The translations under genes were made by a program, and so were the position numbers. Shown piece by piece: positions 1-64,000 of a stretch of 64,000 nucleotides of DNA. Source of the stretch: Actinocorallia herbida (GTDB lineage Bacteria > Actinomycetota > Actinomycetes > Streptosporangiales > Streptosporangiaceae). The stretch covers positions 3,782,001 through 3,846,000 of the forward strand of contig NZ_RJKE01000001.1 in the NCBI RefSeq assembly GCF_003751225.1. The letters run 5' to 3'. Position 1 is the first letter of the stretch; each line of letters begins with the position of its first letter. The notes under the pieces were generated by a model, which was given only the letters and a program-made list of their open reading frames with translations, searched no databases and was not told the DNA's origin.

Positions 1-2
1 TC

Positions 3-602
3 CTGAACCTCGACTCCGGCGCCGTCTCGCCGGTGGTGGACTCGCTGCGCGACCACGCGGGGAAGGTCGGCGCCCTGGTGCGCCTGGTCGCCCCGCTGCC
101 CGCGCGGTCCGGCGGCGACGGCTCGGCCCGCCGTTCGGCGGTGCGGTTCTTCGCCGAGGTCCTCGACCAGACCGGCGACGGCCATCTCGACTGGCCCGAC
201 CTCGCCGCGATGGCCCGGGAGATCGCCTCCCGCCTCGACCTGGACGCCCAGGGCGAGGACCGCCTCTTCACCGCCTTCGCCGCCTGGTGGGACGAGCTGC
301 GCACCGCCCTGGACGCCGACGGCGACGGCCGCATCGACGCCCACGAGTACGCCACCGCCACCACCCTCCCCGGCCGCGCCCTCATCGACATCGCCGAGGT
401 CCTCTTCGACGCCGCGGACGCCGACGGCGACCAGGTCATCACCCCCGACGAGTACCGCGTCCTCTTCCGCACCACCTTCGACCACGACCCCTCCGCCGGC
501 CCCGCCGCCCTCACCCGCAGCGCCTTCACCCGCGAGTTCCTCACCTTCATGGCGGGCCGCCACCACTCCGACGCCTACGACGACCTCCTCACCCGCACCT
601 GA
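3..602 (+). CDS. EF-hand calcium-binding protein (5' end outside window)
   Basis: Cytosolic calcium-binding protein of the calerythrin-like type found in actinomycetes. Three acidic EF-hand loops are visible: one starting DQTGDGHLDW, then DADGDGRIDAHE and DADGDQVITPDE, each followed by a hydrophobic helix. The first in-window start is a GTG at 33, but the frame is open to the left edge and nothing resembling a ribosome binding site precedes it, so the gene most likely begins outside the window. A perfect 14-bp hairpin follows the stop. The family usually has four EF-hands in about 180-200 residues, so little is missing. Its role (calcium buffering or signalling) is inferred from the family only. 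Confidence 0.8.
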   Translation: MNLDSGAVSPVVDSLRDHAGKVGALVRLVAPLPARSGGDGSARRSAVRFFAEVLDQTGDGHLDWPDLAAMAREIASRLDLDAQGEDRLFTAFAAWWDELRTALDADGDGRIDAHEYATATTLPGRALIDIAEVLFDAADADGDQVITPDEYRVLFRTTFDHDPSAGPAALTRSAFTREFLTFMAGRHHSDAYDDLLTRT

Positions 603-623
603 TCCCCGACGCCGAAGGGCCTG

Positions 624-655
624 CCCGGGACCCTCCGCGCACGGAGGGTCCCGGG
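624..655 (+). terminator. Hairpin terminator after EF-hand gene
   Basis: Perfect inverted repeat: 624-637 pairs with 642-655 around a 4-nt loop. There is no T tract, as is usual for actinomycete terminators. It lies 21 bp after the EF-hand stop codon. Confidence 0.7.
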
Positions 656-739
656 ACATCGTGGGACCGCTGCCCCTGGGGACCGGGATCGGTCCGCCCC
701 TAACCTGGGCGCCGTCGTCGAGAACACGGGAGGAGATCC

Positions 740-1345
740 ATGGAATCGGGCGGGGTGGCGCGGCGGCTCGCGGAGTTCGCGCGGGTGCGGCTGGGCGGCA
801 GGCCGGTGCCGGAGGACCTGCGGACGGTGCTGACGGAGACCTGGGAGGGCAGGCCGGGGCTCGTCGAGCAGCTGGGCGTGCGGATCCTCGAACCGGGCAC
901 GACCCACGTCCTGATGGACCATTCCTACCTAAGCGCCGCCGACCGGGCGAATCCGGACCTGATGGCGAACGTCGCGGCGATGACGGAGACCGCGGAGTAC
1001 CTTCGCTTCGTCGTGGAGCTGGCCCAGGACTTCCTGCTCGGGTACTGGTTCCACCCGGCCGAGCCCGCGGACCGTCCGGCGCCCATCGTCCTCCTGGACA
1101 CCGAAGGCACCTACGAACCCATGCCGGGAGCGACCCTCACCGAGGCCGTCGTCTCGTACTGGGCGGGCCGCGATGACGGGACCTACGCGGACTACCGCGC
1201 CGAACTCGCCGCCCTGGGCCTTTCGCTGTCCCCGCGATCCCTGGCCGACCTCACCGAGCCCACGCTCGCCCTCCACCCCGAGGCATACCAGGACGCCCGG
1301 TACGCGGAGGCCATCGCACGTCTCCGGTCCGGGCCTACCGGGTGA
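740..1345 (+). CDS. Hypothetical protein, possibly SUKH/SMI1-KNR4-like
   Basis: A 201-residue soluble protein that I do not firmly recognise. The ATG at 740 is preceded by a good ribosome binding site (GGGAGGAG, 728-735). The central part alternates hydrophobic strands with a segment PIVLLDTEGTYEPM followed by an acidic helix. This resembles the core of SMI1/KNR4 (SUKH) proteins, many of which are immunity proteins of polymorphic toxins, but no toxin gene is next to it and the match is by eye only. No signal peptide or membrane segment is seen. The gene stands alone between two strong hairpins. Confidence 0.55.
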   Translation: MESGGVARRLAEFARVRLGGRPVPEDLRTVLTETWEGRPGLVEQLGVRILEPGTTHVLMDHSYLSAADRANPDLMANVAAMTETAEYLRFVVELAQDFLLGYWFHPAEPADRPAPIVLLDTEGTYEPMPGATLTEAVVSYWAGRDDGTYADYRAELAALGLSLSPRSLADLTEPTLALHPEAYQDARYAEAIARLRSGPTG

Positions 1346-1363
1346 CCCGGCACCCCCGGACGC

Positions 1364-1396
1364 CGCCTCGGCCCGCCGCGGAGGCGGGCCGAGGCG
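1364..1396 (+). terminator. Hairpin terminator
   Basis: Perfect 14-bp inverted repeat, 1364-1377 with 1383-1396, loop of 5 nt, starting 18 bp after the stop of the hypothetical gene. It also insulates the tRNA cluster downstream. Confidence 0.7.
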
Positions 1397-1524
1397 TGTC
1401 GGAGAACCATTTCCGCTCTTTCGCGGAACGACCGGTGCGCCATTCGGCGAGCCGGGAAAGCGCAGGTGGGAAAATCAGATGACTTCCCCGGCCCTCGGGA
1501 TGCACCATGGACTCAGCACGACAG

Positions 1525-1596
1525 ATGGGCGTAGCTCAACGGTAGAGCGGCGGTCTCCAAAACCGCGCGTAGCAGGTTCGACTCCTGCCGCCCGTG
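1525..1596 (+). tRNA. tRNA-Trp (CCA anticodon)
   Basis: A full cloverleaf can be drawn: acceptor 1525-1531 with 1589-1595 (one G-U), D-stem GCTC/GAGC, anticodon stem GCGGT/ACCGC with loop CTCCAAA, and T-arm GCAGG-TTCGACT-CCTGC. The A1-U72 pair and discriminator G73 agree with known tryptophan identity elements. The 3' CCA is not encoded. First of four tRNA genes on this strand. The usual actinobacterial tRNA-Trp lies by secE-nusG, which are absent here, so this may be an extra copy. Confidence 0.88.
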
Positions 1597-1728
1597 CGCA
1601 TCACCCCACCCGAAGGCCGGAGTGAAGGGACCTATGCTCCGCCGCGAAGAAAGGCGCGGAAATGGAGGAATTCGTGCTGAGGATCGGTGCCGTGAGATAT
1701 TCGGCGGCCGTCGTCCTCGGTTCCACCG

Positions 1729-1801
1729 GCCTGTGTAGCTCAATGGAGAGAGCACCCGCTTACGAAGCGGACGGTTCCAGGTTCGAATCCTGGCGCGGGC
1801 G
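1729..1801 (+). tRNA. tRNA-Arg (ACG anticodon), slightly degenerate
   Basis: The cloverleaf is complete, with acceptor 1729-1735 pairing to 1794-1800, two of the pairs being G-U. The anticodon loop is TTACGAA, giving ACG, and the T-arm CCAGG-TTCGAAT-CCTGG is perfect. The first anticodon-stem pair is a C-A mismatch. CCA is not encoded. The sequence differs from the usual actinobacterial tRNA-Arg(ACG), whose anticodon loop is followed by G rather than A. It is probably functional, but the mismatch and wobbles suggest an accessory copy. Confidence 0.75.
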
Positions 1802-1806
1802 CAGGA

Positions 1807-1843
1807 CCCATCGCATGAGGCTCTCCCGCTCCCGTGCGATGGG
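1807..1843 (+). other. Inverted repeat between two tRNA genes
   Basis: Nine-base arms (CCCATCGCA at 1807-1815 and TGCGATGGG at 1835-1843) with a 19-nt loop fill the spacer between tRNA-Arg and the Met-type tRNA. It could be a processing or termination structure, or the remains of another stem-loop gene. No tRNA fold can be drawn from it. Confidence 0.4.
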
Positions 1844-1851
1844 CCCGCCAT

Positions 1852-1927
1852 GGCGCGGTAGGGGAGCTCGGTCGTCCCCGCAGGCCTCATAAGCCTGAGA
1901 CCGCCGGTTCGAATCCGGCCCGCGCTT
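1852..1927 (+). tRNA. tRNA with CAT anticodon (Met or Ile2)
   Basis: Acceptor GGCGCGG pairs with CCGCGCT (last pair G-U). The anticodon stem CAGGC/GCCTG is perfect, with loop CTCATAA. The T-arm is GCCGG-TTCGAAT-CCGGC. The D-stem is an unusual GGGG/CCCC, and the discriminator base is T, which is odd for Met or Ile tRNAs. With a CAT anticodon it could be elongator Met or a lysidine-modified Ile2; the initiator C1-A72 mismatch is absent. CCA is not encoded. Five bases separate it from tRNA-Asn, so the two are probably one transcript. Confidence 0.7.
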
Positions 1928-1932
1928 CGCCA

Positions 1933-2008
1933 TCCGGTGTCGCCCAGTCGGCAGGGCAACGGGCTGTTAACCCGTCAGGCGCAGGTTCGAGCCCTGCCAC
2001 CGGAGCCA
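1933..2008 (+). tRNA. tRNA-Asn (GTT anticodon), CCA encoded
   Basis: Acceptor TCCGGTG pairs perfectly with CACCGGA, followed by discriminator G and an encoded CCA (2006-2008). The anticodon stem ACGGG/CCCGT has loop CTGTTAA, and the T-arm GCAGG-TTCGAGC-CCTGC is perfect. The U1-A72 pair and G73 agree with bacterial tRNA-Asn. It is the only one of the four that carries CCA. Last gene of the cluster. Confidence 0.87.
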
Positions 2009-2059
2009 CGCGCGACCCGTCCGCCGCGCCCGTCCGCCGCGCGTCGGCGGCGGGATCGG

Positions 2060-2704
2060 TCAGGTCCGTGGCGGGGTGTAGTGGCGGACGAAGGGGGCGA
2101 GGTAGAGGTCGACCAGGCGGCGGCGGGCGGCGGGGTCGTCAAGGGGGATCGCGGTCTCCGGGGTGAGGGTGAAGGAGATGACGAGCCGGACGACGAGTTC
2201 GGCGAAGGTGTCGATGTCCCGGTCGGGGACGGTGAGGCGGCCCGCGGCGACCTCGGCGCGCACCTGGTCGGAGATCCAGGCGCGGGCCTCGGCGATGGCG
2301 GGCTCGGCGCGGGTGGTGAGGTGGGGGAGGATGAACTCCGGCTCGGTGCGCAGCAGCCGGTTCAGCAGGCGGTGCGAGCGCAGGAAGTCGAGGCAGAACA
2401 GCAGCCCCTCGACGAGCCGGGCCTCCGGCGTGGCCTGGGCGGCGACGACCGCGTCGGCCTTGGTGAGGAAGCTCCGCATCTCGCTCATGAGGAGCGCGTC
2501 GAGCAGGGCGTCCTTCTTGGGGAAATAGCGGTAGATCGTCACCCGGGACAGGCCGCAGCGGCGGGCCACGTCGTCGACCGTGAAGCGGCGGACCCCGAAG
2601 TCCTCGGCCTGGCGGAGGGCGGCCTCCAGGACCCGCTGCGCGGTGCCGTCGACCAGCGGCGGCGCGGTGCGCACCCGGTGGAGCAGCCCCTTGACGATGC
2701 CCAT
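2060..2704 (-). CDS. TetR-family transcriptional regulator
   Basis: A 214-residue TetR-type repressor. The N-terminal helix-turn-helix is clear, with TVDDVARRCGLSRVTIYRYF at about residues 42-61 followed by KKDALLDALL; the rest is an all-helical ligand domain. It is divergent from a flavoprotein monooxygenase gene, with an 89-bp shared promoter region, so the usual arrangement would make it the local repressor of that gene. The ATG at 2704 has no obvious Shine-Dalgarno, so the message may have a very short leader. The ligand is unknown; a ketone or lipophilic substrate of the monooxygenase is the natural guess. Confidence 0.85.
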   Translation of the reverse strand: MGIVKGLLHRVRTAPPLVDGTAQRVLEAALRQAEDFGVRRFTVDDVARRCGLSRVTIYRYFPKKDALLDALLMSEMRSFLTKADAVVAAQATPEARLVEGLLFCLDFLRSHRLLNRLLRTEPEFILPHLTTRAEPAIAEARAWISDQVRAEVAAGRLTVPDRDIDTFAELVVRLVISFTLTPETAIPLDDPAARRRLVDLYLAPFVRHYTPPRT

Positions 2705-2731
2705 GGTCAGCAGCTTAACGGGCTTTACATC

Positions 2732-2762
2732 TTGACGATACTTGTTACATCGGCTCAGTATT
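2732..2762 (+). promoter_or_regulatory. Probable promoter of the monooxygenase operon
   Basis: TTGACG at 2732-2737 is a good -35 box; CAGTAT at 2756-2761, 18 bp further, is a plausible -10. The heptamer TTACATC occurs twice (about 2724 and 2744), flanking the -35, and may be a site for the divergent TetR protein. The assignment is by sequence only. Confidence 0.45.
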
Positions 2763-2793
2763 AGACCGAATCTCCAACAACAAGGGGTCGGTC

Positions 2794-4281
2794 ATGCCGG
2801 AGCACGAGGTCGTGGTGATCGGCGCGGGGATCAGCGGCATCGGCATGGGCATCGCCCTGCGCCGGGCCGGGATCGAGGACTTCGTCATCCTGGAACGGGC
2901 CGCCGCCATCGGCGGCACCTGGCGCGACAACACCTATCCCGGGATCGGCGTCGACGTCCCGGCACAGGCGTACCAGTTCTCCTACGCGCCCAACCCGGGC
3001 TGGAGCCGCGTCTTCGCGCCCGGACACGAGGTCAGATCCTATGTCGAGGGCCTCGCCGACAGGTTCCGGCTCCGCCCGCACCTCAGGCTCGGCACCGAGG
3101 TCGTCCGCCGCGACTGGGACGAGGAGCTGCACCTGTGGCGGCTGACCACCTCCGGCGGCGAGATCACCGCGCGCTTCGTCGTCTCGGCCATCGGCGCGTT
3201 CGTCGAGCCCAAGCCGGTGGACATCCCGGGCATCGAGGACTTCCGCGGCGACGTACTGCGCTCCGCGTCCTGGGACCACACGGTGCCGCTCGACGGCCGG
3301 CGCGCCGCGATCGTCGGCACGGGGGCCAGCGCCGTCCAGATCATCCCCGAGATCGCCCGGCGCACCGCGCACCTCGACGTCTACCAGCGCACCCCGATCT
3401 GGATCGCGCCGAAGCCCGACGCCGCGGTGCCCGCCGCGCTGCGCCGCCTGTACGCGCGGGCTCCGCGGTTCCAGGAGGCGGTGCGGCGGGCCGCGACCCG
3501 GGGCGTGGAGTACCTGCTGATCGACAGCGTGGTCCGGCACCGCCCCGCGGTCACCGCGCGGCTGGAGCGGCTGCTGCGCGACACCTGGTACCGCACCCAG
3601 GTCCGCGACCCGGAGACCCGCGCGAAGCTCGTCCCGGACTACGGGTTCGGCTGCAAGCGCCCGTCGGTCTCCAACGCCTACCTGCGCACCTTCAACCGCC
3701 CGGACGTCGCCCTCGTCACCGACCCGATCGAGCGGGTGACGCCCACGGGGCTCCGCACGAAGGACGGCACCGAACACCCCGCCGACGTGCTGATCCTCGC
3801 GACCGGGTTCCGCCTCGCGTCCGACCCCGAGGTCTTCCGCCGCACCCCGGTGCGCGGCCGGGACGGGTTCGACCTCGCCGAGCGGTACGCGACGGAACGG
3901 CTGGCGTCGTACGAGGGCGTCACCCAGCCCGGACTGCCGAACCACTTCATGATGTTCGGCCCGTACGGCTGGGTCGGCGGGACCTGGCACCAGCTCGTCG
4001 AGACGACCGCGGCACACGTCGTCCGGGTGCTCGGCGAGGCGCGGCGACGCGGCGCGACCGCGGTCGAGGTCCGCCCGGAGGCCGCCGCGCGATGGACCGG
4101 GGAGATGCGCGGCAGGCTCGGCGGCTCGGTCTTCCACGGACGCTGCGCGACGGCCCGCAGCTACTACTTCGACCACCACGGCGACCTCCCCTACCTGCGC
4201 CCCACCAGCTCCGCCCAAGCGCGCGAGGCCGCCGCCTCCTTCCCCCTGGACGACTACCTCTACGAGACGAGGCACGCATGA
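2794..4281 (+). CDS. Class B flavoprotein monooxygenase (Baeyer-Villiger type, altered fingerprint)
   Basis: A 495-residue FAD/NADPH enzyme of the Baeyer-Villiger monooxygenase/FMO class, which inserts oxygen next to a ketone or oxidises N/S atoms. The FAD Rossmann motif GAGISG is at residues 10-15, followed by the typical GGTWRDNTYPG; the second dinucleotide site GTGASA is near 175-180. The family fingerprint FxGxxxHxxxW(P/D) is present at 150-161 as F-x-G-x-x-x-R-x-x-x-W-D, so its histidine is arginine. The ATG at 2794 follows AAGGGG. Its stop overlaps the next start by four bases (ATGA), so the two genes are translationally coupled. The substrate cannot be read from sequence. Confidence 0.85.
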   Translation: MPEHEVVVIGAGISGIGMGIALRRAGIEDFVILERAAAIGGTWRDNTYPGIGVDVPAQAYQFSYAPNPGWSRVFAPGHEVRSYVEGLADRFRLRPHLRLGTEVVRRDWDEELHLWRLTTSGGEITARFVVSAIGAFVEPKPVDIPGIEDFRGDVLRSASWDHTVPLDGRRAAIVGTGASAVQIIPEIARRTAHLDVYQRTPIWIAPKPDAAVPAALRRLYARAPRFQEAVRRAATRGVEYLLIDSVVRHRPAVTARLERLLRDTWYRTQVRDPETRAKLVPDYGFGCKRPSVSNAYLRTFNRPDVALVTDPIERVTPTGLRTKDGTEHPADVLILATGFRLASDPEVFRRTPVRGRDGFDLAERYATERLASYEGVTQPGLPNHFMMFGPYGWVGGTWHQLVETTAAHVVRVLGEARRRGATAVEVRPEAAARWTGEMRGRLGGSVFHGRCATARSYYFDHHGDLPYLRPTSSAQAREAAASFPLDDYLYETRHA

Positions 4282-5147
4282 CCGCCCCTTCCGTCCCCGC
4301 GCAGCCCGCCCCCGAGCGGACCATGCAGGTCCGCCGCCTCCGCTTCACCCACCCGAAGGGATCGCTGCGCCGTCATTACGTGGACGACGACCTCGTCATG
4401 AGCCATGTCGTGGCGGTCCTGTCGGCGACGTTCCCGAAAGGCGAGGACTTCTTCGTCCGCTCCGTCCGGCACTACTCCGGCCGGATCACCGACCCCGAGC
4501 TGAAGCGCCAGGTGAAGGCGTTCATCGGCCAGGAGGTCGTGCACGGTCGCGAGCACGAGAGCCTCAACGCCGCGCTCCGCGAGATGGGCTACCCCACCCA
4601 CTGGGTGGACGCCTTCGTCAAGCGGAGCATGGGCCTGAGCACCCGGTTCATGCCGCCCCGCGTCGCCCTCGGCCACACCGCCGCGCTGGAGCACTACACC
4701 GCGGCGCTCGCCGAGTGCCTGCTCACCGATCCACGGGCGCAGGCGCTGCTCGGCGACACCGAGGTCCGCAACGTGCTGCTCTGGCACGCGCTGGAGGAGG
4801 CCGAGCACAAGGCCGTCGCCTTCGACGTCTACCGGGCGGTCGGCGGCGCCGAGCGCATGCGGCGCCGCACGATGATCGAGGCGAGCGTCGGCCTGTTCGT
4901 CGTGACCGGCGTCTTCACCCTCCTCTCCCTGCTCAGGGACCCGGCCTTCTACAACCCGCGCCGCCTCCTCGCGAGCCTGCGGGCCCTGCGCCGCTCCCCG
5001 TTCCTGGACCCGAAGGTCCGCGCCCGCGTCCGCGCCTACCAGCGCCCCGGCTTCCACCCCGACGACTTCGACGCCACCGACACCCTCGACCGCTGGCGCG
5101 CAGAGCTCTTCGGCCCGGAGGGCGCCCTCCGAGACCGACTCACCTGA
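4278..5147 (+). CDS. Ferritin-like metal-dependent hydrolase (PF10118 type)
   Basis: A 289-residue protein of the uncharacterised 'predicted metal-dependent hydrolase' family (COG3687-like). The motifs QEVVHGREHE, LEHYTA and WHALEEAEHKAVAFDVY supply Glu and His residues arranged as in a di-metal four-helix bundle. A hydrophobic stretch near residues 205-225 (VGLFVVTGVFTLLSLL) may touch the membrane. The start overlaps the monooxygenase stop (ATGA), and members of this family often sit next to Baeyer-Villiger or other class B monooxygenases, so it is likely a partner in the same oxidation pathway. The exact reaction is unknown. Confidence 0.8.
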   Translation: MTAPSVPAQPAPERTMQVRRLRFTHPKGSLRRHYVDDDLVMSHVVAVLSATFPKGEDFFVRSVRHYSGRITDPELKRQVKAFIGQEVVHGREHESLNAALREMGYPTHWVDAFVKRSMGLSTRFMPPRVALGHTAALEHYTAALAECLLTDPRAQALLGDTEVRNVLLWHALEEAEHKAVAFDVYRAVGGAERMRRRTMIEASVGLFVVTGVFTLLSLLRDPAFYNPRRLLASLRALRRSPFLDPKVRARVRAYQRPGFHPDDFDATDTLDRWRAELFGPEGALRDRLT

Positions 5148-5151
5148 CCGC

Positions 5152-5194
5152 ACGCGTGCCCTGCCCGAGCCGGGCCGACGGGCAGGGCACGCGT
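5152..5194 (+). terminator. Hairpin terminator
   Basis: Fifteen-base perfect stem, 5152-5166 with 5180-5194, 13-nt loop, directly after the hydrolase stop and before the convergent reductase-like gene. It could serve both directions. Confidence 0.75.
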
Positions 5195-5213
5195 TCCCCA
5201 CGGCCCGTGCCGG

Positions 5214-5858
5214 TCATCGCCTCCAGAACAGGAGATGGGTCATGCCGCTGGGGCTCGGCACCGTGTCCAGGTGGAAGCGGTCGAGCAGGTCGGTGTGGTT
5301 CGCCCACAGCCGCTCACCCCGGCCGAGGTCGACGGGCGCGACGGCGATGTGCAGCGTGTCGACCAGGTCGGCCTCCAGGAACTCCCGGACCGTGGCGACG
5401 CCGCCGCCGAGGCGCACGTCCCGTCCGTCGGCCGCCTCCTTCGCGCGCGCCAGCGCCTCGGCCGGCTTCGCGTCGAGGAAGTGGAAGGTGGTGTCGGCCA
5501 GGGTGAAGGACGGCCGCTCGTGGTGGGTGAGCACGAAGACCGGGGTGTGGAACGGCGGGGTATCGCCCCACCAGCCCTGCCACTCGTGGTCCGCCCACGG
5601 GCCGCGCTGCGGGCCGAACTTGTTCCGCCCCATGATCTCGGCCCCGATGTTCCGGGCGTAGTCGCGGGTCAGGTAGTCGTCCAGGCCGCGGGTGCCGCCA
5701 GGGTCGGTGCGGTTCACCCAGCTCGCGGTGGCGCCCGCCCACGCCATGAGGGCGGCGGGATCCGCGTGCCCGAAGGGCCGCTCAAGGCTCTGCCCTTCAC
5801 CTGAGCCGAACCCGTCCCGCGACACGGTGAAGCACTGCACCCTCAGCAACTGCGACAT
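5214..5858 (-). CDS. RibD C-terminal/DHFR-fold family reductase
   Basis: A 214-residue protein of the dihydrofolate-reductase-like fold shared with the RibD C-terminal domain. It has the usual N-terminal strand (LRVQCFTVSRDGF), a central IGAEIMGRNKFGP segment and the late glycine motif DVRLGGGVATVREFLEADLVD that in the family contacts NADPH. These stand-alone proteins are frequent in actinomycetes and mostly of unknown substrate. The ATG at 5858 is preceded by a strong GAGGAGG. Convergent with the operon to its left; no functional partner is adjacent. Confidence 0.85.
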   Translation of the reverse strand: MSQLLRVQCFTVSRDGFGSGEGQSLERPFGHADPAALMAWAGATASWVNRTDPGGTRGLDDYLTRDYARNIGAEIMGRNKFGPQRGPWADHEWQGWWGDTPPFHTPVFVLTHHERPSFTLADTTFHFLDAKPAEALARAKEAADGRDVRLGGGVATVREFLEADLVDTLHIAVAPVDLGRGERLWANHTDLLDRFHLDTVPSPSGMTHLLFWRR

Positions 5859-6031
5859 GCGTCCTCCTCGAATACTCCAGCGGAACGCCCAGGCCGGGCG
5901 CCCCTCGGACAGGTGGTCGGAACAGAAGGCGGATTCTTGCCGTCCCGCGCGGCACGATCTTCCGGGAATGCGATTCCCGCCGCCCGGAACGGGCTCCGTC
6001 GGCGCGATCCGCTGACCCGGCGGCGGCGGGC

Positions 6032-6424
6032 GTGGTGGGATCGGTGCGCATGAGGAACCTGCGATGGCCCGGGAGGGCGGAGATCGACGATGATCCGGAC
6101 GGCGTCATCAGGGACTGCGTCGAGTACGCGCTGTCGTGGCCCAGGGTACTGAACCGTCCGGCCCCGGAGCTCCTCGCCGAGTGGTTCGCACCGGACGGGC
6201 CCGGGATGGTGGTGCCCGACCTCTTCGTCGCCTATCGCGCGCAAGAGGCCGGTGACCTCCCGGCGGACCGGCCGGACGCGGTGGACCCCCGGGCCGGGGA
6301 GTACTGGGTGCTCACCCGCCTCAGGTCCCGCGCCGATCCCGAGGCGTCCGCGATCGTCGCCGGCCCGGAGCTGCGCCACCTCCTCGCCCAGGGCGTCACC
6401 GCACGGGGCCTGACCCATGGGTGA
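6032..6424 (+). CDS. Hypothetical protein
   Basis: An open frame of up to 130 residues that I do not recognise. It is acidic and soluble, with no signal peptide or membrane segment. Two starts are possible: GTG at 6032 or ATG at 6050 (MRNLRWPGRAEIDDD); neither has a convincing ribosome binding site. Third-position GC is high, as in real genes here. It is isolated, flanked by 173 bp without a gene to the left and 165 bp to the right, so it may be a small single-gene unit or a spurious frame. Confidence 0.45.
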   Translation: MVGSVRMRNLRWPGRAEIDDDPDGVIRDCVEYALSWPRVLNRPAPELLAEWFAPDGPGMVVPDLFVAYRAQEAGDLPADRPDAVDPRAGEYWVLTRLRSRADPEASAIVAGPELRHLLAQGVTARGLTHG

Positions 6425-6589
6425 GACCGTCCTGCGCCCCGGACGGCCGGGTGACGACCGTGGCCTCTGACAGGAGTACCGACCGCTGACCCCCCGATCC
6501 GAACGGATGGCCACTGATGTCCATCAGGGGTCGGCCTCCACGGCTGGAGCATCGAGCGGATCCCGGACCGACGTGAACGACGAAGCCGC

Positions 6590-7597
6590 CTACGGCTTCC
6601 CCGGCGCCGCCGCTCCGGCGACGGGCTGATCCGTCGGCGAAGGGCTCGTGGCGCGGGACCAGCGGGCGGGGTCGCCCTCGCTCCGGACCTCGCCGGTCCG
6701 CCGCAGGTGGTGCAGGAAGTTGACGACCTCGGTCGCGGCGAGGGCCTGGGCGGTGAGGGAGGGGGCCGTTTCCCGGTCCGCCGCCAGGACGCCCGCCACG
6801 TCCCAGGCCGTCATCCCGCCCGGTCCCCGCGGGACGGCGGCGAGGATCCGCCGTCCGCGCGCCTCGTAGTGGCGCCGCACGTCGTCGTGCAGCGCGGCGG
6901 CGTCGGCGGTGGGGCTCCCGTGGCCGGGGAGGATCAGTGCGGCGCGCAGGCCCCGGGTCCGGCGGAGGCTCTCGAAATAGGCCCCGACGGGATCGGCGCC
7001 GGTCCCCGCCTCGTTCAGGCGCGGTCTGATGCCCGGGAGGACGTGGTCGCCGGTGAAGAGCGCGCCGGAGGAGTCGAGCAGGCACAGGTGCCCGGGGCTG
7101 TGGCCCGGCGTCCAGACCGTCTTGAGCGATCGGCCGCCGCGGACCGGCACCTCGGCCCCGTCGTCGAGGAGGGTCAGCCGCGGCACGCCGACCTCGACGG
7201 ACCCGAACTTGCGCGCCAGGGCCTCGTCCACGCCGGGCGGGGCGCCGAGGCGCGCCATTCCCGGGGCGTCCGGCGGCGGACCGAACCGCCGTCGGTCGGC
7301 CGGGTGGACGCCCACCCAGCACCCGGTCCGCTCCTGCACCCAGGAGGCGAGACCCGCGTGGTCCGGGTGCCCGTGGGTGAGGACGACGCCTTCGATGTCG
7401 TCGAGTCCGGCCCCGATGCCGCGCAGCCCGGCCTCCAGGGAGCGTCCGCTCGTCTCGTCCCAGCCGACGTCGACCAAGAGGAGCCGCCCGCCCGACTCGA
7501 TCGCGTAGACGTTGACGGTCGGTGGCACGTTCCGCTCCACCACGACGGGCAGGTGCCAGATCCCGGGCAGCACTTCCGCGGGCGCTTCTTCGTTCAT
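6590..7597 (-). CDS. Metallo-beta-lactamase-fold hydrolase
   Basis: A 335-residue MBL-fold hydrolase. The zinc motif THGHPDH (HxHxDH) lies near residue 73-79, with later metal ligands in WTPGHSPGHLCLLD, TGDHVLPGI and LPGHGSP. The C-terminal third (about 250-310) is the helical winged domain common to the glyoxalase-II/LACTB2-like subgroup, which often hydrolyses thioesters or lactones. The chosen ATG at 7597 follows GGGGGAGAG; a longer frame upstream lacks such a site. It is 40 bp downstream of the small protein at 7638-7925 and probably in the same transcript as the amidohydrolase at 8009-9199. Confidence 0.85.
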   Translation of the reverse strand: MNEEAPAEVLPGIWHLPVVVERNVPPTVNVYAIESGGRLLLVDVGWDETSGRSLEAGLRGIGAGLDDIEGVVLTHGHPDHAGLASWVQERTGCWVGVHPADRRRFGPPPDAPGMARLGAPPGVDEALARKFGSVEVGVPRLTLLDDGAEVPVRGGRSLKTVWTPGHSPGHLCLLDSSGALFTGDHVLPGIRPRLNEAGTGADPVGAYFESLRRTRGLRAALILPGHGSPTADAAALHDDVRRHYEARGRRILAAVPRGPGGMTAWDVAGVLAADRETAPSLTAQALAATEVVNFLHHLRRTGEVRSEGDPARWSRATSPSPTDQPVAGAAAPGKP

Positions 7598-7637
7598 CTC
7601 TCCCCCTGATTCCTCGTGTCCGCGGTGCGCCGCCGCG

Positions 7638-7925
7638 TCAGCGCGCACCGGTCCAGGTGGCGACCAGGTCGGCCCAGCGGTCGGAGATGGTGCGGTCCAG
7701 GGTCGCCGCCTCGTCCGGGGTGAGTTCGGCGCGGTCGGCGGTGCCGGTGACGGCGGGGAGCATGGCGAGGAGGTCGTCCTCGTCGAGGCCGAAGGCGCGC
7801 AGGGTCGGCAGGTCCCGCCGGGTGTCGATGGTGTCGGGGATCGCGGACCTGGCGAGCAGGACCGCGGCGTCCTCCTCGCCTTCCGCCATGAGCTGGTTGA
7901 TGACCGTGAGCTTGTTGAGCAGCAC
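7638..7925 (-). CDS. Small hypothetical protein of the amidohydrolase operon
   Basis: A 95-residue acidic, helical protein (starts VLLNKLTVINQLMAEGEEDA) that I do not recognise. It begins at a GTG (7925) with GAAGGGAG about 8 bases upstream. It lies between the amidohydrolase and the MBL hydrolase on the same strand, separated from the former by a strong hairpin. It could be a small accessory subunit or a binding protein; no metal or cofactor motif is visible. Confidence 0.55.
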   Translation of the reverse strand: MLLNKLTVINQLMAEGEEDAAVLLARSAIPDTIDTRRDLPTLRAFGLDEDDLLAMLPAVTGTADRAELTPDEAATLDRTISDRWADLVATWTGAR

Positions 7926-7969
7926 GACGGCTCCCTTCGTTGGTCTCCTCGCGCCGGACGGCGGCGCGG

Positions 7970-8000
7970 GAAGGGGGCGGAGGCCCGGTCCGCCCCCTTC
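7970..8000 (-). terminator. Hairpin between amidohydrolase and small gene
   Basis: Perfect 12-bp stem, 7970-7981 with 7989-8000, 7-nt loop, located 8 bp after the amidohydrolase stop. It probably reduces read-through into the two downstream genes or protects the 3' end of the message. Confidence 0.6.
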
Positions 8001-8008
8001 GGTCCGGG

Positions 8009-9199
8009 TCAGACGGGGCGGCGGGTGGCCAGGTCCCAGCCGTTCGCGCGCATGACCTTCTCGCTCTGCTCCGGCGTGTAGTCGAAGTTCTCCAGGTCCT
8101 TGATGTAGGAGGCGGGGTCGGCCAGGCCCTCGACGTGCGGCCAGTCCGAGCCCATGAGGATGCGCTCGTCGCCGACCAGTTGAAGCAGGCTGCGCAGTTC
8201 GTCCTCGTAGAAGGGGGAGACCCACACGTGCCGCTTGAAGGTCTCGCGGGGGTCCTCGGGGAACAGGTGGGGAACCTGGCCGTAGGACTTCGAGAGCTTC
8301 TCGAACAGGTGGAAGACCCAGGCGGAGCCGATCTCGATCGTGGCGACCCGCAGGTTGGGGAAGCGGACGAAGAGGCCGAGCGCGAGGTGGCTGGCGATGG
8401 TGTCCTGCATGGGGTCGGTGGAGATGAGGCCGCGGAAGGCGTTGGCGCGGAACGCCTCGGTGAAGCTCGACTCGCCCCACTCCTGGAGGAACTTCGTGTA
8501 GTGGGTCTCGCCGCCGTGGTAGAGCACGGTGATGCCCGAGTCGTTGGCGAGCCGCCAGAAGGCGTCGAAGACCGGGTCGGCGGGCGCCTTCATGCCGGCC
8601 TCGGTCTGGACGGGGCCGGGGATCATCACGATGAAGCGGGCGTCGCGCTCCAGGGCCCACTCCAGTTCGCGGACGGCGTTGGCAGGGTCGGCGAGGGTGA
8701 TGTACGGGGCGGAGAAGATCCGGTTCCGGTAGGCGAAGCCCCAGTCTTCGTCGAGCCACCGGTTGAACGCGCGGAAGGCCGCGGCGAGGGCCGGGATGTC
8801 GTGGGCGAGGGCGACCTCCATCCCGACGCCGAGCGTGGGCAGCATGATGCAGGCGTCCATGCCCTGCTGGTCCATCACGGCCAGGCGGGCGTCGCGGTCG
8901 CGGTACTCGGGCCGGATCGGCTCGAGTTCGCCCATGAGCGCGCCGATGTCGGCGGACTTGGGGTTGCGGCCGCGGAAGTACTCGTCCATGACTCCGGGCG
9001 CGGCGACCGGGTCGAAGGTCGGCTTCGGGATGAACTTGTTGACCTTCTCGGCCACCAGGAGCCGGGTCCTGCCGTTCATCTCGACCCACTGCATCGTCCG
9101 CTTGCGGTACTCCGGCTCGATGTGCCGGGTGAAGGCGTCGGTCGCCTCGTAGTAGTGGTTGTCGCAGTCGAAGAACCTGAACGGGAGTTCGTGCGCCAT
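8009..9199 (-). CDS. Amidohydrolase-2 family metal-dependent hydrolase/decarboxylase
   Basis: A 396-residue TIM-barrel protein of the amidohydrolase_2 group (PF04909), which includes decarboxylases and ring hydrolases. Metal-site motifs are present: FFDCDNHYYE at the N-terminus, LYHGGETH in the middle and MGSDWPHVEG near the C-terminus. The ATG at 9199 follows GGAGG; a longer frame to 9259 lacks one. It is divergent from the KstR-like regulator and its promoter contains the operator at 9277-9291, which is shared with the second amidohydrolase at 10190. It probably acts in the same lipid or ring degradation route as the FadE and FadD genes. Substrate unknown. Confidence 0.85.
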   Translation of the reverse strand: MAHELPFRFFDCDNHYYEATDAFTRHIEPEYRKRTMQWVEMNGRTRLLVAEKVNKFIPKPTFDPVAAPGVMDEYFRGRNPKSADIGALMGELEPIRPEYRDRDARLAVMDQQGMDACIMLPTLGVGMEVALAHDIPALAAAFRAFNRWLDEDWGFAYRNRIFSAPYITLADPANAVRELEWALERDARFIVMIPGPVQTEAGMKAPADPVFDAFWRLANDSGITVLYHGGETHYTKFLQEWGESSFTEAFRANAFRGLISTDPMQDTIASHLALGLFVRFPNLRVATIEIGSAWVFHLFEKLSKSYGQVPHLFPEDPRETFKRHVWVSPFYEDELRSLLQLVGDERILMGSDWPHVEGLADPASYIKDLENFDYTPEQSEKVMRANGWDLATRRPV

Positions 9200-9273
9200 C
9201 GGGTCGCCCTCCTCGGGGAACGGGGTGGACCTGCCGCGCCACAGCGCGGCGGCGGTCACCGGAAGCTGGGCAC

Positions 9274-9302
9274 AAATTAGAACACCATTTCTGTTATGGC
9301 AA
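9274..9302 (-). promoter_or_regulatory. Promoter with embedded regulator operator
   Basis: On the minus strand TTGCCA (9302-9297), a 17-bp spacer and TAATTT (9279-9274) form a good promoter for the amidohydrolase at 9199. The spacer holds TTAGAACACCATTTC (plus strand 9277-9291), which matches the motif at 10141-10155. Binding there would block RNA polymerase directly. Confidence 0.65.
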
Positions 9303-9435
9303 GCGCCAGCTGGCGCGGGGCAGGCCTCACCAGGGCGAGGAGGGCAGCTCAGGGTGCATTTTGTAAAGATGTGGCGAGAACCGCGTTCACACTGCGCGGC
9401 GGGAAAGCGCGTTGGACGCGGCCGCGCCGGCGGCG

Positions 9436-10050
9436 TCAGAGGTCGCGCAGGACCAGGCGCGTGACCTCGGTCAGGTTGCGCTGGGTCTCGGTGAGGGTGG
9501 CGCGGCCGGTCGTCCAGGAGATCAGGCCCATGCCGAGGGTGGAGCCGATGGCGGTCTGGGCGGGCGCCGCGATCTCCTCGGGCACGCCCTCCATGAGGGC
9601 TCGCATGACCCGCTGGTTCTCCTCGCCGAGCTCGGCGAGGGTCTCGCTCACGTAGGGGTCGCTGGACGCCTCGACCAGCACCGCGAGGCGCGCGAAGTTC
9701 GGATTGCGCTGGAAGGCGCGCATCTCGCGCTGCACGAAGCCGAGGACCCTCTCGCAGACGGTGTCCCCTGCCTTCTTCCCGCCGCGGGCGGCCGTCTCGG
9801 CCATGACGCGCTCGGTCAGCTGCCGGTGCCAGTTCGCCCAGGCGGCGGCCAGAAGGTGCTCCTTGGAGGCGAAGTACCGGTAGGCGGTGCCGAGGGCGAC
9901 GCCCGAGCGTTCGGCGACCTCCCGCATCTGGAGGTTCTCCGGCCCGGTCTCGGACACGATCTCGATGACCGCCTCGGTGAGCTTGCGGCGCCGTTCGAGC
10001 TGGCTGGCGGTCATCGTCGTCACCGGCGCGCGGAAGAAGTCTTGGCTCAC
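9436..10050 (-). CDS. TetR-family regulator, KstR-like
   Basis: A TetR repressor of about 204 residues. The helix-turn-helix region (LQMREVAERSGVALGTAYRY, then FASKEHLL) and the following AFQRNPNFARLAVLVEASSDPYV resemble KstR, the mycobacterial repressor of cholesterol catabolism, whose ligands are CoA thioesters. A TTG at 10068 could start it, but the GTG at 10050 lies 6 bases after a TACACT -10 box, suggesting a leaderless message. It is flanked on both sides by divergent or parallel genes carrying the same operator, so it probably controls both and itself. The ligand would be an acyl-CoA intermediate of the local pathway. Confidence 0.82.
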   Translation of the reverse strand: MSQDFFRAPVTTMTASQLERRRKLTEAVIEIVSETGPENLQMREVAERSGVALGTAYRYFASKEHLLAAAWANWHRQLTERVMAETAARGGKKAGDTVCERVLGFVQREMRAFQRNPNFARLAVLVEASSDPYVSETLAELGEENQRVMRALMEGVPEEIAAPAQTAIGSTLGMGLISWTTGRATLTETQRNLTEVTRLVLRDL

Positions 10051-10060
10051 GGCGCCAGTG

Positions 10061-10079
10061 TAGAGCAACGGCGTTTCAG
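10061..10079. promoter_or_regulatory. Weak third operator-like site by the regulator promoter
   Basis: TAGAGCAACGGCGTTTCA resembles the two clear operators but with extra bases in the middle; its core AACGGCGTT is palindromic. It overlaps the -10 region of the TetR gene, so it may give autoregulation. Confidence 0.35.
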
Positions 10080-10131
10080 GGCTCCGGGGCGTTCGGCGGG
10101 CCTTCGGTCCTCTGCCGGTGGGACTTTGGTC

Positions 10132-10160
10132 TTGACAAGATTAGAACAACGTTTCAAAAT
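10132..10160 (+). promoter_or_regulatory. Promoter with embedded regulator operator
   Basis: TTGACA (10132-10137), 17-bp spacer, CAAAAT (10155-10160). The spacer contains TTAGAACAACGTTTC (10141-10155); with two more bases it follows TTnnAACnnnGTTnnAA, close to the KstR consensus TnnAACnnGTTnnA. It drives the amidohydrolase-fadE operon. Confidence 0.7.
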
Positions 10161-10189
10161 CTCGTTTCACATCGCTGAGAGGAGCCGTC

Positions 10190-11053
10190 ATGGCGTTCCC
10201 CGAGGGCACCCCCGTCATCGACACGATGATCGCCTTCCCCGAGGCGGGTTCGGCCCGTTACGACTTCATCCGCAGGCAGACGAAGGACCTCGCCTCCAGG
10301 GAGGAGATGGAGTTCCCGGCGGAGTACATGTTCAAGGAGGTCCCCAAGGACCTGCCGACCGACGACCCCATCGCCGTCACGCTGCGCGGGATGGACGAGC
10401 ACGGCATCACGCAGGGCCTGATCGGCGTCGACGACGAGGTCTCCCGGGCGGCCCTCAAGCGGTACCCGGACCGGTTCATCGCCTCGGGCAACATCGATCC
10501 CAACACCGGTATGGACGGCATCCGCAAGATGGTCCGCGAGTACGAGGAGTTCGGCACCCGGGCCGTCGGCGTCTTCCCGGCGGGGGCCTTCCCCCAGGTC
10601 CCGATCAACGACAAGAAGATGTACCCGTTCTATGCCAAGTGCGTGGAGCTGGACATCCCGATCTTCGTGTGCGCGGGTGTCCCCGGCCCGCGGCTGCGGA
10701 TGGATCCGCAGCGGGTCGAGCTGATCGACGAGGTCATGTTCGACTTCCCCGAGCTGGTGATGGTGACCCGGCACGGGTGCGAGCCGTGGACGGACCTCGC
10801 GGTGAAGCTGATGCTGAAGTGGCCGGGCCTGCACTACTCCACGAGTGCGTTCTCGCCGAAGTACTACCCGAAGGACATCATCGACTTCGCGAACACCCGC
10901 GGCGCCGACAAGATCATCTACGCGGGCTACTACCCGATGGGCCTTTCGCTGGAGAGGATCTTCGAGGCGATGCCGCACGTGCCGTTCCGCGACCACGTCT
11001 GGCCCAAGTTCCTGCACGAGAACGCCCGCCGCGTCCTCAAACTCGACAAGTAG
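10190..11053 (+). CDS. Amidohydrolase-fold protein lacking usual metal ligands
   Basis: A 287-residue member of the amidohydrolase_2 superfamily by overall pattern (alternating strands ITQGLIGVDDE, RFIASGNID, AVGVFPAG, VMVTRHGCEPW). The normal N-terminal DxHxH is D11-T-M-I-A, and the C-terminal GSDxP is AGYYP, so two histidines and the catalytic aspartate are missing. The ATG at 10190 follows GAGAGGAG. First gene of the operon with fadE-like 11062. It may be a metal-free enzyme or a partner subunit for the canonical paralogue at 8009-9199. Confidence 0.8.
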   Translation: MAFPEGTPVIDTMIAFPEAGSARYDFIRRQTKDLASREEMEFPAEYMFKEVPKDLPTDDPIAVTLRGMDEHGITQGLIGVDDEVSRAALKRYPDRFIASGNIDPNTGMDGIRKMVREYEEFGTRAVGVFPAGAFPQVPINDKKMYPFYAKCVELDIPIFVCAGVPGPRLRMDPQRVELIDEVMFDFPELVMVTRHGCEPWTDLAVKLMLKWPGLHYSTSAFSPKYYPKDIIDFANTRGADKIIYAGYYPMGLSLERIFEAMPHVPFRDHVWPKFLHENARRVLKLDK

Positions 11054-11061
11054 GGGCGGAC

Positions 11062-13233
11062 ATGACCCTGGGACTCACCGAAGAGCAGACCGGGCTGGCC
11101 GAGGCCGTCGCCGGATTCGCCGCCCGCCACGCCCCCCGCGCCGACACCCGCGCGGCGCTCGACCGGCTCGCCGAGGGCGAACTCCCCGGCAGCTGGGACG
11201 CCCTCGCCGCACAGGGCTTCCTCGCGGTACACCTGCCGGAGGAGTGCGACGGAGGCGGCGGCACGGGCGTCGATCTCGCCGTGGTCGTCGAGGAGATGGC
11301 CAGGGGCCTGTACCCCGGGCAGTTCCTGGCCACCGTGCTCACCAGCGCCGTGCTGACCTGGGCCGTCGACGGGCCCGCGCCGGAGGCCGCGCTGAAGCGG
11401 TTCGCGGCCGGCGCCCGGGGGACGTTCTCGCCGGCTACCGACGCGCTCATCGCCCGCGAGACCGCCGACGGCTACACCGTCACCGGGACGACGGGCCACC
11501 TGCTCTCGCCCGCGCACGCCGACCTGATCCTCCTCGGCGCCCGCGCCGAGCGGGGCGCCGTGTGGTTCCTCGTCGACGCGTCGGCGCTTGCGCCCGGCGA
11601 CATCGCGGCGGCCGCCGGGGTGGACCCGACCCGCGACGTCGGCCGCCTCACCCTCAAGGAGTACCGGGTCTCCGGGGACCAGGTGGTCGCCCTCGACGAG
11701 GCCCGTGCCGCCGACGTCGTGGCGGCCCTCTGCGCCGCGGACGCCGTCGGGCACGTCCGCTGGTGCCTGGAGACCGGCCTCGCCTATGTGAAGACGCGCG
11801 AGCAGTTCGGCCGCCCCGTCGGGTCCTTCCAGGCGATCAAGCACAAGTGCGCCCGCATGTTCGTCGAGCGGGAGATGCTCGCCGCATCGGCCTGGGACGC
11901 GGCGCGCGCCCTCGGCGGCCCCGCCGGCCAGCTCGCCCTCGCCGCCGCGGGGGCGGCGGTGACCTGCGTGCCCGCCGCGCGCCGGCTGGCCCTGGAGACG
12001 ATCACGCTGCTCGGCGGCATCGGCTACACCTGGGAGCACGACGCGCACTTCGCCTGGCGGCGCGGTATCGCGCTCGCCGCGCTCATCGGCGCGAACGCCG
12101 TCTGGGAGCGCAGGCTCGGCGCGGCGGCGCTCGTCGGCGAGCGCGACTTCACCCTGGAGCTGCCCGAGGAGGACCCCGCGTTCCGTGCCGAGATCGCCGC
12201 GGTGATCGGCGAGGCGGCGGGGCTCCCGCTGGTCGAGGGCCGCGCCCTCCTCGCCCGGACGGGACTCGTCGCGCCGCACTTCCCGGCACCCTACGGACGG
12301 GCCGCGACCCCGGTCGAGCAGCTCGTCATCGCCCAGGAGTACGAGGCCGCGGGGCTGGCGCAGCCGTCGATGGTGATCGGCGAGTGGGCGCTGCCGACGG
12401 TCATCGCGCACGGCACGACCGAGCAGGTCGAGACCCTGGTGCCGCCGACCTTGCGCGGCGAACTCGTGTGGTGCCAGCTGTTCAGCGAGCCCGGCGCGGG
12501 CTCCGACCTGGCGTCCCTGACGACCCGCGCGGTCAAGGTGGACGGCGGCTGGCGGCTGGCCGGCCAGAAGGTCTGGACGTCCAGCGCGCATGAGGCCGAC
12601 TGGGGGATCTGCCTCGCCCGCACCGACCCGGACGCGCCCAAGCACAAGGGCCTGTCGTACTTCCTGGTGGACATGCGCGCCGACGGCGTCGACATCCGTC
12701 CGCTGCGGGAGGCCAACGGCGGCCACCTGTTCAACGAGGTGTTCCTGAACGACGTGTTCGTGCCCGACGACCGGCTCGTCGGCGCGCCGGGACAGGGCTG
12801 GACCCTCGCCCGCACGACCCTCGGCAACGAACGGGTCAGCATGGGCGGGATGAGCGAGACCTCGCTCGACCTGCGGGCCCTGGCCCGCGCGGCCGGAGCG
12901 CCCGCCGACGACGCGGTGCTGCGCGACTTCGGCGGCCTCACCGCGGCGTCCCAGGCGATCGCGGCGATGGGCCTCCGCGCGACCCTGCGCAGGGTGTCCG
13001 GGCTCAAGCCCGGCGCGGAGGCCAGCCTGATCAAGGTCGCCGCCGGGTGGCAGACCGCGCGGATCGGCGACACGGCGCTGGAGTGGGCCGGTGACGCCGC
13101 TTTGCGCGACGGGTCCGCCGACGACGTCGTGCACGCCTACCTGTCCGTCCCGCCGCAGCTCATCGGCGGCGGCACCGTGGAGATCCAGCTCAACGTCATC
13201 GCCGAACGCATCCTCGGACTGCCCCGCGGCTGA
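11062..13233 (+). CDS. Double-domain acyl-CoA dehydrogenase (FadE type)
   Basis: A 723-residue protein made of two acyl-CoA dehydrogenase units in tandem (about 1-365 and 370-723). The first has the C-terminal motif REQFGRPVGSFQAIKHKCAR and LLGGIGYTWEH; the second has the FAD-site segments WCQLFSEPGAGSDLASL and GQKVWTSSAHEADW, and ends in EIQLNVIAERILGLPR. Such fused FadE proteins (about 710-730 residues) are known in mycobacteria, for example FadE34, which acts on the sterol side chain. The start is 8 bp after the amidohydrolase stop. It presumably introduces the alpha,beta double bond in a bulky acyl-CoA made by the FadD downstream. The open frame extends far upstream but only this ATG fits the operon. 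Confidence 0.87.
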   Translation: MTLGLTEEQTGLAEAVAGFAARHAPRADTRAALDRLAEGELPGSWDALAAQGFLAVHLPEECDGGGGTGVDLAVVVEEMARGLYPGQFLATVLTSAVLTWAVDGPAPEAALKRFAAGARGTFSPATDALIARETADGYTVTGTTGHLLSPAHADLILLGARAERGAVWFLVDASALAPGDIAAAAGVDPTRDVGRLTLKEYRVSGDQVVALDEARAADVVAALCAADAVGHVRWCLETGLAYVKTREQFGRPVGSFQAIKHKCARMFVEREMLAASAWDAARALGGPAGQLALAAAGAAVTCVPAARRLALETITLLGGIGYTWEHDAHFAWRRGIALAALIGANAVWERRLGAAALVGERDFTLELPEEDPAFRAEIAAVIGEAAGLPLVEGRALLARTGLVAPHFPAPYGRAATPVEQLVIAQEYEAAGLAQPSMVIGEWALPTVIAHGTTEQVETLVPPTLRGELVWCQLFSEPGAGSDLASLTTRAVKVDGGWRLAGQKVWTSSAHEADWGICLARTDPDAPKHKGLSYFLVDMRADGVDIRPLREANGGHLFNEVFLNDVFVPDDRLVGAPGQGWTLARTTLGNERVSMGGMSETSLDLRALARAAGAPADDAVLRDFGGLTAASQAIAAMGLRATLRRVSGLKPGAEASLIKVAAGWQTARIGDTALEWAGDAALRDGSADDVVHAYLSVPPQLIGGGTVEIQLNVIAERILGLPRG

Positions 13234-13245
13234 GGCCGTCCTCTC

Positions 13246-13271
13246 CCCGGGACGCCGCCTGCCGTCCCGGG
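13246..13271 (+). terminator. Hairpin after fadE-like gene
   Basis: Perfect 9-bp stem, 13246-13254 with 13263-13271, 8-nt loop, 12 bp after the dehydrogenase stop. It may separate or attenuate expression of the acyl-CoA synthetase gene that follows at 13335. Confidence 0.55.
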
Positions 13272-13334
13272 CCCGGCGCCCCGTGCGCCTCCACCGGGCG
13301 CTCGCCCGGCTTCTCCCCCACCCCGGAGGATCGC

Positions 13335-15071
13335 GTGACCATGCACCATCCCCACGACCGCGCCACCGAGGCCCCCGCCACCCTCACCTGGCCGGGCGAC
13401 CGGCTGCTCCCCGACCAGGTCCGCGCCGCGCTGTGCGGGCCGGGCGCCCCCTTCGAGCGCGCGACCGAGGACGTCCTAGGCGTCCCCACCGAGGTCTTCG
13501 TCCGGCGCGCCCCGCACCTGCCCGCCCTCCTCGCCCACGCCCGTGACACGACACCGGACCTCCCCTACCTGGTGTTCGAAGGGGTGGAGCCGATCACCTT
13601 CGGCCGGGCGTACGAACTCGTCGCGGTCTACGCAAGGGTCCTCGCGGGCCACGGCGTCGGCAAGGGCGACCGCGTCGCGGTCGCTGCGCCCAACACCCTG
13701 GAACACGTCCTCGCCTACTGGGCGACGGTCTCGCTCGGCGCCGTCCTGGTGGGGCTCAACGGCTGGTGGACCGGGCGGGAGATGGACTTCGGGCTCGCGC
13801 TCACCGAACCCGTCCTCCTGCTCGGGCACGGCGAGCCGGGCCTGCGCGCCGAGGCCACGCCCTGGATGCGCGCCTCCGGTACGGCCGCGCTGCTCCTGAA
13901 GGACCTCCACGGGGAGGCGCTCGCGGTCCCCTCCGGCGCCGCCCTGCCCGAGCCGGGCATCGCCGAGGACGACCCGGCCGCGATCATGTTCACCAGCGGC
14001 ACGACCGGGCTGCCCAAGGGCGCGACCATCTCGCACCGCAACTTCGTCTTCTTCAGCCAGCACGGCGCGCTCGGCGGCGCGGCCACCGCGCTGCTCGACG
14101 GAGCGCGGTACCGGCAGGTCCCGCCGGACGTCCAGCGCGCGTCGCTCGTCGTGAGCCCGCTGTTCCACGTCTCGGGCGCCGGCATCACGCTGACGTCCGC
14201 CCCGGCGTCGGGACTCAAGCTCGTCTTCCCCGGCGCAGGCCGCTGGGACGCCGAGCGGACCCTGCGGCTCACCCACGAGCACGGCGTCACCCAGTGGAGC
14301 GGAGTCCCCACTCACTACTGGCGCATTCTCGCGCACCCCGACTTCGCCTCCTTCCGCACCGGCCAGGTCACGATGGCGGGCAGCGGGGGAGCGGTCTTCC
14401 CGCCGGAGCTGATGCGGCACATCCAGGAGACGATGCCGGGCGTGCAGCTCGGCAACGGCTACGGCATGACCGAGACGCTCGGCTCCGGCACCCTTCTCAC
14501 CGGGCTGATGCTGGAGCGGCACCCGGGCTCGGTGGGCGCGGCGGTGCCGACCGTCCGGGTGCAGATCCGCGCCGAGGACGGCACACCGCTGCCGGAGGGC
14601 GAGGTCGGGGAGATCCACATCAAGGGTCCGGGCGTCTTCCTCGGATACTGGCGCGACCCGGAGGCGACCGCGGACGTCCTGGACGGCGAACGCTGGTACC
14701 GCACCGGCGACTACGGCAGGCTCGACGGCGACCTGCTGTACCTGGAGAGCCGCATCCGCGACCTCATCCTGCGCGGCGGCGAGAACATCTACCCCATCGA
14801 GATCGAGTACCGCCTCGTGGAGCACCCGGACATCCGGGAGGCCGCCGTCATCGGCGTCCCCGACAAGGTGCTCGGCCAGGAGGTGAAGGCCTTCGTCGTT
14901 CTCGAGGAGGGCCGTACCCTCACCGCCGACGGGGTCCGCGCCTTCGCCAGGGAGACCCTCGCCCCCTTCAAGGTGCCCGCCCACGTCGAGTTCCGTGACG
15001 CCCTTCCGTACACCGAGACCGGCAAGGTGCTCAAACGCGTCCTCGAAGAGGAGCACGCCGCGGCCGGCTGA
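13335..15071 (+). CDS. Acyl-CoA synthetase (FadD type, AMP-forming)
   Basis: A 578-residue ANL-superfamily adenylating enzyme that activates a carboxylic acid to its CoA thioester. The P-loop-like AMP motif is IMFTSGTTGLPKGATISHRN (about residues 217-236), followed by GNGYGMTET, the RTGDYGRLDGD hinge region, RGGENIYPIEIEY, and the C-terminal catalytic-lysine segment YTETGKVLKR. GTG at 13335 or ATG at 13341 could start it; GGAGGA lies at 13325-13330. It follows the fused FadE on the same strand and likely supplies its substrate. The KstR-like control suggests sterol, terpenoid or another ring acid. Confidence 0.9.
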   Translation: MTMHHPHDRATEAPATLTWPGDRLLPDQVRAALCGPGAPFERATEDVLGVPTEVFVRRAPHLPALLAHARDTTPDLPYLVFEGVEPITFGRAYELVAVYARVLAGHGVGKGDRVAVAAPNTLEHVLAYWATVSLGAVLVGLNGWWTGREMDFGLALTEPVLLLGHGEPGLRAEATPWMRASGTAALLLKDLHGEALAVPSGAALPEPGIAEDDPAAIMFTSGTTGLPKGATISHRNFVFFSQHGALGGAATALLDGARYRQVPPDVQRASLVVSPLFHVSGAGITLTSAPASGLKLVFPGAGRWDAERTLRLTHEHGVTQWSGVPTHYWRILAHPDFASFRTGQVTMAGSGGAVFPPELMRHIQETMPGVQLGNGYGMTETLGSGTLLTGLMLERHPGSVGAAVPTVRVQIRAEDGTPLPEGEVGEIHIKGPGVFLGYWRDPEATADVLDGERWYRTGDYGRLDGDLLYLESRIRDLILRGGENIYPIEIEYRLVEHPDIREAAVIGVPDKVLGQEVKAFVVLEEGRTLTADGVRAFARETLAPFKVPAHVEFRDALPYTETGKVLKRVLEEEHAAAG

Positions 15072-15266
15072 ACACCCCTCGCAGGAGCTTCGACCGGGCC
15101 GAGCCGCACAGGGGCCGCCGCCGCCTCGAACGCCGGGGCGGGGGCGGCCCGCCCAGGCAGCGGCGGTTCGTTCCGGCGGAAGGTGACCCGACGACCATTC
15201 GGCTGTGGCATTCGGGGAAACCTGCATACGATGCGCTGCGTAGGTGGCGTAGGGAAGGGGGGAATT

Positions 15267-15770
15267 GTGGTGACTGCTCAGCCGCCCGAGATCGACGGTG
15301 AAGGCCCTTGGGAGGTCTCCTGGGCCTGGAGCACCGGGTACAACGGGGTCGACCGGTTCGAGACCGTCGAACGAACCGTCAGGTTCGTCGACGCGATCTT
15401 CCGCAAGGTCCCCACCCACGACGGATCCGACCTGACGCATTTCAGCGTCCGCAACACGCTGACCGGCGAGTCCCTCGCCCAGGCCACGCAGCGGGAGGCC
15501 CGGGTCTCCCGGGTGGTGCCCAAGCTGACCAGCAGCCTCATGAACGCCTGCCGCACGTGCGACGGCCTGGGCGTCATCGAGAACATCAAGTCGGGCCAGC
15601 TCAAGGCGTGCACCCGCTGCCACAGCACCGGCCGCGAGACCGGCGGCCCGGCCGTCAAGCCGATCGACGCGGGGTCCTGCGGCACCTGCGGCGGCAGCGG
15701 CGAGATCCTGATCATCCAGACCGGCGACAAGCGGACGTGCAGCCGCTGCGACGGCACCGGCCAGGAGTGA
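15267..15770 (+). CDS. Protein with DnaJ-type zinc-binding repeats, no J domain
   Basis: A protein of about 167 residues starting at GTG 15267 or 15270 after AAGGGGGGAA. The C-terminal half holds four CxxC motifs in the DnaJ style: CRTCDGLG, CTRCHSTG, CGTCGGSG and CSRCDGTG. These would bind two zinc ions as in the DnaJ cysteine-rich domain. The N-terminal half (WEVSWAWSTGYNGVDRFE...) is unfamiliar, and there is no J domain or HPD motif. It stands alone. It may be a holdase or a protein-interaction module; the function is unknown. Confidence 0.75.
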   Translation: MVTAQPPEIDGEGPWEVSWAWSTGYNGVDRFETVERTVRFVDAIFRKVPTHDGSDLTHFSVRNTLTGESLAQATQREARVSRVVPKLTSSLMNACRTCDGLGVIENIKSGQLKACTRCHSTGRETGGPAVKPIDAGSCGTCGGSGEILIIQTGDKRTCSRCDGTGQE

Positions 15771-15797
15771 CCCGCGCCGGACGACGCCCGCGGTCGG

Positions 15798-16529
15798 TCA
15801 GGTCATGACGCGTTTGGTCTCCGGCGGGAGGTCGGGGACGTTCGGGAAGGGGCGCGGGTAGGGGCCGCCGAGGGCGAAGCGGAGCGCGAGGAGGTCGGCG
15901 AAGGCCGCGGCGATGCGCAGCTCGCCGCGCGGGTTGGGGTGGGTGCCGTCCCAGGTGTGCGCGGAGGCGACGAACTCGGTGGCGGTCGGCGCGATCGCCA
16001 CGGGCGACCCGGGCGTGGACAGGTCGTCGGCGAGCAGGACCAGCCGACGGTTGAACTCCGACACGCGGGCGTTGAAGACCACGTCGTCGCGGGCCCTTTG
16101 GGTGTCGAGCACCGTGCCGAGCACCAGCCGCAGCCCGGGAGCGCCCCGCCGCGCCGCCGCGACGAAGGACCTGACGTTCGCCTCGTTCTCCTCGGCCGGC
16201 AGCCCGTGCCAGAACAGGTCGTTGATGCCGAGCAGCACCAGCAGCAGATCCGGCCGGTGCACCCGGACCTTGGACTCGATCTCGTCCTTCTCGGCGAGGA
16301 ACGGCCGCCCCCACTGCGCGTCATGGTCGGGGTCGAAGTCCGGGTCGGCGTAGGCGCCGTCCCCGTCACCGGGCGCGGCCGTCGTGATGGCGTCGAGATC
16401 GTCCCGCGGCCCGACCAGATCGAGCTCCACCCCGTGCACCCTCAGGTGCTTCCACAGCCGATAGCGCCAGGTCCAGTCCCCACTGCTCCCGTGACTGATC
16501 GAGTCCCCGACGATCATGATCCTGATCAT
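15798..16529 (-). CDS. SGNH/GDSL hydrolase
   Basis: A 243-residue SGNH hydrolase (esterase or deacylase). Block I GDSISHG with the nucleophilic serine is at residues 9-15, block III is LLGINDLFWHG, and block V DGTHPNPRG carries the Asp-x-x-His pair. There is no signal peptide with the ATG at 16529, which follows GGAGGTGGTCC; a longer frame reaching 16814 lacks a binding site. It is divergent from the TetR-like gene at 16771. The substrate (acyl ester or acetylated sugar) is unknown. Confidence 0.85.
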   Translation of the reverse strand: MIRIMIVGDSISHGSSGDWTWRYRLWKHLRVHGVELDLVGPRDDLDAITTAAPGDGDGAYADPDFDPDHDAQWGRPFLAEKDEIESKVRVHRPDLLLVLLGINDLFWHGLPAEENEANVRSFVAAARRGAPGLRLVLGTVLDTQRARDDVVFNARVSEFNRRLVLLADDLSTPGSPVAIAPTATEFVASAHTWDGTHPNPRGELRIAAAFADLLALRFALGGPYPRPFPNVPDLPPETKRVMT

Positions 16530-16770
16530 GGACCACCTCCATTCGCCACCCAAAGTAAACGGATGGTTCCACCCCGCGACATGCCCGAAGAGGTGAGTCC
16601 GCCCGAACCCGCAGGAGAGGTACGGGATCAGCAGGTCCCGCACCCTGTCGTGGCCGGGCGCGTAGACGTGGCCGCCCGGCCTGTGCTTTTTGCGCCGCGT
16701 CTTTTCCATCGGAGGGTGGAGGCGCGGCTCGGCGCCGCATATAAGGGAAGGAGCGCACGGGGGTGGTGCT

Positions 16771-17358
16771 TTGGTCACGCCGATGGGCGAGGTCGATGAA
16801 AGGGTCCTGGCCATGGCGGCCAGGTTGTTCGGGCGGTTGGGATACGACGCGACGACACTGGAGATGGTCCGGGGCGCGGCGGGCGCCGGCGCGGAGGATT
16901 CGGTGCTGTTGAAGTCGGGGAAGGACGAGCTTTACCTTGCGGTGCTGCGAGGCCTGTACGAGATGGAGTCGGAAAGCCTGGAGGCGGCCTATCGGGAGGG
17001 CGACGGCGGCATCGCGGGGCTGCACGGTCTCGTCGACGCCTTCTTCGACTTCGTGATCGACCATCCGGAGTTCGCCGCCATGTGGTGGCAGCGCGGGCTC
17101 AAGGACGCCTCCGACCTCCCTCCCCTCGAACAGGACTACCCGCCGCCCTTGCTCACCTACCTGGCCGAACGCCCCTGGCCGGGGCTCCCCGGCACCCTGG
17201 ACCGCCACTTCCTCAGCTGGATCATCGTCTGGACCGTCAGCGGCTTCATCCACAGCGGCTACCCGGACGAGACGGGCCGCCGCCGCCACGCCGACCACCG
17301 CCCCACCGTCGCCCTGGTCCGGGCGCGGCTGCACGATCTGGTCACCCGCGCCGTCTGA
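16771..17358 (+). CDS. TetR-family regulator with degenerate HTH
   Basis: About 195 residues (TTG 16771, or ATG 16783; neither has an ideal ribosome binding site). The first helices fit TetR (VLAMAARLFGRLGYDATTLEMV) and KDELYLAVLRGLYEM follows, as after a normal HTH. The recognition part, however, reads AAGAGAEDSVLLKSG instead of the usual AGVSxGTLYxHFxSK, so DNA contacts may differ or be lost. The C-terminal domain (VIDHPEFAAMWWQRGLKD) is typical. It is divergent from the SGNH hydrolase, which it may regulate. Confidence 0.65.
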   Translation: MVTPMGEVDERVLAMAARLFGRLGYDATTLEMVRGAAGAGAEDSVLLKSGKDELYLAVLRGLYEMESESLEAAYREGDGGIAGLHGLVDAFFDFVIDHPEFAAMWWQRGLKDASDLPPLEQDYPPPLLTYLAERPWPGLPGTLDRHFLSWIIVWTVSGFIHSGYPDETGRRRHADHRPTVALVRARLHDLVTRAV

Positions 17359-17388
17359 CCCTCCGCGCGGCGGCCTCCCGCGCGTCCC

Positions 17389-18006
17389 TCACTTCGGGGG
17401 CTCGGTGCCGGCCTGTTCGCTCACCATGTAGGCGGCGTACCAGTCCGGCCAGTTCGCGTCCTCCTCACCCGTGCGGGCCTCGTGCTCGCCGTGCGCGGCG
17501 GCGGCGCGGCGCAGCGCGCTCGCCAGGTCGTCCGTGGAGGAGAACGCGGTGACGGAGGGGTCGAGCCGGCCGGGGCGCCGGGCGGTGACCTCCTGGAGGA
17601 TCCAGCCGTTGCCATCGGGGTCCTCGAAGGACAGGAACGAGCCGTAGCTGCCGCGGTCCGGGGCGGGTCCGGGGACGCGGGCGTCGGTGCCCGCGTGGTG
17701 GAAGACCCCTCCGGCGTCGTGGAAGACCTCGCTCGGGTCGGCGCCCTTCGCGCGCAGCTCGGTGCGGGCCGCCGCGATGTCGTCGACGATCAGTTGCAGG
17801 CCCCGGGCCGAGCCCGGCGCCTGGTCGGTGACCGACGTGCCGAAGATGACCGACGCCGGAGACCCGGGCGGGGTCACCTGCACGACCCGGAAGTCCGGCC
17901 CCGCCTCGAAATCGGCGTCCAGGCGCCACCCCAGTCCCGTGTAGAAGTCCTTGGCCCGTCCCACGTCCGAGACCGGTACGACGACGACTTCGAGCTTCAT
18001 GTCCAT
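17389..18006 (-). CDS. VOC (glyoxalase/bleomycin-resistance) family protein
   Basis: A 205-residue protein. Residues 1-140 form a VOC domain: MDMKLEVVVVPVSDVGRAKD begins the first beta-alpha unit, and SFLSFEDPDGNGWILQEV the last, with a metal-ligand glutamate. Residues 145-205 add a helical tail (TDDLASALRRAAAAHGEHE, NWPDWYAAYMV) seen in a subset of actinomycete VOC proteins. The start at 18006 has GGAGG at the right distance. Convergent with the TetR-like gene. The role may be metal-dependent dioxygenase, lyase or drug binding; it cannot be told further. Confidence 0.8.
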   Translation of the reverse strand: MDMKLEVVVVPVSDVGRAKDFYTGLGWRLDADFEAGPDFRVVQVTPPGSPASVIFGTSVTDQAPGSARGLQLIVDDIAAARTELRAKGADPSEVFHDAGGVFHHAGTDARVPGPAPDRGSYGSFLSFEDPDGNGWILQEVTARRPGRLDPSVTAFSSTDDLASALRRAAAAHGEHEARTGEEDANWPDWYAAYMVSEQAGTEPPK

Positions 18007-18165
18007 GACCCGTGCCTCCACGTTCGCCCCCGACGCCGACCCGCCCCCACCCCCGAGGAGGAAGGGACCGAAAAGTCGGCATTACCCCCGACCTGTACCC
18101 CTCGGACGTCCCATATCCACCCCGGACCTCAGAAAGTCAATCGCCCCGGTCGGGGAATCACCGGG

Positions 18166-18576
18166 TCAGGTTCGGTGCGGTTCGGGGGCGCCGCTCGGGA
18201 TCGCGTTGAGGAGGTCCTCCCACTCCGGGTACATCGCCAGCTTCTTCCGGTGCAGGGCGACGATCTCGTCGTCGAGGTCCGGGTCGGCGTCGTCGGCGAA
18301 CCGGGTGTGGGTGAGGCGGGCCAGGTACGGCAGGATCTCGGGGTCGCCCGCCAGGTGGACCGGGTCGTGCATGTAGCGCTCCAGCGCGGCGAGATCCGGG
18401 ATCGCGACGCAGTATCCGTGGGTGAGGCCGTCGGCCGGGAGGCCCAGTTCCGGCCCGACGAACGCGAAGGACGTCGACTCCACGGCCGAGGTCCGCCGCA
18501 TCGCGGCGAGGACCGCCTCCCTCCGCGCCGGGGTGGTGTCCGCCTTGAAGCTGAAACGCTGCGTGATCACGATCAT
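18166..18576 (-). CDS. Dabb-type stress-responsive A/B barrel protein
   Basis: A 136-residue ferredoxin-like-fold protein of the Dabb group (stress-responsive alpha/beta barrel). It begins MIVITQRFSFKADTTPARRE and has the conserved LERYMHDPVHLAGDPEILPYL helix and strand. Such small dimeric proteins include monooxygenases, cyclases and proteins of unknown function. The ATG at 18576 has GGAG six bases upstream. It is divergent from the AraC regulator at 18686, which is the natural candidate to control it. Confidence 0.75.
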   Translation of the reverse strand: MIVITQRFSFKADTTPARREAVLAAMRRTSAVESTSFAFVGPELGLPADGLTHGYCVAIPDLAALERYMHDPVHLAGDPEILPYLARLTHTRFADDADPDLDDEIVALHRKKLAMYPEWEDLLNAIPSGAPEPHRT

Positions 18577-18685
18577 TCGGCTCTCCTTCATCGGGTGTGC
18601 CTGTGACCGTAGGGCCCAGAGACGGGACGACCAATGCCACGGAATCTTGATTTCATAAGCGATCGTCTTCCGCTAGCCTCGCCGC

Positions 18686-19633
18686 GTGGACGTGCTGAGC
18701 GATGTCATCACCGTCATGCGCACCGGCGCGCCCTCCTCGGCCCGGGTGGAGAGGCACGCGCCGTGGGGCGAGCGGTTCCGCCACGGGCCGGGCACCGCCG
18801 GATTCGAGATCGTGCTGGCCGGATCGTGCTGGCTGATCCCGCGGGAGGGCGACCCGATTGCGCTGGGCCCCGGCGACGCGCTGCTGCTGCCCCACGGCGG
18901 CGAGTACGGCATGGCGGACGCCCCCACGGCGTTCGCCGATCTCCCGCTCGTCGGCGAAGGGGAGAGCGTCCCGGAACGTCCGGCCGCGACGCGGTCGCCG
19001 AGCGCCGTCCTGCTGTGCGGTTCCTACGAGCTCGCCGCCGACCGCGGCCACCCCCTGCTGGACGACCTGCCCGGCATCGTGCGGCTCCCGGCCCGTCCGG
19101 GGCACCGATCCTGCCTGCACGCCGCGGTCGACCTGCTCGGCGCGGAACTGCGCGACCCCGGCCCGGGCTCCGACGCGGTCGTGCCGTCACTGCTGGACAC
19201 GCTGCTCGTCTACATCCTGCGCACCTGGCTGGCAGAGCAGCCCGTCTGCCGGGAGACCAGCGGCTGGGCCGCCGCGCTGGCCGACCCCGCGGTCGGCGCC
19301 GCCCTCAACGCCGTCCACGCCGACCCGGCACACCCGTGGACCGTCGCGGAGATGGCGACCCGGGCAGGCCTTTCACGCGCCGCCTTCGCCCGCCGCTTCA
19401 CCGCCCTGGCCGGCCGCCCGCCCTTGGCCTACCTGACCTGGTGGCGCCTGACCACGGCCGCCCGGCTGCTCCGCGAGTCCGACGCCCCCCTCGCCGCCAT
19501 CGCCGCACACGTCGGCTACACCTCCGAATACGCCTTCGCCAACGCCTTCAAACGCACCTTCACCACCGCCCCCGGCCGCTACCGCCGCGCCACGATCGAC
19601 GGGACGAGAAGGGACTCCAGCGCGGTCAGGTGA
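18686..19633 (+). CDS. AraC-family regulator with cupin sensor
   Basis: A 315-residue activator. The N-terminal half is a cupin-type sensor (EIVLAGSCWLIPREGDPIAL, GPGDALLLPHGGEYGM). The C-terminal third is the double AraC HTH: WTVAEMATRAGLSRAAFARRFTA, then PLAAIAAHVGYTSEYAFANAFKRTF. The GTG start at 18686 lies 5-6 bases after TAGCCT (18675-18680), a -10-like box, so the message may be leaderless. This cupin_6-AraC architecture usually responds to a small aromatic or stress compound and controls a divergent reductase or hydrolase, here the Dabb gene. Confidence 0.85.
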   Translation: MDVLSDVITVMRTGAPSSARVERHAPWGERFRHGPGTAGFEIVLAGSCWLIPREGDPIALGPGDALLLPHGGEYGMADAPTAFADLPLVGEGESVPERPAATRSPSAVLLCGSYELAADRGHPLLDDLPGIVRLPARPGHRSCLHAAVDLLGAELRDPGPGSDAVVPSLLDTLLVYILRTWLAEQPVCRETSGWAAALADPAVGAALNAVHADPAHPWTVAEMATRAGLSRAAFARRFTALAGRPPLAYLTWWRLTTAARLLRESDAPLAAIAAHVGYTSEYAFANAFKRTFTTAPGRYRRATIDGTRRDSSAVR

Positions 19634-20002
19634 CCGGAGCGGGAGGCGGTGCGCGCGGTGGGGAAGGAGGAAGGCGGCGGGGCCGGCGACGGCCGCGCGG
19701 TCGTAGGACCGCCAGCGCGGCCGGGTCGAGTCGAGTGACTGCGACCGGCTTGCTCACGGCGGCCGACCCGACTGAACGGCGGCGCGGGCGGCCACCGGGA
19801 AGCATGCCGGATCCGTCCGAGCGGGTCGAGGCGCGCGGGGTGGTCCTGACCCGCGGCCGTCAGGGCGGTCATGCCCGCTGACCAGGTGTTTCGGACCGGT
19901 GAGGGCGGACGGCGCGGACAGCGCGGCCGGACGGATTTCTGGTTCCGGGGTGACGGGGCGGCTTATCGTCGGGCGGTACCCCGGACGTGTGGAGGAATCT
20001 CT
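19634..20002. other. Gene-free stretch before the metallopeptidase-like gene
   Basis: About 370 bp of very GC-rich sequence. Apart from the ribosome binding site GGAGGA at 19991-19996 for the gene at 20003, I see no RNA gene, strong hairpin, repeat or convincing reading frame with its own start signal. Confidence 0.5.
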
Positions 20003-21904
20003 GTGAGAGCCGCATCCTCGCCGCTTGTCGAAGCGCTCAACTCCCTGGAGGCGCTGCGGGCGCCGCTCGTCGCGGGGACTCCGCCGCCCGTCGAGCGGAC
20101 GGCGGCGGTGCTGCGGATGGCACAGATCCTGAAACCTGCGGTGGAGGCGCACCGGGAGGCGCCCGATCCGGACAAGTACGCGGAGTTCCTTGCCGCGTTC
20201 GTCGAGAGCTGTCCGGTCACGTCGGCCGCGCTCGCCGGTGTGGATCTGGCACAGGCGGACGCGGACGGGGTGGGGAGAGACTGGCTGTCGGTGCTGGCCG
20301 CCTACTTGAAGGCCGTCGTCGCCGATTGGCCCGCGATCGAGGGGAAGGCGCCCGCGGGCACGCGGCGGCGGATCCTCGCCGGGATCCGCCGGGCCTGCGT
20401 CGTCCCGGTGTCCGGGCCGGGCGGCAAGGCGCGGCACCGCGTCCTCACCTCCGCCGACGTGCGGCAGAACGAGCCGGTCACGGTGCTGCGGCGGCGCGCG
20501 GTGCACCGGCTGCTCGGCGGGCGGTCAGGCACTCCGTTCGAGCTGTACACCTACACGCAGAAGCCCTACGCTCTGCCGTCGCCGCTGCCGAGCGAGCGAT
20601 CCGCCCTGGACGCCCTGGACCGGCTCGGCTTCGGCTGCGACCCGTCCTTCCTGCCCGCCTCCGAACGGGTCAGCGTGCTCGTCGCGATGACCGTGTTCGC
20701 CGGCTCGATCAACTCCGCGGACGACCGCGCGGAGCTCGTGCGGCGGCACCTCGTCCGGCCGGTCGAGGTGATCGTGCCGGGCGGCCGGGTCCGCTACGAG
20801 ATCACCGTGGAGCCCGGCGACCGTCCGCTGATGCGGGCGGACCGGCTGGGCGAGACCGGGATCCGGCCACCGGCCTGGGTGACGCCCGGCTCGGGTGTCG
20901 CGGCGGCGAAGCAGGGACTCGTCACGGCGCTCGGCCTTTCCGGGATGCCCGAGAAGGGCGGCCTGCCGTGGACCGAGGACCACGTCGGGTTCGTCGCGTC
21001 CGCGCTGGTCCGGCTGCCGGTGGCGGACCGGGCGGCGCTGCGCGGCGTCGCGCTCGTCCGGCACGCCGAGCGGCCCTCCACCGCGCCCGGTTCGGTGCAC
21101 GCGGCGTGCCTGCACGTCACCGAGCACGACATCGACACAGGGTTCCCCGCCCTCCCGCCGCCCCCGCACATCCACTGCTCGAACGCCGTCTTCACCGACG
21201 TCGACCTGACCTGCGCCGGGGCTCCTGGAGATCCCGCGCACGTCGGGGAGTTCACGGTCGCGCACGAGGCGGGGCACGCGGTCTCCCTCTGCTTCGACGC
21301 CGAGAATCGGGCCTCGATCGCCCGCCTGACCGTGGGTCTGCGCGGGTACCAGGACGCCCTGGCCCCGGTGCTGCCGTACGTCCGGCAGACCACGGCGAGG
21401 GCCGAGGCCTACAACGCCTTGGACGCGCTCCTCGGCCCGTTCGCCCAGGCGTACGGCCCCGCCATGACCGCCGACCGCGCCCTCGAGGAGGGAGACAGAA
21501 CCGGGTACGCCGCCGCGGTGCAGGCCTACGGCGGCTTCTACCAGAACGAGGCGAAGTGCGCCGCGGTGCTCAAGGCGGCCCAGGACGCGGACGCCCTCCT
21601 CGACGCGCCCCAGCGGATCTTCGAGAAGTACACCAAGGTCTTCGTCCGGCGGCACCGGCTCCTGCACGACCTGCTGTCGTCCGGAACCGCCGCGGCACTC
21701 GTCCGTTTCGCGACCTACGCGGACCGGATCGGCCTGCCTCGCCTGACCCATTACGCTGGAACCAACGTCCAGGAGTGGTTCGCCGAGGTCTACGCGCTCT
21801 TCTGCACCGACCGCGAACGCCTCTGGGAACTCGACTGGCGCCTCTGCCGCTGGCTGGAGGACGGCCGCCCGAAGATCGCCGACTACGACCCGGCCGCTCC
21901 CTGA
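20003..21904 (+). CDS. Large HEXXH protein, putative zinc metallopeptidase
   Basis: A 633-residue protein of unknown family. The motif VAHEAGHAV at about residues 419-427 (HEAGH 421-425) is a classical zinc-peptidase site, and QEWFAEVYALF (Glu591, Glu595) could supply the third ligand, as in gluzincin or lethal-factor-like peptidases. There is no signal peptide or transmembrane segment, so it may act in the cytosol or leave by a special route. The N-terminal 250 residues are helical and unfamiliar. GTG 20003 is chosen because GGAGGA lies seven bases upstream. It stands alone, with a strong hairpin after the stop. Confidence 0.7.
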   Translation: MRAASSPLVEALNSLEALRAPLVAGTPPPVERTAAVLRMAQILKPAVEAHREAPDPDKYAEFLAAFVESCPVTSAALAGVDLAQADADGVGRDWLSVLAAYLKAVVADWPAIEGKAPAGTRRRILAGIRRACVVPVSGPGGKARHRVLTSADVRQNEPVTVLRRRAVHRLLGGRSGTPFELYTYTQKPYALPSPLPSERSALDALDRLGFGCDPSFLPASERVSVLVAMTVFAGSINSADDRAELVRRHLVRPVEVIVPGGRVRYEITVEPGDRPLMRADRLGETGIRPPAWVTPGSGVAAAKQGLVTALGLSGMPEKGGLPWTEDHVGFVASALVRLPVADRAALRGVALVRHAERPSTAPGSVHAACLHVTEHDIDTGFPALPPPPHIHCSNAVFTDVDLTCAGAPGDPAHVGEFTVAHEAGHAVSLCFDAENRASIARLTVGLRGYQDALAPVLPYVRQTTARAEAYNALDALLGPFAQAYGPAMTADRALEEGDRTGYAAAVQAYGGFYQNEAKCAAVLKAAQDADALLDAPQRIFEKYTKVFVRRHRLLHDLLSSGTAAALVRFATYADRIGLPRLTHYAGTNVQEWFAEVYALFCTDRERLWELDWRLCRWLEDGRPKIADYDPAAP

Positions 21905-21930
21905 GCCCCTCCCGCTCCCGCGAGAGCGGT

Positions 21931-21959
21931 TCCCGGAAGCAGGCCACGGGCTTCCGGGA
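21931..21959 (+). terminator. Hairpin terminator
   Basis: Ten-base perfect stem, 21931-21940 with 21950-21959, 9-nt loop, preceded by a smaller hairpin at 21912-21929. It lies between the convergent peptidase-like and sigma genes. Confidence 0.65.
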
Positions 21960-21997
21960 CACGCCACGTCGGCACGGTGATCCGCGCCCCTCGACGT

Positions 21998-23242
<1,245 letters not shown>

Positions 23243-23245
23243 GCG

Positions 23246-23653
23246 TCAGTCCGTGACGGCCGGGGGAGCGGTCAGGAACGGGCGCACCTCGAGCCATTCG
23301 TGGATCGGCTTCCCGCCCGCGCCCGGCGCCGCGGACAGCTCACCGGCGAGCTCCAGCGCCCTCGCGTAGTCGTCGACGTCGATCACCATCCAGCCCGCGA
23401 TCAGGTCCTTGGTCTCGGCGAACGGGCCGTCGGTGACCGGCGGCCGCCCCTCCCCGTCGTAGCGGACGAACGTGCCCTCCGGGGAGAGCGCCTGGGCGTC
23501 GACGAACTCGCCGGTGCCCTCGAGCCGGGCCGCGAAGTCGTGCATGAACCGGATGTGGTCGGCGACCTCCTCGGGCGTCCACCGGTCCATCGGCACGCAG
23601 TTGGTCGGCTCCGGCGCCCCGCGGTAGTGCTTCAGCAGCAGGTACTTGGCCAT
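23246..23653 (-). CDS. YCII-related (DGPF) protein, partner of ECF42 sigma
   Basis: A 135-residue YCII/DGPF-domain protein (starts MAKYLLLKHYRGAPEP; contains the signature VTDGPFAETKDLIAGWMVIDV). In many actinobacteria these small proteins are encoded next to, and controlled by, ECF42 sigma factors. Here the sigma gene starts 3 bp after its stop. The ATG at 23653 is preceded by GAAGGAG. The biochemical role is not established; a link to stress or oxidised metabolites has been suggested for the pair. Confidence 0.88.
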   Translation of the reverse strand: MAKYLLLKHYRGAPEPTNCVPMDRWTPEEVADHIRFMHDFAARLEGTGEFVDAQALSPEGTFVRYDGEGRPPVTDGPFAETKDLIAGWMVIDVDDYARALELAGELSAAPGAGGKPIHEWLEVRPFLTAPPAVTD

Positions 23654-23838
23654 CGTGTTCTCCTTCGTGAGGCGCGGCCCCTTCCGGCCGCCTTCCACAC
23701 CGGGGACGGAGCCGCGCGCGGGTTCTCGACATCCCATCGCGCTTTTTTCCGGAGGACTTCGCCGACACTCCGGATCTCCTCCGTCGCCGGGGCGATCGCG
23801 CCTCCGGCCACCGGACGGGCTCGGCTCCGCGATCGCGA

Positions 23839-23883
23839 CACTATGCCCTATCGGGCATAGCGGGAGCGCTATAAGCATTATTC
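23839..23883 (+). promoter_or_regulatory. LysR-regulon box upstream of permease operon
   Basis: A 45-bp block that aligns without gaps to 28195-28239. Shared bases include ACTATG at the left, GCATA in the middle and GCATTATTC at the right. It holds the inverted repeats CTATGCCC/GGGCATAG and ATAGCG/CGCTAT. It lies 75 bp before the permease ATG. Confidence 0.65.
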
Positions 23884-23958
23884 GGGGCAATTCTACGGTG
23901 GCACGATTCACAAAACGCGGGCGGCGGTCGCGCCGCGACAAGTTTCCGGAGGCCCCCC

Positions 23959-25428
23959 ATGACCGACACTCGCTCCGACCGGCCGACACCCCAGGCAGGT
24001 GACGGCCTGCGGGCCGTGATCGAGGACCACGCACTCCAGCCTGTGCCCGACGACCAGCGGGTGAGCGGCTGGAGCCTCGTCTTCAACACCACGGGGGTCG
24101 GCACCACCCTCGTCATCCTGGCCATCGGCGGCGGCGTCACCTATGTCGCGGGCACCCGATGGGGACTCGCGATGGGCCTGGTGGCCGCCGTCTTCGGCTC
24201 GCTGCTCGGCTGGGCGATCGGCCGGGTCTGCCAGGTCGCGGGCACGTCCTCGACCGTGACCAGCCGGTTCTACGGGCTCGGCGCGCGCGGCTCGTTCCTC
24301 GCTTCGCTGATCTTCGCGTTCATGGTCCTCGGCTTCCTGGCCCTGGAGAACGCGCTCCTCTACTACGGCACGCTGTTCATGTTCGGGTGGGCCCCCACGA
24401 CGACGAACGCCGTCGTCATCTACGGGCTGCTTACCTTGGCCTGGGTCCTGCTGACGACCTTCGGCCTCAAACTCGTCCAGCGGACCTCCGCGGTGCTCAC
24501 CGTCGTGTCCATCGTGCTGGTGATCGTCGTGACCGGGATGGCGCTGGCGAAGTCGGACCTCTCGATCTCCGACATCTGGCTCTACACGCCGGAGAACCTC
24601 GGCTCGGGTGACGTCCTCACCGGGCTGAGCGCCATCGCGGGCATCGCCGGGGCGCTCTCCCTCACCGGGGCGGACTTCGGCCGCTACGCGCGCGGCTCCC
24701 GGGACGTCGGCATCATGGCGATCGGCGGCTCGATCGTCGTCAACTTCTTCGTCGTGGCGATCGGCACGATCATCTTCCAGGCCGGGAACTCCGTCGTGGC
24801 GACCTTCCTCGAGGACCCCGCGAACGCCGGCGCCGCGGGCACCATCCCCGGCGCGAGCACCGCCGAGAAGATCGCCTTCATGACCACGAGCGACGCGGGC
24901 GCCTACTTCATCGTGCTCGGCGGGGCCATCGGCTTCATCGTCATGTACGCCGCGCAGGCCAAGGCCCAGGTCATCAACACCTACTCCGGCTCGCTCGCGC
25001 TCTCGAACTTCTTCGACGCGACCACCGGCCGGGCCATCGGGCGCTTCTGGTGGGTGGTGATCGGCAACGTCATCGGCCTGCTCGCCGTCTGGGGCGACAT
25101 CCTCGGCTTCATCAACGGCTGGCTGGGCGCGCTCGGCATCCTGACCACCTCGCTGTGCACGCTGGTGATCGTCGACTTCTTCGTCGTCCGCAAGCAGGTC
25201 GCCGCGAGCACGGAGCGGGTCGAGAACTTCAACTGGGCGGGCATCGTCACGCTCCTCGCCGCCTCCGGGATCGCCTACGCCCTGGTGGAGGCCGACGTCA
25301 CCGGCCTCGGCTTCGCCGTGGCCCTGGTGCTGACCGCTATCGGCTACCCCCTGCTGCGGCGCGTGCTTCCCGAGGGGTCGTTCGGTGGCTTCGCCTCCAC
25401 CGCGACGGCACTGCACGAGGAGGAATAG
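23959..25428 (+). CDS. NCS1-family permease (nucleobase/heterocycle importer)
   Basis: A 489-residue membrane protein with about twelve hydrophobic helices, of the purine-cytosine/hydantoin/allantoin permease (NCS1) family. The family pattern includes GWSLVFNTTGVGTTLVILAIG near residues 36-56 and LTGADFGRYAR near 238-248. It imports flat nitrogen heterocycles with protons or sodium. The ATG at 23959 follows GGAGG. It is first in an operon with the RutA-like oxygenase and flavin reductase, and shares a regulatory block with the aminomuconate operon, so its substrate is probably the compound degraded there. Confidence 0.88.
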   Translation: MTDTRSDRPTPQAGDGLRAVIEDHALQPVPDDQRVSGWSLVFNTTGVGTTLVILAIGGGVTYVAGTRWGLAMGLVAAVFGSLLGWAIGRVCQVAGTSSTVTSRFYGLGARGSFLASLIFAFMVLGFLALENALLYYGTLFMFGWAPTTTNAVVIYGLLTLAWVLLTTFGLKLVQRTSAVLTVVSIVLVIVVTGMALAKSDLSISDIWLYTPENLGSGDVLTGLSAIAGIAGALSLTGADFGRYARGSRDVGIMAIGGSIVVNFFVVAIGTIIFQAGNSVVATFLEDPANAGAAGTIPGASTAEKIAFMTTSDAGAYFIVLGGAIGFIVMYAAQAKAQVINTYSGSLALSNFFDATTGRAIGRFWWVVIGNVIGLLAVWGDILGFINGWLGALGILTTSLCTLVIVDFFVVRKQVAASTERVENFNWAGIVTLLAASGIAYALVEADVTGLGFAVALVLTAIGYPLLRRVLPEGSFGGFASTATALHEEE

Positions 25429-25479
25429 CACCTTCCCCCTGAGATAACCCATAATCAGACACACATGAAAGGCAGCACG

Positions 25480-26595
25480 ATGACCCGACCGCTCTTCCAG
25501 GACACCGGCTTCAAGCTCGGCCTTTTCGCCGCCAACTGCTCCAGCGGGATGGCGATCACGAAGGCGCCGAGCCGGTGGTCGGGCAGCTGGCAGGACAACC
25601 TGCGCATGGCCAAGGTCGCCGACGAGGTGGGCATCGACTTCCTCCTCCCGATCGCCAGGTTCATCGGCTACAAGGGCGCGACGAACTTCCACGAGTCGGT
25701 CCTGGAGCCGATCCCGTGGGCGGCCGGGCTTCTGTCGGCGACCGAGCGGATCTCGGTGATCTCCACCGTGCACTCGGCCTTCAACCACCCGCTGGTGACG
25801 GCCAAGCAGATGGTGACGCTGGACCACATCAGCGACGGCCGGGCAGGGCTGAACATCGTGGCCGGGTGGAACAAGCCGGAGTACGACGCGATGGGCTCCG
25901 ACCTGCCGACCGGGCACGACGACCGGTACGAGCAGGCCCAGGAGTGGTACGACATCATCAAGAAGACGTGGACCACCGAGGGCTCCTGGGACCACGAGGG
26001 CCGCTTCTACCACCTCAAGGGCGCCGAAGGCATGCCCAAGCCCGTCGACGGCCTGCTGCCGATCATCAACGCCGGATCCTCGCCGCAGGGCCGGGGGTTC
26101 GCCGCCCGCAACGCCGACTTCGGATTCACCATCGTCGACGGCCCCGAGGACGCGGCGCGGATCACCACGGACATGCACGAACTCGCCCGTAAGGATTACG
26201 GCCGCGACCTCGGCGTCATCACGATCAGCCACGTCGTCGTGCGCGAGACCCAGAAGGAGGCCCGTGAGTTCTACGCGTGGTACGGAGACGAGAACGCCGA
26301 CTGGGACGCGGTGGACAACCTGATGTACCTCATGGGCGCGCACTCCCAGTCGTTCACGCCGGAGATGCTCCAGATGTACCGCAAGCGGTTCGCGGGCGGC
26401 CACGGCTCGGTCCCGCTCATCGGCACGCCCGACCAGATCGCCCTGCAGATCAAGGGCCTCGCCGACGCGGGCCTCGCCGGGATCACCATGGCGTTCTTCG
26501 ACTACGCCGACGAACTCCCCTACTTCGCCAAGACGGTCCTGCCGCGGCTGGCGGAGATGGGGATCCGCAGGCCGGTGGCCGAGGCGGCCTCGTGA
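25480..26595 (+). CDS. RutA-like LLM-class flavin-dependent monooxygenase
   Basis: A 371-residue bacterial-luciferase-like TIM-barrel flavoprotein. It resembles RutA, which opens the uracil ring with a flavin-oxygen adduct: note FHESVLEPIPWAAGLLSATERI, HISDGRAGLNIVAGWNKPEYDAMG and a late FFDYADELPYF. The reduced flavin would come from the reductase whose gene overlaps its stop (GTGA). The start at 25480 has GAAAGG upstream; an ATG at 25465 does not. In this context it may hydroxylate anthranilate or cleave a ring amide. The precise substrate is inferred, not shown. Confidence 0.85.
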   Translation: MTRPLFQDTGFKLGLFAANCSSGMAITKAPSRWSGSWQDNLRMAKVADEVGIDFLLPIARFIGYKGATNFHESVLEPIPWAAGLLSATERISVISTVHSAFNHPLVTAKQMVTLDHISDGRAGLNIVAGWNKPEYDAMGSDLPTGHDDRYEQAQEWYDIIKKTWTTEGSWDHEGRFYHLKGAEGMPKPVDGLLPIINAGSSPQGRGFAARNADFGFTIVDGPEDAARITTDMHELARKDYGRDLGVITISHVVVRETQKEAREFYAWYGDENADWDAVDNLMYLMGAHSQSFTPEMLQMYRKRFAGGHGSVPLIGTPDQIALQIKGLADAGLAGITMAFFDYADELPYFAKTVLPRLAEMGIRRPVAEAAS

Positions 26596-27071
26596 GGGTG
26601 GCTCCGCAGCTGTTCCGCGAGGTCGCCGGGCACTTCGCGACGGGCGTGTGCGTGGTGACCGCCGAAGACCCGGACACCGGGCCGCACGGGATGACCCTGA
26701 ACTCCCTGACGACCGTGTCGGCGGATCCGGCGACGTTGCTGATCTGCCTGAACCGGGCGAGCACCACCCACGAGGTGGTCGCCCGTGCCGGTCGCTTCGG
26801 CGTCAACATCCTCGCGGCAGGCCAGCAGGACGTCGCCGCGCTCTTCGCGACCCGCGACGACGACAAGTTCCGCGACCTCGACTGGACCCGCTCGCCCTCC
26901 GGCACCCCCCTGCTCACCGGCGGCGTCGCCCACCTCGAATGCGCGGTCCTGCACCGCCACGACGTGCACTCCCACACCGTCGTGATCGGCGAGGTGATCA
27001 CCGCCGCCGCCGCGGGCGGCCCCCCGCTGGTGTTCCACCGCAGCCGGATGTCCGCCCCGTTCCCCGGTTAG
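26592..27071 (+). CDS. Flavin reductase (NADH:FMN type)
   Basis: A 159-residue split-barrel flavin reductase (FRD/HpaC/RutF type). Motifs: HFATGVCVVTAED, GMTLNSLTTVSADPATLLICLN, FGVNILAAGQQDVAALFA and the C-terminal HTVVIGEV. It supplies reduced flavin to the monooxygenase upstream. GTG at 26592 overlaps the preceding TGA, giving translational coupling; a second GTG at 26598 is possible. Convergent with the LysR gene. Confidence 0.88.
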   Translation: MRVAPQLFREVAGHFATGVCVVTAEDPDTGPHGMTLNSLTTVSADPATLLICLNRASTTHEVVARAGRFGVNILAAGQQDVAALFATRDDDKFRDLDWTRSPSGTPLLTGGVAHLECAVLHRHDVHSHTVVIGEVITAAAAGGPPLVFHRSRMSAPFPG

Positions 27072-27102
27072 TTCGAAGATCGCGGCCACGGCGCGCGGCG
27101 GG

Positions 27103-28155
27103 TCACTCCGCCTCGCGCCGTTGCCGTCTCTGGCCCGGCCGGGAGGCGTCCGCGATCTCCTTCTCCAGGGCACGGGCCGCGGTGATGAGCTTGCGGATGA
27201 AGAGCTGGACGCTGGCGGGCTGCTCCGGGTCGTACCCATGGGCCCGGTGAAGGGATCCTGGAGAGCCCGGCTTCGCCGGGGAGCCCGTCACCGGGCCGGC
27301 GAGCGTGGTGATGCCGATGGCCCGGGGAACGGTGTCCAGGTCGGTGTCGAGGACCGTCAGGCCCGGGGTGTTGCGGCCGATGAGGACGGGGAGGGGCGCG
27401 ATGGCGTCGGTGGCGCGGAGGATGGCCTGGACGGTGAGGATGGTGGAGCACTCGATGACGTCCGAAGGCAGCGGGAGGTCTTCGGCGCGGAAGAGGTCGT
27501 CGATCTCGGCGCGCAGGAGGCTCGGCGCGTTCGGCAGGATCCACGGGTAGGCGAGCAGGTTCTTCAGGCCGCGTTCCTGCGCGTCGACGGCGGGGTGGCC
27601 CTGCCGGACGACGAGGCGGACCGGCTCGTCGTACAGGCGCAGCCGGCGCAGCGGCTCGGCGGCCGGATCGGTGCGGGGCTGCAACCGGCCGACGAGCAGA
27701 TCGACGTCGCTGCGGCCCAGCAGGGCCGTCAGCTCCTCGTTGCCCGCCTCGATCACGGTGACCGCGACGGTGGGGTGCTCCCGCTTGAGCTCGATGAGCG
27801 CGTTGGGGATGAGCGCGTAGGCCCCGGCGAGGTTGGTGCCCACCCGGACGGGTTCTAGCCCTACCCGCTGGAGTTCGCTGATCCGGACGCCCGCGGTCCT
27901 GATGTTGCCCAGCACGCGGTGGGCGTGCGCGATGAGGATCTCCCCGGCCGGGGTGGGCCGGACGCCGCGCGGGCCGCGGGTGAACAGCTCGACGCCCAGC
28001 GCCGCCTCGACCTCGCGCAGGCTCCGGGTGACCACCGGCTGGGTGACGTGCAGGACCTGGGCCGTGCGCAGCAGCGTGCCCTCGCGGGCGATCGTGGTGA
28101 CCAGGGTGAGATGGCGGAGCTTGAGCCGCCCGTCGAGGAGCCGTTCCGGATCCAT
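27103..28155 (-). CDS. LysR-family regulator with in-frame palindromic insertion
   Basis: A 350-residue LysR protein. The winged HTH is LRTAQVLHVTQPVVTRSLRE (about residues 27-46) and LGVELFTRGPRGVRPTPAGE, and the effector domain follows (residues 95-300). It resembles the PcaQ/GbpR-type regulators of aromatic catabolism. Near residues 288-305 an extra proline/glycine-rich segment VTGSPAKPGSPGSLHRAHG interrupts the last part of the effector domain; it is encoded by the 66-bp element at 27238-27294. The start at 28155 has GGGAGGG. It is divergent from the catabolic operon and presumably its activator. Confidence 0.88.
   Translation of the reverse strand: MDPERLLDGRLKLRHLTLVTTIAREGTLLRTAQVLHVTQPVVTRSLREVEAALGVELFTRGPRGVRPTPAGEILIAHAHRVLGNIRTAGVRISELQRVGLEPVRVGTNLAGAYALIPNALIELKREHPTVAVTVIEAGNEELTALLGRSDVDLLVGRLQPRTDPAAEPLRRLRLYDEPVRLVVRQGHPAVDAQERGLKNLLAYPWILPNAPSLLRAEIDDLFRAEDLPLPSDVIECSTILTVQAILRATDAIAPLPVLIGRNTPGLTVLDTDLDTVPRAIGITTLAGPVTGSPAKPGSPGSLHRAHGYDPEQPASVQLFIRKLITAARALEKEIADASRPGQRRQRREAE
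27238..27294 (+). repeat. Palindromic element copy inside LysR gene
   Basis: Aligns to the 66-bp unit of the sigma gene from ATGGGC onward; the right 31 bases are identical. It has the same orientation relative to the host gene but is read in a different frame: here it encodes PVTGSPAKPGSP, whereas in the sigma gene it encodes GDGLPGEAGLPK. Confidence 0.8.
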
Positions 28156-28194
28156 CCGCCCTCCCGCGCGCTTCACCTGAATACCCTGGCGTCT

Positions 28195-28239
28195 GACTAT
28201 GTCCTGGGAAGCATATCCAGACTCGGATAGGCATTATTC
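28195..28239 (+). promoter_or_regulatory. LysR-regulon box between lysR and catabolic operon
   Basis: The 45-bp partner of 23839-23883. It lies 30 bp before the cyclase start and 39 bp from the LysR start, the usual place for a LysR activation and autoregulation site. Short palindromes such as ATAGGCATTAT are visible. Confidence 0.65.
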
Positions 28240-28269
28240 ACCGCGCTTGATCACGGCCACGATGAACCC

Positions 28270-29076
28270 ATGACCAGCCCATACACCGCCGCGACCGCCC
28301 CCGGGATTCTCGGCGCGCTCGGCGCCGCGCTGCTGGACGGCTCCGTCGAGGTCGTCGACCTCACGGCGCCGCTGAGCGCCGCCACCCCGGTGCTGCCGCT
28401 GCCGCCGGGCATGGCCCCGATCCCGCCGTTCGCCCTGGAGGAACTCGCCAGGTACGACGCGGCGGGCGGCGACATCTCCTACCAGAACGGCCTGCACACC
28501 GGCGAGCACGTCGGGACCCACTTCGACGCCCCCTGCCACTGGATCACCGGGATCGACCACGGCGACGTCGCCTCGGTCCCCGTCGACCGGCTCGTCGCGC
28601 CCGCGGTCGTCATCGACGTCACCGCGCGGGTCGCCGAAGACCCGGACTTCGTTCTGCAGGTCGCCGACCTCCGCGCCTGGGAGCGCGAGCACGGGGGGCT
28701 CCCGCGCGGCTGGCTGCTCGTCCGGAGCGGCTGGTCGAGCCGCGGCGACGACCAGGCGGCGTTCCTCAACGCGGACGAGACCGGCCCGCACACGCCGGGC
28801 ATGTCCGCCGAGTGCGCGCGCTGGATCGCCGAGGAGACCCCGGTGCTCGGCGTGGGCGTGGAGACCATCGGCATCGACGCGGGCCTGGCGTTCGCCTTCG
28901 AGCCGCCGTTCCCGGCCCACCACCACCTCCTGGGCGCCGCCAAGTACGGCCTCACCCAGCTGCGCAACCTCGACCGGCTGCCCGTGACCGGCGCGGTGCT
29001 GGTAGGCGCGCCGTTGAAGATCGTGCACGGCTCCGGCAGCCCGGTCCGCGCGCTCGCGCTGGTCGCCCGCGGCTGA
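28270..29076 (+). CDS. Cyclase-family metal hydrolase (isatin hydrolase/kynurenine formamidase type)
   Basis: A 268-residue protein of the PF04199 'cyclase' family. The metal-binding signature HVGTHFDAPCH (HxGTHxDxPxH) is at about residues 80-90, with later conserved GVGVETIGID and PAHHHLLG. Known members hydrolyse isatin to isatinate or N-formylkynurenine to kynurenine, using manganese or zinc. It is the first gene of the six-enzyme operon that ends in aminomuconate metabolism. No clear ribosome binding site precedes the ATG. With a ThDP decarboxylase next to it rather than a kynureninase, isatin seems the better guess. Confidence 0.83.
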   Translation: MTSPYTAATAPGILGALGAALLDGSVEVVDLTAPLSAATPVLPLPPGMAPIPPFALEELARYDAAGGDISYQNGLHTGEHVGTHFDAPCHWITGIDHGDVASVPVDRLVAPAVVIDVTARVAEDPDFVLQVADLRAWEREHGGLPRGWLLVRSGWSSRGDDQAAFLNADETGPHTPGMSAECARWIAEETPVLGVGVETIGIDAGLAFAFEPPFPAHHHLLGAAKYGLTQLRNLDRLPVTGAVLVGAPLKIVHGSGSPVRALALVARG

Positions 29077-29123
29077 CACCGTCCCACCCCCTGCTCCGCC
29101 CCTTTAGTGAGGAACCTCCTGAG

Positions 29124-30764
29124 ATGCTTGTTCACGAAGCCATCGGTGACCACCTGGTGGACCTCGGTGTCCGCGCCGTCTTCGGCGTCGTCGGCAGCGG
29201 CAACTTCCACTTCACCCAGGCCATGGTGGAGCGCGGCGCCCGGTTCGTCGCCGCCCGGCACGAGGGCGGCGCGGCGACCATGGCCGACGCCTACGCGCGG
29301 ATGTCCGACGAGGTCGCCGTCCTGTCCCTGCACCAGGGCTGCGGCTACACGAACGCGATGACCGGGATCACCGAGGCCGCAAAGAGCCGGACCCCGCTGC
29401 TCGTGCTGACCGCCGAGGCGACCGCGCCCACCTCGAACTTCTTCATCGACCAGGCCGCCATGGCCGTGGCCGTCGGCGCGGTCACCCTGCGGGTGCGGAC
29501 CCCGCGGACCGCGCTGGAGGACATCGCCCGCGCCTACTCGATCTGCCGCGACCAGCGCAGGACCGTGGTCGTGAACGTGCCCATCGACGTGCAGGACATG
29601 GCGCTCGACTGCCTCAAGCCCCGGACCTTCCCGGCACCGGGGAACCCTGCCCCCGCGCCTCAGGCGCTCGCCGACTTCGTGCTCGCCCTCCAGCAGGCGA
29701 GCCGTCCGGTCTTCGTGGTCGGCCGCGGCGGCCGCACCGACGGCGCCCGCGCCGCGATCGGGGCGCTGGCCGACCAGGTCGGGGCCCTCGTCGCGACGTC
29801 CGCGGTCTCGCGCGGGATGTTCAACGACCACCCGTGGAGCATCGACGTGTCCGGCGGCTTCTCCTCGCCGTTGACCGCCGAACTCGTCTCCGGCGCCGAC
29901 CTGGTCGTCGGCTTCGGCTGCGCCCTGAACATGTGGACCATGCGGCACGGCAGGCTGATCGCCGACGACGCCACGGTGATCCAGGTCGACACCGACCCGG
30001 CCGCGCTCGGCCGCGTCCGCGAGATCGACCTCGGCGTCCTGGGCGGCGCCACCGAGACCGCGGCCGCCGCGCTGGGCGCGCTGCGCGACCTCGACGACAC
30101 CGCGCGGTCCGGCTACCGCTCGCCGGAGCTGCGGCGACGCATCGCCGAGGGCCTGCGCTGGACCCAGGTGGCCTACACCGACGCCTCGACCGGCGACCGC
30201 ATCGACCCGCGGACGCTCAGCTCCGCGCTCAACGACCTGCTGCCCGCCGAACGGGTCGTCTCGGTCGACTCGGGCAACTTCCTCGGCTACGCCTCGATGT
30301 ACCTCGACGTGCCCGACGAATACGGCTTCTGCTTCACCCAGGCCTTCCAGTCCGTCGGCCTCGGCCTGGCCACGGCGGTCGGCGCGGCGCTCGCGCAGCC
30401 CGGACGGCTCCCGGTGGCCGCGTGCGGCGACGGCGGGTTCCTGATGGGCATCTCCGAACTGGAGACCGTCGTCCGGCTGGGGCTGCCGATGCTCGTCATC
30501 GTCTACAACGACGCGCAGTACGGGGCCGAGGTGCACCACTTCGGCGCGGCCGCGCCCGGCATGGCCAATGTGCGCTTCCCCGACTCCGACCTCGCCGCGA
30601 TCGCACGCGGATACGGGTGCGACGCGCTGTCGGTCAGATCGCTCGCGGACCTCGCGCCCGTCAAGGACTGGCTGTCGGCCGGGCCGAAGCGGCCGCTGGT
30701 CATCGACGCGAAGATCGTCTCGGACGAGGGGGCCTGGTGGCTCCAGGAAGCCTTCGGGCACTGA
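29124..30764 (+). CDS. ThDP-dependent decarboxylase-like enzyme
   Basis: A 546-residue thiamine-diphosphate enzyme of the benzoylformate decarboxylase/acetolactate synthase superfamily. The catalytic glutamate is in ARHEGGAATMADAYAR (about residue 48), the central domain follows (FVVGRGGRTDGARAAIG), and the ThDP/Mg motif is CGDGGFLMGISELETV...YNDAQYG near residue 435. Placed after the cyclase, it could decarboxylate isatinate (2-aminobenzoylformate) to 2-aminobenzaldehyde, a close analogue of the benzoylformate reaction. This step is inference. ATG 29124 has a weak GAGGAA upstream; the gap after the cyclase gene is 47 bp. Confidence 0.85.
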   Translation: MLVHEAIGDHLVDLGVRAVFGVVGSGNFHFTQAMVERGARFVAARHEGGAATMADAYARMSDEVAVLSLHQGCGYTNAMTGITEAAKSRTPLLVLTAEATAPTSNFFIDQAAMAVAVGAVTLRVRTPRTALEDIARAYSICRDQRRTVVVNVPIDVQDMALDCLKPRTFPAPGNPAPAPQALADFVLALQQASRPVFVVGRGGRTDGARAAIGALADQVGALVATSAVSRGMFNDHPWSIDVSGGFSSPLTAELVSGADLVVGFGCALNMWTMRHGRLIADDATVIQVDTDPAALGRVREIDLGVLGGATETAAAALGALRDLDDTARSGYRSPELRRRIAEGLRWTQVAYTDASTGDRIDPRTLSSALNDLLPAERVVSVDSGNFLGYASMYLDVPDEYGFCFTQAFQSVGLGLATAVGAALAQPGRLPVAACGDGGFLMGISELETVVRLGLPMLVIVYNDAQYGAEVHHFGAAAPGMANVRFPDSDLAAIARGYGCDALSVRSLADLAPVKDWLSAGPKRPLVIDAKIVSDEGAWWLQEAFGH

Positions 30765-30799
30765 ACCGCGAGACACCGGACCCGAGGGAGTCATTCGAC

Positions 30800-32257
30800 A
30801 TGCGTGAATACCGCAACTACGTGGACGGCGAGTTCGTCGCCGGCGTCCGCACCTTCCCGGACGTCGACCCGGTGGACGGCACCGTCGTCGCCCGGGTCCA
30901 CGAGGCCGACGCCGGGCTCGTCGACCGGGCCGTGACCGCCGCCCGCCGCGCGCTCACCGGCCCCTGGGCCGCCCTGACGGTCAGGCGGCGCTGCGAGCTG
31001 ATGCGCCGGATCGCCGACGAGATCGACCGCCGCGCCGAAGACCTGCTCGACGCGGAGGTCCGCGACACCGGCAAACCGGAGCGGCGCGCCCGCGAACTGG
31101 ACATCGCCCGCGCCGCGGCGAACTTCCGGGTCTTCGCCGACGTGGTCGCCGCCGAGGGGGTCGAGTCCTTCCTCACCGAGTACGGCGAGGCACAGCGGGC
31201 GCTGAACTACGTCGTCCGCAGGCCGCTCGGCGTCGTCGCGGCGATCGTCCCGTGGAACCTTCCGCTGCTGCTGCTCACCTGGAAGCTCGCCCCGGCCCTC
31301 GCGCTGGGCAACACCGTGGTGGTCAAGCCGTCGGAAGAGACGCCCGGGTCGGCGACCGTGCTCGCCGAGGTCATGGCCGCGTGCGGCGTCCCGCCCGGCG
31401 TGTTCAACCTCGTCCACGGGTTCGGCAACGGGTCGGCGGGCCAGTTCCTCACCGAGCACGACGATGTCGACGGCGTGACGTTCACGGGCTCGTCGGCGAC
31501 CGGCGCGCGGATCATGGCGACCGTCGCGCCCCGGGTGAAGCCCGTCTCCTTCGAACTCGGCGGCAAGAACGCGGCGCTGGTCTTCGCCGACGCCGACCTC
31601 GACGCGGCGGTCGCCGGGCTCACTCAGTCGATCTTCGCCAACACCGGCCAGGTCTGTCTGTGCACCGAGCGCGTGTACCTCGAACGGCCGATCTTCGACG
31701 AGGTCGCCGCCCGGCTGACCGAGGCCGCCGAAGGGCTCAGGCTCGGCGCGCCCGCGGACCCCGCCACGACGACCGGCCCGCTGATCTCCCAGGCGCACCG
31801 GCAGAAGGTACTGTCCTACCTGGAACTCGCGAAAGCGGAAGGCGCCAAGGTCCTCACCGGCGGCGGCGTCCCCGTGATGCCCGAGCCGCTCGCGGGCGGG
31901 AGCTGGATCGAGCCGACGCTCTGGACGGGCCTGACCAACCGCAGCCGCGTCGTGCGGGAGGAGATCTTCGGCCCGGTCGCGGCGCTCATCCCGTTCGACA
32001 CCGAGGCCGAGGCGATCCGGCTGGCCAACGATTCGGACTACGGCCTCGCCGCCTCCGTCTGGACCACGGACCTCGCGCGCGGCCACCGGGTCGCGGCCCG
32101 CATGAACGTGGGCATCTCCTGGGTGAACACCTGGTTCCTGCGCGAGCTGCGGTCGCCGTTCGGCGGCGCCGGACTGTCCGGGATCGGGCGCGAGGGCGGC
32201 CGGCACTCCCTGGAGTTCTACACCGAGCAGACCAACGTCTGCGTGGCCCTCGGATGA
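30800..32257 (+). CDS. 2-Aminomuconate semialdehyde dehydrogenase-like aldehyde dehydrogenase
   Basis: A 485-residue NAD-dependent aldehyde dehydrogenase. Motifs: PWNLPLLLLTWKLAPALALGN, the glutamate in SFELGGKNAALVF, and the nucleophile Cys286 in FANTGQVCLCTERVY. The GQVCLCTERVY pattern and SWVNTWFLRELRSPFGG tail are typical of the 2-aminomuconate/2-hydroxymuconate semialdehyde dehydrogenase group (AmnC, NbaE). It would oxidise aminomuconate semialdehyde to 2-aminomuconate. The context, with dioxygenase, ACMS decarboxylase and deaminase genes downstream, supports this strongly. It might also oxidise 2-aminobenzaldehyde. Confidence 0.88.
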   Translation: MREYRNYVDGEFVAGVRTFPDVDPVDGTVVARVHEADAGLVDRAVTAARRALTGPWAALTVRRRCELMRRIADEIDRRAEDLLDAEVRDTGKPERRARELDIARAAANFRVFADVVAAEGVESFLTEYGEAQRALNYVVRRPLGVVAAIVPWNLPLLLLTWKLAPALALGNTVVVKPSEETPGSATVLAEVMAACGVPPGVFNLVHGFGNGSAGQFLTEHDDVDGVTFTGSSATGARIMATVAPRVKPVSFELGGKNAALVFADADLDAAVAGLTQSIFANTGQVCLCTERVYLERPIFDEVAARLTEAAEGLRLGAPADPATTTGPLISQAHRQKVLSYLELAKAEGAKVLTGGGVPVMPEPLAGGSWIEPTLWTGLTNRSRVVREEIFGPVAALIPFDTEAEAIRLANDSDYGLAASVWTTDLARGHRVAARMNVGISWVNTWFLRELRSPFGGAGLSGIGREGGRHSLEFYTEQTNVCVALG

Positions 32258-32283
32258 GGGCCCTACCGAAGGAAGAGCACACC

Positions 32284-33075
32284 GTGACCAGCAACGACGA
32301 GGCGGTGAAGGCGGCCGCGGACCGGTTGCACGAGGCCGTCGAGACCGCACGCCCGATCATCGACGACGGCACCTGGCCGGACCTCGACCTCGCGCAGGCG
32401 TACGCCGCGCAGGCGGATCTCGTGGGCCGCAGGCTCGCCCGCGGCGAGCGGCAGAGCGGGCTCAAGCTGGGCTTCACCAGCCTGGCCAAGATGGCGCAGA
32501 TGGGCGTCTCCGAGATCATCGCGGGGCGGCTCACCGACGCGATGGCGGTCCCCGACGGCGGCACGCTGGACGTCGCGGGCCTCATCCACCCGCGGGTCGA
32601 GCCGGAGATCTGCTTCCGGGTCGCCAGGGACGTCGACCTCGCGGACGGGCCCGAGGCGCTGCTCGCGGCGGTCGACGCGGTCGCGCCCGCGCTCGAGGTG
32701 ATCGACTCCCGCTACGACGGGTTCAGTTTCGACCTGCCGCGCGTGGTCGCCGACAACACTTCGGCGGCGGCGTACGCGATCGGCCCCTGGTCGGCGCTGG
32801 ACCGCGCCGGGATCGGCGACCTCGCCGTCTCCATGGAGCTGACGGACGCGCCCACCACGCGCGGGAGCACCCAGGCGATCCTCGGCGATCCGCTCGACGC
32901 GCTCCGCCGTCTCGCCGCCATCGGCGCGGCGCACGGCTTCACGATCCACGAGGGTGAGCTCGTCCTCGCCGGTGCCGCCACGGCGGCCGCGCCCCTGCCG
33001 CTCGGAACGGTTCGGGTCGCGGTGGCCACGCTCGGCGAGGTCGCGATCACCGTGGTCGACGGGCGGACGCCGTGA
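32284..33075 (+). CDS. 4-Oxalocrotonate decarboxylase/2-oxopent-4-enoate hydratase family
   Basis: A 263-residue member of the hydratase/decarboxylase branch of the fumarylacetoacetase superfamily. Typical motifs: [32 protein letters not shown] with metal-binding glutamates, and [16 protein letters not shown]. In aminomuconate pathways two such enzymes exist, the decarboxylase and the hydratase; only one is here, and its position before the deaminase favours the decarboxylase. The start is GTG 32284 after GAAGGAAGAG. The stop overlaps the RidA gene (GTGA). Confidence 0.83.
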
Positions 33076-33509
33076 GCGGCGTCGTCGCCGGGATGGCCGT
33101 CCCGCGCGGGAGGTTCCCGCACGTCAAGGTCGTCGGCGATCTGATCTTCGTCTCGGGGACCAGCAGCAGACGGCCGGACAACGGCTTCGCCGGCGCGTCC
33201 GTCGACGCGATGGGCGTCACCGACCTCGACATCCGGGCGCAGACCCGCGCGGTGATCGAGAACATCCGGGCGATCCTCGCCTCCGTCGGCGCCGGACTCG
33301 ACGACCTCGCGCAGCTCACCGCCTACCTGGTGAACATGAACGACTTCGGCGGCTACAACGAGGTCTACGCCGAGTACTTCGACGAGTCCGGCCCGACCCG
33401 GACGACCGTCGCCGTCCACCAGCTGCCGCACCCGCTGCTGCTCATCGAGATCCAGGCCGTCGCCGTCCGGCCGAAGCCCGGCCCCACCACCGACCAGGAG
33501 CAGTCATGA
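33072..33509 (+). CDS. RidA-family 2-aminomuconate deaminase
   Basis: A 145-residue RidA/YjgF-like protein. Conserved parts: [18 protein letters not shown], the helix [27 protein letters not shown], and the C-terminal [10 protein letters not shown]. In the 3-hydroxyanthranilate route a RidA-type enzyme (AmnD/NbaF) hydrolyses 2-aminomuconate to 4-oxalocrotonate and ammonia. Both ends overlap the neighbouring genes by four bases, so translation is tightly coupled. Confidence 0.87.
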
Positions 33510-34030
33510 CCGAGATCCCCCCTGTCTTCAACTTCGAGAAGTGGGTCGCCGAGCACGCCGACCAGCTCAAGCCGCCGGTCAACAACCAGCAGATGTGGGA
33601 GCCCGCCGGCGACTTCATCGTGCAGGTCGTCGGCGGCCCGAACCAGCGCACGGACTACCACCTCGACCCGTACGAGGAGTGGTTCTACCAGGTCAAGGGC
33701 GACATGCACATCAACCTGATGACCGACGACGGGCCGCGCCGCGTCGACGTCCGGGAGGGCGAGATGTGGATGCTGCCGCGCGGTGTGCACCACTCGCCGC
33801 AGCGTCCGGAGCCCGGCTCGATCGGCATCGTGATCGAGCGGATCCGTGAGACGGGCACCCTGGAGAAGTTCGTCTGGTTCTGCCTCGACTGCGACGCGCA
33901 GGTGCACGAGGTCGAGCTCCAGGTGCAGGACATCGTCGCCGATCTGCCGCCGGTCTTCGAGCTGTTCTACGGCTCCACCGAGGCCCGGACCTGCCGCGAC
34001 TGCGGCGCGCTGCACCCCGGGAAGGGCTGA
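33506..34030 (+). CDS. nbaC: 3-Hydroxyanthranilate 3,4-dioxygenase
   Basis: A 174-residue cupin dioxygenase that opens the ring of 3-hydroxyanthranilate to 2-amino-3-carboxymuconate semialdehyde. It begins [22 protein letters not shown], as in the family. Iron ligands are His52 and Glu58 ([13 protein letters not shown]) and His96 ([10 protein letters not shown]). The C-terminal CxxC pairs (CLDCD and CRDCG) form the rubredoxin-like iron site of the bacterial enzyme. The length matches bacterial HAO. The ATG overlaps the RidA stop. This is the surest anchor for the function of the operon. Confidence 0.93.
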
Positions 34031-34037
34031 GGCGGAC

Positions 34038-35021
34038 GTGACGAGCAGCATCGACGTCCATTCCCACTACGTGCCGAGGGGCTGGCCCGCGCTTCCCGGA
34101 GATGAGGCCCCGCGCCTGGAGGTCCGCAGTGAGCGCGAGGCGATGATCATGGTGGGCTCGAAGGAGTTCCGCCGGATCACCGCCGAGGCGTGGGATCCCG
34201 AGGTCCGGCTCGCCGACATGGACGCCGACGACGTGGCGGTCCAGGTGGTGTCGCCCACCCCGGTGTTCTTCTCGTACGGCGATGACCCCGCGGACGCGGC
34301 CAAGGTCTCCCGGATCTTCAACGAACTCGCGTTGGAGATCACCGACGCGTCGGACCGGTTGATTCCGTTCTGCCAGGTGCCGCTCCAGGACACCGACGCG
34401 GCCTGCGCCGAACTCGAACGGGCGATCGCCGACGGCCACGCCGGCGTCGAGATCGGCAACCACGTCGGTGACCGGGACCTCGACGACGCCGGAATCCGCA
34501 CCTTCCTCCAGCACTGCGCCGCCCTCGACGTCCCGGTCTTCGTGCACCCGTGGGACATGCCGTCCGCCCCGCGCCTCGACCGCTGGATGGCCCAGTGGCT
34601 CACCGGCATGCCCGCCGAGACCCATCTGTCGATCCTGTCCCTGGTCCTCGGCGGCGTCTTCGACGACGTCGACCCCAGGCTCCGGATCTGCTTCGCGCAC
34701 GGCGGCGGCTCGTTCGCCTTCTGGCTGGGCCGCATGGACAACGCCTGGCGCGAACGCTACGACGTCATCGGCACCTCGATCCATCCACCGTCCCATTACA
34801 CCGACCGCTTCTCCGTCGACTCCGTCGTCTTCACCGAACCGTCCCTCCGCCTCCTCGTCGACACCCTCGGCCCGGCGCAGGTGATGGTAGGCGGCGACTA
34901 CCCCTACCCCTTGGGCGAACGCCCCGTGGGCCGCGTGGTCCGCGACGCGTCCTTCCTCACCGACCCCCAACGCACCCAGATCCTCCGCACCAACGCCGAA
35001 CGCTTCCTGGCCCGCCCCTGA
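34038..35021 (+). CDS. nbaD: Aminocarboxymuconate semialdehyde decarboxylase (ACMSD)
   Basis: A 327-residue amidohydrolase-fold decarboxylase. The HxH motif is DVHSHYVP at the N-terminus; HPWDMP, FAHGGGSFAFWLGR and GGDYPYPLGE follow, all characteristic of ACMSD. It converts 2-amino-3-carboxymuconate semialdehyde, made by the dioxygenase upstream, to 2-aminomuconate semialdehyde. The GTG at 34038 is 8 bp after the dioxygenase stop. Last gene of the operon; a strong hairpin follows. Confidence 0.92.
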   Translation: MTSSIDVHSHYVPRGWPALPGDEAPRLEVRSEREAMIMVGSKEFRRITAEAWDPEVRLADMDADDVAVQVVSPTPVFFSYGDDPADAAKVSRIFNELALEITDASDRLIPFCQVPLQDTDAACAELERAIADGHAGVEIGNHVGDRDLDDAGIRTFLQHCAALDVPVFVHPWDMPSAPRLDRWMAQWLTGMPAETHLSILSLVLGGVFDDVDPRLRICFAHGGGSFAFWLGRMDNAWRERYDVIGTSIHPPSHYTDRFSVDSVVFTEPSLRLLVDTLGPAQVMVGGDYPYPLGERPVGRVVRDASFLTDPQRTQILRTNAERFLARP

Positions 35022-35036
35022 CCGGCGGACCCGGAC

Positions 35037-35077
35037 CGCCACGCGACCGGTGGCCTCCGGCCGCCGGTCGCGTGGCG
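35037..35077 (+). terminator. Hairpin terminator of the aminomuconate operon
   Basis: Perfect 14-bp stem, 35037-35050 with 35064-35077, 13-nt loop, 15 bp after the ACMSD stop. Confidence 0.78.
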
Positions 35078-35096
35078 TACGCGGGGTGGCGGTCTC

Positions 35097-38000
35097 TTGA
35101 CAGGCGTCTCGCGGGAAACCGATGCTGGTGCGGTGACGGTCCCGGGCTGGGCGATCCCGCTGATCTTCGGGTTCCTTCTCGCGGTCTTCCTCGCCGTCCA
35201 CCGGCCGGCCGGAGCGCCTCGCGCAGCGCGGGTGCTCTTGGCGGGCCCGAGCGCGGTCTTCCTCACCGGTGCCGTGTCCTGCTTCGGATATCTGAGCGAC
35301 GGCTGGGACGACGTGGGCGTAACGGGCGCGGGCACGGCGGCGGGCGTCCATCTCGCGGTCGTGGTCCTGGTGATGGTCGGCGCCGCAGACGTGGTGGCGC
35401 GGACGCCGAGCGGAGTCCCGCCGCCCTTCCTCTCCGATGAGGAGCGCCGCCTCCTCTCCCGGCGGCCACGGCGGTGGAGGCGGGCACGGCTCCTGGCGGA
35501 GGCGTCCGCGCTGCTGCTCATCGGGGTCGGGATGCCCGCGGAGGCCCGGTGGTCGTTCCTGGGGGGCCTGGCCTGGGTCGCGGGCGGCGCCCTCGCGGTG
35601 TGGATCGCCCTTTCGGCCTTGGCCGGGCTGCGGCTCCGGCGGATCGCCGGGGCGGCCGCGGCGGCGCCCGCCGGGTCCACCGCGATCGCGGAGCTGATGG
35701 CCGAGAGGGAGGCGGTCGAGGCCGCCGGGCTCGACGATCTCGCCGCGGTGGACCGCAAGATCGAGGTGCTCCGCCGGCTGAGCGCGGCGGCGCCGGGCAG
35801 CCTCGAAGTACAGGTCCCGGTCCTCTACGACCTGTCGACCGCGGTGACCGTCCGGTACGGGTTCACCGGAGAGCGGACGGACCTGGACGAGGCCATCGAC
35901 CTCGGGCGGCAGGCCCTGGCCATCTGCCCGGCGGGCCACTTCAACCGGTACCTGCGCCGGTCGACGCTCGCGTCGAACCTGGCGGCCAGGGCCCACCTCG
36001 GCCCTGACGACCAGGACATCGAGGACGCGGTACGGATCGCCGAGGAGTCCGTCGCCGAGACGGAGGGCGGTGCTCCGGTCGCGGCGGGATGGGCGTCGTC
36101 GGACCTGTCCGACGTGCTCCTCGAGCGCTACCGCCTCGGCAGGCACCGGGCCGACCTCGACTCGGCCGTCGAGGTGGCTCGGGCGGCCCTGCGGAAGCAC
36201 CCGCCCGGCCCCGAACGGCGGGTCACCGTGCAGCGGTCCCTGTTCAACTGCCTGCGGCAGCGCTACGCGGACTTCGGCGATCCGGCCGACCTCGACTACT
36301 CCGCCGCGACCGTGCGCGCGAGCCTCGACGCCGCCACCCGAGAGGGCGCCGACCCCACCGACCACCTGACGTCTTTCGCGCTCGTCCTCGGCGAACAGGC
36401 CGCCGCCCGGTTCGACCGGGCCTTCGCCGACGAGGCGGTCGACCTCCTGACCCGGGCCCTGAACGACGCGGGGGAGTCCCCCGCTAACCGGGCGCTGCTG
36501 CTCGCCGCGCTCGGAGGAGTGCGCACCTCCCGGTTCGAACTCTTCGGCGACCTCTCCGACCTCGACCGGGCGATCGACCACGGCCGGGAGGTCCGCACCC
36601 TCTGCGCCGCCGCCTCCCTGCCGGTGGAGACGCACAATCTGGCCACCAGGCTCAGCACCCGCTACGACGTCCTCCTCCAGATCCCCGACCTCGCCGAGGC
36701 GATCGAACTGGAGTCCGGCGTCATCGCCGGGACGCCCGAGGGCGCGGACCCCGACGCGTCGGTCCTGTCCAGCCAGGGCGTCAACCTCCGGCTCCGGTTC
36801 GAGCTGACCGGCGCCGCGTCCGACATCGATGCCGCGGTCGGGTTCGGGCAGGCGGCCGTGGCCGCCGCCCAGCCGGGCGACCACGGGATCAGCCTCTTCC
36901 TGTCGGTCCTGGGCGACAGCCTCATCAAGCGGTTCGAGGCGGCCGGGGATCCCGCCGACCTCGACGAGGCGGTGCGCGTGTGCCGGGAGGCCACCACCAC
37001 TCCCCGGCCATCCGCCGACGACCCGACCCGGGCCAGGGCCTTCGACCACCTCGCCACCGCCCTCCAGACCCGGTTCGACCTGCACGGTCGCCTCGCCGAC
37101 CTCCGCGATTCCCTGGTCGTCCAGCGACGGGCGGTCGCGCTGAGCCCCGAGGACTCCCCGGCATGGGGCATGCACCAGTTCAACCTGGGCCTGGGGCTGG
37201 AGCGCGAGTGGAAGCGGACGGGCGACCCGGCGACGGCGCGGGAGGCCGTCTCCGCCTGGCGGCGGGCCGTGGCCCAGGAGGAAGGGCCCGCGCAGGCGCG
37301 CATCAGGTCCGCCGTCGCCTGGGCCCGGGTGTCGGGCCGCCTGGCGGACTGGGCCGCCGCCACCGACGCCTTCGAAGCGGCGATCGACCTGCTTCCCCTG
37401 GTGGGCTGGCGCGGCCTCGAAGCCGCCAGCGCGGAGAACGCGCTGTCCCATTGGCGGCTGCTCGCCAGCCACGCGGCCTCGGCGGCGGTGCAGTGCGGGC
37501 AGCCGGAACGCGCGGTGGCGCTGCTGGAACGCGGCCGCGGTGTGCTGTGGTCCCAGGTGCTGGAGACGCGCTCAGAACTGGACGGCCTCCGTGCGGTCGA
37601 CCCCCTCCTCGCCGAGGAGCTGTCCGTCGCCCGCCGGGCTCTCGACCGGGATCCCGAGAGCCCGGGCGGGCACGATGCGGCCCGCTCCGTCCGGCGCATG
37701 GCCGCGGCCCGCGACTGGGACCGGCTCGTCGCGCGGGTTCGCCGGATCCCCGGATTCGGCGCCTTCCCCGGCCCTCCGGCCCCGCCCGACCTGACCGGCC
37801 TCGCCGACGAGGGCCCCATCGTGTTCCTCAACGCCAGCCCGATCAGATGCGACGCCATCGTCCTCACCACGGCGGGACCGCGGGTGGTCCCGCTGCCGTC
37901 TTTGTCGATCGAGACGCTCGTGGAAAGAGCGAACGAGTACGTCGCCGCCCTCTTCGCCTTCGAGACCGGAAACCGGGGCCTCGCCGACGTCGTCCGGGTC

Positions 38001-38870
38001 GAGCGGACGATCGCCAGGACCCTGGCCTGGCTGTGGGACGACGTCGCCCAGCCGGTCCTCACCGCCCTGGACTGGCCGGAGCCCTCCGCCGCCGAAACCC
38101 CGCCCCGACTCTGGTGGTGCCCCACCGGGTTCTTCACGCTCCTGCCCGTCCATGCCGCGGGCCACCACCGCACCGCGGGCCGCAGCGTCCTGGACCGCGC
38201 CGTCTCCTCCTCCATCTCGACCCTGCGCACGCTGGCGGACGCCAGGGCCGCGGCCCCGCCCGCCGGACGGCCCGCGCCCCGGGTGCTGCTCGTCGCCCTT
38301 CCGCAGACGCCCGGCCGACCGGCGCTCCCCGGCGTGCACGCGGAGCGGGCGACCCTCACCGGACTCGTCCCACCGGACGCGCTCACCGTGCTCGAAGGGC
38401 CCGCCGCGACCCTCGCCGCGACGACGGCCCGGATCCCGGAGCACACCTGGCTGCACTTCAGCTGCCATGGCGCCTTCGACCTCGCGTCCCCGTCCCGCAG
38501 TGGGCTCGTCCTGCACGACGGCACGCTCACCACCGGCGCCCTCGGCGCGACTTCCGCGACGCCGGGCGAGTTCGTCTTCCTCTCCGCCTGCAGGACCGCC
38601 ACGGCGAGCTCGGCCGTGCCCGACGAGGCGATCCATCTCACCGCGGCGCTCCAGCACGCGGGTTTCCGGCACGTCGTCGGCACCCTCTGGTCGGTCTATG
38701 ACGGCGTCGGGTCCGGCATCACCGAGGACGTCTATGCCCGCTTGAGGAACACGTCGGGCCTCGCCGCGGAGAGAGCCGCGTACGCGCTCCACGAAGCCGT
38801 ACGGCGTGCTAGGGATCAAGATCCTTTGCGGCCCGGCCGATGGGCGCCCTTCATCCACGTCGGACCGTGA
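35097..38870 (+). CDS. Membrane-anchored TPR protein with CHAT peptidase domain
   Basis: Up to 1257 residues (TTG 35097; GTG 35133 is an alternative). The N-terminal 180 residues hold four or five transmembrane helices (about 18-35, 45-66, 78-100, 132-178). The middle, about 215-900, is a long array of TPR-like repeats of the kind YGFTGERTDLDEAIDLGRQAL. The C-terminus is a CHAT domain, a caspase-like cysteine peptidase, with His1124 in HFSCHGAF and Cys1165 in LSACRTA. CHAT proteins are linked to conflict and cell-death systems, though most actinomycete ones are untested. The next gene is 67 bp away on the same strand and may be a partner. Confidence 0.85.
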   Translation: MTGVSRETDAGAVTVPGWAIPLIFGFLLAVFLAVHRPAGAPRAARVLLAGPSAVFLTGAVSCFGYLSDGWDDVGVTGAGTAAGVHLAVVVLVMVGAADVVARTPSGVPPPFLSDEERRLLSRRPRRWRRARLLAEASALLLIGVGMPAEARWSFLGGLAWVAGGALAVWIALSALAGLRLRRIAGAAAAAPAGSTAIAELMAEREAVEAAGLDDLAAVDRKIEVLRRLSAAAPGSLEVQVPVLYDLSTAVTVRYGFTGERTDLDEAIDLGRQALAICPAGHFNRYLRRSTLASNLAARAHLGPDDQDIEDAVRIAEESVAETEGGAPVAAGWASSDLSDVLLERYRLGRHRADLDSAVEVARAALRKHPPGPERRVTVQRSLFNCLRQRYADFGDPADLDYSAATVRASLDAATREGADPTDHLTSFALVLGEQAAARFDRAFADEAVDLLTRALNDAGESPANRALLLAALGGVRTSRFELFGDLSDLDRAIDHGREVRTLCAAASLPVETHNLATRLSTRYDVLLQIPDLAEAIELESGVIAGTPEGADPDASVLSSQGVNLRLRFELTGAASDIDAAVGFGQAAVAAAQPGDHGISLFLSVLGDSLIKRFEAAGDPADLDEAVRVCREATTTPRPSADDPTRARAFDHLATALQTRFDLHGRLADLRDSLVVQRRAVALSPEDSPAWGMHQFNLGLGLEREWKRTGDPATAREAVSAWRRAVAQEEGPAQARIRSAVAWARVSGRLADWAAATDAFEAAIDLLPLVGWRGLEAASAENALSHWRLLASHAASAAVQCGQPERAVALLERGRGVLWSQVLETRSELDGLRAVDPLLAEELSVARRALDRDPESPGGHDAARSVRRMAAARDWDRLVARVRRIPGFGAFPGPPAPPDLTGLADEGPIVFLNASPIRCDAIVLTTAGPRVVPLPSLSIETLVERANEYVAALFAFETGNRGLADVVRVERTIARTLAWLWDDVAQPVLTALDWPEPSAAETPPRLWWCPTGFFTLLPVHAAGHHRTAGRSVLDRAVSSSISTLRTLADARAAAPPAGRPAPRVLLVALPQTPGRPALPGVHAERATLTGLVPPDALTVLEGPAATLAATTARIPEHTWLHFSCHGAFDLASPSRSGLVLHDGTLTTGALGATSATPGEFVFLSACRTATASSAVPDEAIHLTAALQHAGFRHVVGTLWSVYDGVGSGITEDVYARLRNTSGLAAERAAYALHEAVRRARDQDPLRPGRWAPFIHVGP

Positions 38871-38937
38871 GATCCCTTTTCCTCCGCATCGCCCGTGAGG
38901 AGGACAGAATGGCGGAAGGACGACGGAAGGACGGCCG

Positions 38938-39348
38938 GTGCCGGAACCCGACGAGTATCTGATCCTGGTCGACCCCGAAGGGACCGCGGAGGGCGCGGCG
39001 GTGCTCGACGTCTCGGCCGGTCCCGACGGCGCGGATCTCGCCGAGGCCCTGGCCGCCCTGTACGCGCGAGACGCGGAGTTCGACCACGTCGTGCTCCAGG
39101 ACGCCGGGACGACCATCGGCGTCGTCACCCGCCGCAGGCTCGGCGCCCTGGCGGAATCCGGGCTCCGCGCCATCGGCGACGGAGACCACGCCGCGCTGCC
39201 CGGCCCGCCCCTCCGGTTCACGCCGGTGCGGCTCCGCTGCGACCGGGACGGCTGCGCGGGCGGACGGGTGCTGCTCGCCCTCCAGAGCCCGGACCTGCCC
39301 GGGTGCCCGCAGGACGCCTCCCACGGTCCGATGACGCTCGTGGCGTGA
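38938..39348 (+). CDS. Small protein after CHAT gene, possible CBS-like plus Cys-rich tail
   Basis: A 136-residue protein. The middle, DHVVLQDAGTTIGVVTRRRLGAL, resembles half of a CBS-type fold; the tail has cysteines in RLRCDRDGCAGGRV and PGCPQDASH that could bind zinc. The GTG at 38938 follows GGAAGGACGG. Similar small adaptor proteins are found beside CHAT genes, so it could be a substrate or regulator of the peptidase, but I do not recognise a named family. Confidence 0.65.
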   Translation: MPEPDEYLILVDPEGTAEGAAVLDVSAGPDGADLAEALAALYARDAEFDHVVLQDAGTTIGVVTRRRLGALAESGLRAIGDGDHAALPGPPLRFTPVRLRCDRDGCAGGRVLLALQSPDLPGCPQDASHGPMTLVA

Positions 39349-39351
39349 CCG

Positions 39352-40338
39352 TCATTCCCCGGCCGGCGCACCGCCGGACGGAGGCGCGGACGGCTGCTGC
39401 GGCGCCGGCGCGACGAGGGGGAGCCCGGGTTCGGTATGCAGGTAGCCGTCCTGGAGCACCGGGACGTTCAGCCAGAACGCCGACAGCCTCCGGTTCGCGA
39501 CGACCTCCGCCCGATGGTCGTCGGGCAGGGGAAGGTGCATAGCGGCGAGAAGGTCGAAGCGGTGCAGGTCGAACACGGTGTCCACGCTCTCGGCGTAGGC
39601 CAGCGCGGCGTGGACCGCGGCGAGATACGCCAGCCGCGCACCCGCCAGCGGGACCAGGGCCAGCGCCCGCCACCATCCGGAGTCCCAGAGCAGCCCGGCG
39701 GCCACCACCGAGGTGAGCAGCAGAGCCGCCGACCACCGGACGGAGCCGTCGAGCTGGTCGCGCCGGTCCATGACGACGGCCCGCACCCGGTCCGACGCCA
39801 GCGGGAAGATGCGCGGCCACACCACCACGGCGTCCAGCCCGTACCGCTGCCCGGCCCTGGAGTCCATCGCGGCGAGCACGTTGCCGAGCCGGGTGGGCCG
39901 AAGCAGGCCGTCGTCGGGGAACCTGCGCCGCTGCTCGAACCACGCCTGCCCGGCCGCCCGTACCGCCGCCGCGTCGTCCGGCACCGCGGCGAGGTCCACG
40001 ACCGGCCCGCGCAGCCGCCGCTGCCTGGCCCGGCCGAGCCCCTCCAGCCGGGCCGCCCGCTCGGGCCAGTACCCCTCGAACAGCCGCACCAGCGGCAGTT
40101 GCAGCGGATGGCCGACCAGCGCCACCAGCAACGCGCCCAGGAAGACCACGAACACCTCGCCGGGGCCCAGCCCGGCGACGGTCTCCCACGCCTCCTTGAA
40201 CCGCAGCGCCCCAGGTGCTCCGGCCCACACCAGCGTCAGCACGAAGAACAGGCACGCGACGGTCGGCAGCGCCGACACCGTGAGGAGCCGCCCCGTGAGG
40301 ATCGCCGAGGCCCCGGGCAACAGCCCGCCCACCTTCAC
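39352..40338 (-). CDS. Multi-pass membrane protein of unknown function
   Basis: A 328-residue protein with two N-terminal transmembrane segments (about 15-40 and 60-82), a soluble middle with charged helices (ARLEGLGRARQRRLRGPV), and two more around residues 200-250. The C-terminal part ends in a proline-rich tail. The GTG start at 40338 follows GGAGTGGGG. It is convergent with the CHAT-associated gene, with 3 bp between the stops. Similar large membrane proteins accompany some CHAT loci, but no clear family is recognised. Confidence 0.65.
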   Translation of the reverse strand: MKVGGLLPGASAILTGRLLTVSALPTVACLFFVLTLVWAGAPGALRFKEAWETVAGLGPGEVFVVFLGALLVALVGHPLQLPLVRLFEGYWPERAARLEGLGRARQRRLRGPVVDLAAVPDDAAAVRAAGQAWFEQRRRFPDDGLLRPTRLGNVLAAMDSRAGQRYGLDAVVVWPRIFPLASDRVRAVVMDRRDQLDGSVRWSAALLLTSVVAAGLLWDSGWWRALALVPLAGARLAYLAAVHAALAYAESVDTVFDLHRFDLLAAMHLPLPDDHRAEVVANRRLSAFWLNVPVLQDGYLHTEPGLPLVAPAPQQPSAPPSGGAPAGE

Positions 40339-40655
40339 CGCCCCACTCCGCTCCGCCGAAACGACAGCATGCCCGCATCATCGCAGCGAACCACGCTCGC
40401 CCACCCATCCCCGCCGAATCCGATCCAGATCCCCACCGAACTCCACCCGACCCGTTCCGCGCAACACCTCCCGCCCTCCGCGTCGACGCCGAACGCTTCC
40501 TCACCCGCCCCCGAACGGCGAACGCCGCTGCCGGGGCCGACCGACGACGGCGAGGGCGACGCCCGCACGGCCGGAGCACGGGGACCTCGTCGGCCCGTCG
40601 GTCCGGCGGCTCGGCGGTGCCGGGAAAGCCGCGGGAGGCATGCCGTGGACCGGGG
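40339..40655. other. Gene-free stretch
   Basis: About 317 bp between the divergent membrane-protein start and the end of the LysR gene. I see no tRNA, clear hairpin terminator, repeat or supported reading frame. It probably holds the promoter of the membrane protein gene. Confidence 0.45.
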
Positions 40656-41555
40656 TCAGTAGTGGTCTCGGGAGGTGATGTGGTGGTCGATGAGGGTGCG
40701 GAAGGAGTCGAGGGCCCGGGTGGGGGGCGCGGTGGAGAGATGGGCGGTGGAGAGGGTCCAGGGGGTGGCGGGCGGGTCGAGGGGGATGGGGACGACCTGA
40801 GCGGCGGCTTCGGCGGGGAGCGGGGGGACCAGGGCGACGCCGATGCCGGACTCGACGAAGGACGGGATCGTGGTCAGGTCGCTCACCTCGACGGCGACGG
40901 TGCGGGTGATGCCGGCGCGGCGGAAGTCGGCGTCGGACCTGTCGCGGTTGCAGAAGCCCTGGGGCAGGTCGACGAACGGCTCATCGGCGACCTCGGCCGG
41001 GGTCGCGTGCGCGCGGCCGGCGAGCGGGTGGTCGGCGGAGACGAGCAGGCGGGGCTGGAACGTGGCGATGGGGTGCAGGTCGATGCCCGGGACCTGCGTG
41101 GTCTGGAGGCCGACGAAGGCGACGTCGAGGGTCTGCGCCCGCAGCCGTTCCAGGAGCCCATGGGTGCCCGCGGTGTCGACGCTCAGGGTGAGGCGCACCC
41201 GTGGGTGGCGTTCCCGGAAGTCGCGGACCAGCGCGCGGAGGTCGACCGCGGTGAGCCCGGAGAGCGTGCCCACGTGCAGGCTGCCGGTGACGCCCGAGCG
41301 CAGGGAGTCCACCGAAGCACGGGCCTGGTCGAGTGCGTCGAGGGCGCGGCGCGCCTCCGGCAGCAGTGTCCTCCCGGCCTCAGTGAGCGCCACCCGCGCG
41401 GTGCTGCGCTCGAACAGCGGCGTGCCGAGCGACCGCTCCAGCGCGCGGATGCTCGCCGAGACCGTCGACTGCACCGCGTGCGTGCGCTGCGCGGCCCGGG
41501 TGAAGTTGAGCTCCTCGGCCACCGCGACGAAGAACTCGAGCTGGCGCTGTTCCAT
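40656..41555 (-). CDS. LysR-family regulator
   Basis: A 299-residue LysR protein. The HTH is FFVAVAEELNFTRAAQRTHAVQSTVSASIRALERSLG with LFERSTARVALTEAG; the effector domain follows (LHVGTLSGLTAVDLRALVRDF, LPQGFCNRDRSD). The ATG at 41555 begins the usual MEQRQLEFF. It is divergent from an NAD-dependent epimerase-like gene with two LysR boxes in between; this is a common arrangement for a regulator controlling a short-chain reductase in response to a redox or aldehyde signal. Confidence 0.88.
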   Translation of the reverse strand: MEQRQLEFFVAVAEELNFTRAAQRTHAVQSTVSASIRALERSLGTPLFERSTARVALTEAGRTLLPEARRALDALDQARASVDSLRSGVTGSLHVGTLSGLTAVDLRALVRDFRERHPRVRLTLSVDTAGTHGLLERLRAQTLDVAFVGLQTTQVPGIDLHPIATFQPRLLVSADHPLAGRAHATPAEVADEPFVDLPQGFCNRDRSDADFRRAGITRTVAVEVSDLTTIPSFVESGIGVALVPPLPAEAAAQVVPIPLDPPATPWTLSTAHLSTAPPTRALDSFRTLIDHHITSRDHY

Positions 41556-41576
41556 CCCCGCAGCGTAACCCGGATC

Positions 41577-41624
41577 ATCGCCCAGGGCGATCAACGGGAT
41601 CGAAGGTGTTCGTTTCCCTCGAAC
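41577..41624. promoter_or_regulatory. Two LysR-type boxes (T-N11-A)
   Basis: ATCGCCCAGGGCGAT at 41577-41591 is a perfect 15-bp palindrome of the T-N11-A form. GTTCG(N7)CGAAC at 41608-41624 is a second inverted repeat of the same type. They lie between the divergent LysR and epimerase genes. Confidence 0.65.
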
Positions 41625-41686
41625 GCGCTGGGCGGCCACTCTTGTCGTGGCACCATTCGTCCCTTCCGTACAGGAGCAGAGCACTC

Positions 41687-42568
41687 ATGAACGTCTTTCT
41701 GACCGGCGCGACCGGCTTCATCGGCTCCGGCGTGCTGTCCGCGCTGGTCGCGGCCGGGCACTCCGTCACGGCACTCGTCCGCGACGGGGACAGGGCGGCG
41801 GCCGTGCGGCGCGACGCCGTCACGCCCTTCGTCGGCGACCTGCGCGACGGCGAGGCGGTCCGCCGGCTGGCCGCGGAGGCCGACGCCGTCATCACGACCG
41901 CCTCGCCCGGCGACGCGACGAGCGCGGCGGTCGAAAGCGCGTTCGCCGACGCGGTCCTCGCCGGACTGCGCCCCGGCGCGACGTTCGTGCGCACCGGGGG
42001 AGTCTGGGTGCACGGATCGGGCGCGGACCTGACCGAGGACTCCCCGGTCGTCGCGCCCGGTCTCGTCGCCTGGCGGGAGGCGCTCGACACGCGCGTCCTG
42101 AACGCGTCCGGCATCCGCTCCCTGCTGGTCGAGCCGGGCGTCGTCTACGGTCACGGGAAGGGCCTGCCGGGCGTCGTGATGTCCGCCCGGACGGCGGGTG
42201 AGCCGGCGGCACTGGTCCTGCTCGGTTCGGGCGCCCAGCACTGGACCACGATCCATGTCGACGACCTCGCCGAGTTGTACGTCGCCGTCCTCGAGCACGG
42301 GCGGCCCGGCGCGCGCTACCTGGGCGTGAGCGGCCAGAACCCCACGATCCGCGAGATCGGCGAGGCCGCCGCGCTGCGCCGCGGACTCGACGGCCGCGTC
42401 ACCCCGGAGGACGCCTCCGACACGCTGGCCCGCCTGGGCGCCTTCGGCGAGGCCCTCCTCCTCGACCAGCAGGCCACCGGCGAGAGGGCACGCACCGAAC
42501 TCCCCTGGAAGCCCACCCGGCCGTCGCTCCTCGACGTGATCGCCGCGGGCGCCTACGACCCGTCCTGA
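41687..42568 (+). CDS. NAD(P)-dependent epimerase/reductase (extended SDR-like)
   Basis: A 293-residue Rossmann-fold protein. The nucleotide motif TGATGFIGSGV is at residues 6-16, with VEPGVVYGHGKG and TTIHVDDLAELYV in the expected places. The catalytic Tyr-x-x-x-Lys of classical SDRs is not evident, which fits the atypical NAD-binding group of nucleoside-sugar epimerase-like proteins. The ATG at 41687 follows CAGGAG. The probable target of the divergent LysR. Substrate unknown. Confidence 0.85.
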   Translation: MNVFLTGATGFIGSGVLSALVAAGHSVTALVRDGDRAAAVRRDAVTPFVGDLRDGEAVRRLAAEADAVITTASPGDATSAAVESAFADAVLAGLRPGATFVRTGGVWVHGSGADLTEDSPVVAPGLVAWREALDTRVLNASGIRSLLVEPGVVYGHGKGLPGVVMSARTAGEPAALVLLGSGAQHWTTIHVDDLAELYVAVLEHGRPGARYLGVSGQNPTIREIGEAAALRRGLDGRVTPEDASDTLARLGAFGEALLLDQQATGERARTELPWKPTRPSLLDVIAAGAYDPS

Positions 42569-42698
42569 CGACGGTGCTCCGAGCCGGGCGCCGCGGGAGT
42601 TCACGTACCCGGGACCAAGGCGGGACACCGGTCCTTTCGGGCCGGGAATCGTGCCGGTCGGCACCCTTGTCCGGCGAAGGAGCCCGTAGCGTCCGAGC

Positions 42699-43289
42699 AT
42701 GGTGGTCTTCTTCCAGTACGGGAATGGGTTGTTCCTGCCTTCGGCGCTGCGGCACGTGGACGGGGGCGCCGACGAGAGCGCGGCCGCCGCGTCGGACCTC
42801 GGCTGGAGGTTCGACGCGGTGGCCGACACCTGCGAGGCGCGGTACCGGACACGGCCGGCCGGGGCCGCGTTGCAGGCGGCGTACGCGACGGCCGGGCGGC
42901 ACCCGGACGTCACGCGTGTCTCCGACCCGTCCGGCACCCCCGGCCGCACCACCTTCGGGTTCACCGCGGTGCTGCGCGATGGCCTCGCCCTGCACTGGTA
43001 CGGACGGGAGGGGGAGCCGCGCGAGTGGCCCGCGCTGCGGGTCGATCTGCTGACCGAGCGCAGCGGCGAGGCGATGATCTTCGTCTACGGGTGCGGCGCG
43101 GACGGGCCGGGCCATGACGACGGGGCCGCCTGGTACCGCCTCGTGGCCGACCCCTGGGACGGCCACCTCGCCGAGATCCGAGCGGCGACCGCGGCCCTGC
43201 TCTCCGGCGACGCCCGGGTGGTGCCGACGACTCCCGACGACCTCTCCGTCGCCCACCTGGACCGCGCCCTGGCCGCCGTCCGGCGCTGA
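42699..43289 (+). CDS. Hypothetical protein
   Basis: A 196-residue soluble protein (MVVFFQYGNGLFLPSALRHV...) that I do not recognise. It has mixed strands and helices, a WYGREGEPREWPALRVDLL segment and a C-terminal helix. The ribosome binding site at its ATG is weak. It is convergent with the lipoprotein gene, with 11 bp between stops. No partner can be inferred. Confidence 0.55.
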   Translation: MVVFFQYGNGLFLPSALRHVDGGADESAAAASDLGWRFDAVADTCEARYRTRPAGAALQAAYATAGRHPDVTRVSDPSGTPGRTTFGFTAVLRDGLALHWYGREGEPREWPALRVDLLTERSGEAMIFVYGCGADGPGHDDGAAWYRLVADPWDGHLAEIRAATAALLSGDARVVPTTPDDLSVAHLDRALAAVRR

Positions 43290-43300
43290 CCTCGGCGCGG

Positions 43301-43888
43301 TCAGCCGCCCTCGCCGACCGAGTTGTCCGGCGCGCCGTCGCCCACCGACGGGAGGTCGCCCCGGGTGATCGACGGGACGGGCCGCGGGGTGGTCAGGATG
43401 GTGACTCCGGCCAGGGACTCGGCGGCGAGGAGGGAGGCCCGCAGGTCGGCGGCGCTGAGCGCGTCCACCGGAGCGCTCAACCGGAGGTGCCCGCCCGGGT
43501 CGAGCGGCAGCACGTACTCGTGGAATCCACCGCTCGTGCGGTACCAGCCCGTCGCCTCGGACGCGCACTCGACGGGCACGGCGGGGTCCGCGTCGGAGAT
43601 GGGGATCGCCGTGCACCGCGCGTCATCGAAAGCGGTCTTCTCGGCACGGAGATGGGCGATCGCCCCCGGGCGGGATTCCGAGGTGTACGACATGCCGAAC
43701 CCGTCATCGCCGACGGGTCCCATAGACTGCTCGGCCGCGTCGAACCCCGGCACTTCGACCAGGAAGATCAGGTCGGGATCGACCCCCTGCTCCGTGAGCC
43801 GCGCGACGGTCTCCTCGTCCATGGTGACCGACCCGCACCCGCCCGCGCCCAGCACGACGACGAGCACGGCCCCGACCATCCGCCACAT
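43301..43888 (-). CDS. Putative lipoprotein
   Basis: A 195-residue secreted protein. The N-terminus MWRMVGAVLVVVLGAGGCGS is a lipoprotein signal with a C in the lipobox (GAGGC, cysteine at residue 18). The mature part has cysteines in RCTAIP and VECAS, which could form a disulfide, and a strand-rich HEYVLPLDPGGHLRLSAPV. The start is ATG 43888 (GTG 43891 is possible). The neighbour at 44018 is divergent. No domain family is recognised. Confidence 0.7.
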   Translation of the reverse strand: MWRMVGAVLVVVLGAGGCGSVTMDEETVARLTEQGVDPDLIFLVEVPGFDAAEQSMGPVGDDGFGMSYTSESRPGAIAHLRAEKTAFDDARCTAIPISDADPAVPVECASEATGWYRTSGGFHEYVLPLDPGGHLRLSAPVDALSAADLRASLLAAESLAGVTILTTPRPVPSITRGDLPSVGDGAPDNSVGEGG

Positions 43889-44017
43889 CACCCCCGCGAC
43901 CCTACGCCGCCCGGAATCTCTCTGGCGACCCTTTAGGGATGGTCCGGGCGGAAACCGAGCGATTGGGTGCGAGTATGTAGAGCGCGTTGATCTTGTGCTG
44001 CCGATCCAAGGGCGGAA

Positions 44018-44608
44018 ATGAAGACGATCGCCATCTTGGCGGGCTGCCTCGTGCTGGTCCTGCTCAGCTCCGCGGCCTTCGACGGCCTTCCGGACCCGGT
44101 CGAGGCAGTCGTGTTCTGCGCGTTGGCGCTGATCTTCATCCTCTGGCTTCTGCACGGGCTGCGCAGGGCGTTGATGCGGACCCTGGACGCGAGGTTCGCG
44201 ATCCTCTCGGCGGCCTCCCTGCTGGTCACGGCGGCCATCGTCACGGTGGCCGACCAAGGGGTCCTGCTCGATCTCAGGTTCTTCCTCTCCCGGGGAGCGC
44301 TGGAGCGCGTCGCCGAGGAGTCCGTCGTCGTCCCCGGCTGCGAGTCCGTCGATCTGGAGAAGGCGCCGGTGACGCGGGCGGGCCTCTTCGAGATCCGCTG
44401 CGCCGAGCACGCCGACGGTGTGACCGACCTCTACCTCCTGTCCGCCGACGGCGCGAACATCTGGCTCCTCACCCGCACCGACCCCGGCAGCGGACGCCGG
44501 GACGACCGATTCGGCATCAATGCCCGATACAGCCTCACCGACCGGTGGACGATCGGCGCCATAGGCTCGGTCGTGGGCCCCTTCATCCTCCCCTCCGCCC
44601 TGAGCTGA
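44018..44608 (+). CDS. Hypothetical membrane protein
   Basis: A 196-residue protein with three N-terminal hydrophobic segments (IAILAGCLVLVLLSSAA, AVVFCALALIFILWLLHGL, ILSAASLLVTAAIVTVAD) and a soluble C-terminal domain containing CESVDLEK and EIRCAEHADG. Unknown family. It is divergent from the lipoprotein gene and both have an external domain with two cysteines, so they may work at the same surface. The ATG start lacks a strong ribosome binding site. Confidence 0.6.
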   Translation: MKTIAILAGCLVLVLLSSAAFDGLPDPVEAVVFCALALIFILWLLHGLRRALMRTLDARFAILSAASLLVTAAIVTVADQGVLLDLRFFLSRGALERVAEESVVVPGCESVDLEKAPVTRAGLFEIRCAEHADGVTDLYLLSADGANIWLLTRTDPGSGRRDDRFGINARYSLTDRWTIGAIGSVVGPFILPSALS

Positions 44609-44650
44609 CGACCTCGCGGGCGGGTGATGCCGCTGACGGGCCAGGGCTCC

Positions 44651-44665
44651 TCCATTCAATGGGTA
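44651..44665. promoter_or_regulatory. IclR operator candidate 1
   Basis: TCCATTCAATGGGTA, with perfect palindrome CCATT-C-AATGG at 44652-44662, 34 bp before the IclR start. A near-identical motif lies before the reductase-P450 genes at 45471. Confidence 0.65.
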
Positions 44666-44698
44666 AGGTCGTCGCCATCGCGCAGGGAGGGGCGGCGA

Positions 44699-45463
44699 GT
44701 GGCCAGGTCATCGAGTGGGGAGTCGTTGCTCACGCGGGTGGTGCGGATCTTCGACGCGTTCGGGCCGGAGGATCCGGTGCTGAGCGTCAGCGAGATCAGC
44801 CGGCGGGCGGGGTTGCCGCAGGCGACGGCGGCGCGGCTGGTCAAGGAGATGACCGAGCACGGGCTGCTCGCGCGGGGCGAGGACCGGCGGGTCCGGATCG
44901 GGAACCGGATGTGGGAGCTGGCGGAGCGGGCGTCGCCGATGCAGCTGCTGCGTGAGACGGCCCTTCAGTACATGGGGGACCTTCAGTCGGTGATCGGGCA
45001 TTCGACGCAGCTCGCGGTGCTGGACGGTCGGGAGGCGCTGTTCGTCGAGCGCCTGTCGGCGCCGGACGCGGTCGTGAACATCACCCATGTGGGCGGGCGG
45101 CTGCCGCTGCACGCGTCGTCATCCGGGCTGGTCCTGCTGGCGCACGCGCCCGCCGAGCTCCGGGAGAAGATCATCGCCGGGCCGCTGCCGGCGTTCACCG
45201 CGCAGACGATCGTCGACGGCCGGCAGCTGCGTGCGGAGCTGGCGGAGATCCATCGCCGGGGGTTCGCCTTCTGCCAGGGGCACATCCGTCCCGAGGCGAC
45301 CGGCCTCGCCGTCGGGGTGCGGCGGGGCGGTCAGGTGGTGGCCGCGCTCGGACTCGTCGTGCCGAACGACGGCGCCGCGTGGGGCCTGCACCGGCCGCTC
45401 CAGCTCGCGGGGCTGGCGCTCGGCCGCGCGCTGAGCAGGTCGGGCCGACCGGCCCCGCGCTAA
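44699..45463 (+). CDS. IclR-family transcriptional regulator
   Basis: A 254-residue IclR protein. The N-terminal winged HTH is LLTRVVRIFDAFGPEDPVLSVSEISRRAGLPQATAARLVKE; the C-terminal effector domain contains LPLHASSSGLVLLAHAPAE and RGFAFCQGHIRPEATGLAVGV. GTG 44699 follows AGGGAGGGG. The same operator motif is found before this gene and before the reductase/P450 pair, so it probably regulates itself and them. The likely inducer is an aromatic acid that the P450 acts on. Confidence 0.88.
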   Translation: MARSSSGESLLTRVVRIFDAFGPEDPVLSVSEISRRAGLPQATAARLVKEMTEHGLLARGEDRRVRIGNRMWELAERASPMQLLRETALQYMGDLQSVIGHSTQLAVLDGREALFVERLSAPDAVVNITHVGGRLPLHASSSGLVLLAHAPAELREKIIAGPLPAFTAQTIVDGRQLRAELAEIHRRGFAFCQGHIRPEATGLAVGVRRGGQVVAALGLVVPNDGAAWGLHRPLQLAGLALGRALSRSGRPAPR

Positions 45464-45470
45464 GTGGGCA

Positions 45471-45485
45471 TCCATTGAACGGGTA
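45471..45485. promoter_or_regulatory. IclR operator candidate 2
   Basis: TCCATTGAACGGGTA, matching the first site at 13 of 15 positions, located 66 bp before the reductase start, just past the IclR stop. Confidence 0.6.
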
Positions 45486-45550
45486 GTCGCTGGCGGTGAT
45501 GTGGCGCCCGTCACGATCCTCGTAATCCACCGAGGAAACGAGGAGCACCC

Positions 45551-46525
45551 ATGGTGAGTGATCCCAGGGCGAGCCGGCCGGGCGCGGCCCCGCTCGATCT
45601 GCACGTGGCGCGCAAGGAGCGGGCGGCCGACGGCGTCGTGGCGCTGACCCTGCGCCGCGCCGACGGTGGCAGGCTGCCCGACTGGTCTCCCGGCGCCCAT
45701 GTGGATCTCGTCCTGCCGAACGGCACGACCCGGCAGTACTCGCTGTGCGGCGACCGCTGGGACGCGCACGCCTACCGGATCGCCGTTCTGCGCGAGCCCG
45801 CCGGACGGGGCGGCTCGGCGTTCGTGCACGACGATCTCGCCGAGGGAGACCGGGTCGGCCTCGGCGGTCCCCGCAACGGCTTCCGGCTCGTCCCCGCGGG
45901 CCGGTACGCGTTCATCGCGGGCGGCATCGGGATCACCCCGCTGCTGCCGATGATCGACCAGGCCGAACGCCAGGGCGTCCCCTGGACGCTGCGCTACGGC
46001 GGCAGGACCCGCTCGTCCATGGCCTTCCTCGACGAGCTCGCGGCCTACGGCGCCAAGGCGACGATAGTCCCGCACGACGAGCACGGCCCTCTCGACCTCG
46101 CCGCCGCCCTGACCGGGCTGCCCGGCGACGCGAGGATCTACTGCTGCGGCCCCGCCGGGCTGCTCGACGCCGTCGCCGCCCGCTGCGCCGACCTGCCGCC
46201 CGGACGGCTGCGGCTCGAACGGTTCGTCGCCGCGGCCCGCGCCGACGGGACGGTCGACGACGCCTTCCAGGTCGAGCTGCGCCGATCCGGCCGCACCCTC
46301 ACCGTCGCCCCGAGCGAGACCCTGCTCGACGCCCTCGGCGCGGCCGGCGTGAGCGTGCTGTCCTCGTGCGGGCAGGGCCTGTGCGGCACCTGCGAGACCA
46401 CGGTGCTCGACGGCGTGCCCGACCACCGCGACGCCCTGCTCGACGACGCGGACCGCGCGGCGGGCGACTGCATGCTCGTCTGCGTCTCCCGGGCCGCGAG
46501 CGCCCGCCTCGTCCTGGACCTCTGA
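45551..46525 (+). CDS. Phthalate-dioxygenase-reductase-like electron-transfer protein
   Basis: A 324-residue FMN/NAD(P)H reductase with a C-terminal plant-type 2Fe-2S domain. The flavin site is RQYSLCGD, the pyridine nucleotide part is FIAGGIGITPLLPMI and YCCGPAGLLDAV, and the cluster is CGQGLCGTCE with a later CMLVC. It passes electrons from NAD(P)H to an oxygenase, here surely the P450 whose gene starts 22 bp later. ATG 45551 follows GAGGAG. Confidence 0.9.
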   Translation: MVSDPRASRPGAAPLDLHVARKERAADGVVALTLRRADGGRLPDWSPGAHVDLVLPNGTTRQYSLCGDRWDAHAYRIAVLREPAGRGGSAFVHDDLAEGDRVGLGGPRNGFRLVPAGRYAFIAGGIGITPLLPMIDQAERQGVPWTLRYGGRTRSSMAFLDELAAYGAKATIVPHDEHGPLDLAAALTGLPGDARIYCCGPAGLLDAVAARCADLPPGRLRLERFVAAARADGTVDDAFQVELRRSGRTLTVAPSETLLDALGAAGVSVLSSCGQGLCGTCETTVLDGVPDHRDALLDDADRAAGDCMLVCVSRAASARLVLDL

Positions 46526-46547
46526 CCCCACCCCCGAAGGACAGTTC

Positions 46548-47750
46548 ATGACGATCACTGAGAGTCCACGCATCCCGGAACTCGATGCCGATCCCTTCTC
46601 CTCGACCGACCTGGCGAACCCGCTCCCACTCCAGGAGGCGCTGCGCGAAGCCGGGCCCGTCGTCCGGCTGAGCCGCTACGGCGTCTACGGGCTGGCCCGC
46701 TACGCGCACGTCCACGCCGCCCTGACGGACTGGCAGTCGTTCGAGTCCGGCGCGGGCGTCGGCCTCGCCAACTTTCGCGAGGAGGAGCCGTGGCGGCCGC
46801 CGAGCCTCCTGCTGGAGGCCGACCCGCCCGGCCACGACGCGCCCCGGGCCGTCCTGGCGAAGATCCTCAACCCGCGCGCGCTGCGCGCCCTGCGCGAAGA
46901 CTGGTTCGCCGCCGCCGAGGCGCTGGTCGACGAGGTGATGGCCGGGCCGTCCTGCGACGCGGTGCCCGCGCTGACCCAGGCGTTCCCGTTGCGCGTGTTC
47001 CCCGACGCCGTAGGGCTACGCCGAGAAGGCAGAGAGAACCTGCTGCCTTACGGCGACCACGCGTTCAACGCCTTCGGCCCGCACAACGATCTCGTCGCCA
47101 AGGGCGAGGCACGGGTGGCGGAACTGTCGGCCTGGGTGGGCGCCCAATGCGCTCGCGACATGCTCGCGCCGGACGGATTCGGCGCCCGGATCTGGGCGGC
47201 CGCGGACCGCGGCGACATCACCCGCGCACAGGCCCCGCTCATCGTCCGCTCCCTGCTCACCGCAGGGGTCGACACCACGGTCCACGGGCTCGGCGCCGTC
47301 CTGCACGCCTTGGCGACCCATCCCGAGCAGTGGGACAGGCTGCGCGCGGACCCCGGCCTGGCCCGGGTCGCCTTCGACGAGGCGGTGCGCTGGGAGTCGC
47401 CCGTCCAGACCTTCTTCCGGACCGCCACCCGCGACGTCGAGATCGGCGGCGCGGTGATCCCCGAGGGCCGGAAGATCCTGATGTTCCTCGGCGCGGCCAA
47501 CCGCGACCCGCGCCGGTGGACCGACCCGGACGTCTTCGACCTGTCCCGCGACCCGTCGGCGCACGTCGGCTTCGGCATGGGCCTGCACCAGTGCGTCGGC
47601 CAGCATGTCGCCAGGCTGGAGGCCGAAGCCCTGCTCACGGCCCTCGCCGCCCGCGTCGCGCGCATCGAGCCGACCGCGCCGCCGCGCCGCCACCTCAACA
47701 ACACCCTGCGGTCATGGGAGTCGATCCCCCTGCGCCTGCACCCGGCCTGA
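46548..47750 (+). CDS. Cytochrome P450, CYP199-like
   Basis: A 400-residue soluble P450. The I-helix is LLTAGVDTTVHGLG, the K-helix ExxR is EAVR, and the heme-thiolate loop is GFGMGLHQCVGQHVARLE. The region GVYGLARYAHVHAALTDWQSF and PWRPPSLLLEADPPGH strongly recall the CYP199 family, which O-demethylates p-methoxybenzoate and similar aromatic acids. Paired with the one-component reductase upstream. IclR control also fits aromatic-acid use. Family placement is by eye. Confidence 0.88.
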   Translation: MTITESPRIPELDADPFSSTDLANPLPLQEALREAGPVVRLSRYGVYGLARYAHVHAALTDWQSFESGAGVGLANFREEEPWRPPSLLLEADPPGHDAPRAVLAKILNPRALRALREDWFAAAEALVDEVMAGPSCDAVPALTQAFPLRVFPDAVGLRREGRENLLPYGDHAFNAFGPHNDLVAKGEARVAELSAWVGAQCARDMLAPDGFGARIWAAADRGDITRAQAPLIVRSLLTAGVDTTVHGLGAVLHALATHPEQWDRLRADPGLARVAFDEAVRWESPVQTFFRTATRDVEIGGAVIPEGRKILMFLGAANRDPRRWTDPDVFDLSRDPSAHVGFGMGLHQCVGQHVARLEAEALLTALAARVARIEPTAPPRRHLNNTLRSWESIPLRLHPA

Positions 47751-47773
47751 CCGCCCGGTGCGGGAGACCGGCG

Positions 47774-48808
47774 TCAGGAGGGGGCAGGGCCGGTGGAGAG
47801 CCGGGCGACGAGGGAGGGCGAGATGAAGAACCGCACCGGGGTGGTGCGGCCTTCGATGCGCTCCAGCAGGAGCCGCCCGACGGTCCTGCCCAGGGTGACG
47901 CCGTCCTGGTCGACGCTGGTCAGGGAGACGTGCGCGAGGCCCGCCATGCGGGTGTTGTCGTATCCGGCGACCGAGATGTCGCCGGGCACGGACAGGCCCG
48001 CCTCGTGCACCGCGGCCAGCGTGCCGAACGCGGCGAGGTCGGCGCCGGCGAAGATCGCGGTGGGCCTGGCGTCCCGGGCCAGCAGCTCGCGGGCGCCGTC
48101 GTACCCGCCGGTCTCGGTGTAGGAGGTGGTGGCGATGGCGATCTCGTCGGCGAGGCCGTGGTCGCGCATGACCCGCTTGTAGGTCTCGGCGCGGATGGTC
48201 TGGAGCGACGTGCTCACCCGGGCCAGGCCGATGTCGCCGTGCGCGATGTGCGCGATGCGCCGGTGCCCGAGCCCGATCAGGTGCTCCATGACGAGTTCGA
48301 CGCCCGCCGCGTCGTCATCGGCGACCGAGTCGTAGGCGGCCGACTTGTCATGCGGGCCGAGGACGACCGTGGGGAGGATCCGGGCGACCTCCTCCAGCCG
48401 CTTCCTGGTGTTCAGCGGCGCGACCATCAGGAGGCCGTCGACCTGGCGGTCCACGAGCGCGTCGATCGCGCTGCTCTCGGTCTTGGCCGAGGCGCCGCCG
48501 CGCACGATGATCACCTGGTACTCGGTCCCGGCGATCTGCGCGTCGATTCCGTCGAGGATGTCGGGGAAGAACGGGTTGCGCAGGTCGGGGAAGAGCACGC
48601 CGATGGTGAAGGTCCGGCCGCGCATGGCGCGGGCCGCGGCGTGCGGGCGGTAGCCGAGCTCCTTGATCGAGGCGGTGACCTTCTCGCGCATGGCCGGGCT
48701 GACGCCGTAGGCGTTGCGGAGCACCTTGGAGACCGCCGTGGTGGAGACCCCGGCGTGCTGCGCGACGTCGGCGATCGTCGACCTGCGCGGACGTCCGGGC
48801 TGGGTCAT
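47774..48808 (-). CDS. LacI-family regulator
   Basis: A 344-residue LacI/GalR repressor. The HTH is TIADVAQHAGVSTTAVSKVLRN with the hinge helix RPHAAARAMRG; the periplasmic-binding-like domain follows (FTIGVLFPDLRNPFFPDILDGI, ISVAGYDN). It is divergent from a sugar ABC transporter and rhamnosidase genes. AACGTT-centred motifs lie near its own start and at the transporter promoter. The effector is likely rhamnose or a rhamnoside. Confidence 0.9.
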   Translation of the reverse strand: MTQPGRPRRSTIADVAQHAGVSTTAVSKVLRNAYGVSPAMREKVTASIKELGYRPHAAARAMRGRTFTIGVLFPDLRNPFFPDILDGIDAQIAGTEYQVIIVRGGASAKTESSAIDALVDRQVDGLLMVAPLNTRKRLEEVARILPTVVLGPHDKSAAYDSVADDDAAGVELVMEHLIGLGHRRIAHIAHGDIGLARVSTSLQTIRAETYKRVMRDHGLADEIAIATTSYTETGGYDGARELLARDARPTAIFAGADLAAFGTLAAVHEAGLSVPGDISVAGYDNTRMAGLAHVSLTSVDQDGVTLGRTVGRLLLERIEGRTTPVRFFISPSLVARLSTGPAPS

Positions 48809-48899
48809 GGACCACCTTCCACTGAGCGCGGGTCCCCGCCTCCGGAGGGCCCGGCCAGAGTTTAACGGGAACCCGCGGCACCGGCCGACCGGAGTGGGT

Positions 48900-48905
48900 A
48901 ACGTT
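48900..48905. promoter_or_regulatory. LacI-type operator candidate near lacI gene
   Basis: The palindromic core AACGTT is set in GGGTAACGTTCCCC, about 92 bp upstream of the LacI start, suggesting autoregulation. Confidence 0.45.
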
Positions 48906-48975
48906 CCCCATCACCGACCCTGATACCAGGGATATTCGAGGTAGATAGCACTACAAGGTGGTTCGCAGAGTGTAA

Positions 48976-49028
48976 AACGTTATCCAAAACAACGCTTGAC
49001 TGGCCCGTGTGTGACGCCTACGTTAACG
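48976..49028 (+). promoter_or_regulatory. Promoter and operators of the sugar ABC operon
   Basis: TTGACT (48996-49001), 17 bp, TACGTT (49019-49024). The palindrome CGTTAACG (49021-49028) overlaps the -10, and AAAACGTTAT (core 48976-48981) lies upstream of the -35. Both fit LacI-family sites with a central CG or TA step. Confidence 0.6.
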
Positions 49029-49077
49029 ACGGGTCGGGGGCCACCCTTCGTCTACACACCCCCTCTGGAGCACAACC

Positions 49078-50382
49078 ATGAAGATCTCCCATCGCCGCCT
49101 CGGCGGCGCGGTGGCGGCCTTCGGCGTCGCCCTCACGGCGCTGACGGCCTGCGGTTCCGGCGGCGACTCCGCCGACGGCACCGTCGAGCTGTCGTTCCTC
49201 GTGGACAACAGCGAGACCACGCTGGCCCAGGCGAACGCCGTCGCCGACGCGTTCAACGCGACGAGCACCGACGTCAAGGTCGAGGTCGAGACCCGTCCCC
49301 AGGGCACCGAAGGCGACAACGTCGTGAAGACCCGGCTGTCGACCGGCGACATGTCGGACGTGTTCTGGTACCCGTCCGGCTCACTGCTCCAGGCGCTGAA
49401 CCCCGCCCAGTCCATCGCGGACCTGACCGGCGACCCCGTGCTCAAGGACGTCGAGGAGGGCTTCCTCCCGGTCGTCTCCCAGGACGCCAAGGTCTACGGC
49501 GTTCCGATCGGCTCGGGCACCGGCGGCGGCATCCTGTACAACCGCAAGGTCTACGCGGAGCTGGGCCTCCAGGTGCCGAAGACCTGGGCCGAGTTCACCG
49601 CGAACAACGACAAGATCAAGGCGGCCGGCAAGACCGCCGTCATCTCGACCTTCAAGGACTCCTGGAGCTCCCAGCTCCTCGTCCTCGCCGACTTCTACAA
49701 CGTCCAGAACGCCGCTCCGACGTTCGCCCAGGACTACACGGCCAACAAGGCGAAGTTCGCGACGACCCCGGCGGCGCTCACCGGGTTCGCGCACCTCAAC
49801 GAGGTCAACGCCAAGGGCTACCAGAACAAGGGCTTCGGCTCGGCCACCGTCGACCAGGGCATGAAGCTGCTCCTGTCGGGTGAGGGCGCGCACTTCCCCA
49901 TGCTGACCTTCACCCTTCCGCCACTGCTGAAGGACAACCCCGAGGCCGCCACCGACCTCGGCTTCTTCGGCGTCCCCGGTACCGACCCGGCCAAGGCCGG
50001 CGCGACGATCTGGGAGCCCGCCGCGGTCTACGCCGCCAAGGACACCGAGCACCTCGCCGAGGCCAAGAAGTTCATGGCCTTCGTCGCCTCGCCCGCGGGC
50101 ATCGACGCGATCAAGGACATCTCCGCTCCCACCGGCCCGTACCGGGTCAAGGGCGCGAAGCTGCCCGATGACGCGATGCAGGCCGTCAAGGACATCCAGG
50201 GCTACATCGACGCGGGCCTCACCGCGCCCGCGCTGGAGTACCTGTCCCCGGTCAAGGGCCCGTCCCTCGAGCAGATCACCGTCGCCGTCGGCAGCGGGCT
50301 CACCCCGCCCGCCGAAGGCGCGGGACAGTACGACAAGGACGTGGAGAAGCAGGCCGAGCAGCTGGGACTCGCCGGGTGGTAG
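49078..50382 (+). CDS. Sugar ABC transporter substrate-binding lipoprotein
   Basis: A 434-residue extracellular solute-binding protein of the family-1 sugar group. The signal peptide ends in the lipobox LTALTAC (cysteine at residue 25). The mature protein shows typical lobes: DVFWYPSGSLLQALNP, VYGVPIGSGTGGGILYNRKVYAELGLQVPKTW, and KKFMAFVASPAGIDAI. It is first of a transporter operon with a rhamnosidase, so it probably binds a rhamnose-containing oligosaccharide or free rhamnose. Its stop overlaps the next start. Confidence 0.9.
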   Translation: MKISHRRLGGAVAAFGVALTALTACGSGGDSADGTVELSFLVDNSETTLAQANAVADAFNATSTDVKVEVETRPQGTEGDNVVKTRLSTGDMSDVFWYPSGSLLQALNPAQSIADLTGDPVLKDVEEGFLPVVSQDAKVYGVPIGSGTGGGILYNRKVYAELGLQVPKTWAEFTANNDKIKAAGKTAVISTFKDSWSSQLLVLADFYNVQNAAPTFAQDYTANKAKFATTPAALTGFAHLNEVNAKGYQNKGFGSATVDQGMKLLLSGEGAHFPMLTFTLPPLLKDNPEAATDLGFFGVPGTDPAKAGATIWEPAAVYAAKDTEHLAEAKKFMAFVASPAGIDAIKDISAPTGPYRVKGAKLPDDAMQAVKDIQGYIDAGLTAPALEYLSPVKGPSLEQITVAVGSGLTPPAEGAGQYDKDVEKQAEQLGLAGW

Positions 50383-51311
50383 TCGACGACCGGCCGTCGG
50401 CCGGGCCCCGCGCGAAGAGCGCGGGGCCCGGCCCCTCCCGATCCGCGCGGCGGCGCACGGGAGCGGCCCAGCCCTACTCGCTGTACCTGCCCGCGGGCGT
50501 CGTCTACCTCGTGATCTTCCTGGTCCCGACCGCGATGGCGTTCTACTTCTCGCTGACCCGCTGGACGCTCTTCGAGAGCCAGTTCGTCGGGCTGCAGAAC
50601 TACAAGGACTTCTTCGCGGAGCAAAGCCTGCGGATCAGTCTCCAGAACACGCTGGTCTACGCGGTCGTCACCAGCCTCCTCAAGGTCGTGTTCGGCCTCC
50701 TGCTGGGCGTCATGCTCACGAGCAGGCTGCGGACGACGGGCTTCCTGCGCTCGGTCGTGTTCTTCCCCGTCCTGGTCAGCACGGTCGCCGTCGGCATCAC
50801 GTTCAGCGTCCTGCTGCGCCCGGACACCGGCCTGGTCGACAAGGCGCTCGCGCTCGTCGGCGTCTCGGGCACCGACTGGCTCGGCAGCGCGCAGACCGCG
50901 CTGCTGTCCGTCGCGCTGGTGGACGTTTGGAAGGGCGTCGGCCTGGCCACCGTCATCTACATCGCGGGCATCCTGTCGATCCCGCAGACCTACTACGAGG
51001 CCGTCGCGGTCGACGGCGGCGGCGCCTGGCAGCGGTTCCGCCACGTCACGTTCCCGCTGAGCTGGCCCGCGACCTACTCGGTCGTGCTGCTGTCGCTGAT
51101 CGGCGGCCTGCGCTCGTTCGACCTGATCTGGACGATGACGCGCGGCGGCCCCGGCTTCAGCAGCGACGTCATCGCCTCGATCATCTACAAGCAGTACCAG
51201 GCGGGCTTCTACGGCCTGTCCACCGCGGGCAACGTCGTGCTGTTCGTGCTGGTGACGGCGTTGATCCTCCCGCTGTCGTGGTACCTGGGCAAGAAGGAGG
51301 TCGCCGCATGA
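50376..51311 (+). CDS. Sugar ABC transporter permease (MalF type)
   Basis: A 311-residue membrane protein with six helices after a basic N-terminal tail of about 35 residues. The EAA loop that contacts the ATPase is EAVAVDGGGAWQRFRHVTFPL. It overlaps the binding-protein stop by 7 bp and the next permease gene by 4. It forms the channel with the MalG-type partner. No ATPase gene is in the operon. Confidence 0.9.
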   Translation: MVVDDRPSAGPRAKSAGPGPSRSARRRTGAAQPYSLYLPAGVVYLVIFLVPTAMAFYFSLTRWTLFESQFVGLQNYKDFFAEQSLRISLQNTLVYAVVTSLLKVVFGLLLGVMLTSRLRTTGFLRSVVFFPVLVSTVAVGITFSVLLRPDTGLVDKALALVGVSGTDWLGSAQTALLSVALVDVWKGVGLATVIYIAGILSIPQTYYEAVAVDGGGAWQRFRHVTFPLSWPATYSVVLLSLIGGLRSFDLIWTMTRGGPGFSSDVIASIIYKQYQAGFYGLSTAGNVVLFVLVTALILPLSWYLGKKEVAA

Positions 51312-52135
51312 GGACCCTTCGCAGGCTGGCCGGGGAGAGCGCCGCGCTCGTCCTGGCGGGCGTGGTCTTCCTGATCCCGTTCTCCTTCATGCTGCTGACG
51401 GCCGTCAAGGACGGGCCGCAGTCCGCGGACCTCGACTTCTCCTGGCCGACGAGCTGGCCGATCGTGGCGAACTTCCGCGAGGTGATCGAGGCGCGCGACT
51501 ACATCCTGCTGCGCGCCTACGTGAACAGCATCCTCGTCACGGTCGTCGCGGTCGGGTTCATCGTGGTCTTCGCCGCGATGGCCGGATACGTCATCCAGCG
51601 CCGTCCTGGCCGGGTCGCCGCGATCGCCAACGTCCTGGTGCTGAGCGGGCTGATCATCCCGCCCGCGATCGTGCCGACGATCTGGCTGCTCCAGGGCATG
51701 GGGCTGTTCAAGACGGTCCCCGGGCTGATCCTCGTCGAGATCGCCTTCAACCTGTCCTTCGCGGTGCTGCTGTTCCGCGCGTTCGTCGCGGGCATCCCCC
51801 GCGAGCTGGACGAGGCGGCGATGATGGACGGCTGCACCGGCTGGAAGCTGTTCTTCAAGGTCGTCTTCCCGCTGCTGCGGCCCGTCGCGATCACCGTGGC
51901 GCTCACCACCTCGGTGGCGATCTTCAACGACTTCGTCAACCCGCTGTACTTCCTGCCCGGGGACGACCACCCGACCGTGCAGACCACGCTGTACAGCTTC
52001 CAGAGCCAGTACAGCACCCAGTGGAACCTGCTGTTCATGGACATCGTGCTCATCACGATCCCGCCGCTGCTGACCTTCATCTTCTTCAACCGCAAGATCG
52101 TCGCCGGCATGACCGCCGGCGCGGTCAAGGGCTGA
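51308..52135 (+). CDS. Sugar ABC transporter permease (MalG type)
   Basis: A 275-residue membrane protein with six helices. The EAA loop is DEAAMMDGCTGWKLFFKVVFPLL. It begins MRTLRRLAGESAALVLAGVV at an ATG overlapping the stop of the first permease (ATGA). It pairs with that permease. In actinomycetes such transporters are commonly energised by a shared ATPase (MsiK type) encoded elsewhere, which would explain the missing gene. Confidence 0.9.
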   Translation: MRTLRRLAGESAALVLAGVVFLIPFSFMLLTAVKDGPQSADLDFSWPTSWPIVANFREVIEARDYILLRAYVNSILVTVVAVGFIVVFAAMAGYVIQRRPGRVAAIANVLVLSGLIIPPAIVPTIWLLQGMGLFKTVPGLILVEIAFNLSFAVLLFRAFVAGIPRELDEAAMMDGCTGWKLFFKVVFPLLRPVAITVALTTSVAIFNDFVNPLYFLPGDDHPTVQTTLYSFQSQYSTQWNLLFMDIVLITIPPLLTFIFFNRKIVAGMTAGAVKG

Positions 52136-52166
52136 TCCCAGCCTTAAGCAAGGAGCTCTTCTCCCC

Positions 52167-54779
52167 GTGTCCGACCCCATCGTCCCGACCGTCACGCCCG
52201 TGACGTTCGAGCACCACCGCGCACCCCTCGGCATCGGCGAAGCCGCGCCGCGCCTCTCCTGGACCGTGTCGGGCACCGCGCCCGGCTGGCGGCAGCGGGG
52301 CTACGAACTCGAAGCCTGCGACGGCGTCGGCCGGGTGGCCGGCGCCTCCGGGCTCGTGGAGTCCGCCGCGTCGGTCCTGGTGGACTGGCCCTTCGCCGCC
52401 CTCGCGTCGAGAGAGCGGCGCGGCGTCCGCGTCCGGGCGCACGGGACCGACGGGTCGGCGACCCCGTGGAGCGAGTACGCGTTCGTCGAGGCCGGGCTGC
52501 TCGAGCCGGTGGAGTGGCGGGCCCGTGCCGCCGCGCCGCCGCGCGAGCTGCTCGGCCGGAACGACGGCCCCGCGCTGCTGCTGCGCCGGGAGTTCGGCGT
52601 CACGGGCGAGGTCGTGTCCGCGCGTCTGTACGTCACCGCGCACGGCACGTTCGACCTGGAGATCAACGGGCGGCCCGTGGGCGACGAGGTGCTCGCGCCG
52701 GGCTGGACCAGCTACTCCCACCGGCTGCGCTACCGGACCCATGACGTCACCGCGTTGCTGGCGCGGGGGGACAACGCGATCGGCGCGATGCTCGCCGACG
52801 GGTGGTACCGGGGACGGATCGGATTCGAAGGCGGCAAGACCGATCTCTACGGCGATCGGACCGCGCTGATCGCCCAGTTGGAGGTGCATTACGCCGACGG
52901 CACCAGCGACCGGATCACCACCGACGGCCTGTGGCGCTGCGCGGCCGGGCCGGTGCTCGCCGCGAGCCAGTACGAGGGGGAGGAGTACGACGCCCGGCTC
53001 CTCCCGGAAGGCTGGTCCGCCCCCGGTTTCGACGACACCGGGTGGCAGGCCGCCGACGCGCTCGACCACGATCCCTCCCTGCTCGTCGCGCCGACCGGTC
53101 CGCCCGTCCGGCGGGTCGAGACCCTGCTTCCCCAGGCGGTGCTGACCGGGCCGTCGGGGGAGACGATCCTGGACTTCGGGCAGAACCTGTCGGGGCGTCT
53201 GCGCATCCGCGTCCAGGGTCCGGCCGGGCACACCGTGACGCTGCGGCACGCGGAGGTCCTGGAGAAGGACGGGTCGCTGTCGCTGCGCCCTCTGCGCAGC
53301 GCCTACTCGGTGGACACCTACACGCTGCGCGGCGGGGGAGTCGAGGAGTGGGAGCCGCGCTTCACCCTGCACGGCTTCCGCTACGCCGAGATCATCGACT
53401 GGCCCGGCGACCTCGCCGCGAACGCCGTCGAAGCCGTCGTCTGCCACACCGACCTGCGGCGGACCGGCTGGTTCACCTCGTCCGACCCGCTGCTGAACCG
53501 GCTGCACGAGAACGTCGTGTGGAGCATGCGCGGCAACTTCGTGGACCTGCCCACCGACTGCCCGCAGCGCGACGAGCGGCTCGGCTGGACCGGCGACATC
53601 CAGGTCTTCGCCCCGACCGCGGCGTTCCTGTACGACTGCACGGGGCCGCTCGCGTCCTGGCTGGCCGACCTCGCGGCCGAGCAGGCGGAACTGGGCACGG
53701 TCCCGCACTATGTGCCATGGATCGACCTCCTCTTCCCGACTTCGCCCGCCGCCGCGTGGGGCGACGCCGCGGTCCTCGTCCCGTGGACGCTGTACCAGCG
53801 GTCGGGCGACGCCGGGCTGCTCGCGGCGCAGTACCCGAGCATGAAGGCGTGGGTCGACCAGGTCGCCTCCCGTGCCGACGCCGACCGGCTGTGGCGCGAG
53901 GAGTTCCAATTCGGCGACTGGCTCGACCCCACCGCGCCGTCCGACCGGCCGGAGAAGGCGCGCACGGACCAGGTCCTCGTCGCGTCGGCCTACCACGCGT
54001 GGAGCACACGGGTCCTCGCGGAGACCGCCTCGCTGCTCGGGTACGACCAGGACGCCGTCCGCTACGGCACCCTGGCCGACGAGATCCGCGCGGCCTTCCG
54101 CGCCGAGTTCGTCACCCCGACCGGCAGGCTCGCCGCCGACACCCAGACGGGATACGCGCTCGCGCTGCACACGGGGATGTTCGAGGCGGGCGAGGAGCGC
54201 GCGCGGGCGGGCCGCCGCCTCGCCGAACTCGTCGCCTACGAGGGCCATCTCATCTCGACCGGCTTCGTCGGCACCCCGCTCATCTGCGACGCGCTCGCCT
54301 CCACGGGCTCGGTCGACGACGCCTACCGGCTGCTCCTCCAGCGGGACTGCCCGTCCTGGCTCTACCCGGTGACGATGGGCGCCACCACGATCTGGGAACG
54401 CTGGGACAGCATGCTCCCGGACGGCTCGGTCAACCCCGGCGACATGACGTCCTTCAACCACTACGCCCTCGGCGCCGTCGCGGACTTCCTTCACCGGACG
54501 GTCGCGGGCCTCGCCCCGGCCGCCCCCGGCTACCGCCGCCTCCGGATAGCCCCGCGTCCGGGCGGCGGCCTCACCCACGCGTCCGCCGAGCACGACACCC
54601 CCTACGGCAGGGCCGCGGTCGGCTGGACGATCGAAGGCGAGACCCTGACGGTCACCGCGACCGTCCCGCCCGGCACCTCCGCCGAGATCGACCTCCCCGG
54701 CCGCGCCCCCTTCGAGGTCCCCCCCGGCACCCACACCCACACGGCGCAGATCCCGCTCGCCGAGTCACTCCCCGTCTGA
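52167..54779 (+). CDS. Alpha-L-rhamnosidase (GH78)
   Basis: An 870-residue glycoside hydrolase. It has the GH78 domain order: N-terminal beta domains (including a carbohydrate-binding-like region at about 130-270), the (alpha/alpha)6 barrel with TDCPQRDERLGWTGDIQVFA near residue 463-480, where acidic catalytic residues lie, and a C-terminal beta domain (AEHDTPYGRAAVGWTIEGETLTVTATV). There is no signal peptide, so it acts inside on imported rhamnosides. GTG 52167 follows AAGGAG. Last gene of the LacI-controlled operon. Confidence 0.92.
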   Translation: MSDPIVPTVTPVTFEHHRAPLGIGEAAPRLSWTVSGTAPGWRQRGYELEACDGVGRVAGASGLVESAASVLVDWPFAALASRERRGVRVRAHGTDGSATPWSEYAFVEAGLLEPVEWRARAAAPPRELLGRNDGPALLLRREFGVTGEVVSARLYVTAHGTFDLEINGRPVGDEVLAPGWTSYSHRLRYRTHDVTALLARGDNAIGAMLADGWYRGRIGFEGGKTDLYGDRTALIAQLEVHYADGTSDRITTDGLWRCAAGPVLAASQYEGEEYDARLLPEGWSAPGFDDTGWQAADALDHDPSLLVAPTGPPVRRVETLLPQAVLTGPSGETILDFGQNLSGRLRIRVQGPAGHTVTLRHAEVLEKDGSLSLRPLRSAYSVDTYTLRGGGVEEWEPRFTLHGFRYAEIIDWPGDLAANAVEAVVCHTDLRRTGWFTSSDPLLNRLHENVVWSMRGNFVDLPTDCPQRDERLGWTGDIQVFAPTAAFLYDCTGPLASWLADLAAEQAELGTVPHYVPWIDLLFPTSPAAAWGDAAVLVPWTLYQRSGDAGLLAAQYPSMKAWVDQVASRADADRLWREEFQFGDWLDPTAPSDRPEKARTDQVLVASAYHAWSTRVLAETASLLGYDQDAVRYGTLADEIRAAFRAEFVTPTGRLAADTQTGYALALHTGMFEAGEERARAGRRLAELVAYEGHLISTGFVGTPLICDALASTGSVDDAYRLLLQRDCPSWLYPVTMGATTIWERWDSMLPDGSVNPGDMTSFNHYALGAVADFLHRTVAGLAPAAPGYRRLRIAPRPGGGLTHASAEHDTPYGRAAVGWTIEGETLTVTATVPPGTSAEIDLPGRAPFEVPPGTHTHTAQIPLAESLPV

Positions 54780-55038
54780 CCGCCCCCTCAGGAACACCGC
54801 GATGACGCCCGCAGCCCCCGGCCGCTCCGACGCGCACCCCACGCACGTCCCCGAGCGCGCCGGGGTCTCCCCGGACACCACGTGTCCTACGCCCTCGACC
54901 CCACCCCGCTCGCCTGACCCTGAAAGCCCCGGGCCCGAGCGCGCGGTCCGCACCATTCGGGGAATCGGTCTCGTCGATGGGCCCATGGATCGAACGGAGG
55001 GTTCACCCCGGACTGGCCGGGGCCGGGCCTGCGGGAGG

Positions 55039-56133
55039 TCAAAGGGAGGCTGATGGTCCCAGGGGGAGGAAGAAGGTACGGATGTCGGTGGCGAGGAGGT
55101 CGGGGACCTCCATGGCGGCGAAGTGGCCGCCGCGGTCGAATTCGGACCAGTGGGTGATGGGGTAGAGGCGTTCGGCGAGGGGGCGGACGGACTGGGTGAT
55201 GTCGTGGGCGAAGACGGCGACGCCCAGGGGGACGGGGCAGGGGTCGATGCGGCGCGGGGTGTCGTGGTGGAGGCGGGCCGAGGAGGCGGCGGTGGCGGTG
55301 AGCCAGTAGAGGGAGATGTCGGTGAGCATGCGGTCGTCGCTGATCCGGGAGCCGGGGTCGGTCCAGTGGGCGAAGCGCTCGGCGATCCAGGCGAGCTGGC
55401 CGACGGGGGAGTCGGTCAGGGCATAGCCGATGGTCTGGGGGGTGAGGGCCTGGAGGGCCTGGAAGGGAGGGCGGTTCGCCATCAGGTGCCGGATCTTGTC
55501 CAGCCGGGCTTCGTCGGTCGCGGAGAACACGAGGCCGGCGTCCGGGTCGGGGCGGGTCGGCAGGTAGTTGACGTGCACGCCGACGACCCGCTCGGGAGCC
55601 ACCGCGCCGAGGGCCGTGGAGATGCCCGCGCCGAAGTCTCCGCCCTGCGCGCCGTAGCGGGGGTAGCCCAGCCGGCGCATGAGCTCGGCCCATGCGCGTG
55701 CGATCCGGACGACGTCCCAGCCTCCCTCGTGGGTCGGCCCGGAGAAGCCGTAGCCCGGGATCGACGGGATCACCAGGTGGAAGTCGCGGGACAGCGGCTC
55801 GATCACGTCGAGGAACTCGAGGAACGAGCCGGGCCAGCCGTGGGTGAGGATCAGCGCGAGCGCGTCCGGGTTCGCGGACCGGACGTGCACGAAGTGGATG
55901 TGCTGCCCCTCGATCTCGGTGGTGAAGTGCGGCAGCTCGTTGAGCTCGGCCTCGTGCGCGCGCCAGTCGTAGCCGGTGCGCCAGTATTCGGCGAGTTCCT
56001 TGAGCCGGGCGAGCGGGAAGCCGTAGTCCCACCCGGCGTCGGCGACCTCGTTGGGCCAGCGGGTGCGGGAGAGGCGGTCGGCGAGGTCGTCGAGGTCGGC
56101 CTGGGGGACGGCGATGCGGAACGGCTCGATCAT
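55039..56133 (-). CDS. Epoxide hydrolase (EHN-domain alpha/beta hydrolase)
   Basis: A 364-residue alpha/beta hydrolase with the N-terminal EHN domain (FRIAVPQADLDDLADRLSRTRWP). The oxyanion motif is LILTHGWPGS, the nucleophile Asp is in AQGGDFGAG, and the catalytic His is in DRGGHFAAME. Two tyrosines in the lid (for example ALTDSPVGQLAWIAE nearby) would activate the epoxide. It belongs to the microsomal-type group and may hydrolyse epoxides or juvenile-hormone-like esters. It is divergent from a MarR gene with a large palindrome between them. Confidence 0.9.
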   Translation of the reverse strand: MIEPFRIAVPQADLDDLADRLSRTRWPNEVADAGWDYGFPLARLKELAEYWRTGYDWRAHEAELNELPHFTTEIEGQHIHFVHVRSANPDALALILTHGWPGSFLEFLDVIEPLSRDFHLVIPSIPGYGFSGPTHEGGWDVVRIARAWAELMRRLGYPRYGAQGGDFGAGISTALGAVAPERVVGVHVNYLPTRPDPDAGLVFSATDEARLDKIRHLMANRPPFQALQALTPQTIGYALTDSPVGQLAWIAERFAHWTDPGSRISDDRMLTDISLYWLTATAASSARLHHDTPRRIDPCPVPLGVAVFAHDITQSVRPLAERLYPITHWSEFDRGGHFAAMEVPDLLATDIRTFFLPLGPSASL

Positions 56134-56146
56134 GGTGGACCTTTCA

Positions 56147-56203
56147 TTGGTATTGCCAACGTTGGCACCACCAACAATAGGGGATCGTGGGCACCACCAA
56201 CAA
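56147..56203. promoter_or_regulatory. MarR operator region
   Basis: A 28-bp palindrome at 56147-56174 (TTGGT-N2-TGCCAACGTTGGCA-N2-ACCAA; only the two N2 steps break symmetry). Its right half GGCACCACCAACAA is repeated at 56190-56203. It lies between the divergent epoxide hydrolase and MarR genes, 13 bp from the hydrolase start. Confidence 0.75.
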
Positions 56204-56221
56204 GTCGGTAGGCTGACGGGC

Positions 56222-56701
56222 ATGATGACGGGTGACCCGACGCCGCTCACGCGCCTCAAGAACGCGCCGAGCTGGCTGATCAACCAGGCCGCCGCGCACA
56301 GCCACCGCCTGCTGACCGAGGGGTTCGGCGCCGCCGACCTCCGGAGCTCCCACTACCGGCTGCTGGCCGGGCTCGCCGAGCACGGCCCCGCCAGCCAGGC
56401 CGAGCTGGGCCGCCGCACGGGCATCGACCGCAGCGACGTCGTCGCGGCGCTCAACGAACTCGCCGGCAAGAGCCTCATCGAGCGTGCCCCGGATCCCGCC
56501 GACCGCAGGCGGAACGTCATCACCCTCACCCCGGAAGGCCGTCGGCGCCTCACCGAACTCGACGGAGTCCTGGCCCGGATCCAGGACGACCTGGTCGCCC
56601 CGCTCTCGCCCGCCGAACGCGAAGAGTTCGTCCGTCTGCTGACCCGCGTCAACGACCACCACGCCCAGGCCCGTACCCCGGAGCCTCCCCGGGCGAAGTA
56701 G
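56222..56701 (+). CDS. MarR-family regulator
   Basis: A 159-residue winged-helix repressor. The HTH is PASQAELGRRTGIDRSDVVAALNELAGKSLIERAPDPADRRRNVITLTPEG, with the wing in the DRRRN segment, typical of MarR. ATG 56222 is used; a longer frame starts upstream within the operator, so is unlikely. It is divergent from the epoxide hydrolase and the 28-bp palindrome would allow it to repress both. The ligand is likely a phenolic or epoxide compound. Confidence 0.88.
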   Translation: MMTGDPTPLTRLKNAPSWLINQAAAHSHRLLTEGFGAADLRSSHYRLLAGLAEHGPASQAELGRRTGIDRSDVVAALNELAGKSLIERAPDPADRRRNVITLTPEGRRRLTELDGVLARIQDDLVAPLSPAEREEFVRLLTRVNDHHAQARTPEPPRAK

Positions 56702-56717
56702 CCGCGACCGGCCCGGG
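56688..56717. terminator. Bidirectional hairpin between convergent genes
   Basis: CCCGGGC (56688-56694) pairs with GCCCGGG (56711-56717), overlapping the end of the MarR gene and lying just before the ThDP gene stop. It would serve both strands. Confidence 0.5.
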
Positions 56718-58424
56718 TCAGTCGCCGCGCAGGCGGTTCTCCAGGGTCTCGACCAGGCCGGGGATGACGCCTTCGGGGGACGGGCTGTAGTGCGGGACGG
56801 CCCAGCGGGTGATCCTGGCGTCGATGACGGTGGGCCTGCCGGAGGCCAGGGCCTTGCCGAAGGCGTCCTCGAACTCGTCGAGGGTCTCGACGCGGTGGCC
56901 GTCGGCGCCGCAGGCGCGGGCGTAGGCGGCGAAGTCCGGGTTGTCGAACTCGACCAGGGCGGTCTCCAGGTAGGTGGCGATCTGGTAGAGCTTGATCAGT
57001 TTGAACTCGCCGTCGTTGAAGATCACCCAGATGACGGGGATGTCGTGTTCGACGGCGGTCATCAGCTCGAACCCCGAGAGCGAGTAGCAGCCGTCGCCGC
57101 AGCCCACGACGACGGTCCGGTCCGGGTGCGCGACCTTCAGGCCGATCGCGCCGTTGACGTGCCCGGCCATCGGCCCGAACGACCCGGCCTTGCGGAAGTT
57201 CTGGCCCTCCTCGAGCTCGACGTAGTAGCCGAGCCACGCCAGGTGCGCGCCCGCGTCGGCGAGGAGCACCGCGCGGTCCGGCAGCATCCGGCCGATCGCC
57301 TGGGCGAGTTCCCCGGGATGGATCTTCCCGGTCAGATGGACGATGTGCCGAGCCTCGTAGTCCCGCCCGTCGACCTCGACGGGCGGGACCCGGCCGACCT
57401 TGCCCTCCAGCGCCTCGGTGATCGCGGCGACCCCGGCGCGGGCGTCGGACAGCAGTGCGAAGTCGGGCGGGTAGGCCTTGCGGAACTCGCCCTCGGCGAT
57501 GTTGACGTGGATGAGGACCTTGCCGTTGAAGAGGCCGTCGCGGTAGTTGAACGTGGCGTGCTGGTTGAGCGCGTTCCCGACGCACAGGACCACGTCGGCC
57601 TCGCGGAACGCCTTCCAGGCGCTGGCGTGCCCGCTGTCGGCGAAGACGCCGATCGCGAGCGGATGTCCCTCGGACACGATGCCCTTGCCGTCGAGCGTGG
57701 TCAGCAGCGGGAGCTGGAACCGCTCGATCAGATGCTTGATCTCCGGCCCCGCCCCGCTGCGGATCGCGCCGAACCCGGCGAGCACCACCACGCGCCGTCC
57801 CTGTTCGAGCGCGCCGGCGAGCACCACGGCGATCTCCTCGACCCGTGACGGATCGGGCAGGACCGGCGCGACGTCGACGTGGATCGGCCGGGTCTCGACG
57901 TCGACTCCGCGCTCGGTCAGATCCTCGGGCACATGGATGTGCACGGGTCCGGGCCGTCCCTCGAAGGCGAGGTTGATCGCCTCCTCCAGGACGTCGCAGG
58001 TGTGGGCCGGGTCGCCGAGCAGGTAGGACCGCTTGGTCGTCGCGGCGAACATGGCCTGCGAGTCCGGTGTCCGGTTCAGCCCCGACGTCTCGTTGAGCGA
58101 GCCCCAGCCCTGCCATTTCCGCATCGCGTAGCCCGAGACGGCCAGCACCGGATAAGAGTCGGACATGGCTACCGCGAGTCCGGAGAACAGGTTGAACGCA
58201 CCGGGCCCCGCCGTGGCGAAGCAGAAGCCGAGCCGGTTCGTGTACATCGCGTAGCCGCAGGCCATGAACGACGCGGCCTGCTCGTGCCGGGTGATGATGG
58301 GCCGGATCAGCTCGGAGTGCTTCAGCGCGAGCATCAGGCCGGCGGCGTTCTCCCCGGCGCCGCCGAACGCGGCCCGGACCCCGGCCTCCTCCAGCCCCTG
58401 GACGATGGCCTCATAGACCTTCAT
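56718..58424 (-). CDS. ThDP-dependent enzyme, tandem copy 1
   Basis: A 568-residue thiamine-diphosphate enzyme of the acetolactate synthase/2-hydroxyacyl lyase/decarboxylase superfamily. The catalytic Glu48 is in TRHEQAASFMACGYAMY; the ThDP/Mg motif GCGDGCYSLSGFELM is at Asp444, followed by FNDGEFK. It is the same length as the neighbour at 58440-60146 and very similar throughout, so the pair is a tandem duplication. Differences near residue 105-120 (KWQGWGSLNETSG against DWQGRGAVNDTSG) may reflect different substrates or heteromer assembly. ATG 58424 follows GGGGAG. Last of a four-gene operon. Confidence 0.88.
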   Translation of the reverse strand: MKVYEAIVQGLEEAGVRAAFGGAGENAAGLMLALKHSELIRPIITRHEQAASFMACGYAMYTNRLGFCFATAGPGAFNLFSGLAVAMSDSYPVLAVSGYAMRKWQGWGSLNETSGLNRTPDSQAMFAATTKRSYLLGDPAHTCDVLEEAINLAFEGRPGPVHIHVPEDLTERGVDVETRPIHVDVAPVLPDPSRVEEIAVVLAGALEQGRRVVVLAGFGAIRSGAGPEIKHLIERFQLPLLTTLDGKGIVSEGHPLAIGVFADSGHASAWKAFREADVVLCVGNALNQHATFNYRDGLFNGKVLIHVNIAEGEFRKAYPPDFALLSDARAGVAAITEALEGKVGRVPPVEVDGRDYEARHIVHLTGKIHPGELAQAIGRMLPDRAVLLADAGAHLAWLGYYVELEEGQNFRKAGSFGPMAGHVNGAIGLKVAHPDRTVVVGCGDGCYSLSGFELMTAVEHDIPVIWVIFNDGEFKLIKLYQIATYLETALVEFDNPDFAAYARACGADGHRVETLDEFEDAFGKALASGRPTVIDARITRWAVPHYSPSPEGVIPGLVETLENRLRGD

Positions 58425-58439
58425 CGGTCGGCTCCCCTC

Positions 58440-60146
58440 TCAGTCATGACGGAGGCGCTTCTCCAGCGTCTCCCAGATCCCGTGCACCATGCCCTTGGGC
58501 GAGGTGCTGTAGCGCGGCAGCGCCCACCGCGTGATCTTGGCGTCGATCACGGTGGGGCGCCCGGAGCCCAGGGCGGTGCGGAACGCGTCCTCGAACTCCT
58601 CGAGCGTCTCGACCCGGAAGCCGTCCGCGCCGCACACGCGCGCGTAGGCGGCGAAGTCGGGGTTCTTGAACTCGACGAGGGCCGATTCGCCGTAGGTCGC
58701 CAGCTGGTAGAGCTTGACCAGCTTGTACTCGTCGTCATTGAAGATCACCCAGATGACCGGGACGTCGTTCTCGACAGCGGTCATCAGCTCGAACCCCGCC
58801 AACGAGTAGCATCCGTCGCCGCAGCCGACGACCACGGTCCGGTCGGGATGCGCGAGCTTCACCCCGATCGCCCCGTTGACGTGCGCCGCCATCGGCCCGA
58901 AAGCGCCGGTCTTGCGAAAGTTCTGGCCCGCCTCCAGGTCGACGTGGTAGCCGAGCCACGCGAGGTGCGCGCCCGCGTCGGCGAGGAGGATCGCGCGGTC
59001 CGGCAGCATCCGGCCGATGGTCTGGGCCAGCAGCCCGGGATGGATCTCGCCGGGCAGCCGCACGATGTGGCGCGCCTCGTAGTCCTGCCCGACGACCGGT
59101 GACGGCGCGACCGGACCGACCCGCGGCTCCAGCGCGCCGGTGATCGCCTCGACGGCCAGCCGGGCGTCGGAGACGAGGGAGAGGTCAGGGGCGTAGAACC
59201 TGCCGATCTCACTCGCCGCGATGTTCACCTGGAGGAGCTTCTTGCCCTCGAACAGGTCCTCCCGCAGCCCGAAGGTCGCGTGCTGGCTGAGGGAGTTGCC
59301 GACGGCCAGGACCACGTCGGCCTCCCGGAACGCCTTCCAGGCACTGGCGTGGCCGCTCTCGGCGAACACGCCGACGGCCAGCGGATGGGTCTCGGCGATG
59401 ACGCCCTTGCCGTCCAGGGTCGTCAGGAGGGGGATCTGGAAGCGTTCCACGAAGCGCAGCATCGCGGCCTCGGCGTGCGCGCGGATCGTGCCGAATCCGG
59501 CGAGGACCACGATCCGGCGGCCCTCCCGCAGCGCGTCGGCGAGGACGTCCGCGATCTCCTCGACCCGTGCGGGGTCGGGCCGCACGGGCTTCACCTCGAT
59601 CACCGGGTCCCGGTAGTCCACGCGCACCCCGTGCTCGGCGAGGTTCTGCGGGACGTGGAGGTGCACCGGTCCGGGACGCCCCTCGAAAGCGACGTTGATG
59701 GCCTCCTCCAGGACGTCGCAGGTGTCCGCCGGGTCGGTGAGCAGGTAGGACCGCTTGGTCGTCGCCGCGAACATGGCCTGCGAGTCCGGCGTCCCGTTGC
59801 GCCCCGAGGTGTCGTTCACCGCGCCGCGCCCCTGCCAGTCCAGGGCGACGTAGCCGGTGAGGGCGAGCACCGGGTAGGAGTCCGAGAGCGCGACCGCGAG
59901 CCCGGTGAACAGGTTGAACGCCCCGGGCCCGACCGTCGCGAAGCAGACGCCCAGCCGGTCGGTGTACATCGCGTAGCCGCAGGCCATGAACGACGCGCCC
60001 TGCTCGTGCCGGGTCATGATGGGCCGGATCCGCCGGGACCGGGAGAGGGCCACCGCGAGACTCGCGATGTTCTCGCCGTTGCCGCCGAACGCGGTGTCCA
60101 CTCCGGCGCTCTCCAGCCCCTTGACGAGGGCCTCGTAGACCTGCAT
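58440..60146 (-). CDS. ThDP-dependent enzyme, tandem copy 2
   Basis: A 568-residue paralogue of the protein just downstream. It has Glu48 in TRHEQGASFMACGYAMY, the motif GCGDGCYSLAGFELM and FNDDEYK, so both copies are expected to be active. Fifteen base pairs separate its stop from the next start, and 24 from the gene before it. Probable roles are carboligation or decarboxylation of a 2-oxo or 2-hydroxy acid derived from the fatty-acid-oxidising enzyme at 61557. The exact reaction cannot be assigned. Confidence 0.88.
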   Translation of the reverse strand: MQVYEALVKGLESAGVDTAFGGNGENIASLAVALSRSRRIRPIMTRHEQGASFMACGYAMYTDRLGVCFATVGPGAFNLFTGLAVALSDSYPVLALTGYVALDWQGRGAVNDTSGRNGTPDSQAMFAATTKRSYLLTDPADTCDVLEEAINVAFEGRPGPVHLHVPQNLAEHGVRVDYRDPVIEVKPVRPDPARVEEIADVLADALREGRRIVVLAGFGTIRAHAEAAMLRFVERFQIPLLTTLDGKGVIAETHPLAVGVFAESGHASAWKAFREADVVLAVGNSLSQHATFGLREDLFEGKKLLQVNIAASEIGRFYAPDLSLVSDARLAVEAITGALEPRVGPVAPSPVVGQDYEARHIVRLPGEIHPGLLAQTIGRMLPDRAILLADAGAHLAWLGYHVDLEAGQNFRKTGAFGPMAAHVNGAIGVKLAHPDRTVVVGCGDGCYSLAGFELMTAVENDVPVIWVIFNDDEYKLVKLYQLATYGESALVEFKNPDFAAYARVCGADGFRVETLEEFEDAFRTALGSGRPTVIDAKITRWALPRYSTSPKGMVHGIWETLEKRLRHD

Positions 60147-60170
60147 GGTGCACCCCCCGGGTCGTCCGCG

Positions 60171-61541
60171 TCAGTGCCAGCGCGCCTGGTGCCGCCGGTG
60201 CGCTTCGGTGGTTCCGTGCGTGAAGAACTCGGCGTAGTACTCCGGCTCGATGTGGTGGGTCTGGAGCCAGATGCCGGGCACGTGGACGGCGTCGGTGTGG
60301 GCCGGGAACCTGCCGTGCGTGGCGTGCAGGTAGGTGCAGACGTCCAGCGTGCAGTCGATCACCCGCTGGTCGTAGTCGCTGGCCTCGGCCAGATAGCGCT
60401 GCCCGTAGTCGCCCTTGTAGATGCTCGCGAAGGTCGCCCTGTCGCTGTAGATGCCGTCCGGGCCGAACTTGGCGCGCACGACGGACGCGACGGCGTGCTC
60501 CATCGACGTGAAGTTGGGCGGGCAGGCCGCCTTGATCAGGTGCTCGCCGCCCGACCTGAGCCCGATGGGATGGGAGCGCGCCGCCGCGTACTTGGGCAGC
60601 GGCACCTGCCAGCGCACGGCGTCGGCGAGCCGGAACTTCGGCACGACGAAGTCGAAGCCCAGCATCCGGCCGTACTCGGGCGCGAACTTCGGGTCGCCCA
60701 GCATGATCTGCGGATGGATGGTGCCGTGGATCCAGGCGCCCAGGCCCATCCCGTCGGCGACGAGCATCATGTTCTGCACCAGCAGATCGGCCTCGATCTG
60801 GGTGCGCATCGGCCCGAGCGCGCCGAGCGGCACCTTGATGTCGGCGTTGAGGAAGCCGCTCTTGACCCACTTGCGCACACCCGCCGAGCGGTAGAAGTTG
60901 CGGTCGTCGACGAGGGCGGGCCGCGCCCCCTCCGGCTGGGTGAGCAGGAACATCAGCGCGTTGATGTACTGGTGGGACAGGTCGACGACCGGCAGGAAGA
61001 TCGTGGTGCCGGGGATGTTCGACAGGAACCGGTTGGCATCGAGGTAGGCGGGGAAGTCCCGCTTGCCCGCGGGCACGTCGAGCCGGTGGTCCAGCACCTT
61101 CACCTTGGCGAGCCGGGCCCGCGCGATCAGGGTGTCCGGCTCGAACCGCAGCTCCGGCGCGGGCGGCAGCTTGCGCAGGAAGTACGTGCCGGAGTCGTTG
61201 ATCATGAAGAAGTGCGTGCCCTGCGCGTTGTCGGGGCTGGCGGCCGTCCGCCCGACCATGTTGAGATTCGGCTTGGCCATGATGGGCGAGCCGTCGCGCG
61301 GATCCTCCAGCGGCCGGTCCGGCATCGTCAGGCCGGAGCAGCCGGTGAGCGCGATCAGCACCGCCTCCTCCAGTTCGTCCAGTGGCATCGGCGGGTGCGG
61401 GGACCGGTAGCTCATCGGCCCCGCGGGCACGGACGCGCCGCGGCTGACCCGATGGGTCCTGCGTCGCCAGATGGTCTCCAGCAGGGGATGGGCGACCAGG
61501 TCGTCCAGTCCCTGCCGCCGTACGTCTCGCTGCACGGTCAT
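60171..61541 (-). CDS. Nitroreductase-like protein
   Basis: A 456-residue protein with scattered nitroreductase-fold features: an N-terminal HPLLETIWRRRTHRVSRG resembling the FMN-binding arginines, LDELEEAVLIALTGCSGLT, and LLVQNMMLVADGMGLGAWIHG, which recalls the late helix of the family. The rest is unfamiliar and longer than a normal nitroreductase (about 200 residues), including a C-terminal 150-residue extension. FMN dependence is therefore only a proposal. It overlaps neither neighbour but lies in the same operon, 15 bp after the alpha-dioxygenase-like gene. Confidence 0.6.
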   Translation of the reverse strand: MTVQRDVRRQGLDDLVAHPLLETIWRRRTHRVSRGASVPAGPMSYRSPHPPMPLDELEEAVLIALTGCSGLTMPDRPLEDPRDGSPIMAKPNLNMVGRTAASPDNAQGTHFFMINDSGTYFLRKLPPAPELRFEPDTLIARARLAKVKVLDHRLDVPAGKRDFPAYLDANRFLSNIPGTTIFLPVVDLSHQYINALMFLLTQPEGARPALVDDRNFYRSAGVRKWVKSGFLNADIKVPLGALGPMRTQIEADLLVQNMMLVADGMGLGAWIHGTIHPQIMLGDPKFAPEYGRMLGFDFVVPKFRLADAVRWQVPLPKYAAARSHPIGLRSGGEHLIKAACPPNFTSMEHAVASVVRAKFGPDGIYSDRATFASIYKGDYGQRYLAEASDYDQRVIDCTLDVCTYLHATHGRFPAHTDAVHVPGIWLQTHHIEPEYYAEFFTHGTTEAHRRHQARWH

Positions 61542-61556
61542 CTCGAGGTCTCGCTC

Positions 61557-64000
61557 TCAGTCGGGTCCGGCGCCGGGGACCTGGTGCCAGGGCGCGAACG
61601 CGCCGGCGTCCCGGGGCATCAGACCGCCCAGGTCCGGGCAGTGCCGCTGGATCACGCTCTTCATCCCGCTGCGCGCGATCCAGTCCAGCCCCAGCGGGGT
61701 GTAGATCTCGGGCCGGAAGTCGACGGTGAGGAAGCGGTCGCTCTGGAGCCGCCGGCTCGCCATGAGGATGAAGACGCGGAAGGCCGTGTCGCTGAAGCCG
61801 AAGCCGCGCGGCGGGTTCTCCGCGAACAGGCCGACCATGGTGTCGACGTCGTCGACGGTCCGATAGACGTCCTGGAGCCGCGCCACCGTGTCCGGGTCGT
61901 CGGAGAGCTCCGCGAAGCTCCGGACGCGCGGCTTGTGCAGCCCGGCGCGGAAGTCGTTGTAGCGCGGGACGCCGCGGCGGCGGGTGCGCACGAGGTCGAC
62001 GACGGACAGGTCGAGTATCTCCCCGTCCCGCTCGAACGCCTGGAGCGCGCGCGGGTAGTTGTGCAGGGTGATCGCGCCCGGGTGGGCGATGCCGAACGAG
62101 TACAGCGCGTTCTCGAACCCGATCTCGCGCATGGCCGCCTCGGTCCTGCGGCCCTGGAGGTCGTTGAAGCCCAGGGTGCGCAGCGACGCGCCGGACCTGA
62201 GGTCGGCGAGCTCGTAGTCGTCCGGGATGAGCGGGTGCATCCGGTAGACGGTGACGAAGTCCTCGGTGAGTGAATAGGGCGCGGTGTGGTGGTCCGGCAG
62301 GGTCTCCGGGATGCCGGTGAGCGCGTGCTCGTCCACCAGCCAGAGCCCGAGCCGGCTCAGCCAGGTGTGCGGCGGGCCCGACCAGTTCGCGGTCAGTCCG
62401 ATGTCGATCACCTCGGTGGCGAGGATCGCGGGCGTCCACTCCACCGTGTGGATCTTGGCGATCAGCGCCGAGACGACGAGCCGCGCCGTGTGGTAGATCG
62501 CGTCCTCGCTCATCCGCGGGTACTCGCTCCGCAGTGCCGCGCACACGGTGTTGTGCTCGCGGGCGAACAGGGTGTGCATGATGCTGAGGCCGAGCCACCA
62601 GTTGTCGCGGAAGCCGGTGAGCGGGACGCCGCCGTCCGGGCTCGGCGGAAGAAGGCCGTCCTCCAGACGCAGTTCCGCACCGCCGTCGGGCACCCGGATC
62701 GACCTGGCGACGGCCTCGTCGCCGCCGTAGATCTCCGAGCCGTCCCACCAGTGGGAGGCGGCGTTGGCGAAGAGGGTCGGTGGCTTGCGGGATCCGTCGG
62801 CGTGCACGCCGTGGTCGTCGGCGAAGCGCATGACGTGTTCGGGCGGGCCGTCCGGGGTGTTCCGCCAGGTCATGCCCGGAGGCAGTGACACCTCGACGCT
62901 CCGGGTGCCGGTCGGGTAGCGCCGGTGCTGCACCCAGTCGTGCACCTGGAACTGGATCCAGGCGGCGGCGAGGATGTTCAGCGATCGCGCGGGAACGAAG
63001 GCGTCGCGGTGCAGCAGTTCCCGGCTGACGGTCACCGGGTTCGGCTCGCCGAACAGCTCGGGCCGGTAGACCGGCGGGAGGTTGCGGCCGAACGGCGCGC
63101 CGATCGCGCCCATCTCCGGGGCCGACAGGTCGTTGTACGTGCCGTCGTAGCTGCGCCTGGTCCGTTGTTCCTCGGTGACGTCCGGCGGCACCGGATGGGC
63201 CATCGGCAGGGACGGGCGGATCTCGGTGTCGATGAGGTTGCGCCGGCGCAGGACCTGCCGGACGGCCTCGAGGTTGAGCAGCCCCGCCCAGGTGGGCAGC
63301 CGGTGCCAGGGGACGAACCGGTTGAGCGCGTCGAATCCGGCGTTCAGGATCCGGCCCGCGATGACGTTGCGGCGCGGCGGCGTCGTGATGAACCGCCGGC
63401 CCTTCCGATGGGCGCTGGACGCCTCGTAGGCCGCCTTGCGGGCGCGGTTGAGATTGCCCAGGGGACGGAAGGCGTCCGTGGTGTTCCACGGGTCGAAGGC
63501 GAGGTCGTCCACGCGCCGGGCGAGGGAGCGCGCGGCGGCGGAGTCGAGGGTCTGCCGCGGGATCGTCAGGGTCGCGACCCGGATGACGGGCGCGTCCTGG
63601 TCGTCCCAGTCGGCCGCGCCGTTCTCGATGGGCGTGCGCCGCGCGTCCACGTAGCGCTGGACGCACAGCTCGAAGACGATGTCCGCCGCGGCGAGCCGCC
63701 CGGCGATCTCGCGGCCCAGGTAGTCGGGGTCCTTGCCCGAAGGGAAGAGCGCGGTGCGCGTGCCCGCGGCGGGCCGCAACCGGTAGCGCACCGGCCTGGC
63801 GCCCCACAGGATCGCGCCGCGGCTCCAGTACGTCTCCAGGGCCAGGCTGGCCACCTTGCGGCCGGTGCCCGCGCGCACGTTGCGCCGCATCCGCGCGGCG
63901 GCGGACCAGCCCACGCTCAGTGGCAGCTTCCCGAACAGCGCGATCCCCTTGCGCAGACCGGTGTCCGCGCCCGCCATGACCCGGGCGAACGCGACGAACT
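61557..64000 (-). CDS. Catalase-like/alpha-dioxygenase fusion (5' end outside window)
   Basis: Residues are numbered from the ATG at 63977, but the frame is open to the right edge and no ribosome binding site precedes it, so the true start is probably outside. The N-terminal 200 residues (YWSRGAILWGARPVRYRLRP, ENGAADWDDQDAPVIRVATL, FDPWNTTDAFRPLGNLNRAR) match the C-terminal part of catalase-related heme proteins. The rest is an animal-peroxidase/alpha-dioxygenase domain: distal His346 in QVHDWVQH, and YRMH with Tyr578 and proximal His581, spaced as in plant alpha-dioxygenases and cyclooxygenases. It would oxygenate a fatty acid at C2. First gene of the ThDP operon. Confidence 0.82.
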   Translation of the reverse strand, partial: FVAFARVMAGADTGLRKGIALFGKLPLSVGWSAAARMRRNVRAGTGRKVASLALETYWSRGAILWGARPVRYRLRPAAGTRTALFPSGKDPDYLGREIAGRLAAADIVFELCVQRYVDARRTPIENGAADWDDQDAPVIRVATLTIPRQTLDSAAARSLARRVDDLAFDPWNTTDAFRPLGNLNRARKAAYEASSAHRKGRRFITTPPRRNVIAGRILNAGFDALNRFVPWHRLPTWAGLLNLEAVRQVLRRRNLIDTEIRPSLPMAHPVPPDVTEEQRTRRSYDGTYNDLSAPEMGAIGAPFGRNLPPVYRPELFGEPNPVTVSRELLHRDAFVPARSLNILAAAWIQFQVHDWVQHRRYPTGTRSVEVSLPPGMTWRNTPDGPPEHVMRFADDHGVHADGSRKPPTLFANAASHWWDGSEIYGGDEAVARSIRVPDGGAELRLEDGLLPPSPDGGVPLTGFRDNWWLGLSIMHTLFAREHNTVCAALRSEYPRMSEDAIYHTARLVVSALIAKIHTVEWTPAILATEVIDIGLTANWSGPPHTWLSRLGLWLVDEHALTGIPETLPDHHTAPYSLTEDFVTVYRMHPLIPDDYELADLRSGASLRTLGFNDLQGRRTEAAMREIGFENALYSFGIAHPGAITLHNYPRALQAFERDGEILDLSVVDLVRTRRRGVPRYNDFRAGLHKPRVRSFAELSDDPDTVARLQDVYRTVDDVDTMVGLFAENPPRGFGFSDTAFRVFILMASRRLQSDRFLTVDFRPEIYTPLGLDWIARSGMKSVIQRHCPDLGGLMPRDAGAFAPWHQVPGAGPD

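Follow-up and report, generated by a model that had tools for sequence, protein, structure and literature searches.

A LysR-linked pair of operons in Actinocorallia herbida and its possible role in degrading an isatin-type ring through 3-hydroxyanthranilate

Within the window, the 64,000-nucleotide stretch of Actinocorallia herbida DNA that was analysed, open reading frame calls and family searches placed a three-gene permease operon, a divergent lysR gene and a seven-gene cyclase operon in 23959-35021. All the genes named by the original prediction were found, and they are listed below with the two copies of a shared operator.

23841..23883, plus strand: bipartite operator 1, the inverted repeat CTATGCCC-N4-GGGCATAG followed by GCATTATTC, upstream of the permease operon
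23959..25428, plus strand: NCS1-like permease (TIGR00800 33 bits, cut-off 353)
25465..26595, plus strand: luciferase-like flavin monooxygenase, LLM (PF00296 192 bits)
26592..27071, plus strand: flavin reductase partner (PF01613 152 bits; 4-base overlap with the LLM gene)
27103..28176, minus strand: LysR-family regulator, PcaQ-like but under the PcaQ cut-off, between the two operons
28197..28239, plus strand: bipartite operator 2, in the gap that separates lysR from the cyclase operon
28270..29076, plus strand: isatin-hydrolase-family cyclase (PF04199; metal ligand motif kept, Ser70-Tyr71-Gln72 in place of the pocket Trp-x-Trp)
29124..30764, plus strand: ThDP-dependent enzyme, assigned to the 2-oxo-acid decarboxylase/acetolactate synthase superfamily and put forward as a (hydroxy)isatinate decarboxylase
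30800..32257, plus strand: 2-aminomuconate 6-semialdehyde dehydrogenase, AMSDH (TIGR03216 780 bits, cut-off 693)
32284..33075, plus strand: 4-oxalocrotonate-decarboxylase-like protein of the FAH/hydratase family (TIGR03218 188 bits)
33072..33509, plus strand: RidA family, proposed 2-aminomuconate deaminase (TIGR00004 77 bits, under the cut-off)
33506..34030, plus strand: 3-hydroxyanthranilate 3,4-dioxygenase, HAO, with two CxxC motifs (PRK13264 259 bits, cut-off 220)
34038..35021, plus strand: ACMSD-like amidohydrolase, proposed aminocarboxymuconate semialdehyde decarboxylase (PF04909 120 bits)

The genes of the long operon (28270-35021) are separated by gaps of -4 to 47 bases. That the regulon encodes the lower pathway of 3-hydroxyanthranilate, as had been predicted, is supported for HAO and AMSDH by curated cut-offs, and the remaining enzymes are consistent with it in family and gene order. 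HAO also passes TIGR03037 (221 bits, cut-off 146). TIGR03216 is a 2-hydroxymuconic semialdehyde dehydrogenase model, and AMSDH membership was assigned from it together with the closest PDB chains (7bzv, 4u3w, 4npi and 4i1w), which are AMSDH structures; the protein was also placed in a tree. The decarboxylase-like protein fails the cut-off of TIGR03218 (2-oxo-3-hexenedioate decarboxylase; 188 versus 351 bits), the top of four families. RidA has relatives at 69-79% among the matches listed, and the ACMSD-like protein, for which an NCBIfam search at 1e-20 returned no match, has relatives (49-74%) in most of the HAO operon loci opened. Genes for a hydratase, an acetaldehyde dehydrogenase and an aldolase are grouped elsewhere in the same genome.

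Co-regulation of 23959-27071 and 28270-35021 as one regulon, another element of the original prediction, is strongly supported, because the two operons have in common an operator with only two copies in the 9.8 Mb genome. The pattern CTATGYCCTN5GCATA-N15-GCATTATTC occurs exactly at both sites and, at a tolerance of up to 3 mismatches, nowhere else in the window, and none of 100 shuffled controls contained a match. Without its first base it matched the genome twice only (up to 3 mismatches), the reversed-pattern control giving 0; since the pattern was derived from its own two sites, what these searches assess is uniqueness and not the match itself. The LysR protein (27103-28176), whose relatives (38-56% identity) adjoin other HAO or cyclase/ThDP operons, probably binds the predicted operators. 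As for the permease, a Pfam search at 0.001 gave no match, and five relatives, at 39-41%, are plasmid-borne; the contexts of two of the five were opened and are aromatic meta-cleavage-type clusters, in which a flavin reductase, RidA, a VOC protein and a protein of the 4-HPA hydroxylase type are encoded.

The cyclase had been predicted to be of the isatin-hydrolase/formamidase type, and isatin hydrolases are indeed its best solved relatives (E 1.7e-74 to 1.7e-66). It keeps their Mn ligands His69, His73 and Asp75 (HxxxHxD) in GEHVGTHFD at residue 78, and the two His and the Asp of this motif are kept in all 25 aligned cyclase rows. The aromatic pocket motif WxW/FxW, described as an isatin hydrolase signature in the available text of PMC6117287, is however absent; S70-Y71-Q72 stands in its place, which weakens the case for isatin itself as the substrate. 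The Ser-Tyr-Gln pocket is found in the window cyclase and its four nearest relatives (Ser and Gln in 5/5 of the branch), and Trp-x-Trp in 20/20 of the others. The GLQC/GLAS motif of isatin hydrolases is likewise unmatched; the window cyclase has GLTQ, but GLTQ or G(L/V)TS is present in every other aligned cyclase except L094 (GLQC), and so does not distinguish the window. Binding of a more polar, hydroxylated ring would be expected to go with such a Ser/Gln pocket. A 7-hydroxylated ring is a serious alternative. 7-Hydroxyisatin is suggested by pocket residues and neighbourhood, and other polar lactams would fit too. Of the four nearest cyclase/ThDP relatives, three have a link to HAO, which lies in the same gene run in G229 and G613 and adjoins in pLRE138; HAO is absent from the 13.6 kb contig of the fourth, G609. 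The link is unusual for HAO, as 24 other HAO operon loci, taken as a control, included none with this cyclase and none with a ThDP enzyme above 27%.

The ThDP enzyme, predicted to be benzoylformate-decarboxylase-like, belongs to that superfamily; PRK07092 reached 173 bits against a cut-off of 493, and the PDB chains of other ThDP enzymes are nearer. In loci chosen from best hits, not randomly, a cyclase adjoins the ThDP gene in 14 of 17 (3/17 have no adjacent cyclase), and of four annotated plasmid loci three likewise have the two genes side by side. Three cassettes (L065/L103, L076/L104 and L096) lie next to 2-aminobenzoyl-CoA-type genes, which suggests that the product of the pair may enter anthranilate metabolism. 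Decarboxylation of isatinate by the ThDP enzyme is thus a reasonable idea, given this recurrent cassette and the kinship of the cyclase to isatin hydrolases. By a criterion chosen here, the ThDP enzymes of the Ser-Tyr-Gln branch and of the other group differ at three positions only, so the decarboxylase hardly signals a changed substrate.

Besides HAO, the LLM is the sole oxygenase-family protein among the regulon genes. It scored under every cut-off (SfnG 192, NtaA/DmoA 157 and RutA 153 bits, the last, TIGR03612, having a cut-off of 498), and the label "RutA-like" is only a loose one, SfnG scoring higher. The RutA-type flavin-N5-peroxide motif (L61, T101, N130-x-V132 and F221) was tested at the L/F, T/S, NxV and F/L/Y positions; residues L61, T101, N130, V132 and F221 are kept in 43, 44, 44, 41 and 44 of 44 aligned rows, respectively. 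This motif points towards oxygen chemistry of a nucleophilic, not an electrophilic, kind and to that extent disfavours the LLM as an anthranilate 3-hydroxylase. Relatives at 61-66% occur in G185, G221 and L090 together with Trp-x-Trp cyclases, ThDP enzymes (41-42%) and a gentisate/5-aminosalicylate-dioxygenase-like bicupin, and in those clusters ring hydroxylation of anthranilate, at the 5-position, would also be needed.

The reading we prefer, with a probability of roughly 0.45, is LysR-controlled import and degradation of an indoline-2,3-dione (isatin)-type ring through 3-hydroxyanthranilate, with the LLM acting on the bicyclic ring; the link between regulator and operator, every substrate and the step order in it are inferred. 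The steps would be as follows: (i) the NCS1-like permease would take up the ring compound; (ii) the LLM/flavin reductase pair would oxygenate the bicyclic ring to a 7-hydroxyisatin-type intermediate, the added oxygen becoming the 3-hydroxyl of 3-hydroxyanthranilate; (iii) the cyclase would hydrolyse the lactam to (3-hydroxy)isatinate; (iv) the ThDP enzyme would decarboxylate this 2-oxo acid to an aldehyde; (v) oxidation of the aldehyde to 3-hydroxyanthranilate, for which the regulon genes include no dedicated second aldehyde dehydrogenase, would fall to the 30800-32257 enzyme, a chromosomal one or the ThDP enzyme; and (vi) HAO, ACMSD, AMSDH, RidA and the decarboxylase would carry out the meta-cleavage steps, with hydratase, aldolase and acetaldehyde dehydrogenase provided from elsewhere on the chromosome. 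The four nearest cyclase relatives have no LLM in their DNA examined, so that the hydroxyl may have a source other than the LLM; the LLM could instead act after ring opening or perform no ring hydroxylation.

These observations can be explained in other ways. The route first proposed, in which imported isatin yields anthranilate by hydrolysis, decarboxylation and oxidation before the LLM/flavin reductase pair hydroxylates C3, is doubtful but credible: the regulon offers no oxygenase-family protein other than the LLM, HAO aside, the LLM relatives of G185, G221 and L090 sit in Trp-x-Trp cyclase, ThDP and bicupin clusters, and both 3-hydroxylation (Geobacillus) and 5-hydroxylation (Nocardia opaca) of anthranilate are known activities according to the available text of PMC4539516. 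Aromatic rings are also within reach of the N5 class, as with HcbA1, which acts on hexachlorobenzene in what is described as nucleophilic aromatic substitution. Weighing against it are the chemistry expected of the conserved motif, the lost isatin pocket and the HAO-linked cyclase/ThDP relatives without an LLM in the DNA examined, G229 among them. In a scan that scored few candidates per genome, 29 of 249 genomes gave an LLM match at E 1e-60, and G229 was not one of these. The same relatives, HAO-linked and without an LLM in the DNA examined, speak for an imported compound that is already hydroxylated, such as a 7-hydroxyoxindole from plant auxin breakdown, with the LLM serving another upstream step, e.g., oxidative opening or carbonyl oxidation. 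The neighbours of those relatives include a CoA ligase, a thiolase and a dehydrogenase, all of types that the available part of PMC12633357 reports for the iad auxin pathway, and plant 7-hydroxy-oxindole-3-acetate is on record; we nevertheless consider it unlikely, as neither a CoA ligase nor a thiolase is present in the window and the substrate would therefore need to lack the acetate side chain, and the relatives may carry a hydroxylase elsewhere in their genomes. That the permease-LLM-reductase operon is a mere neighbour serving a separate, RutA-like pyrimidine-type substrate would account for the RutA score and the NCS1-like permease, but is very improbable in view of the unique common operator, the missed RutA cut-off, the lack of any RutB-, RutD- or RutE-type protein among the regulon genes and the aromatic clusters around the two permease relatives opened.

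The original prediction thus stands as to a single regulon, an isatin-hydrolase-family cyclase with a ThDP enzyme and the 3-hydroxyanthranilate lower pathway, and is weakened as to isatin itself; anthranilate 3-hydroxylation by the LLM stays a proposal. A 2018 review (PMC6221969), in its available text, describes the anthranilate-to-gentisate enzyme as unreported and asks that the isatin hydrolase genes of indole degraders be identified functionally, and the available part of the iad preprint (PMC12633357) assigns no gene between the IadI product and anthranilate. For decarboxylation of isatinate at that point, the ThDP gene that accompanies the cyclase in actinomycetes and in Deinococcus is a direct candidate, and the gentisate branch has candidates in the LLM/bicupin clusters. 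Should the altered pocket reflect a 7-hydroxylated ring, the operons would become candidates for the degradation by bacteria of oxindoles that carry a hydroxyl, e.g., the plant auxin catabolite 7-hydroxy-oxindole-3-acetate. A broader proposal, conceivable but to be held lightly, is that the LLM is the missing aromatic hydroxylase of actinobacterial isatin/anthranilate catabolism, supplying HAO with the 3-hydroxy product here and, in related clusters, a gentisate-type dioxygenase with the 5-hydroxy product, and that the HAO-linked cyclase and ThDP enzyme are a 7-hydroxyisatin hydrolase and a 3-hydroxyisatinate decarboxylase.

As for known systems, HAO, AMSDH-like, ACMSD-like, RidA and decarboxylase genes are found in most of the 3-hydroxyanthranilate meta-cleavage loci displayed, as in the window. 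Kynureninase- and/or monooxygenase-type kynurenine genes accompany 15 of the 24 other HAO loci (none in 9), and neither the cyclase nor the LLM was found in any of these 24 when opened, whereas the window operon has the cyclase and ThDP genes at its head, with no hydratase, aldolase or acetaldehyde dehydrogenase of its own. The iad auxin degradation pathway of Variovorax and Bradyrhizobium, according to the available part of PMC12633357, includes an isatinate-formula compound and the amidase IadI, of the cyclase family and carrying a kynurenine formamidase annotation, to which the window cyclase is a counterpart. Anthranilate is its end product and no ThDP gene is named there; because nine Variovorax iad genes are reported to suffice for anthranilate with no ThDP enzyme named among them, such an enzyme would not always be needed after the cyclase step. 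The iad markers listed in that part of the preprint, Rieske IadCDE, the IadF ligase and the IadG thiolase, are absent from the genes of the two operons. RutA pyrimidine oxygenase and SfnG dimethylsulfone monooxygenase resemble the LLM in fold and in having a separate flavin reductase, with dioxygen residues matching RutA, but structural comparison gave about 24-27% identity and both curated cut-offs were missed. The FAD-dependent anthranilate hydroxylase of Geobacillus is of the HpaB type, with a fold unlike that of the luciferase-type enzyme. Acting with an FAD reductase, it would yield the same product from anthranilate (available text of PMC4539516). Benzoylformate decarboxylase shares the superfamily of the ThDP enzyme, its PDB chains matching at E about 1e-27, and those of other ThDP enzymes are nearer. 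The isatin hydrolases LaIHA, LaIHB and RsIHA (PDB 5NNA/5NNB, 4J0N and 5NMP) have the same family, length and metal motif as the window cyclase and differ from it in combining Trp-x-Trp/Phe-x-Trp with GLQC/GLAS, where the window cyclase combines Ser-Tyr-Gln with GLTQ.

We observed ten plus-strand genes in two tandem operons, with a divergent LysR gene between them. All of the genes named in the original prediction were recovered at its positions by ORF and family-model searches. The observation holds and is stronger than claimed. The principal features are as follows:

23959-27071, plus strand, permease, monooxygenase and flavin reductase operon
25465-26595, plus strand, luciferase-like flavin monooxygenase (LLM)
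28270-35021, plus strand, cyclase-to-ACMSD operon
28270-29076, plus strand, isatin-hydrolase-family protein (cyclase)
29124-30764, plus strand, ThDP enzyme
30800-32257, plus strand, 2-aminomuconate 6-semialdehyde dehydrogenase (AMSDH)
34038-35021, plus strand, ACMSD-like amidohydrolase

The proposal that an isatin-type N-heterocycle would feed the 3-hydroxyanthranilate pathway through one regulon is well supported by this context. The co-regulation it presupposes is strongly supported by an operator, CTATGYCCTN5GCATA-N15-GCATTATTC, present at both operon promoters with identical spacing. Since the pattern was derived from the two sites themselves, its two exact matches in the window (0 in 100 shuffles) and the recovery, minus its first base, of just these two sites in the 9.8-Mb genome at up to three mismatches (reversed control, 0) are fairly read as a shared element unique to them. 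A private two-operon regulon is very likely, and we infer that the LysR protein binds the shared operator; independent neighboring operons were set aside, the operator being unique to the two promoters. Mycemycin biosynthesis was rejected, as shared words were the sole connection. Judged by title and start of abstract, no publication describing this pathway was found among the matches listed, subscription journals falling mostly outside the scope of the search. The window also holds four tRNA genes (Trp, Arg, Met, and Asn; 1525-2008) and, immediately 3' of the ACMSD-like gene, a 1257-residue ORF (35097-38870) that presumably resembles a repeat plus CHAT-type protein.

In the lower pathway, 3-hydroxyanthranilate 3,4-dioxygenase (HAO) and AMSDH passed curated cut-offs in the model search, the decarboxylase-like and RidA proteins scored under theirs, and the ACMSD-like protein has a Pfam match only; by family and gene order, these last three proteins appear to fit the lower pathway. 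A dedicated 2-aminobenzaldehyde role was rejected for the window aldehyde dehydrogenase: its best solved relatives are AMSDH chains, and in the tree it clusters with Nonomuraea-like cyclase/ThDP operon rows, nested in a wider group of 3-hydroxyanthranilate-operon enzymes. It carries both the NFR and FLRELR stretches, which we take to be the AMSDH substrate arginines and which are missing from the AMSDH-family enzyme of the cyclase/ThDP cluster on plasmid pLRE138 (L093, 14576-16018; TIGR03216, 461 bits, under the cut-off); the latter may be the enzyme that oxidizes the ThDP product. Elsewhere in the genome, genes for a hydratase-like protein, an acetaldehyde dehydrogenase, and an aldolase are grouped together. 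The permease matched NCS1 weakly in the model search and has five plasmid-borne relatives (39-41% identity); the two examined each have a 4-HPA-hydroxylase-type protein, a VOC protein, RidA, and a flavin reductase in their cluster, which makes import of aromatic nitrogen compounds a plausible role.

Among solved structures, the cyclase is most closely related to isatin hydrolases (E 1.7e-74 to 1.7e-66). A kynurenine formamidase role was rejected, TIGR03035 giving 34 bits versus a cut-off of 223 and KynB chains E 3e-5 to 1.4e-4 versus 1.7e-74 for isatin hydrolase; a kynureninase gene lies elsewhere in the genome, outside the regulon. ThDP relatives at E <=1e-90 occur in 141 of the 249 genomes of the order, and at E 1e-218 a search of 394 class genomes returned the window's own genome alone. 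The cyclase gene adjoins the ThDP gene in 14 of 17 ThDP loci, drawn from the better matches, and in three of four annotated plasmid loci. In L065/L103, L076/L104, and L096 (a Deinococcus psychrotolerans plasmid), the pair is accompanied by a CoA ligase of the AMP-binding type and by a bifunctional salicylyl-CoA 5-hydroxylase/oxidoreductase (1227 bits in L065 and 1288 bits in L096 against the model, cut-off 1078), a family that we assume to include the 2-aminobenzoyl-CoA enzyme. These ligase and hydroxylase-type genes support a common role of the pair in converting isatin to anthranilate, with the ThDP enzyme presumably acting on isatinate. The cassette is often close to a gene pair (two protein clusters, nine members each; L066, L067, L069, L071-L074, and L077) that we take to resemble dihydroxyacetone kinase subunits. 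A second cyclase-ThDP pair of the genome itself, of the Trp-x-Trp type (G000:C1:9518679-9521111; L068, 8680-11112), has no LLM, HAO, or CoA-pathway gene evident nearby.

The nearest relatives of the window pair (68-73%) come from plasmid pLRE138 of Rhodococcus erythropolis and from three genomes among the 54 of G229's genus, taken as Nonomuraea because a Nonomuraea gerenzanensis record gives a match at 72%. The window cyclase and four relatives form one branch in the tree (support 100/100). In genomes G229 and G613 an HAO gene lies within the same gene run as the pair, on pLRE138 a 3-hydroxyanthranilate operon adjoins it, and G609 has no HAO on its 13.6-kb contig. Among 24 other HAO operon loci serving as a control (20 loci and 4 plasmid records), none had a cyclase or LLM at 1e-12 or a ThDP match above 27%; kynurenine-pathway genes are present in 15 and absent in 9. 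Among the loci examined, this small branch is therefore the only one that combines HAO with the cyclase/ThDP pair. The G229 genome has three HAO genes.

The substrate of this branch was examined through the cyclase pocket, for which the excerpt of PMC6117287 gives Trp-x-Trp or Phe-x-Trp and a second motif, GLQC/GLAS, in isatin hydrolase. Across 25 aligned cyclases (>=120 bits and >=35% identity, from loci over 5 kb), all 20 that fall outside the HAO-linked branch keep both pocket Trp residues, and all 5 within it have Ser and Gln at these positions; the metal-site residues (two His and Asp) are kept in all 25. The window GLTQ is common to most Trp-x-Trp actinomycete cyclases and therefore not informative; a comparable test of the ThDP enzymes of the two groups gave just three differing positions and so adds little. 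The Ser/Gln pocket can be read as a putative loss of the isatin clamp in favor of a more polar ring. Isatin itself as the substrate is thereby weakened. A 7-hydroxylated isatin would yield 3-hydroxyanthranilate directly, which would explain why HAO follows in relatives with no visible hydroxylase. LLM was absent at 1e-12 from the eight stretches of these relatives examined, an E 1e-60 search for the LLM matched 29 of 249 genomes, G229 not being one of them, and the 70 plasmid records with an LLM match included no Rhodococcus (G609, G613, and the Rhodococcus chromosome lay outside the search). Two HpaB-type hydroxylases above the cut-off in the genome were discarded, their loci (L139 and L140) having no cyclase, ThDP, HAO, or LLM match at 1e-12.

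We favor a route in which the bicyclic ring would be oxygenated while still closed over the one originally predicted, in which the LLM may hydroxylate anthranilate at C3. The LLM matched SfnG, NtaA/DmoA, and RutA models, passing none, and the structures closest to its AlphaFold model (mean pLDDT 75.6) include those of SfnG and RutA (24-27% identity). RutA Leu65, Thr105, Asn134, Val136, and Phe224 correspond to L61, T101, N130, V132, and F221, kept in 43, 44, 44, 41, and 44 of 44 rows. According to excerpted sources, this motif goes with flavin-N5-peroxide chemistry (PMC7662398, PMC8234197), which in our view sits uneasily with electrophilic attack on anthranilate; even so, HcbA1, of the same class, oxygenates an aromatic ring via nucleophilic substitution (PMC7662398). 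Anthranilate hydroxylation also draws support from the 61-66% LLM relatives in three loci, G185 (L038 with L082), G221 (L039 with L182; close kin of G185), and L090, which hold Trp-x-Trp cyclases, ThDP enzymes (41-42%), and a bicupin; that hydroxylation would be needed there, and the LLM is the obvious candidate. The L090 bicupin scored 309 bits (cut-off 442) with the gentisate 1,2-dioxygenase model and 285 bits (cut-off 650) with the 5-aminosalicylate 1,2-dioxygenase model, the G185 and G221 bicupins are 75-77% identical to it, and the three clusters (that of L090 at 2560-20416) are candidates for an isatin-anthranilate-gentisate route. A nitrilase-type protein occurs in all three, and FAH- and Asp/Glu-racemase/arylmalonate-decarboxylase-type proteins occur in G185 and L090.

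Among the 11 LLM loci outside the window at >=60% identity (L038-L040 and L083-L090), 3 have cyclase plus ThDP genes, 2 have a Trp-dioxygenase-like gene, and 6 have neither on the stretches examined, 3 of these contigs being under 5 kb. Judged by these neighbors, the LLM recurs around tryptophan, isatin, and anthranilate genes with no tie to HAO. The dioxygenase-like gene (PF03301, 106 bits in L084; L088 copy 94% identical) is divergent from the LLM in two freshwater MAG loci, actinobacterial stretches (L084, 6943-12134; L088, 3009-8195) that also encode an amine-oxidase-type FAD protein, a flavin reductase, and an OYE-family reductase. ORF lists were used for L083, L084, L086, L088, L089, and L097, gene calling being poor on low-GC loci. 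The 54-58% relatives (L041-L052) were uninformative, 12/12 loci having a neighbor from one protein cluster, presumably resembling an AraC-family protein.

In the iad auxin pathway, according to the excerpt of PMC12633357, compounds matching the formulas C8H7NO3 (isatinate) and C7H7NO precede anthranilate. Nine iad genes are reported there as sufficient, with no ThDP enzyme named among them in that excerpt (PMC12633357), and the ThDP enzyme is therefore not the only way. Beside the pair in the relatives of the HAO-linked branch are ABC transporter, thiolase, CoA ligase, and aldehyde dehydrogenase genes, together with Asp/Glu racemase-like, OsmC/Ohr-type, and alcohol-dehydrogenase-type genes. 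These loci (L093; L063, L064, and L102; L167 and L168; and L169) resemble iad operons in their ABC transporter, thiolase, CoA ligase, Asp/Glu racemase-like, and OsmC/Ohr content, three of the four containing or adjoining HAO genes, and such iad-like operons are candidates for the degradation of 7-hydroxylated oxindole auxin catabolites.
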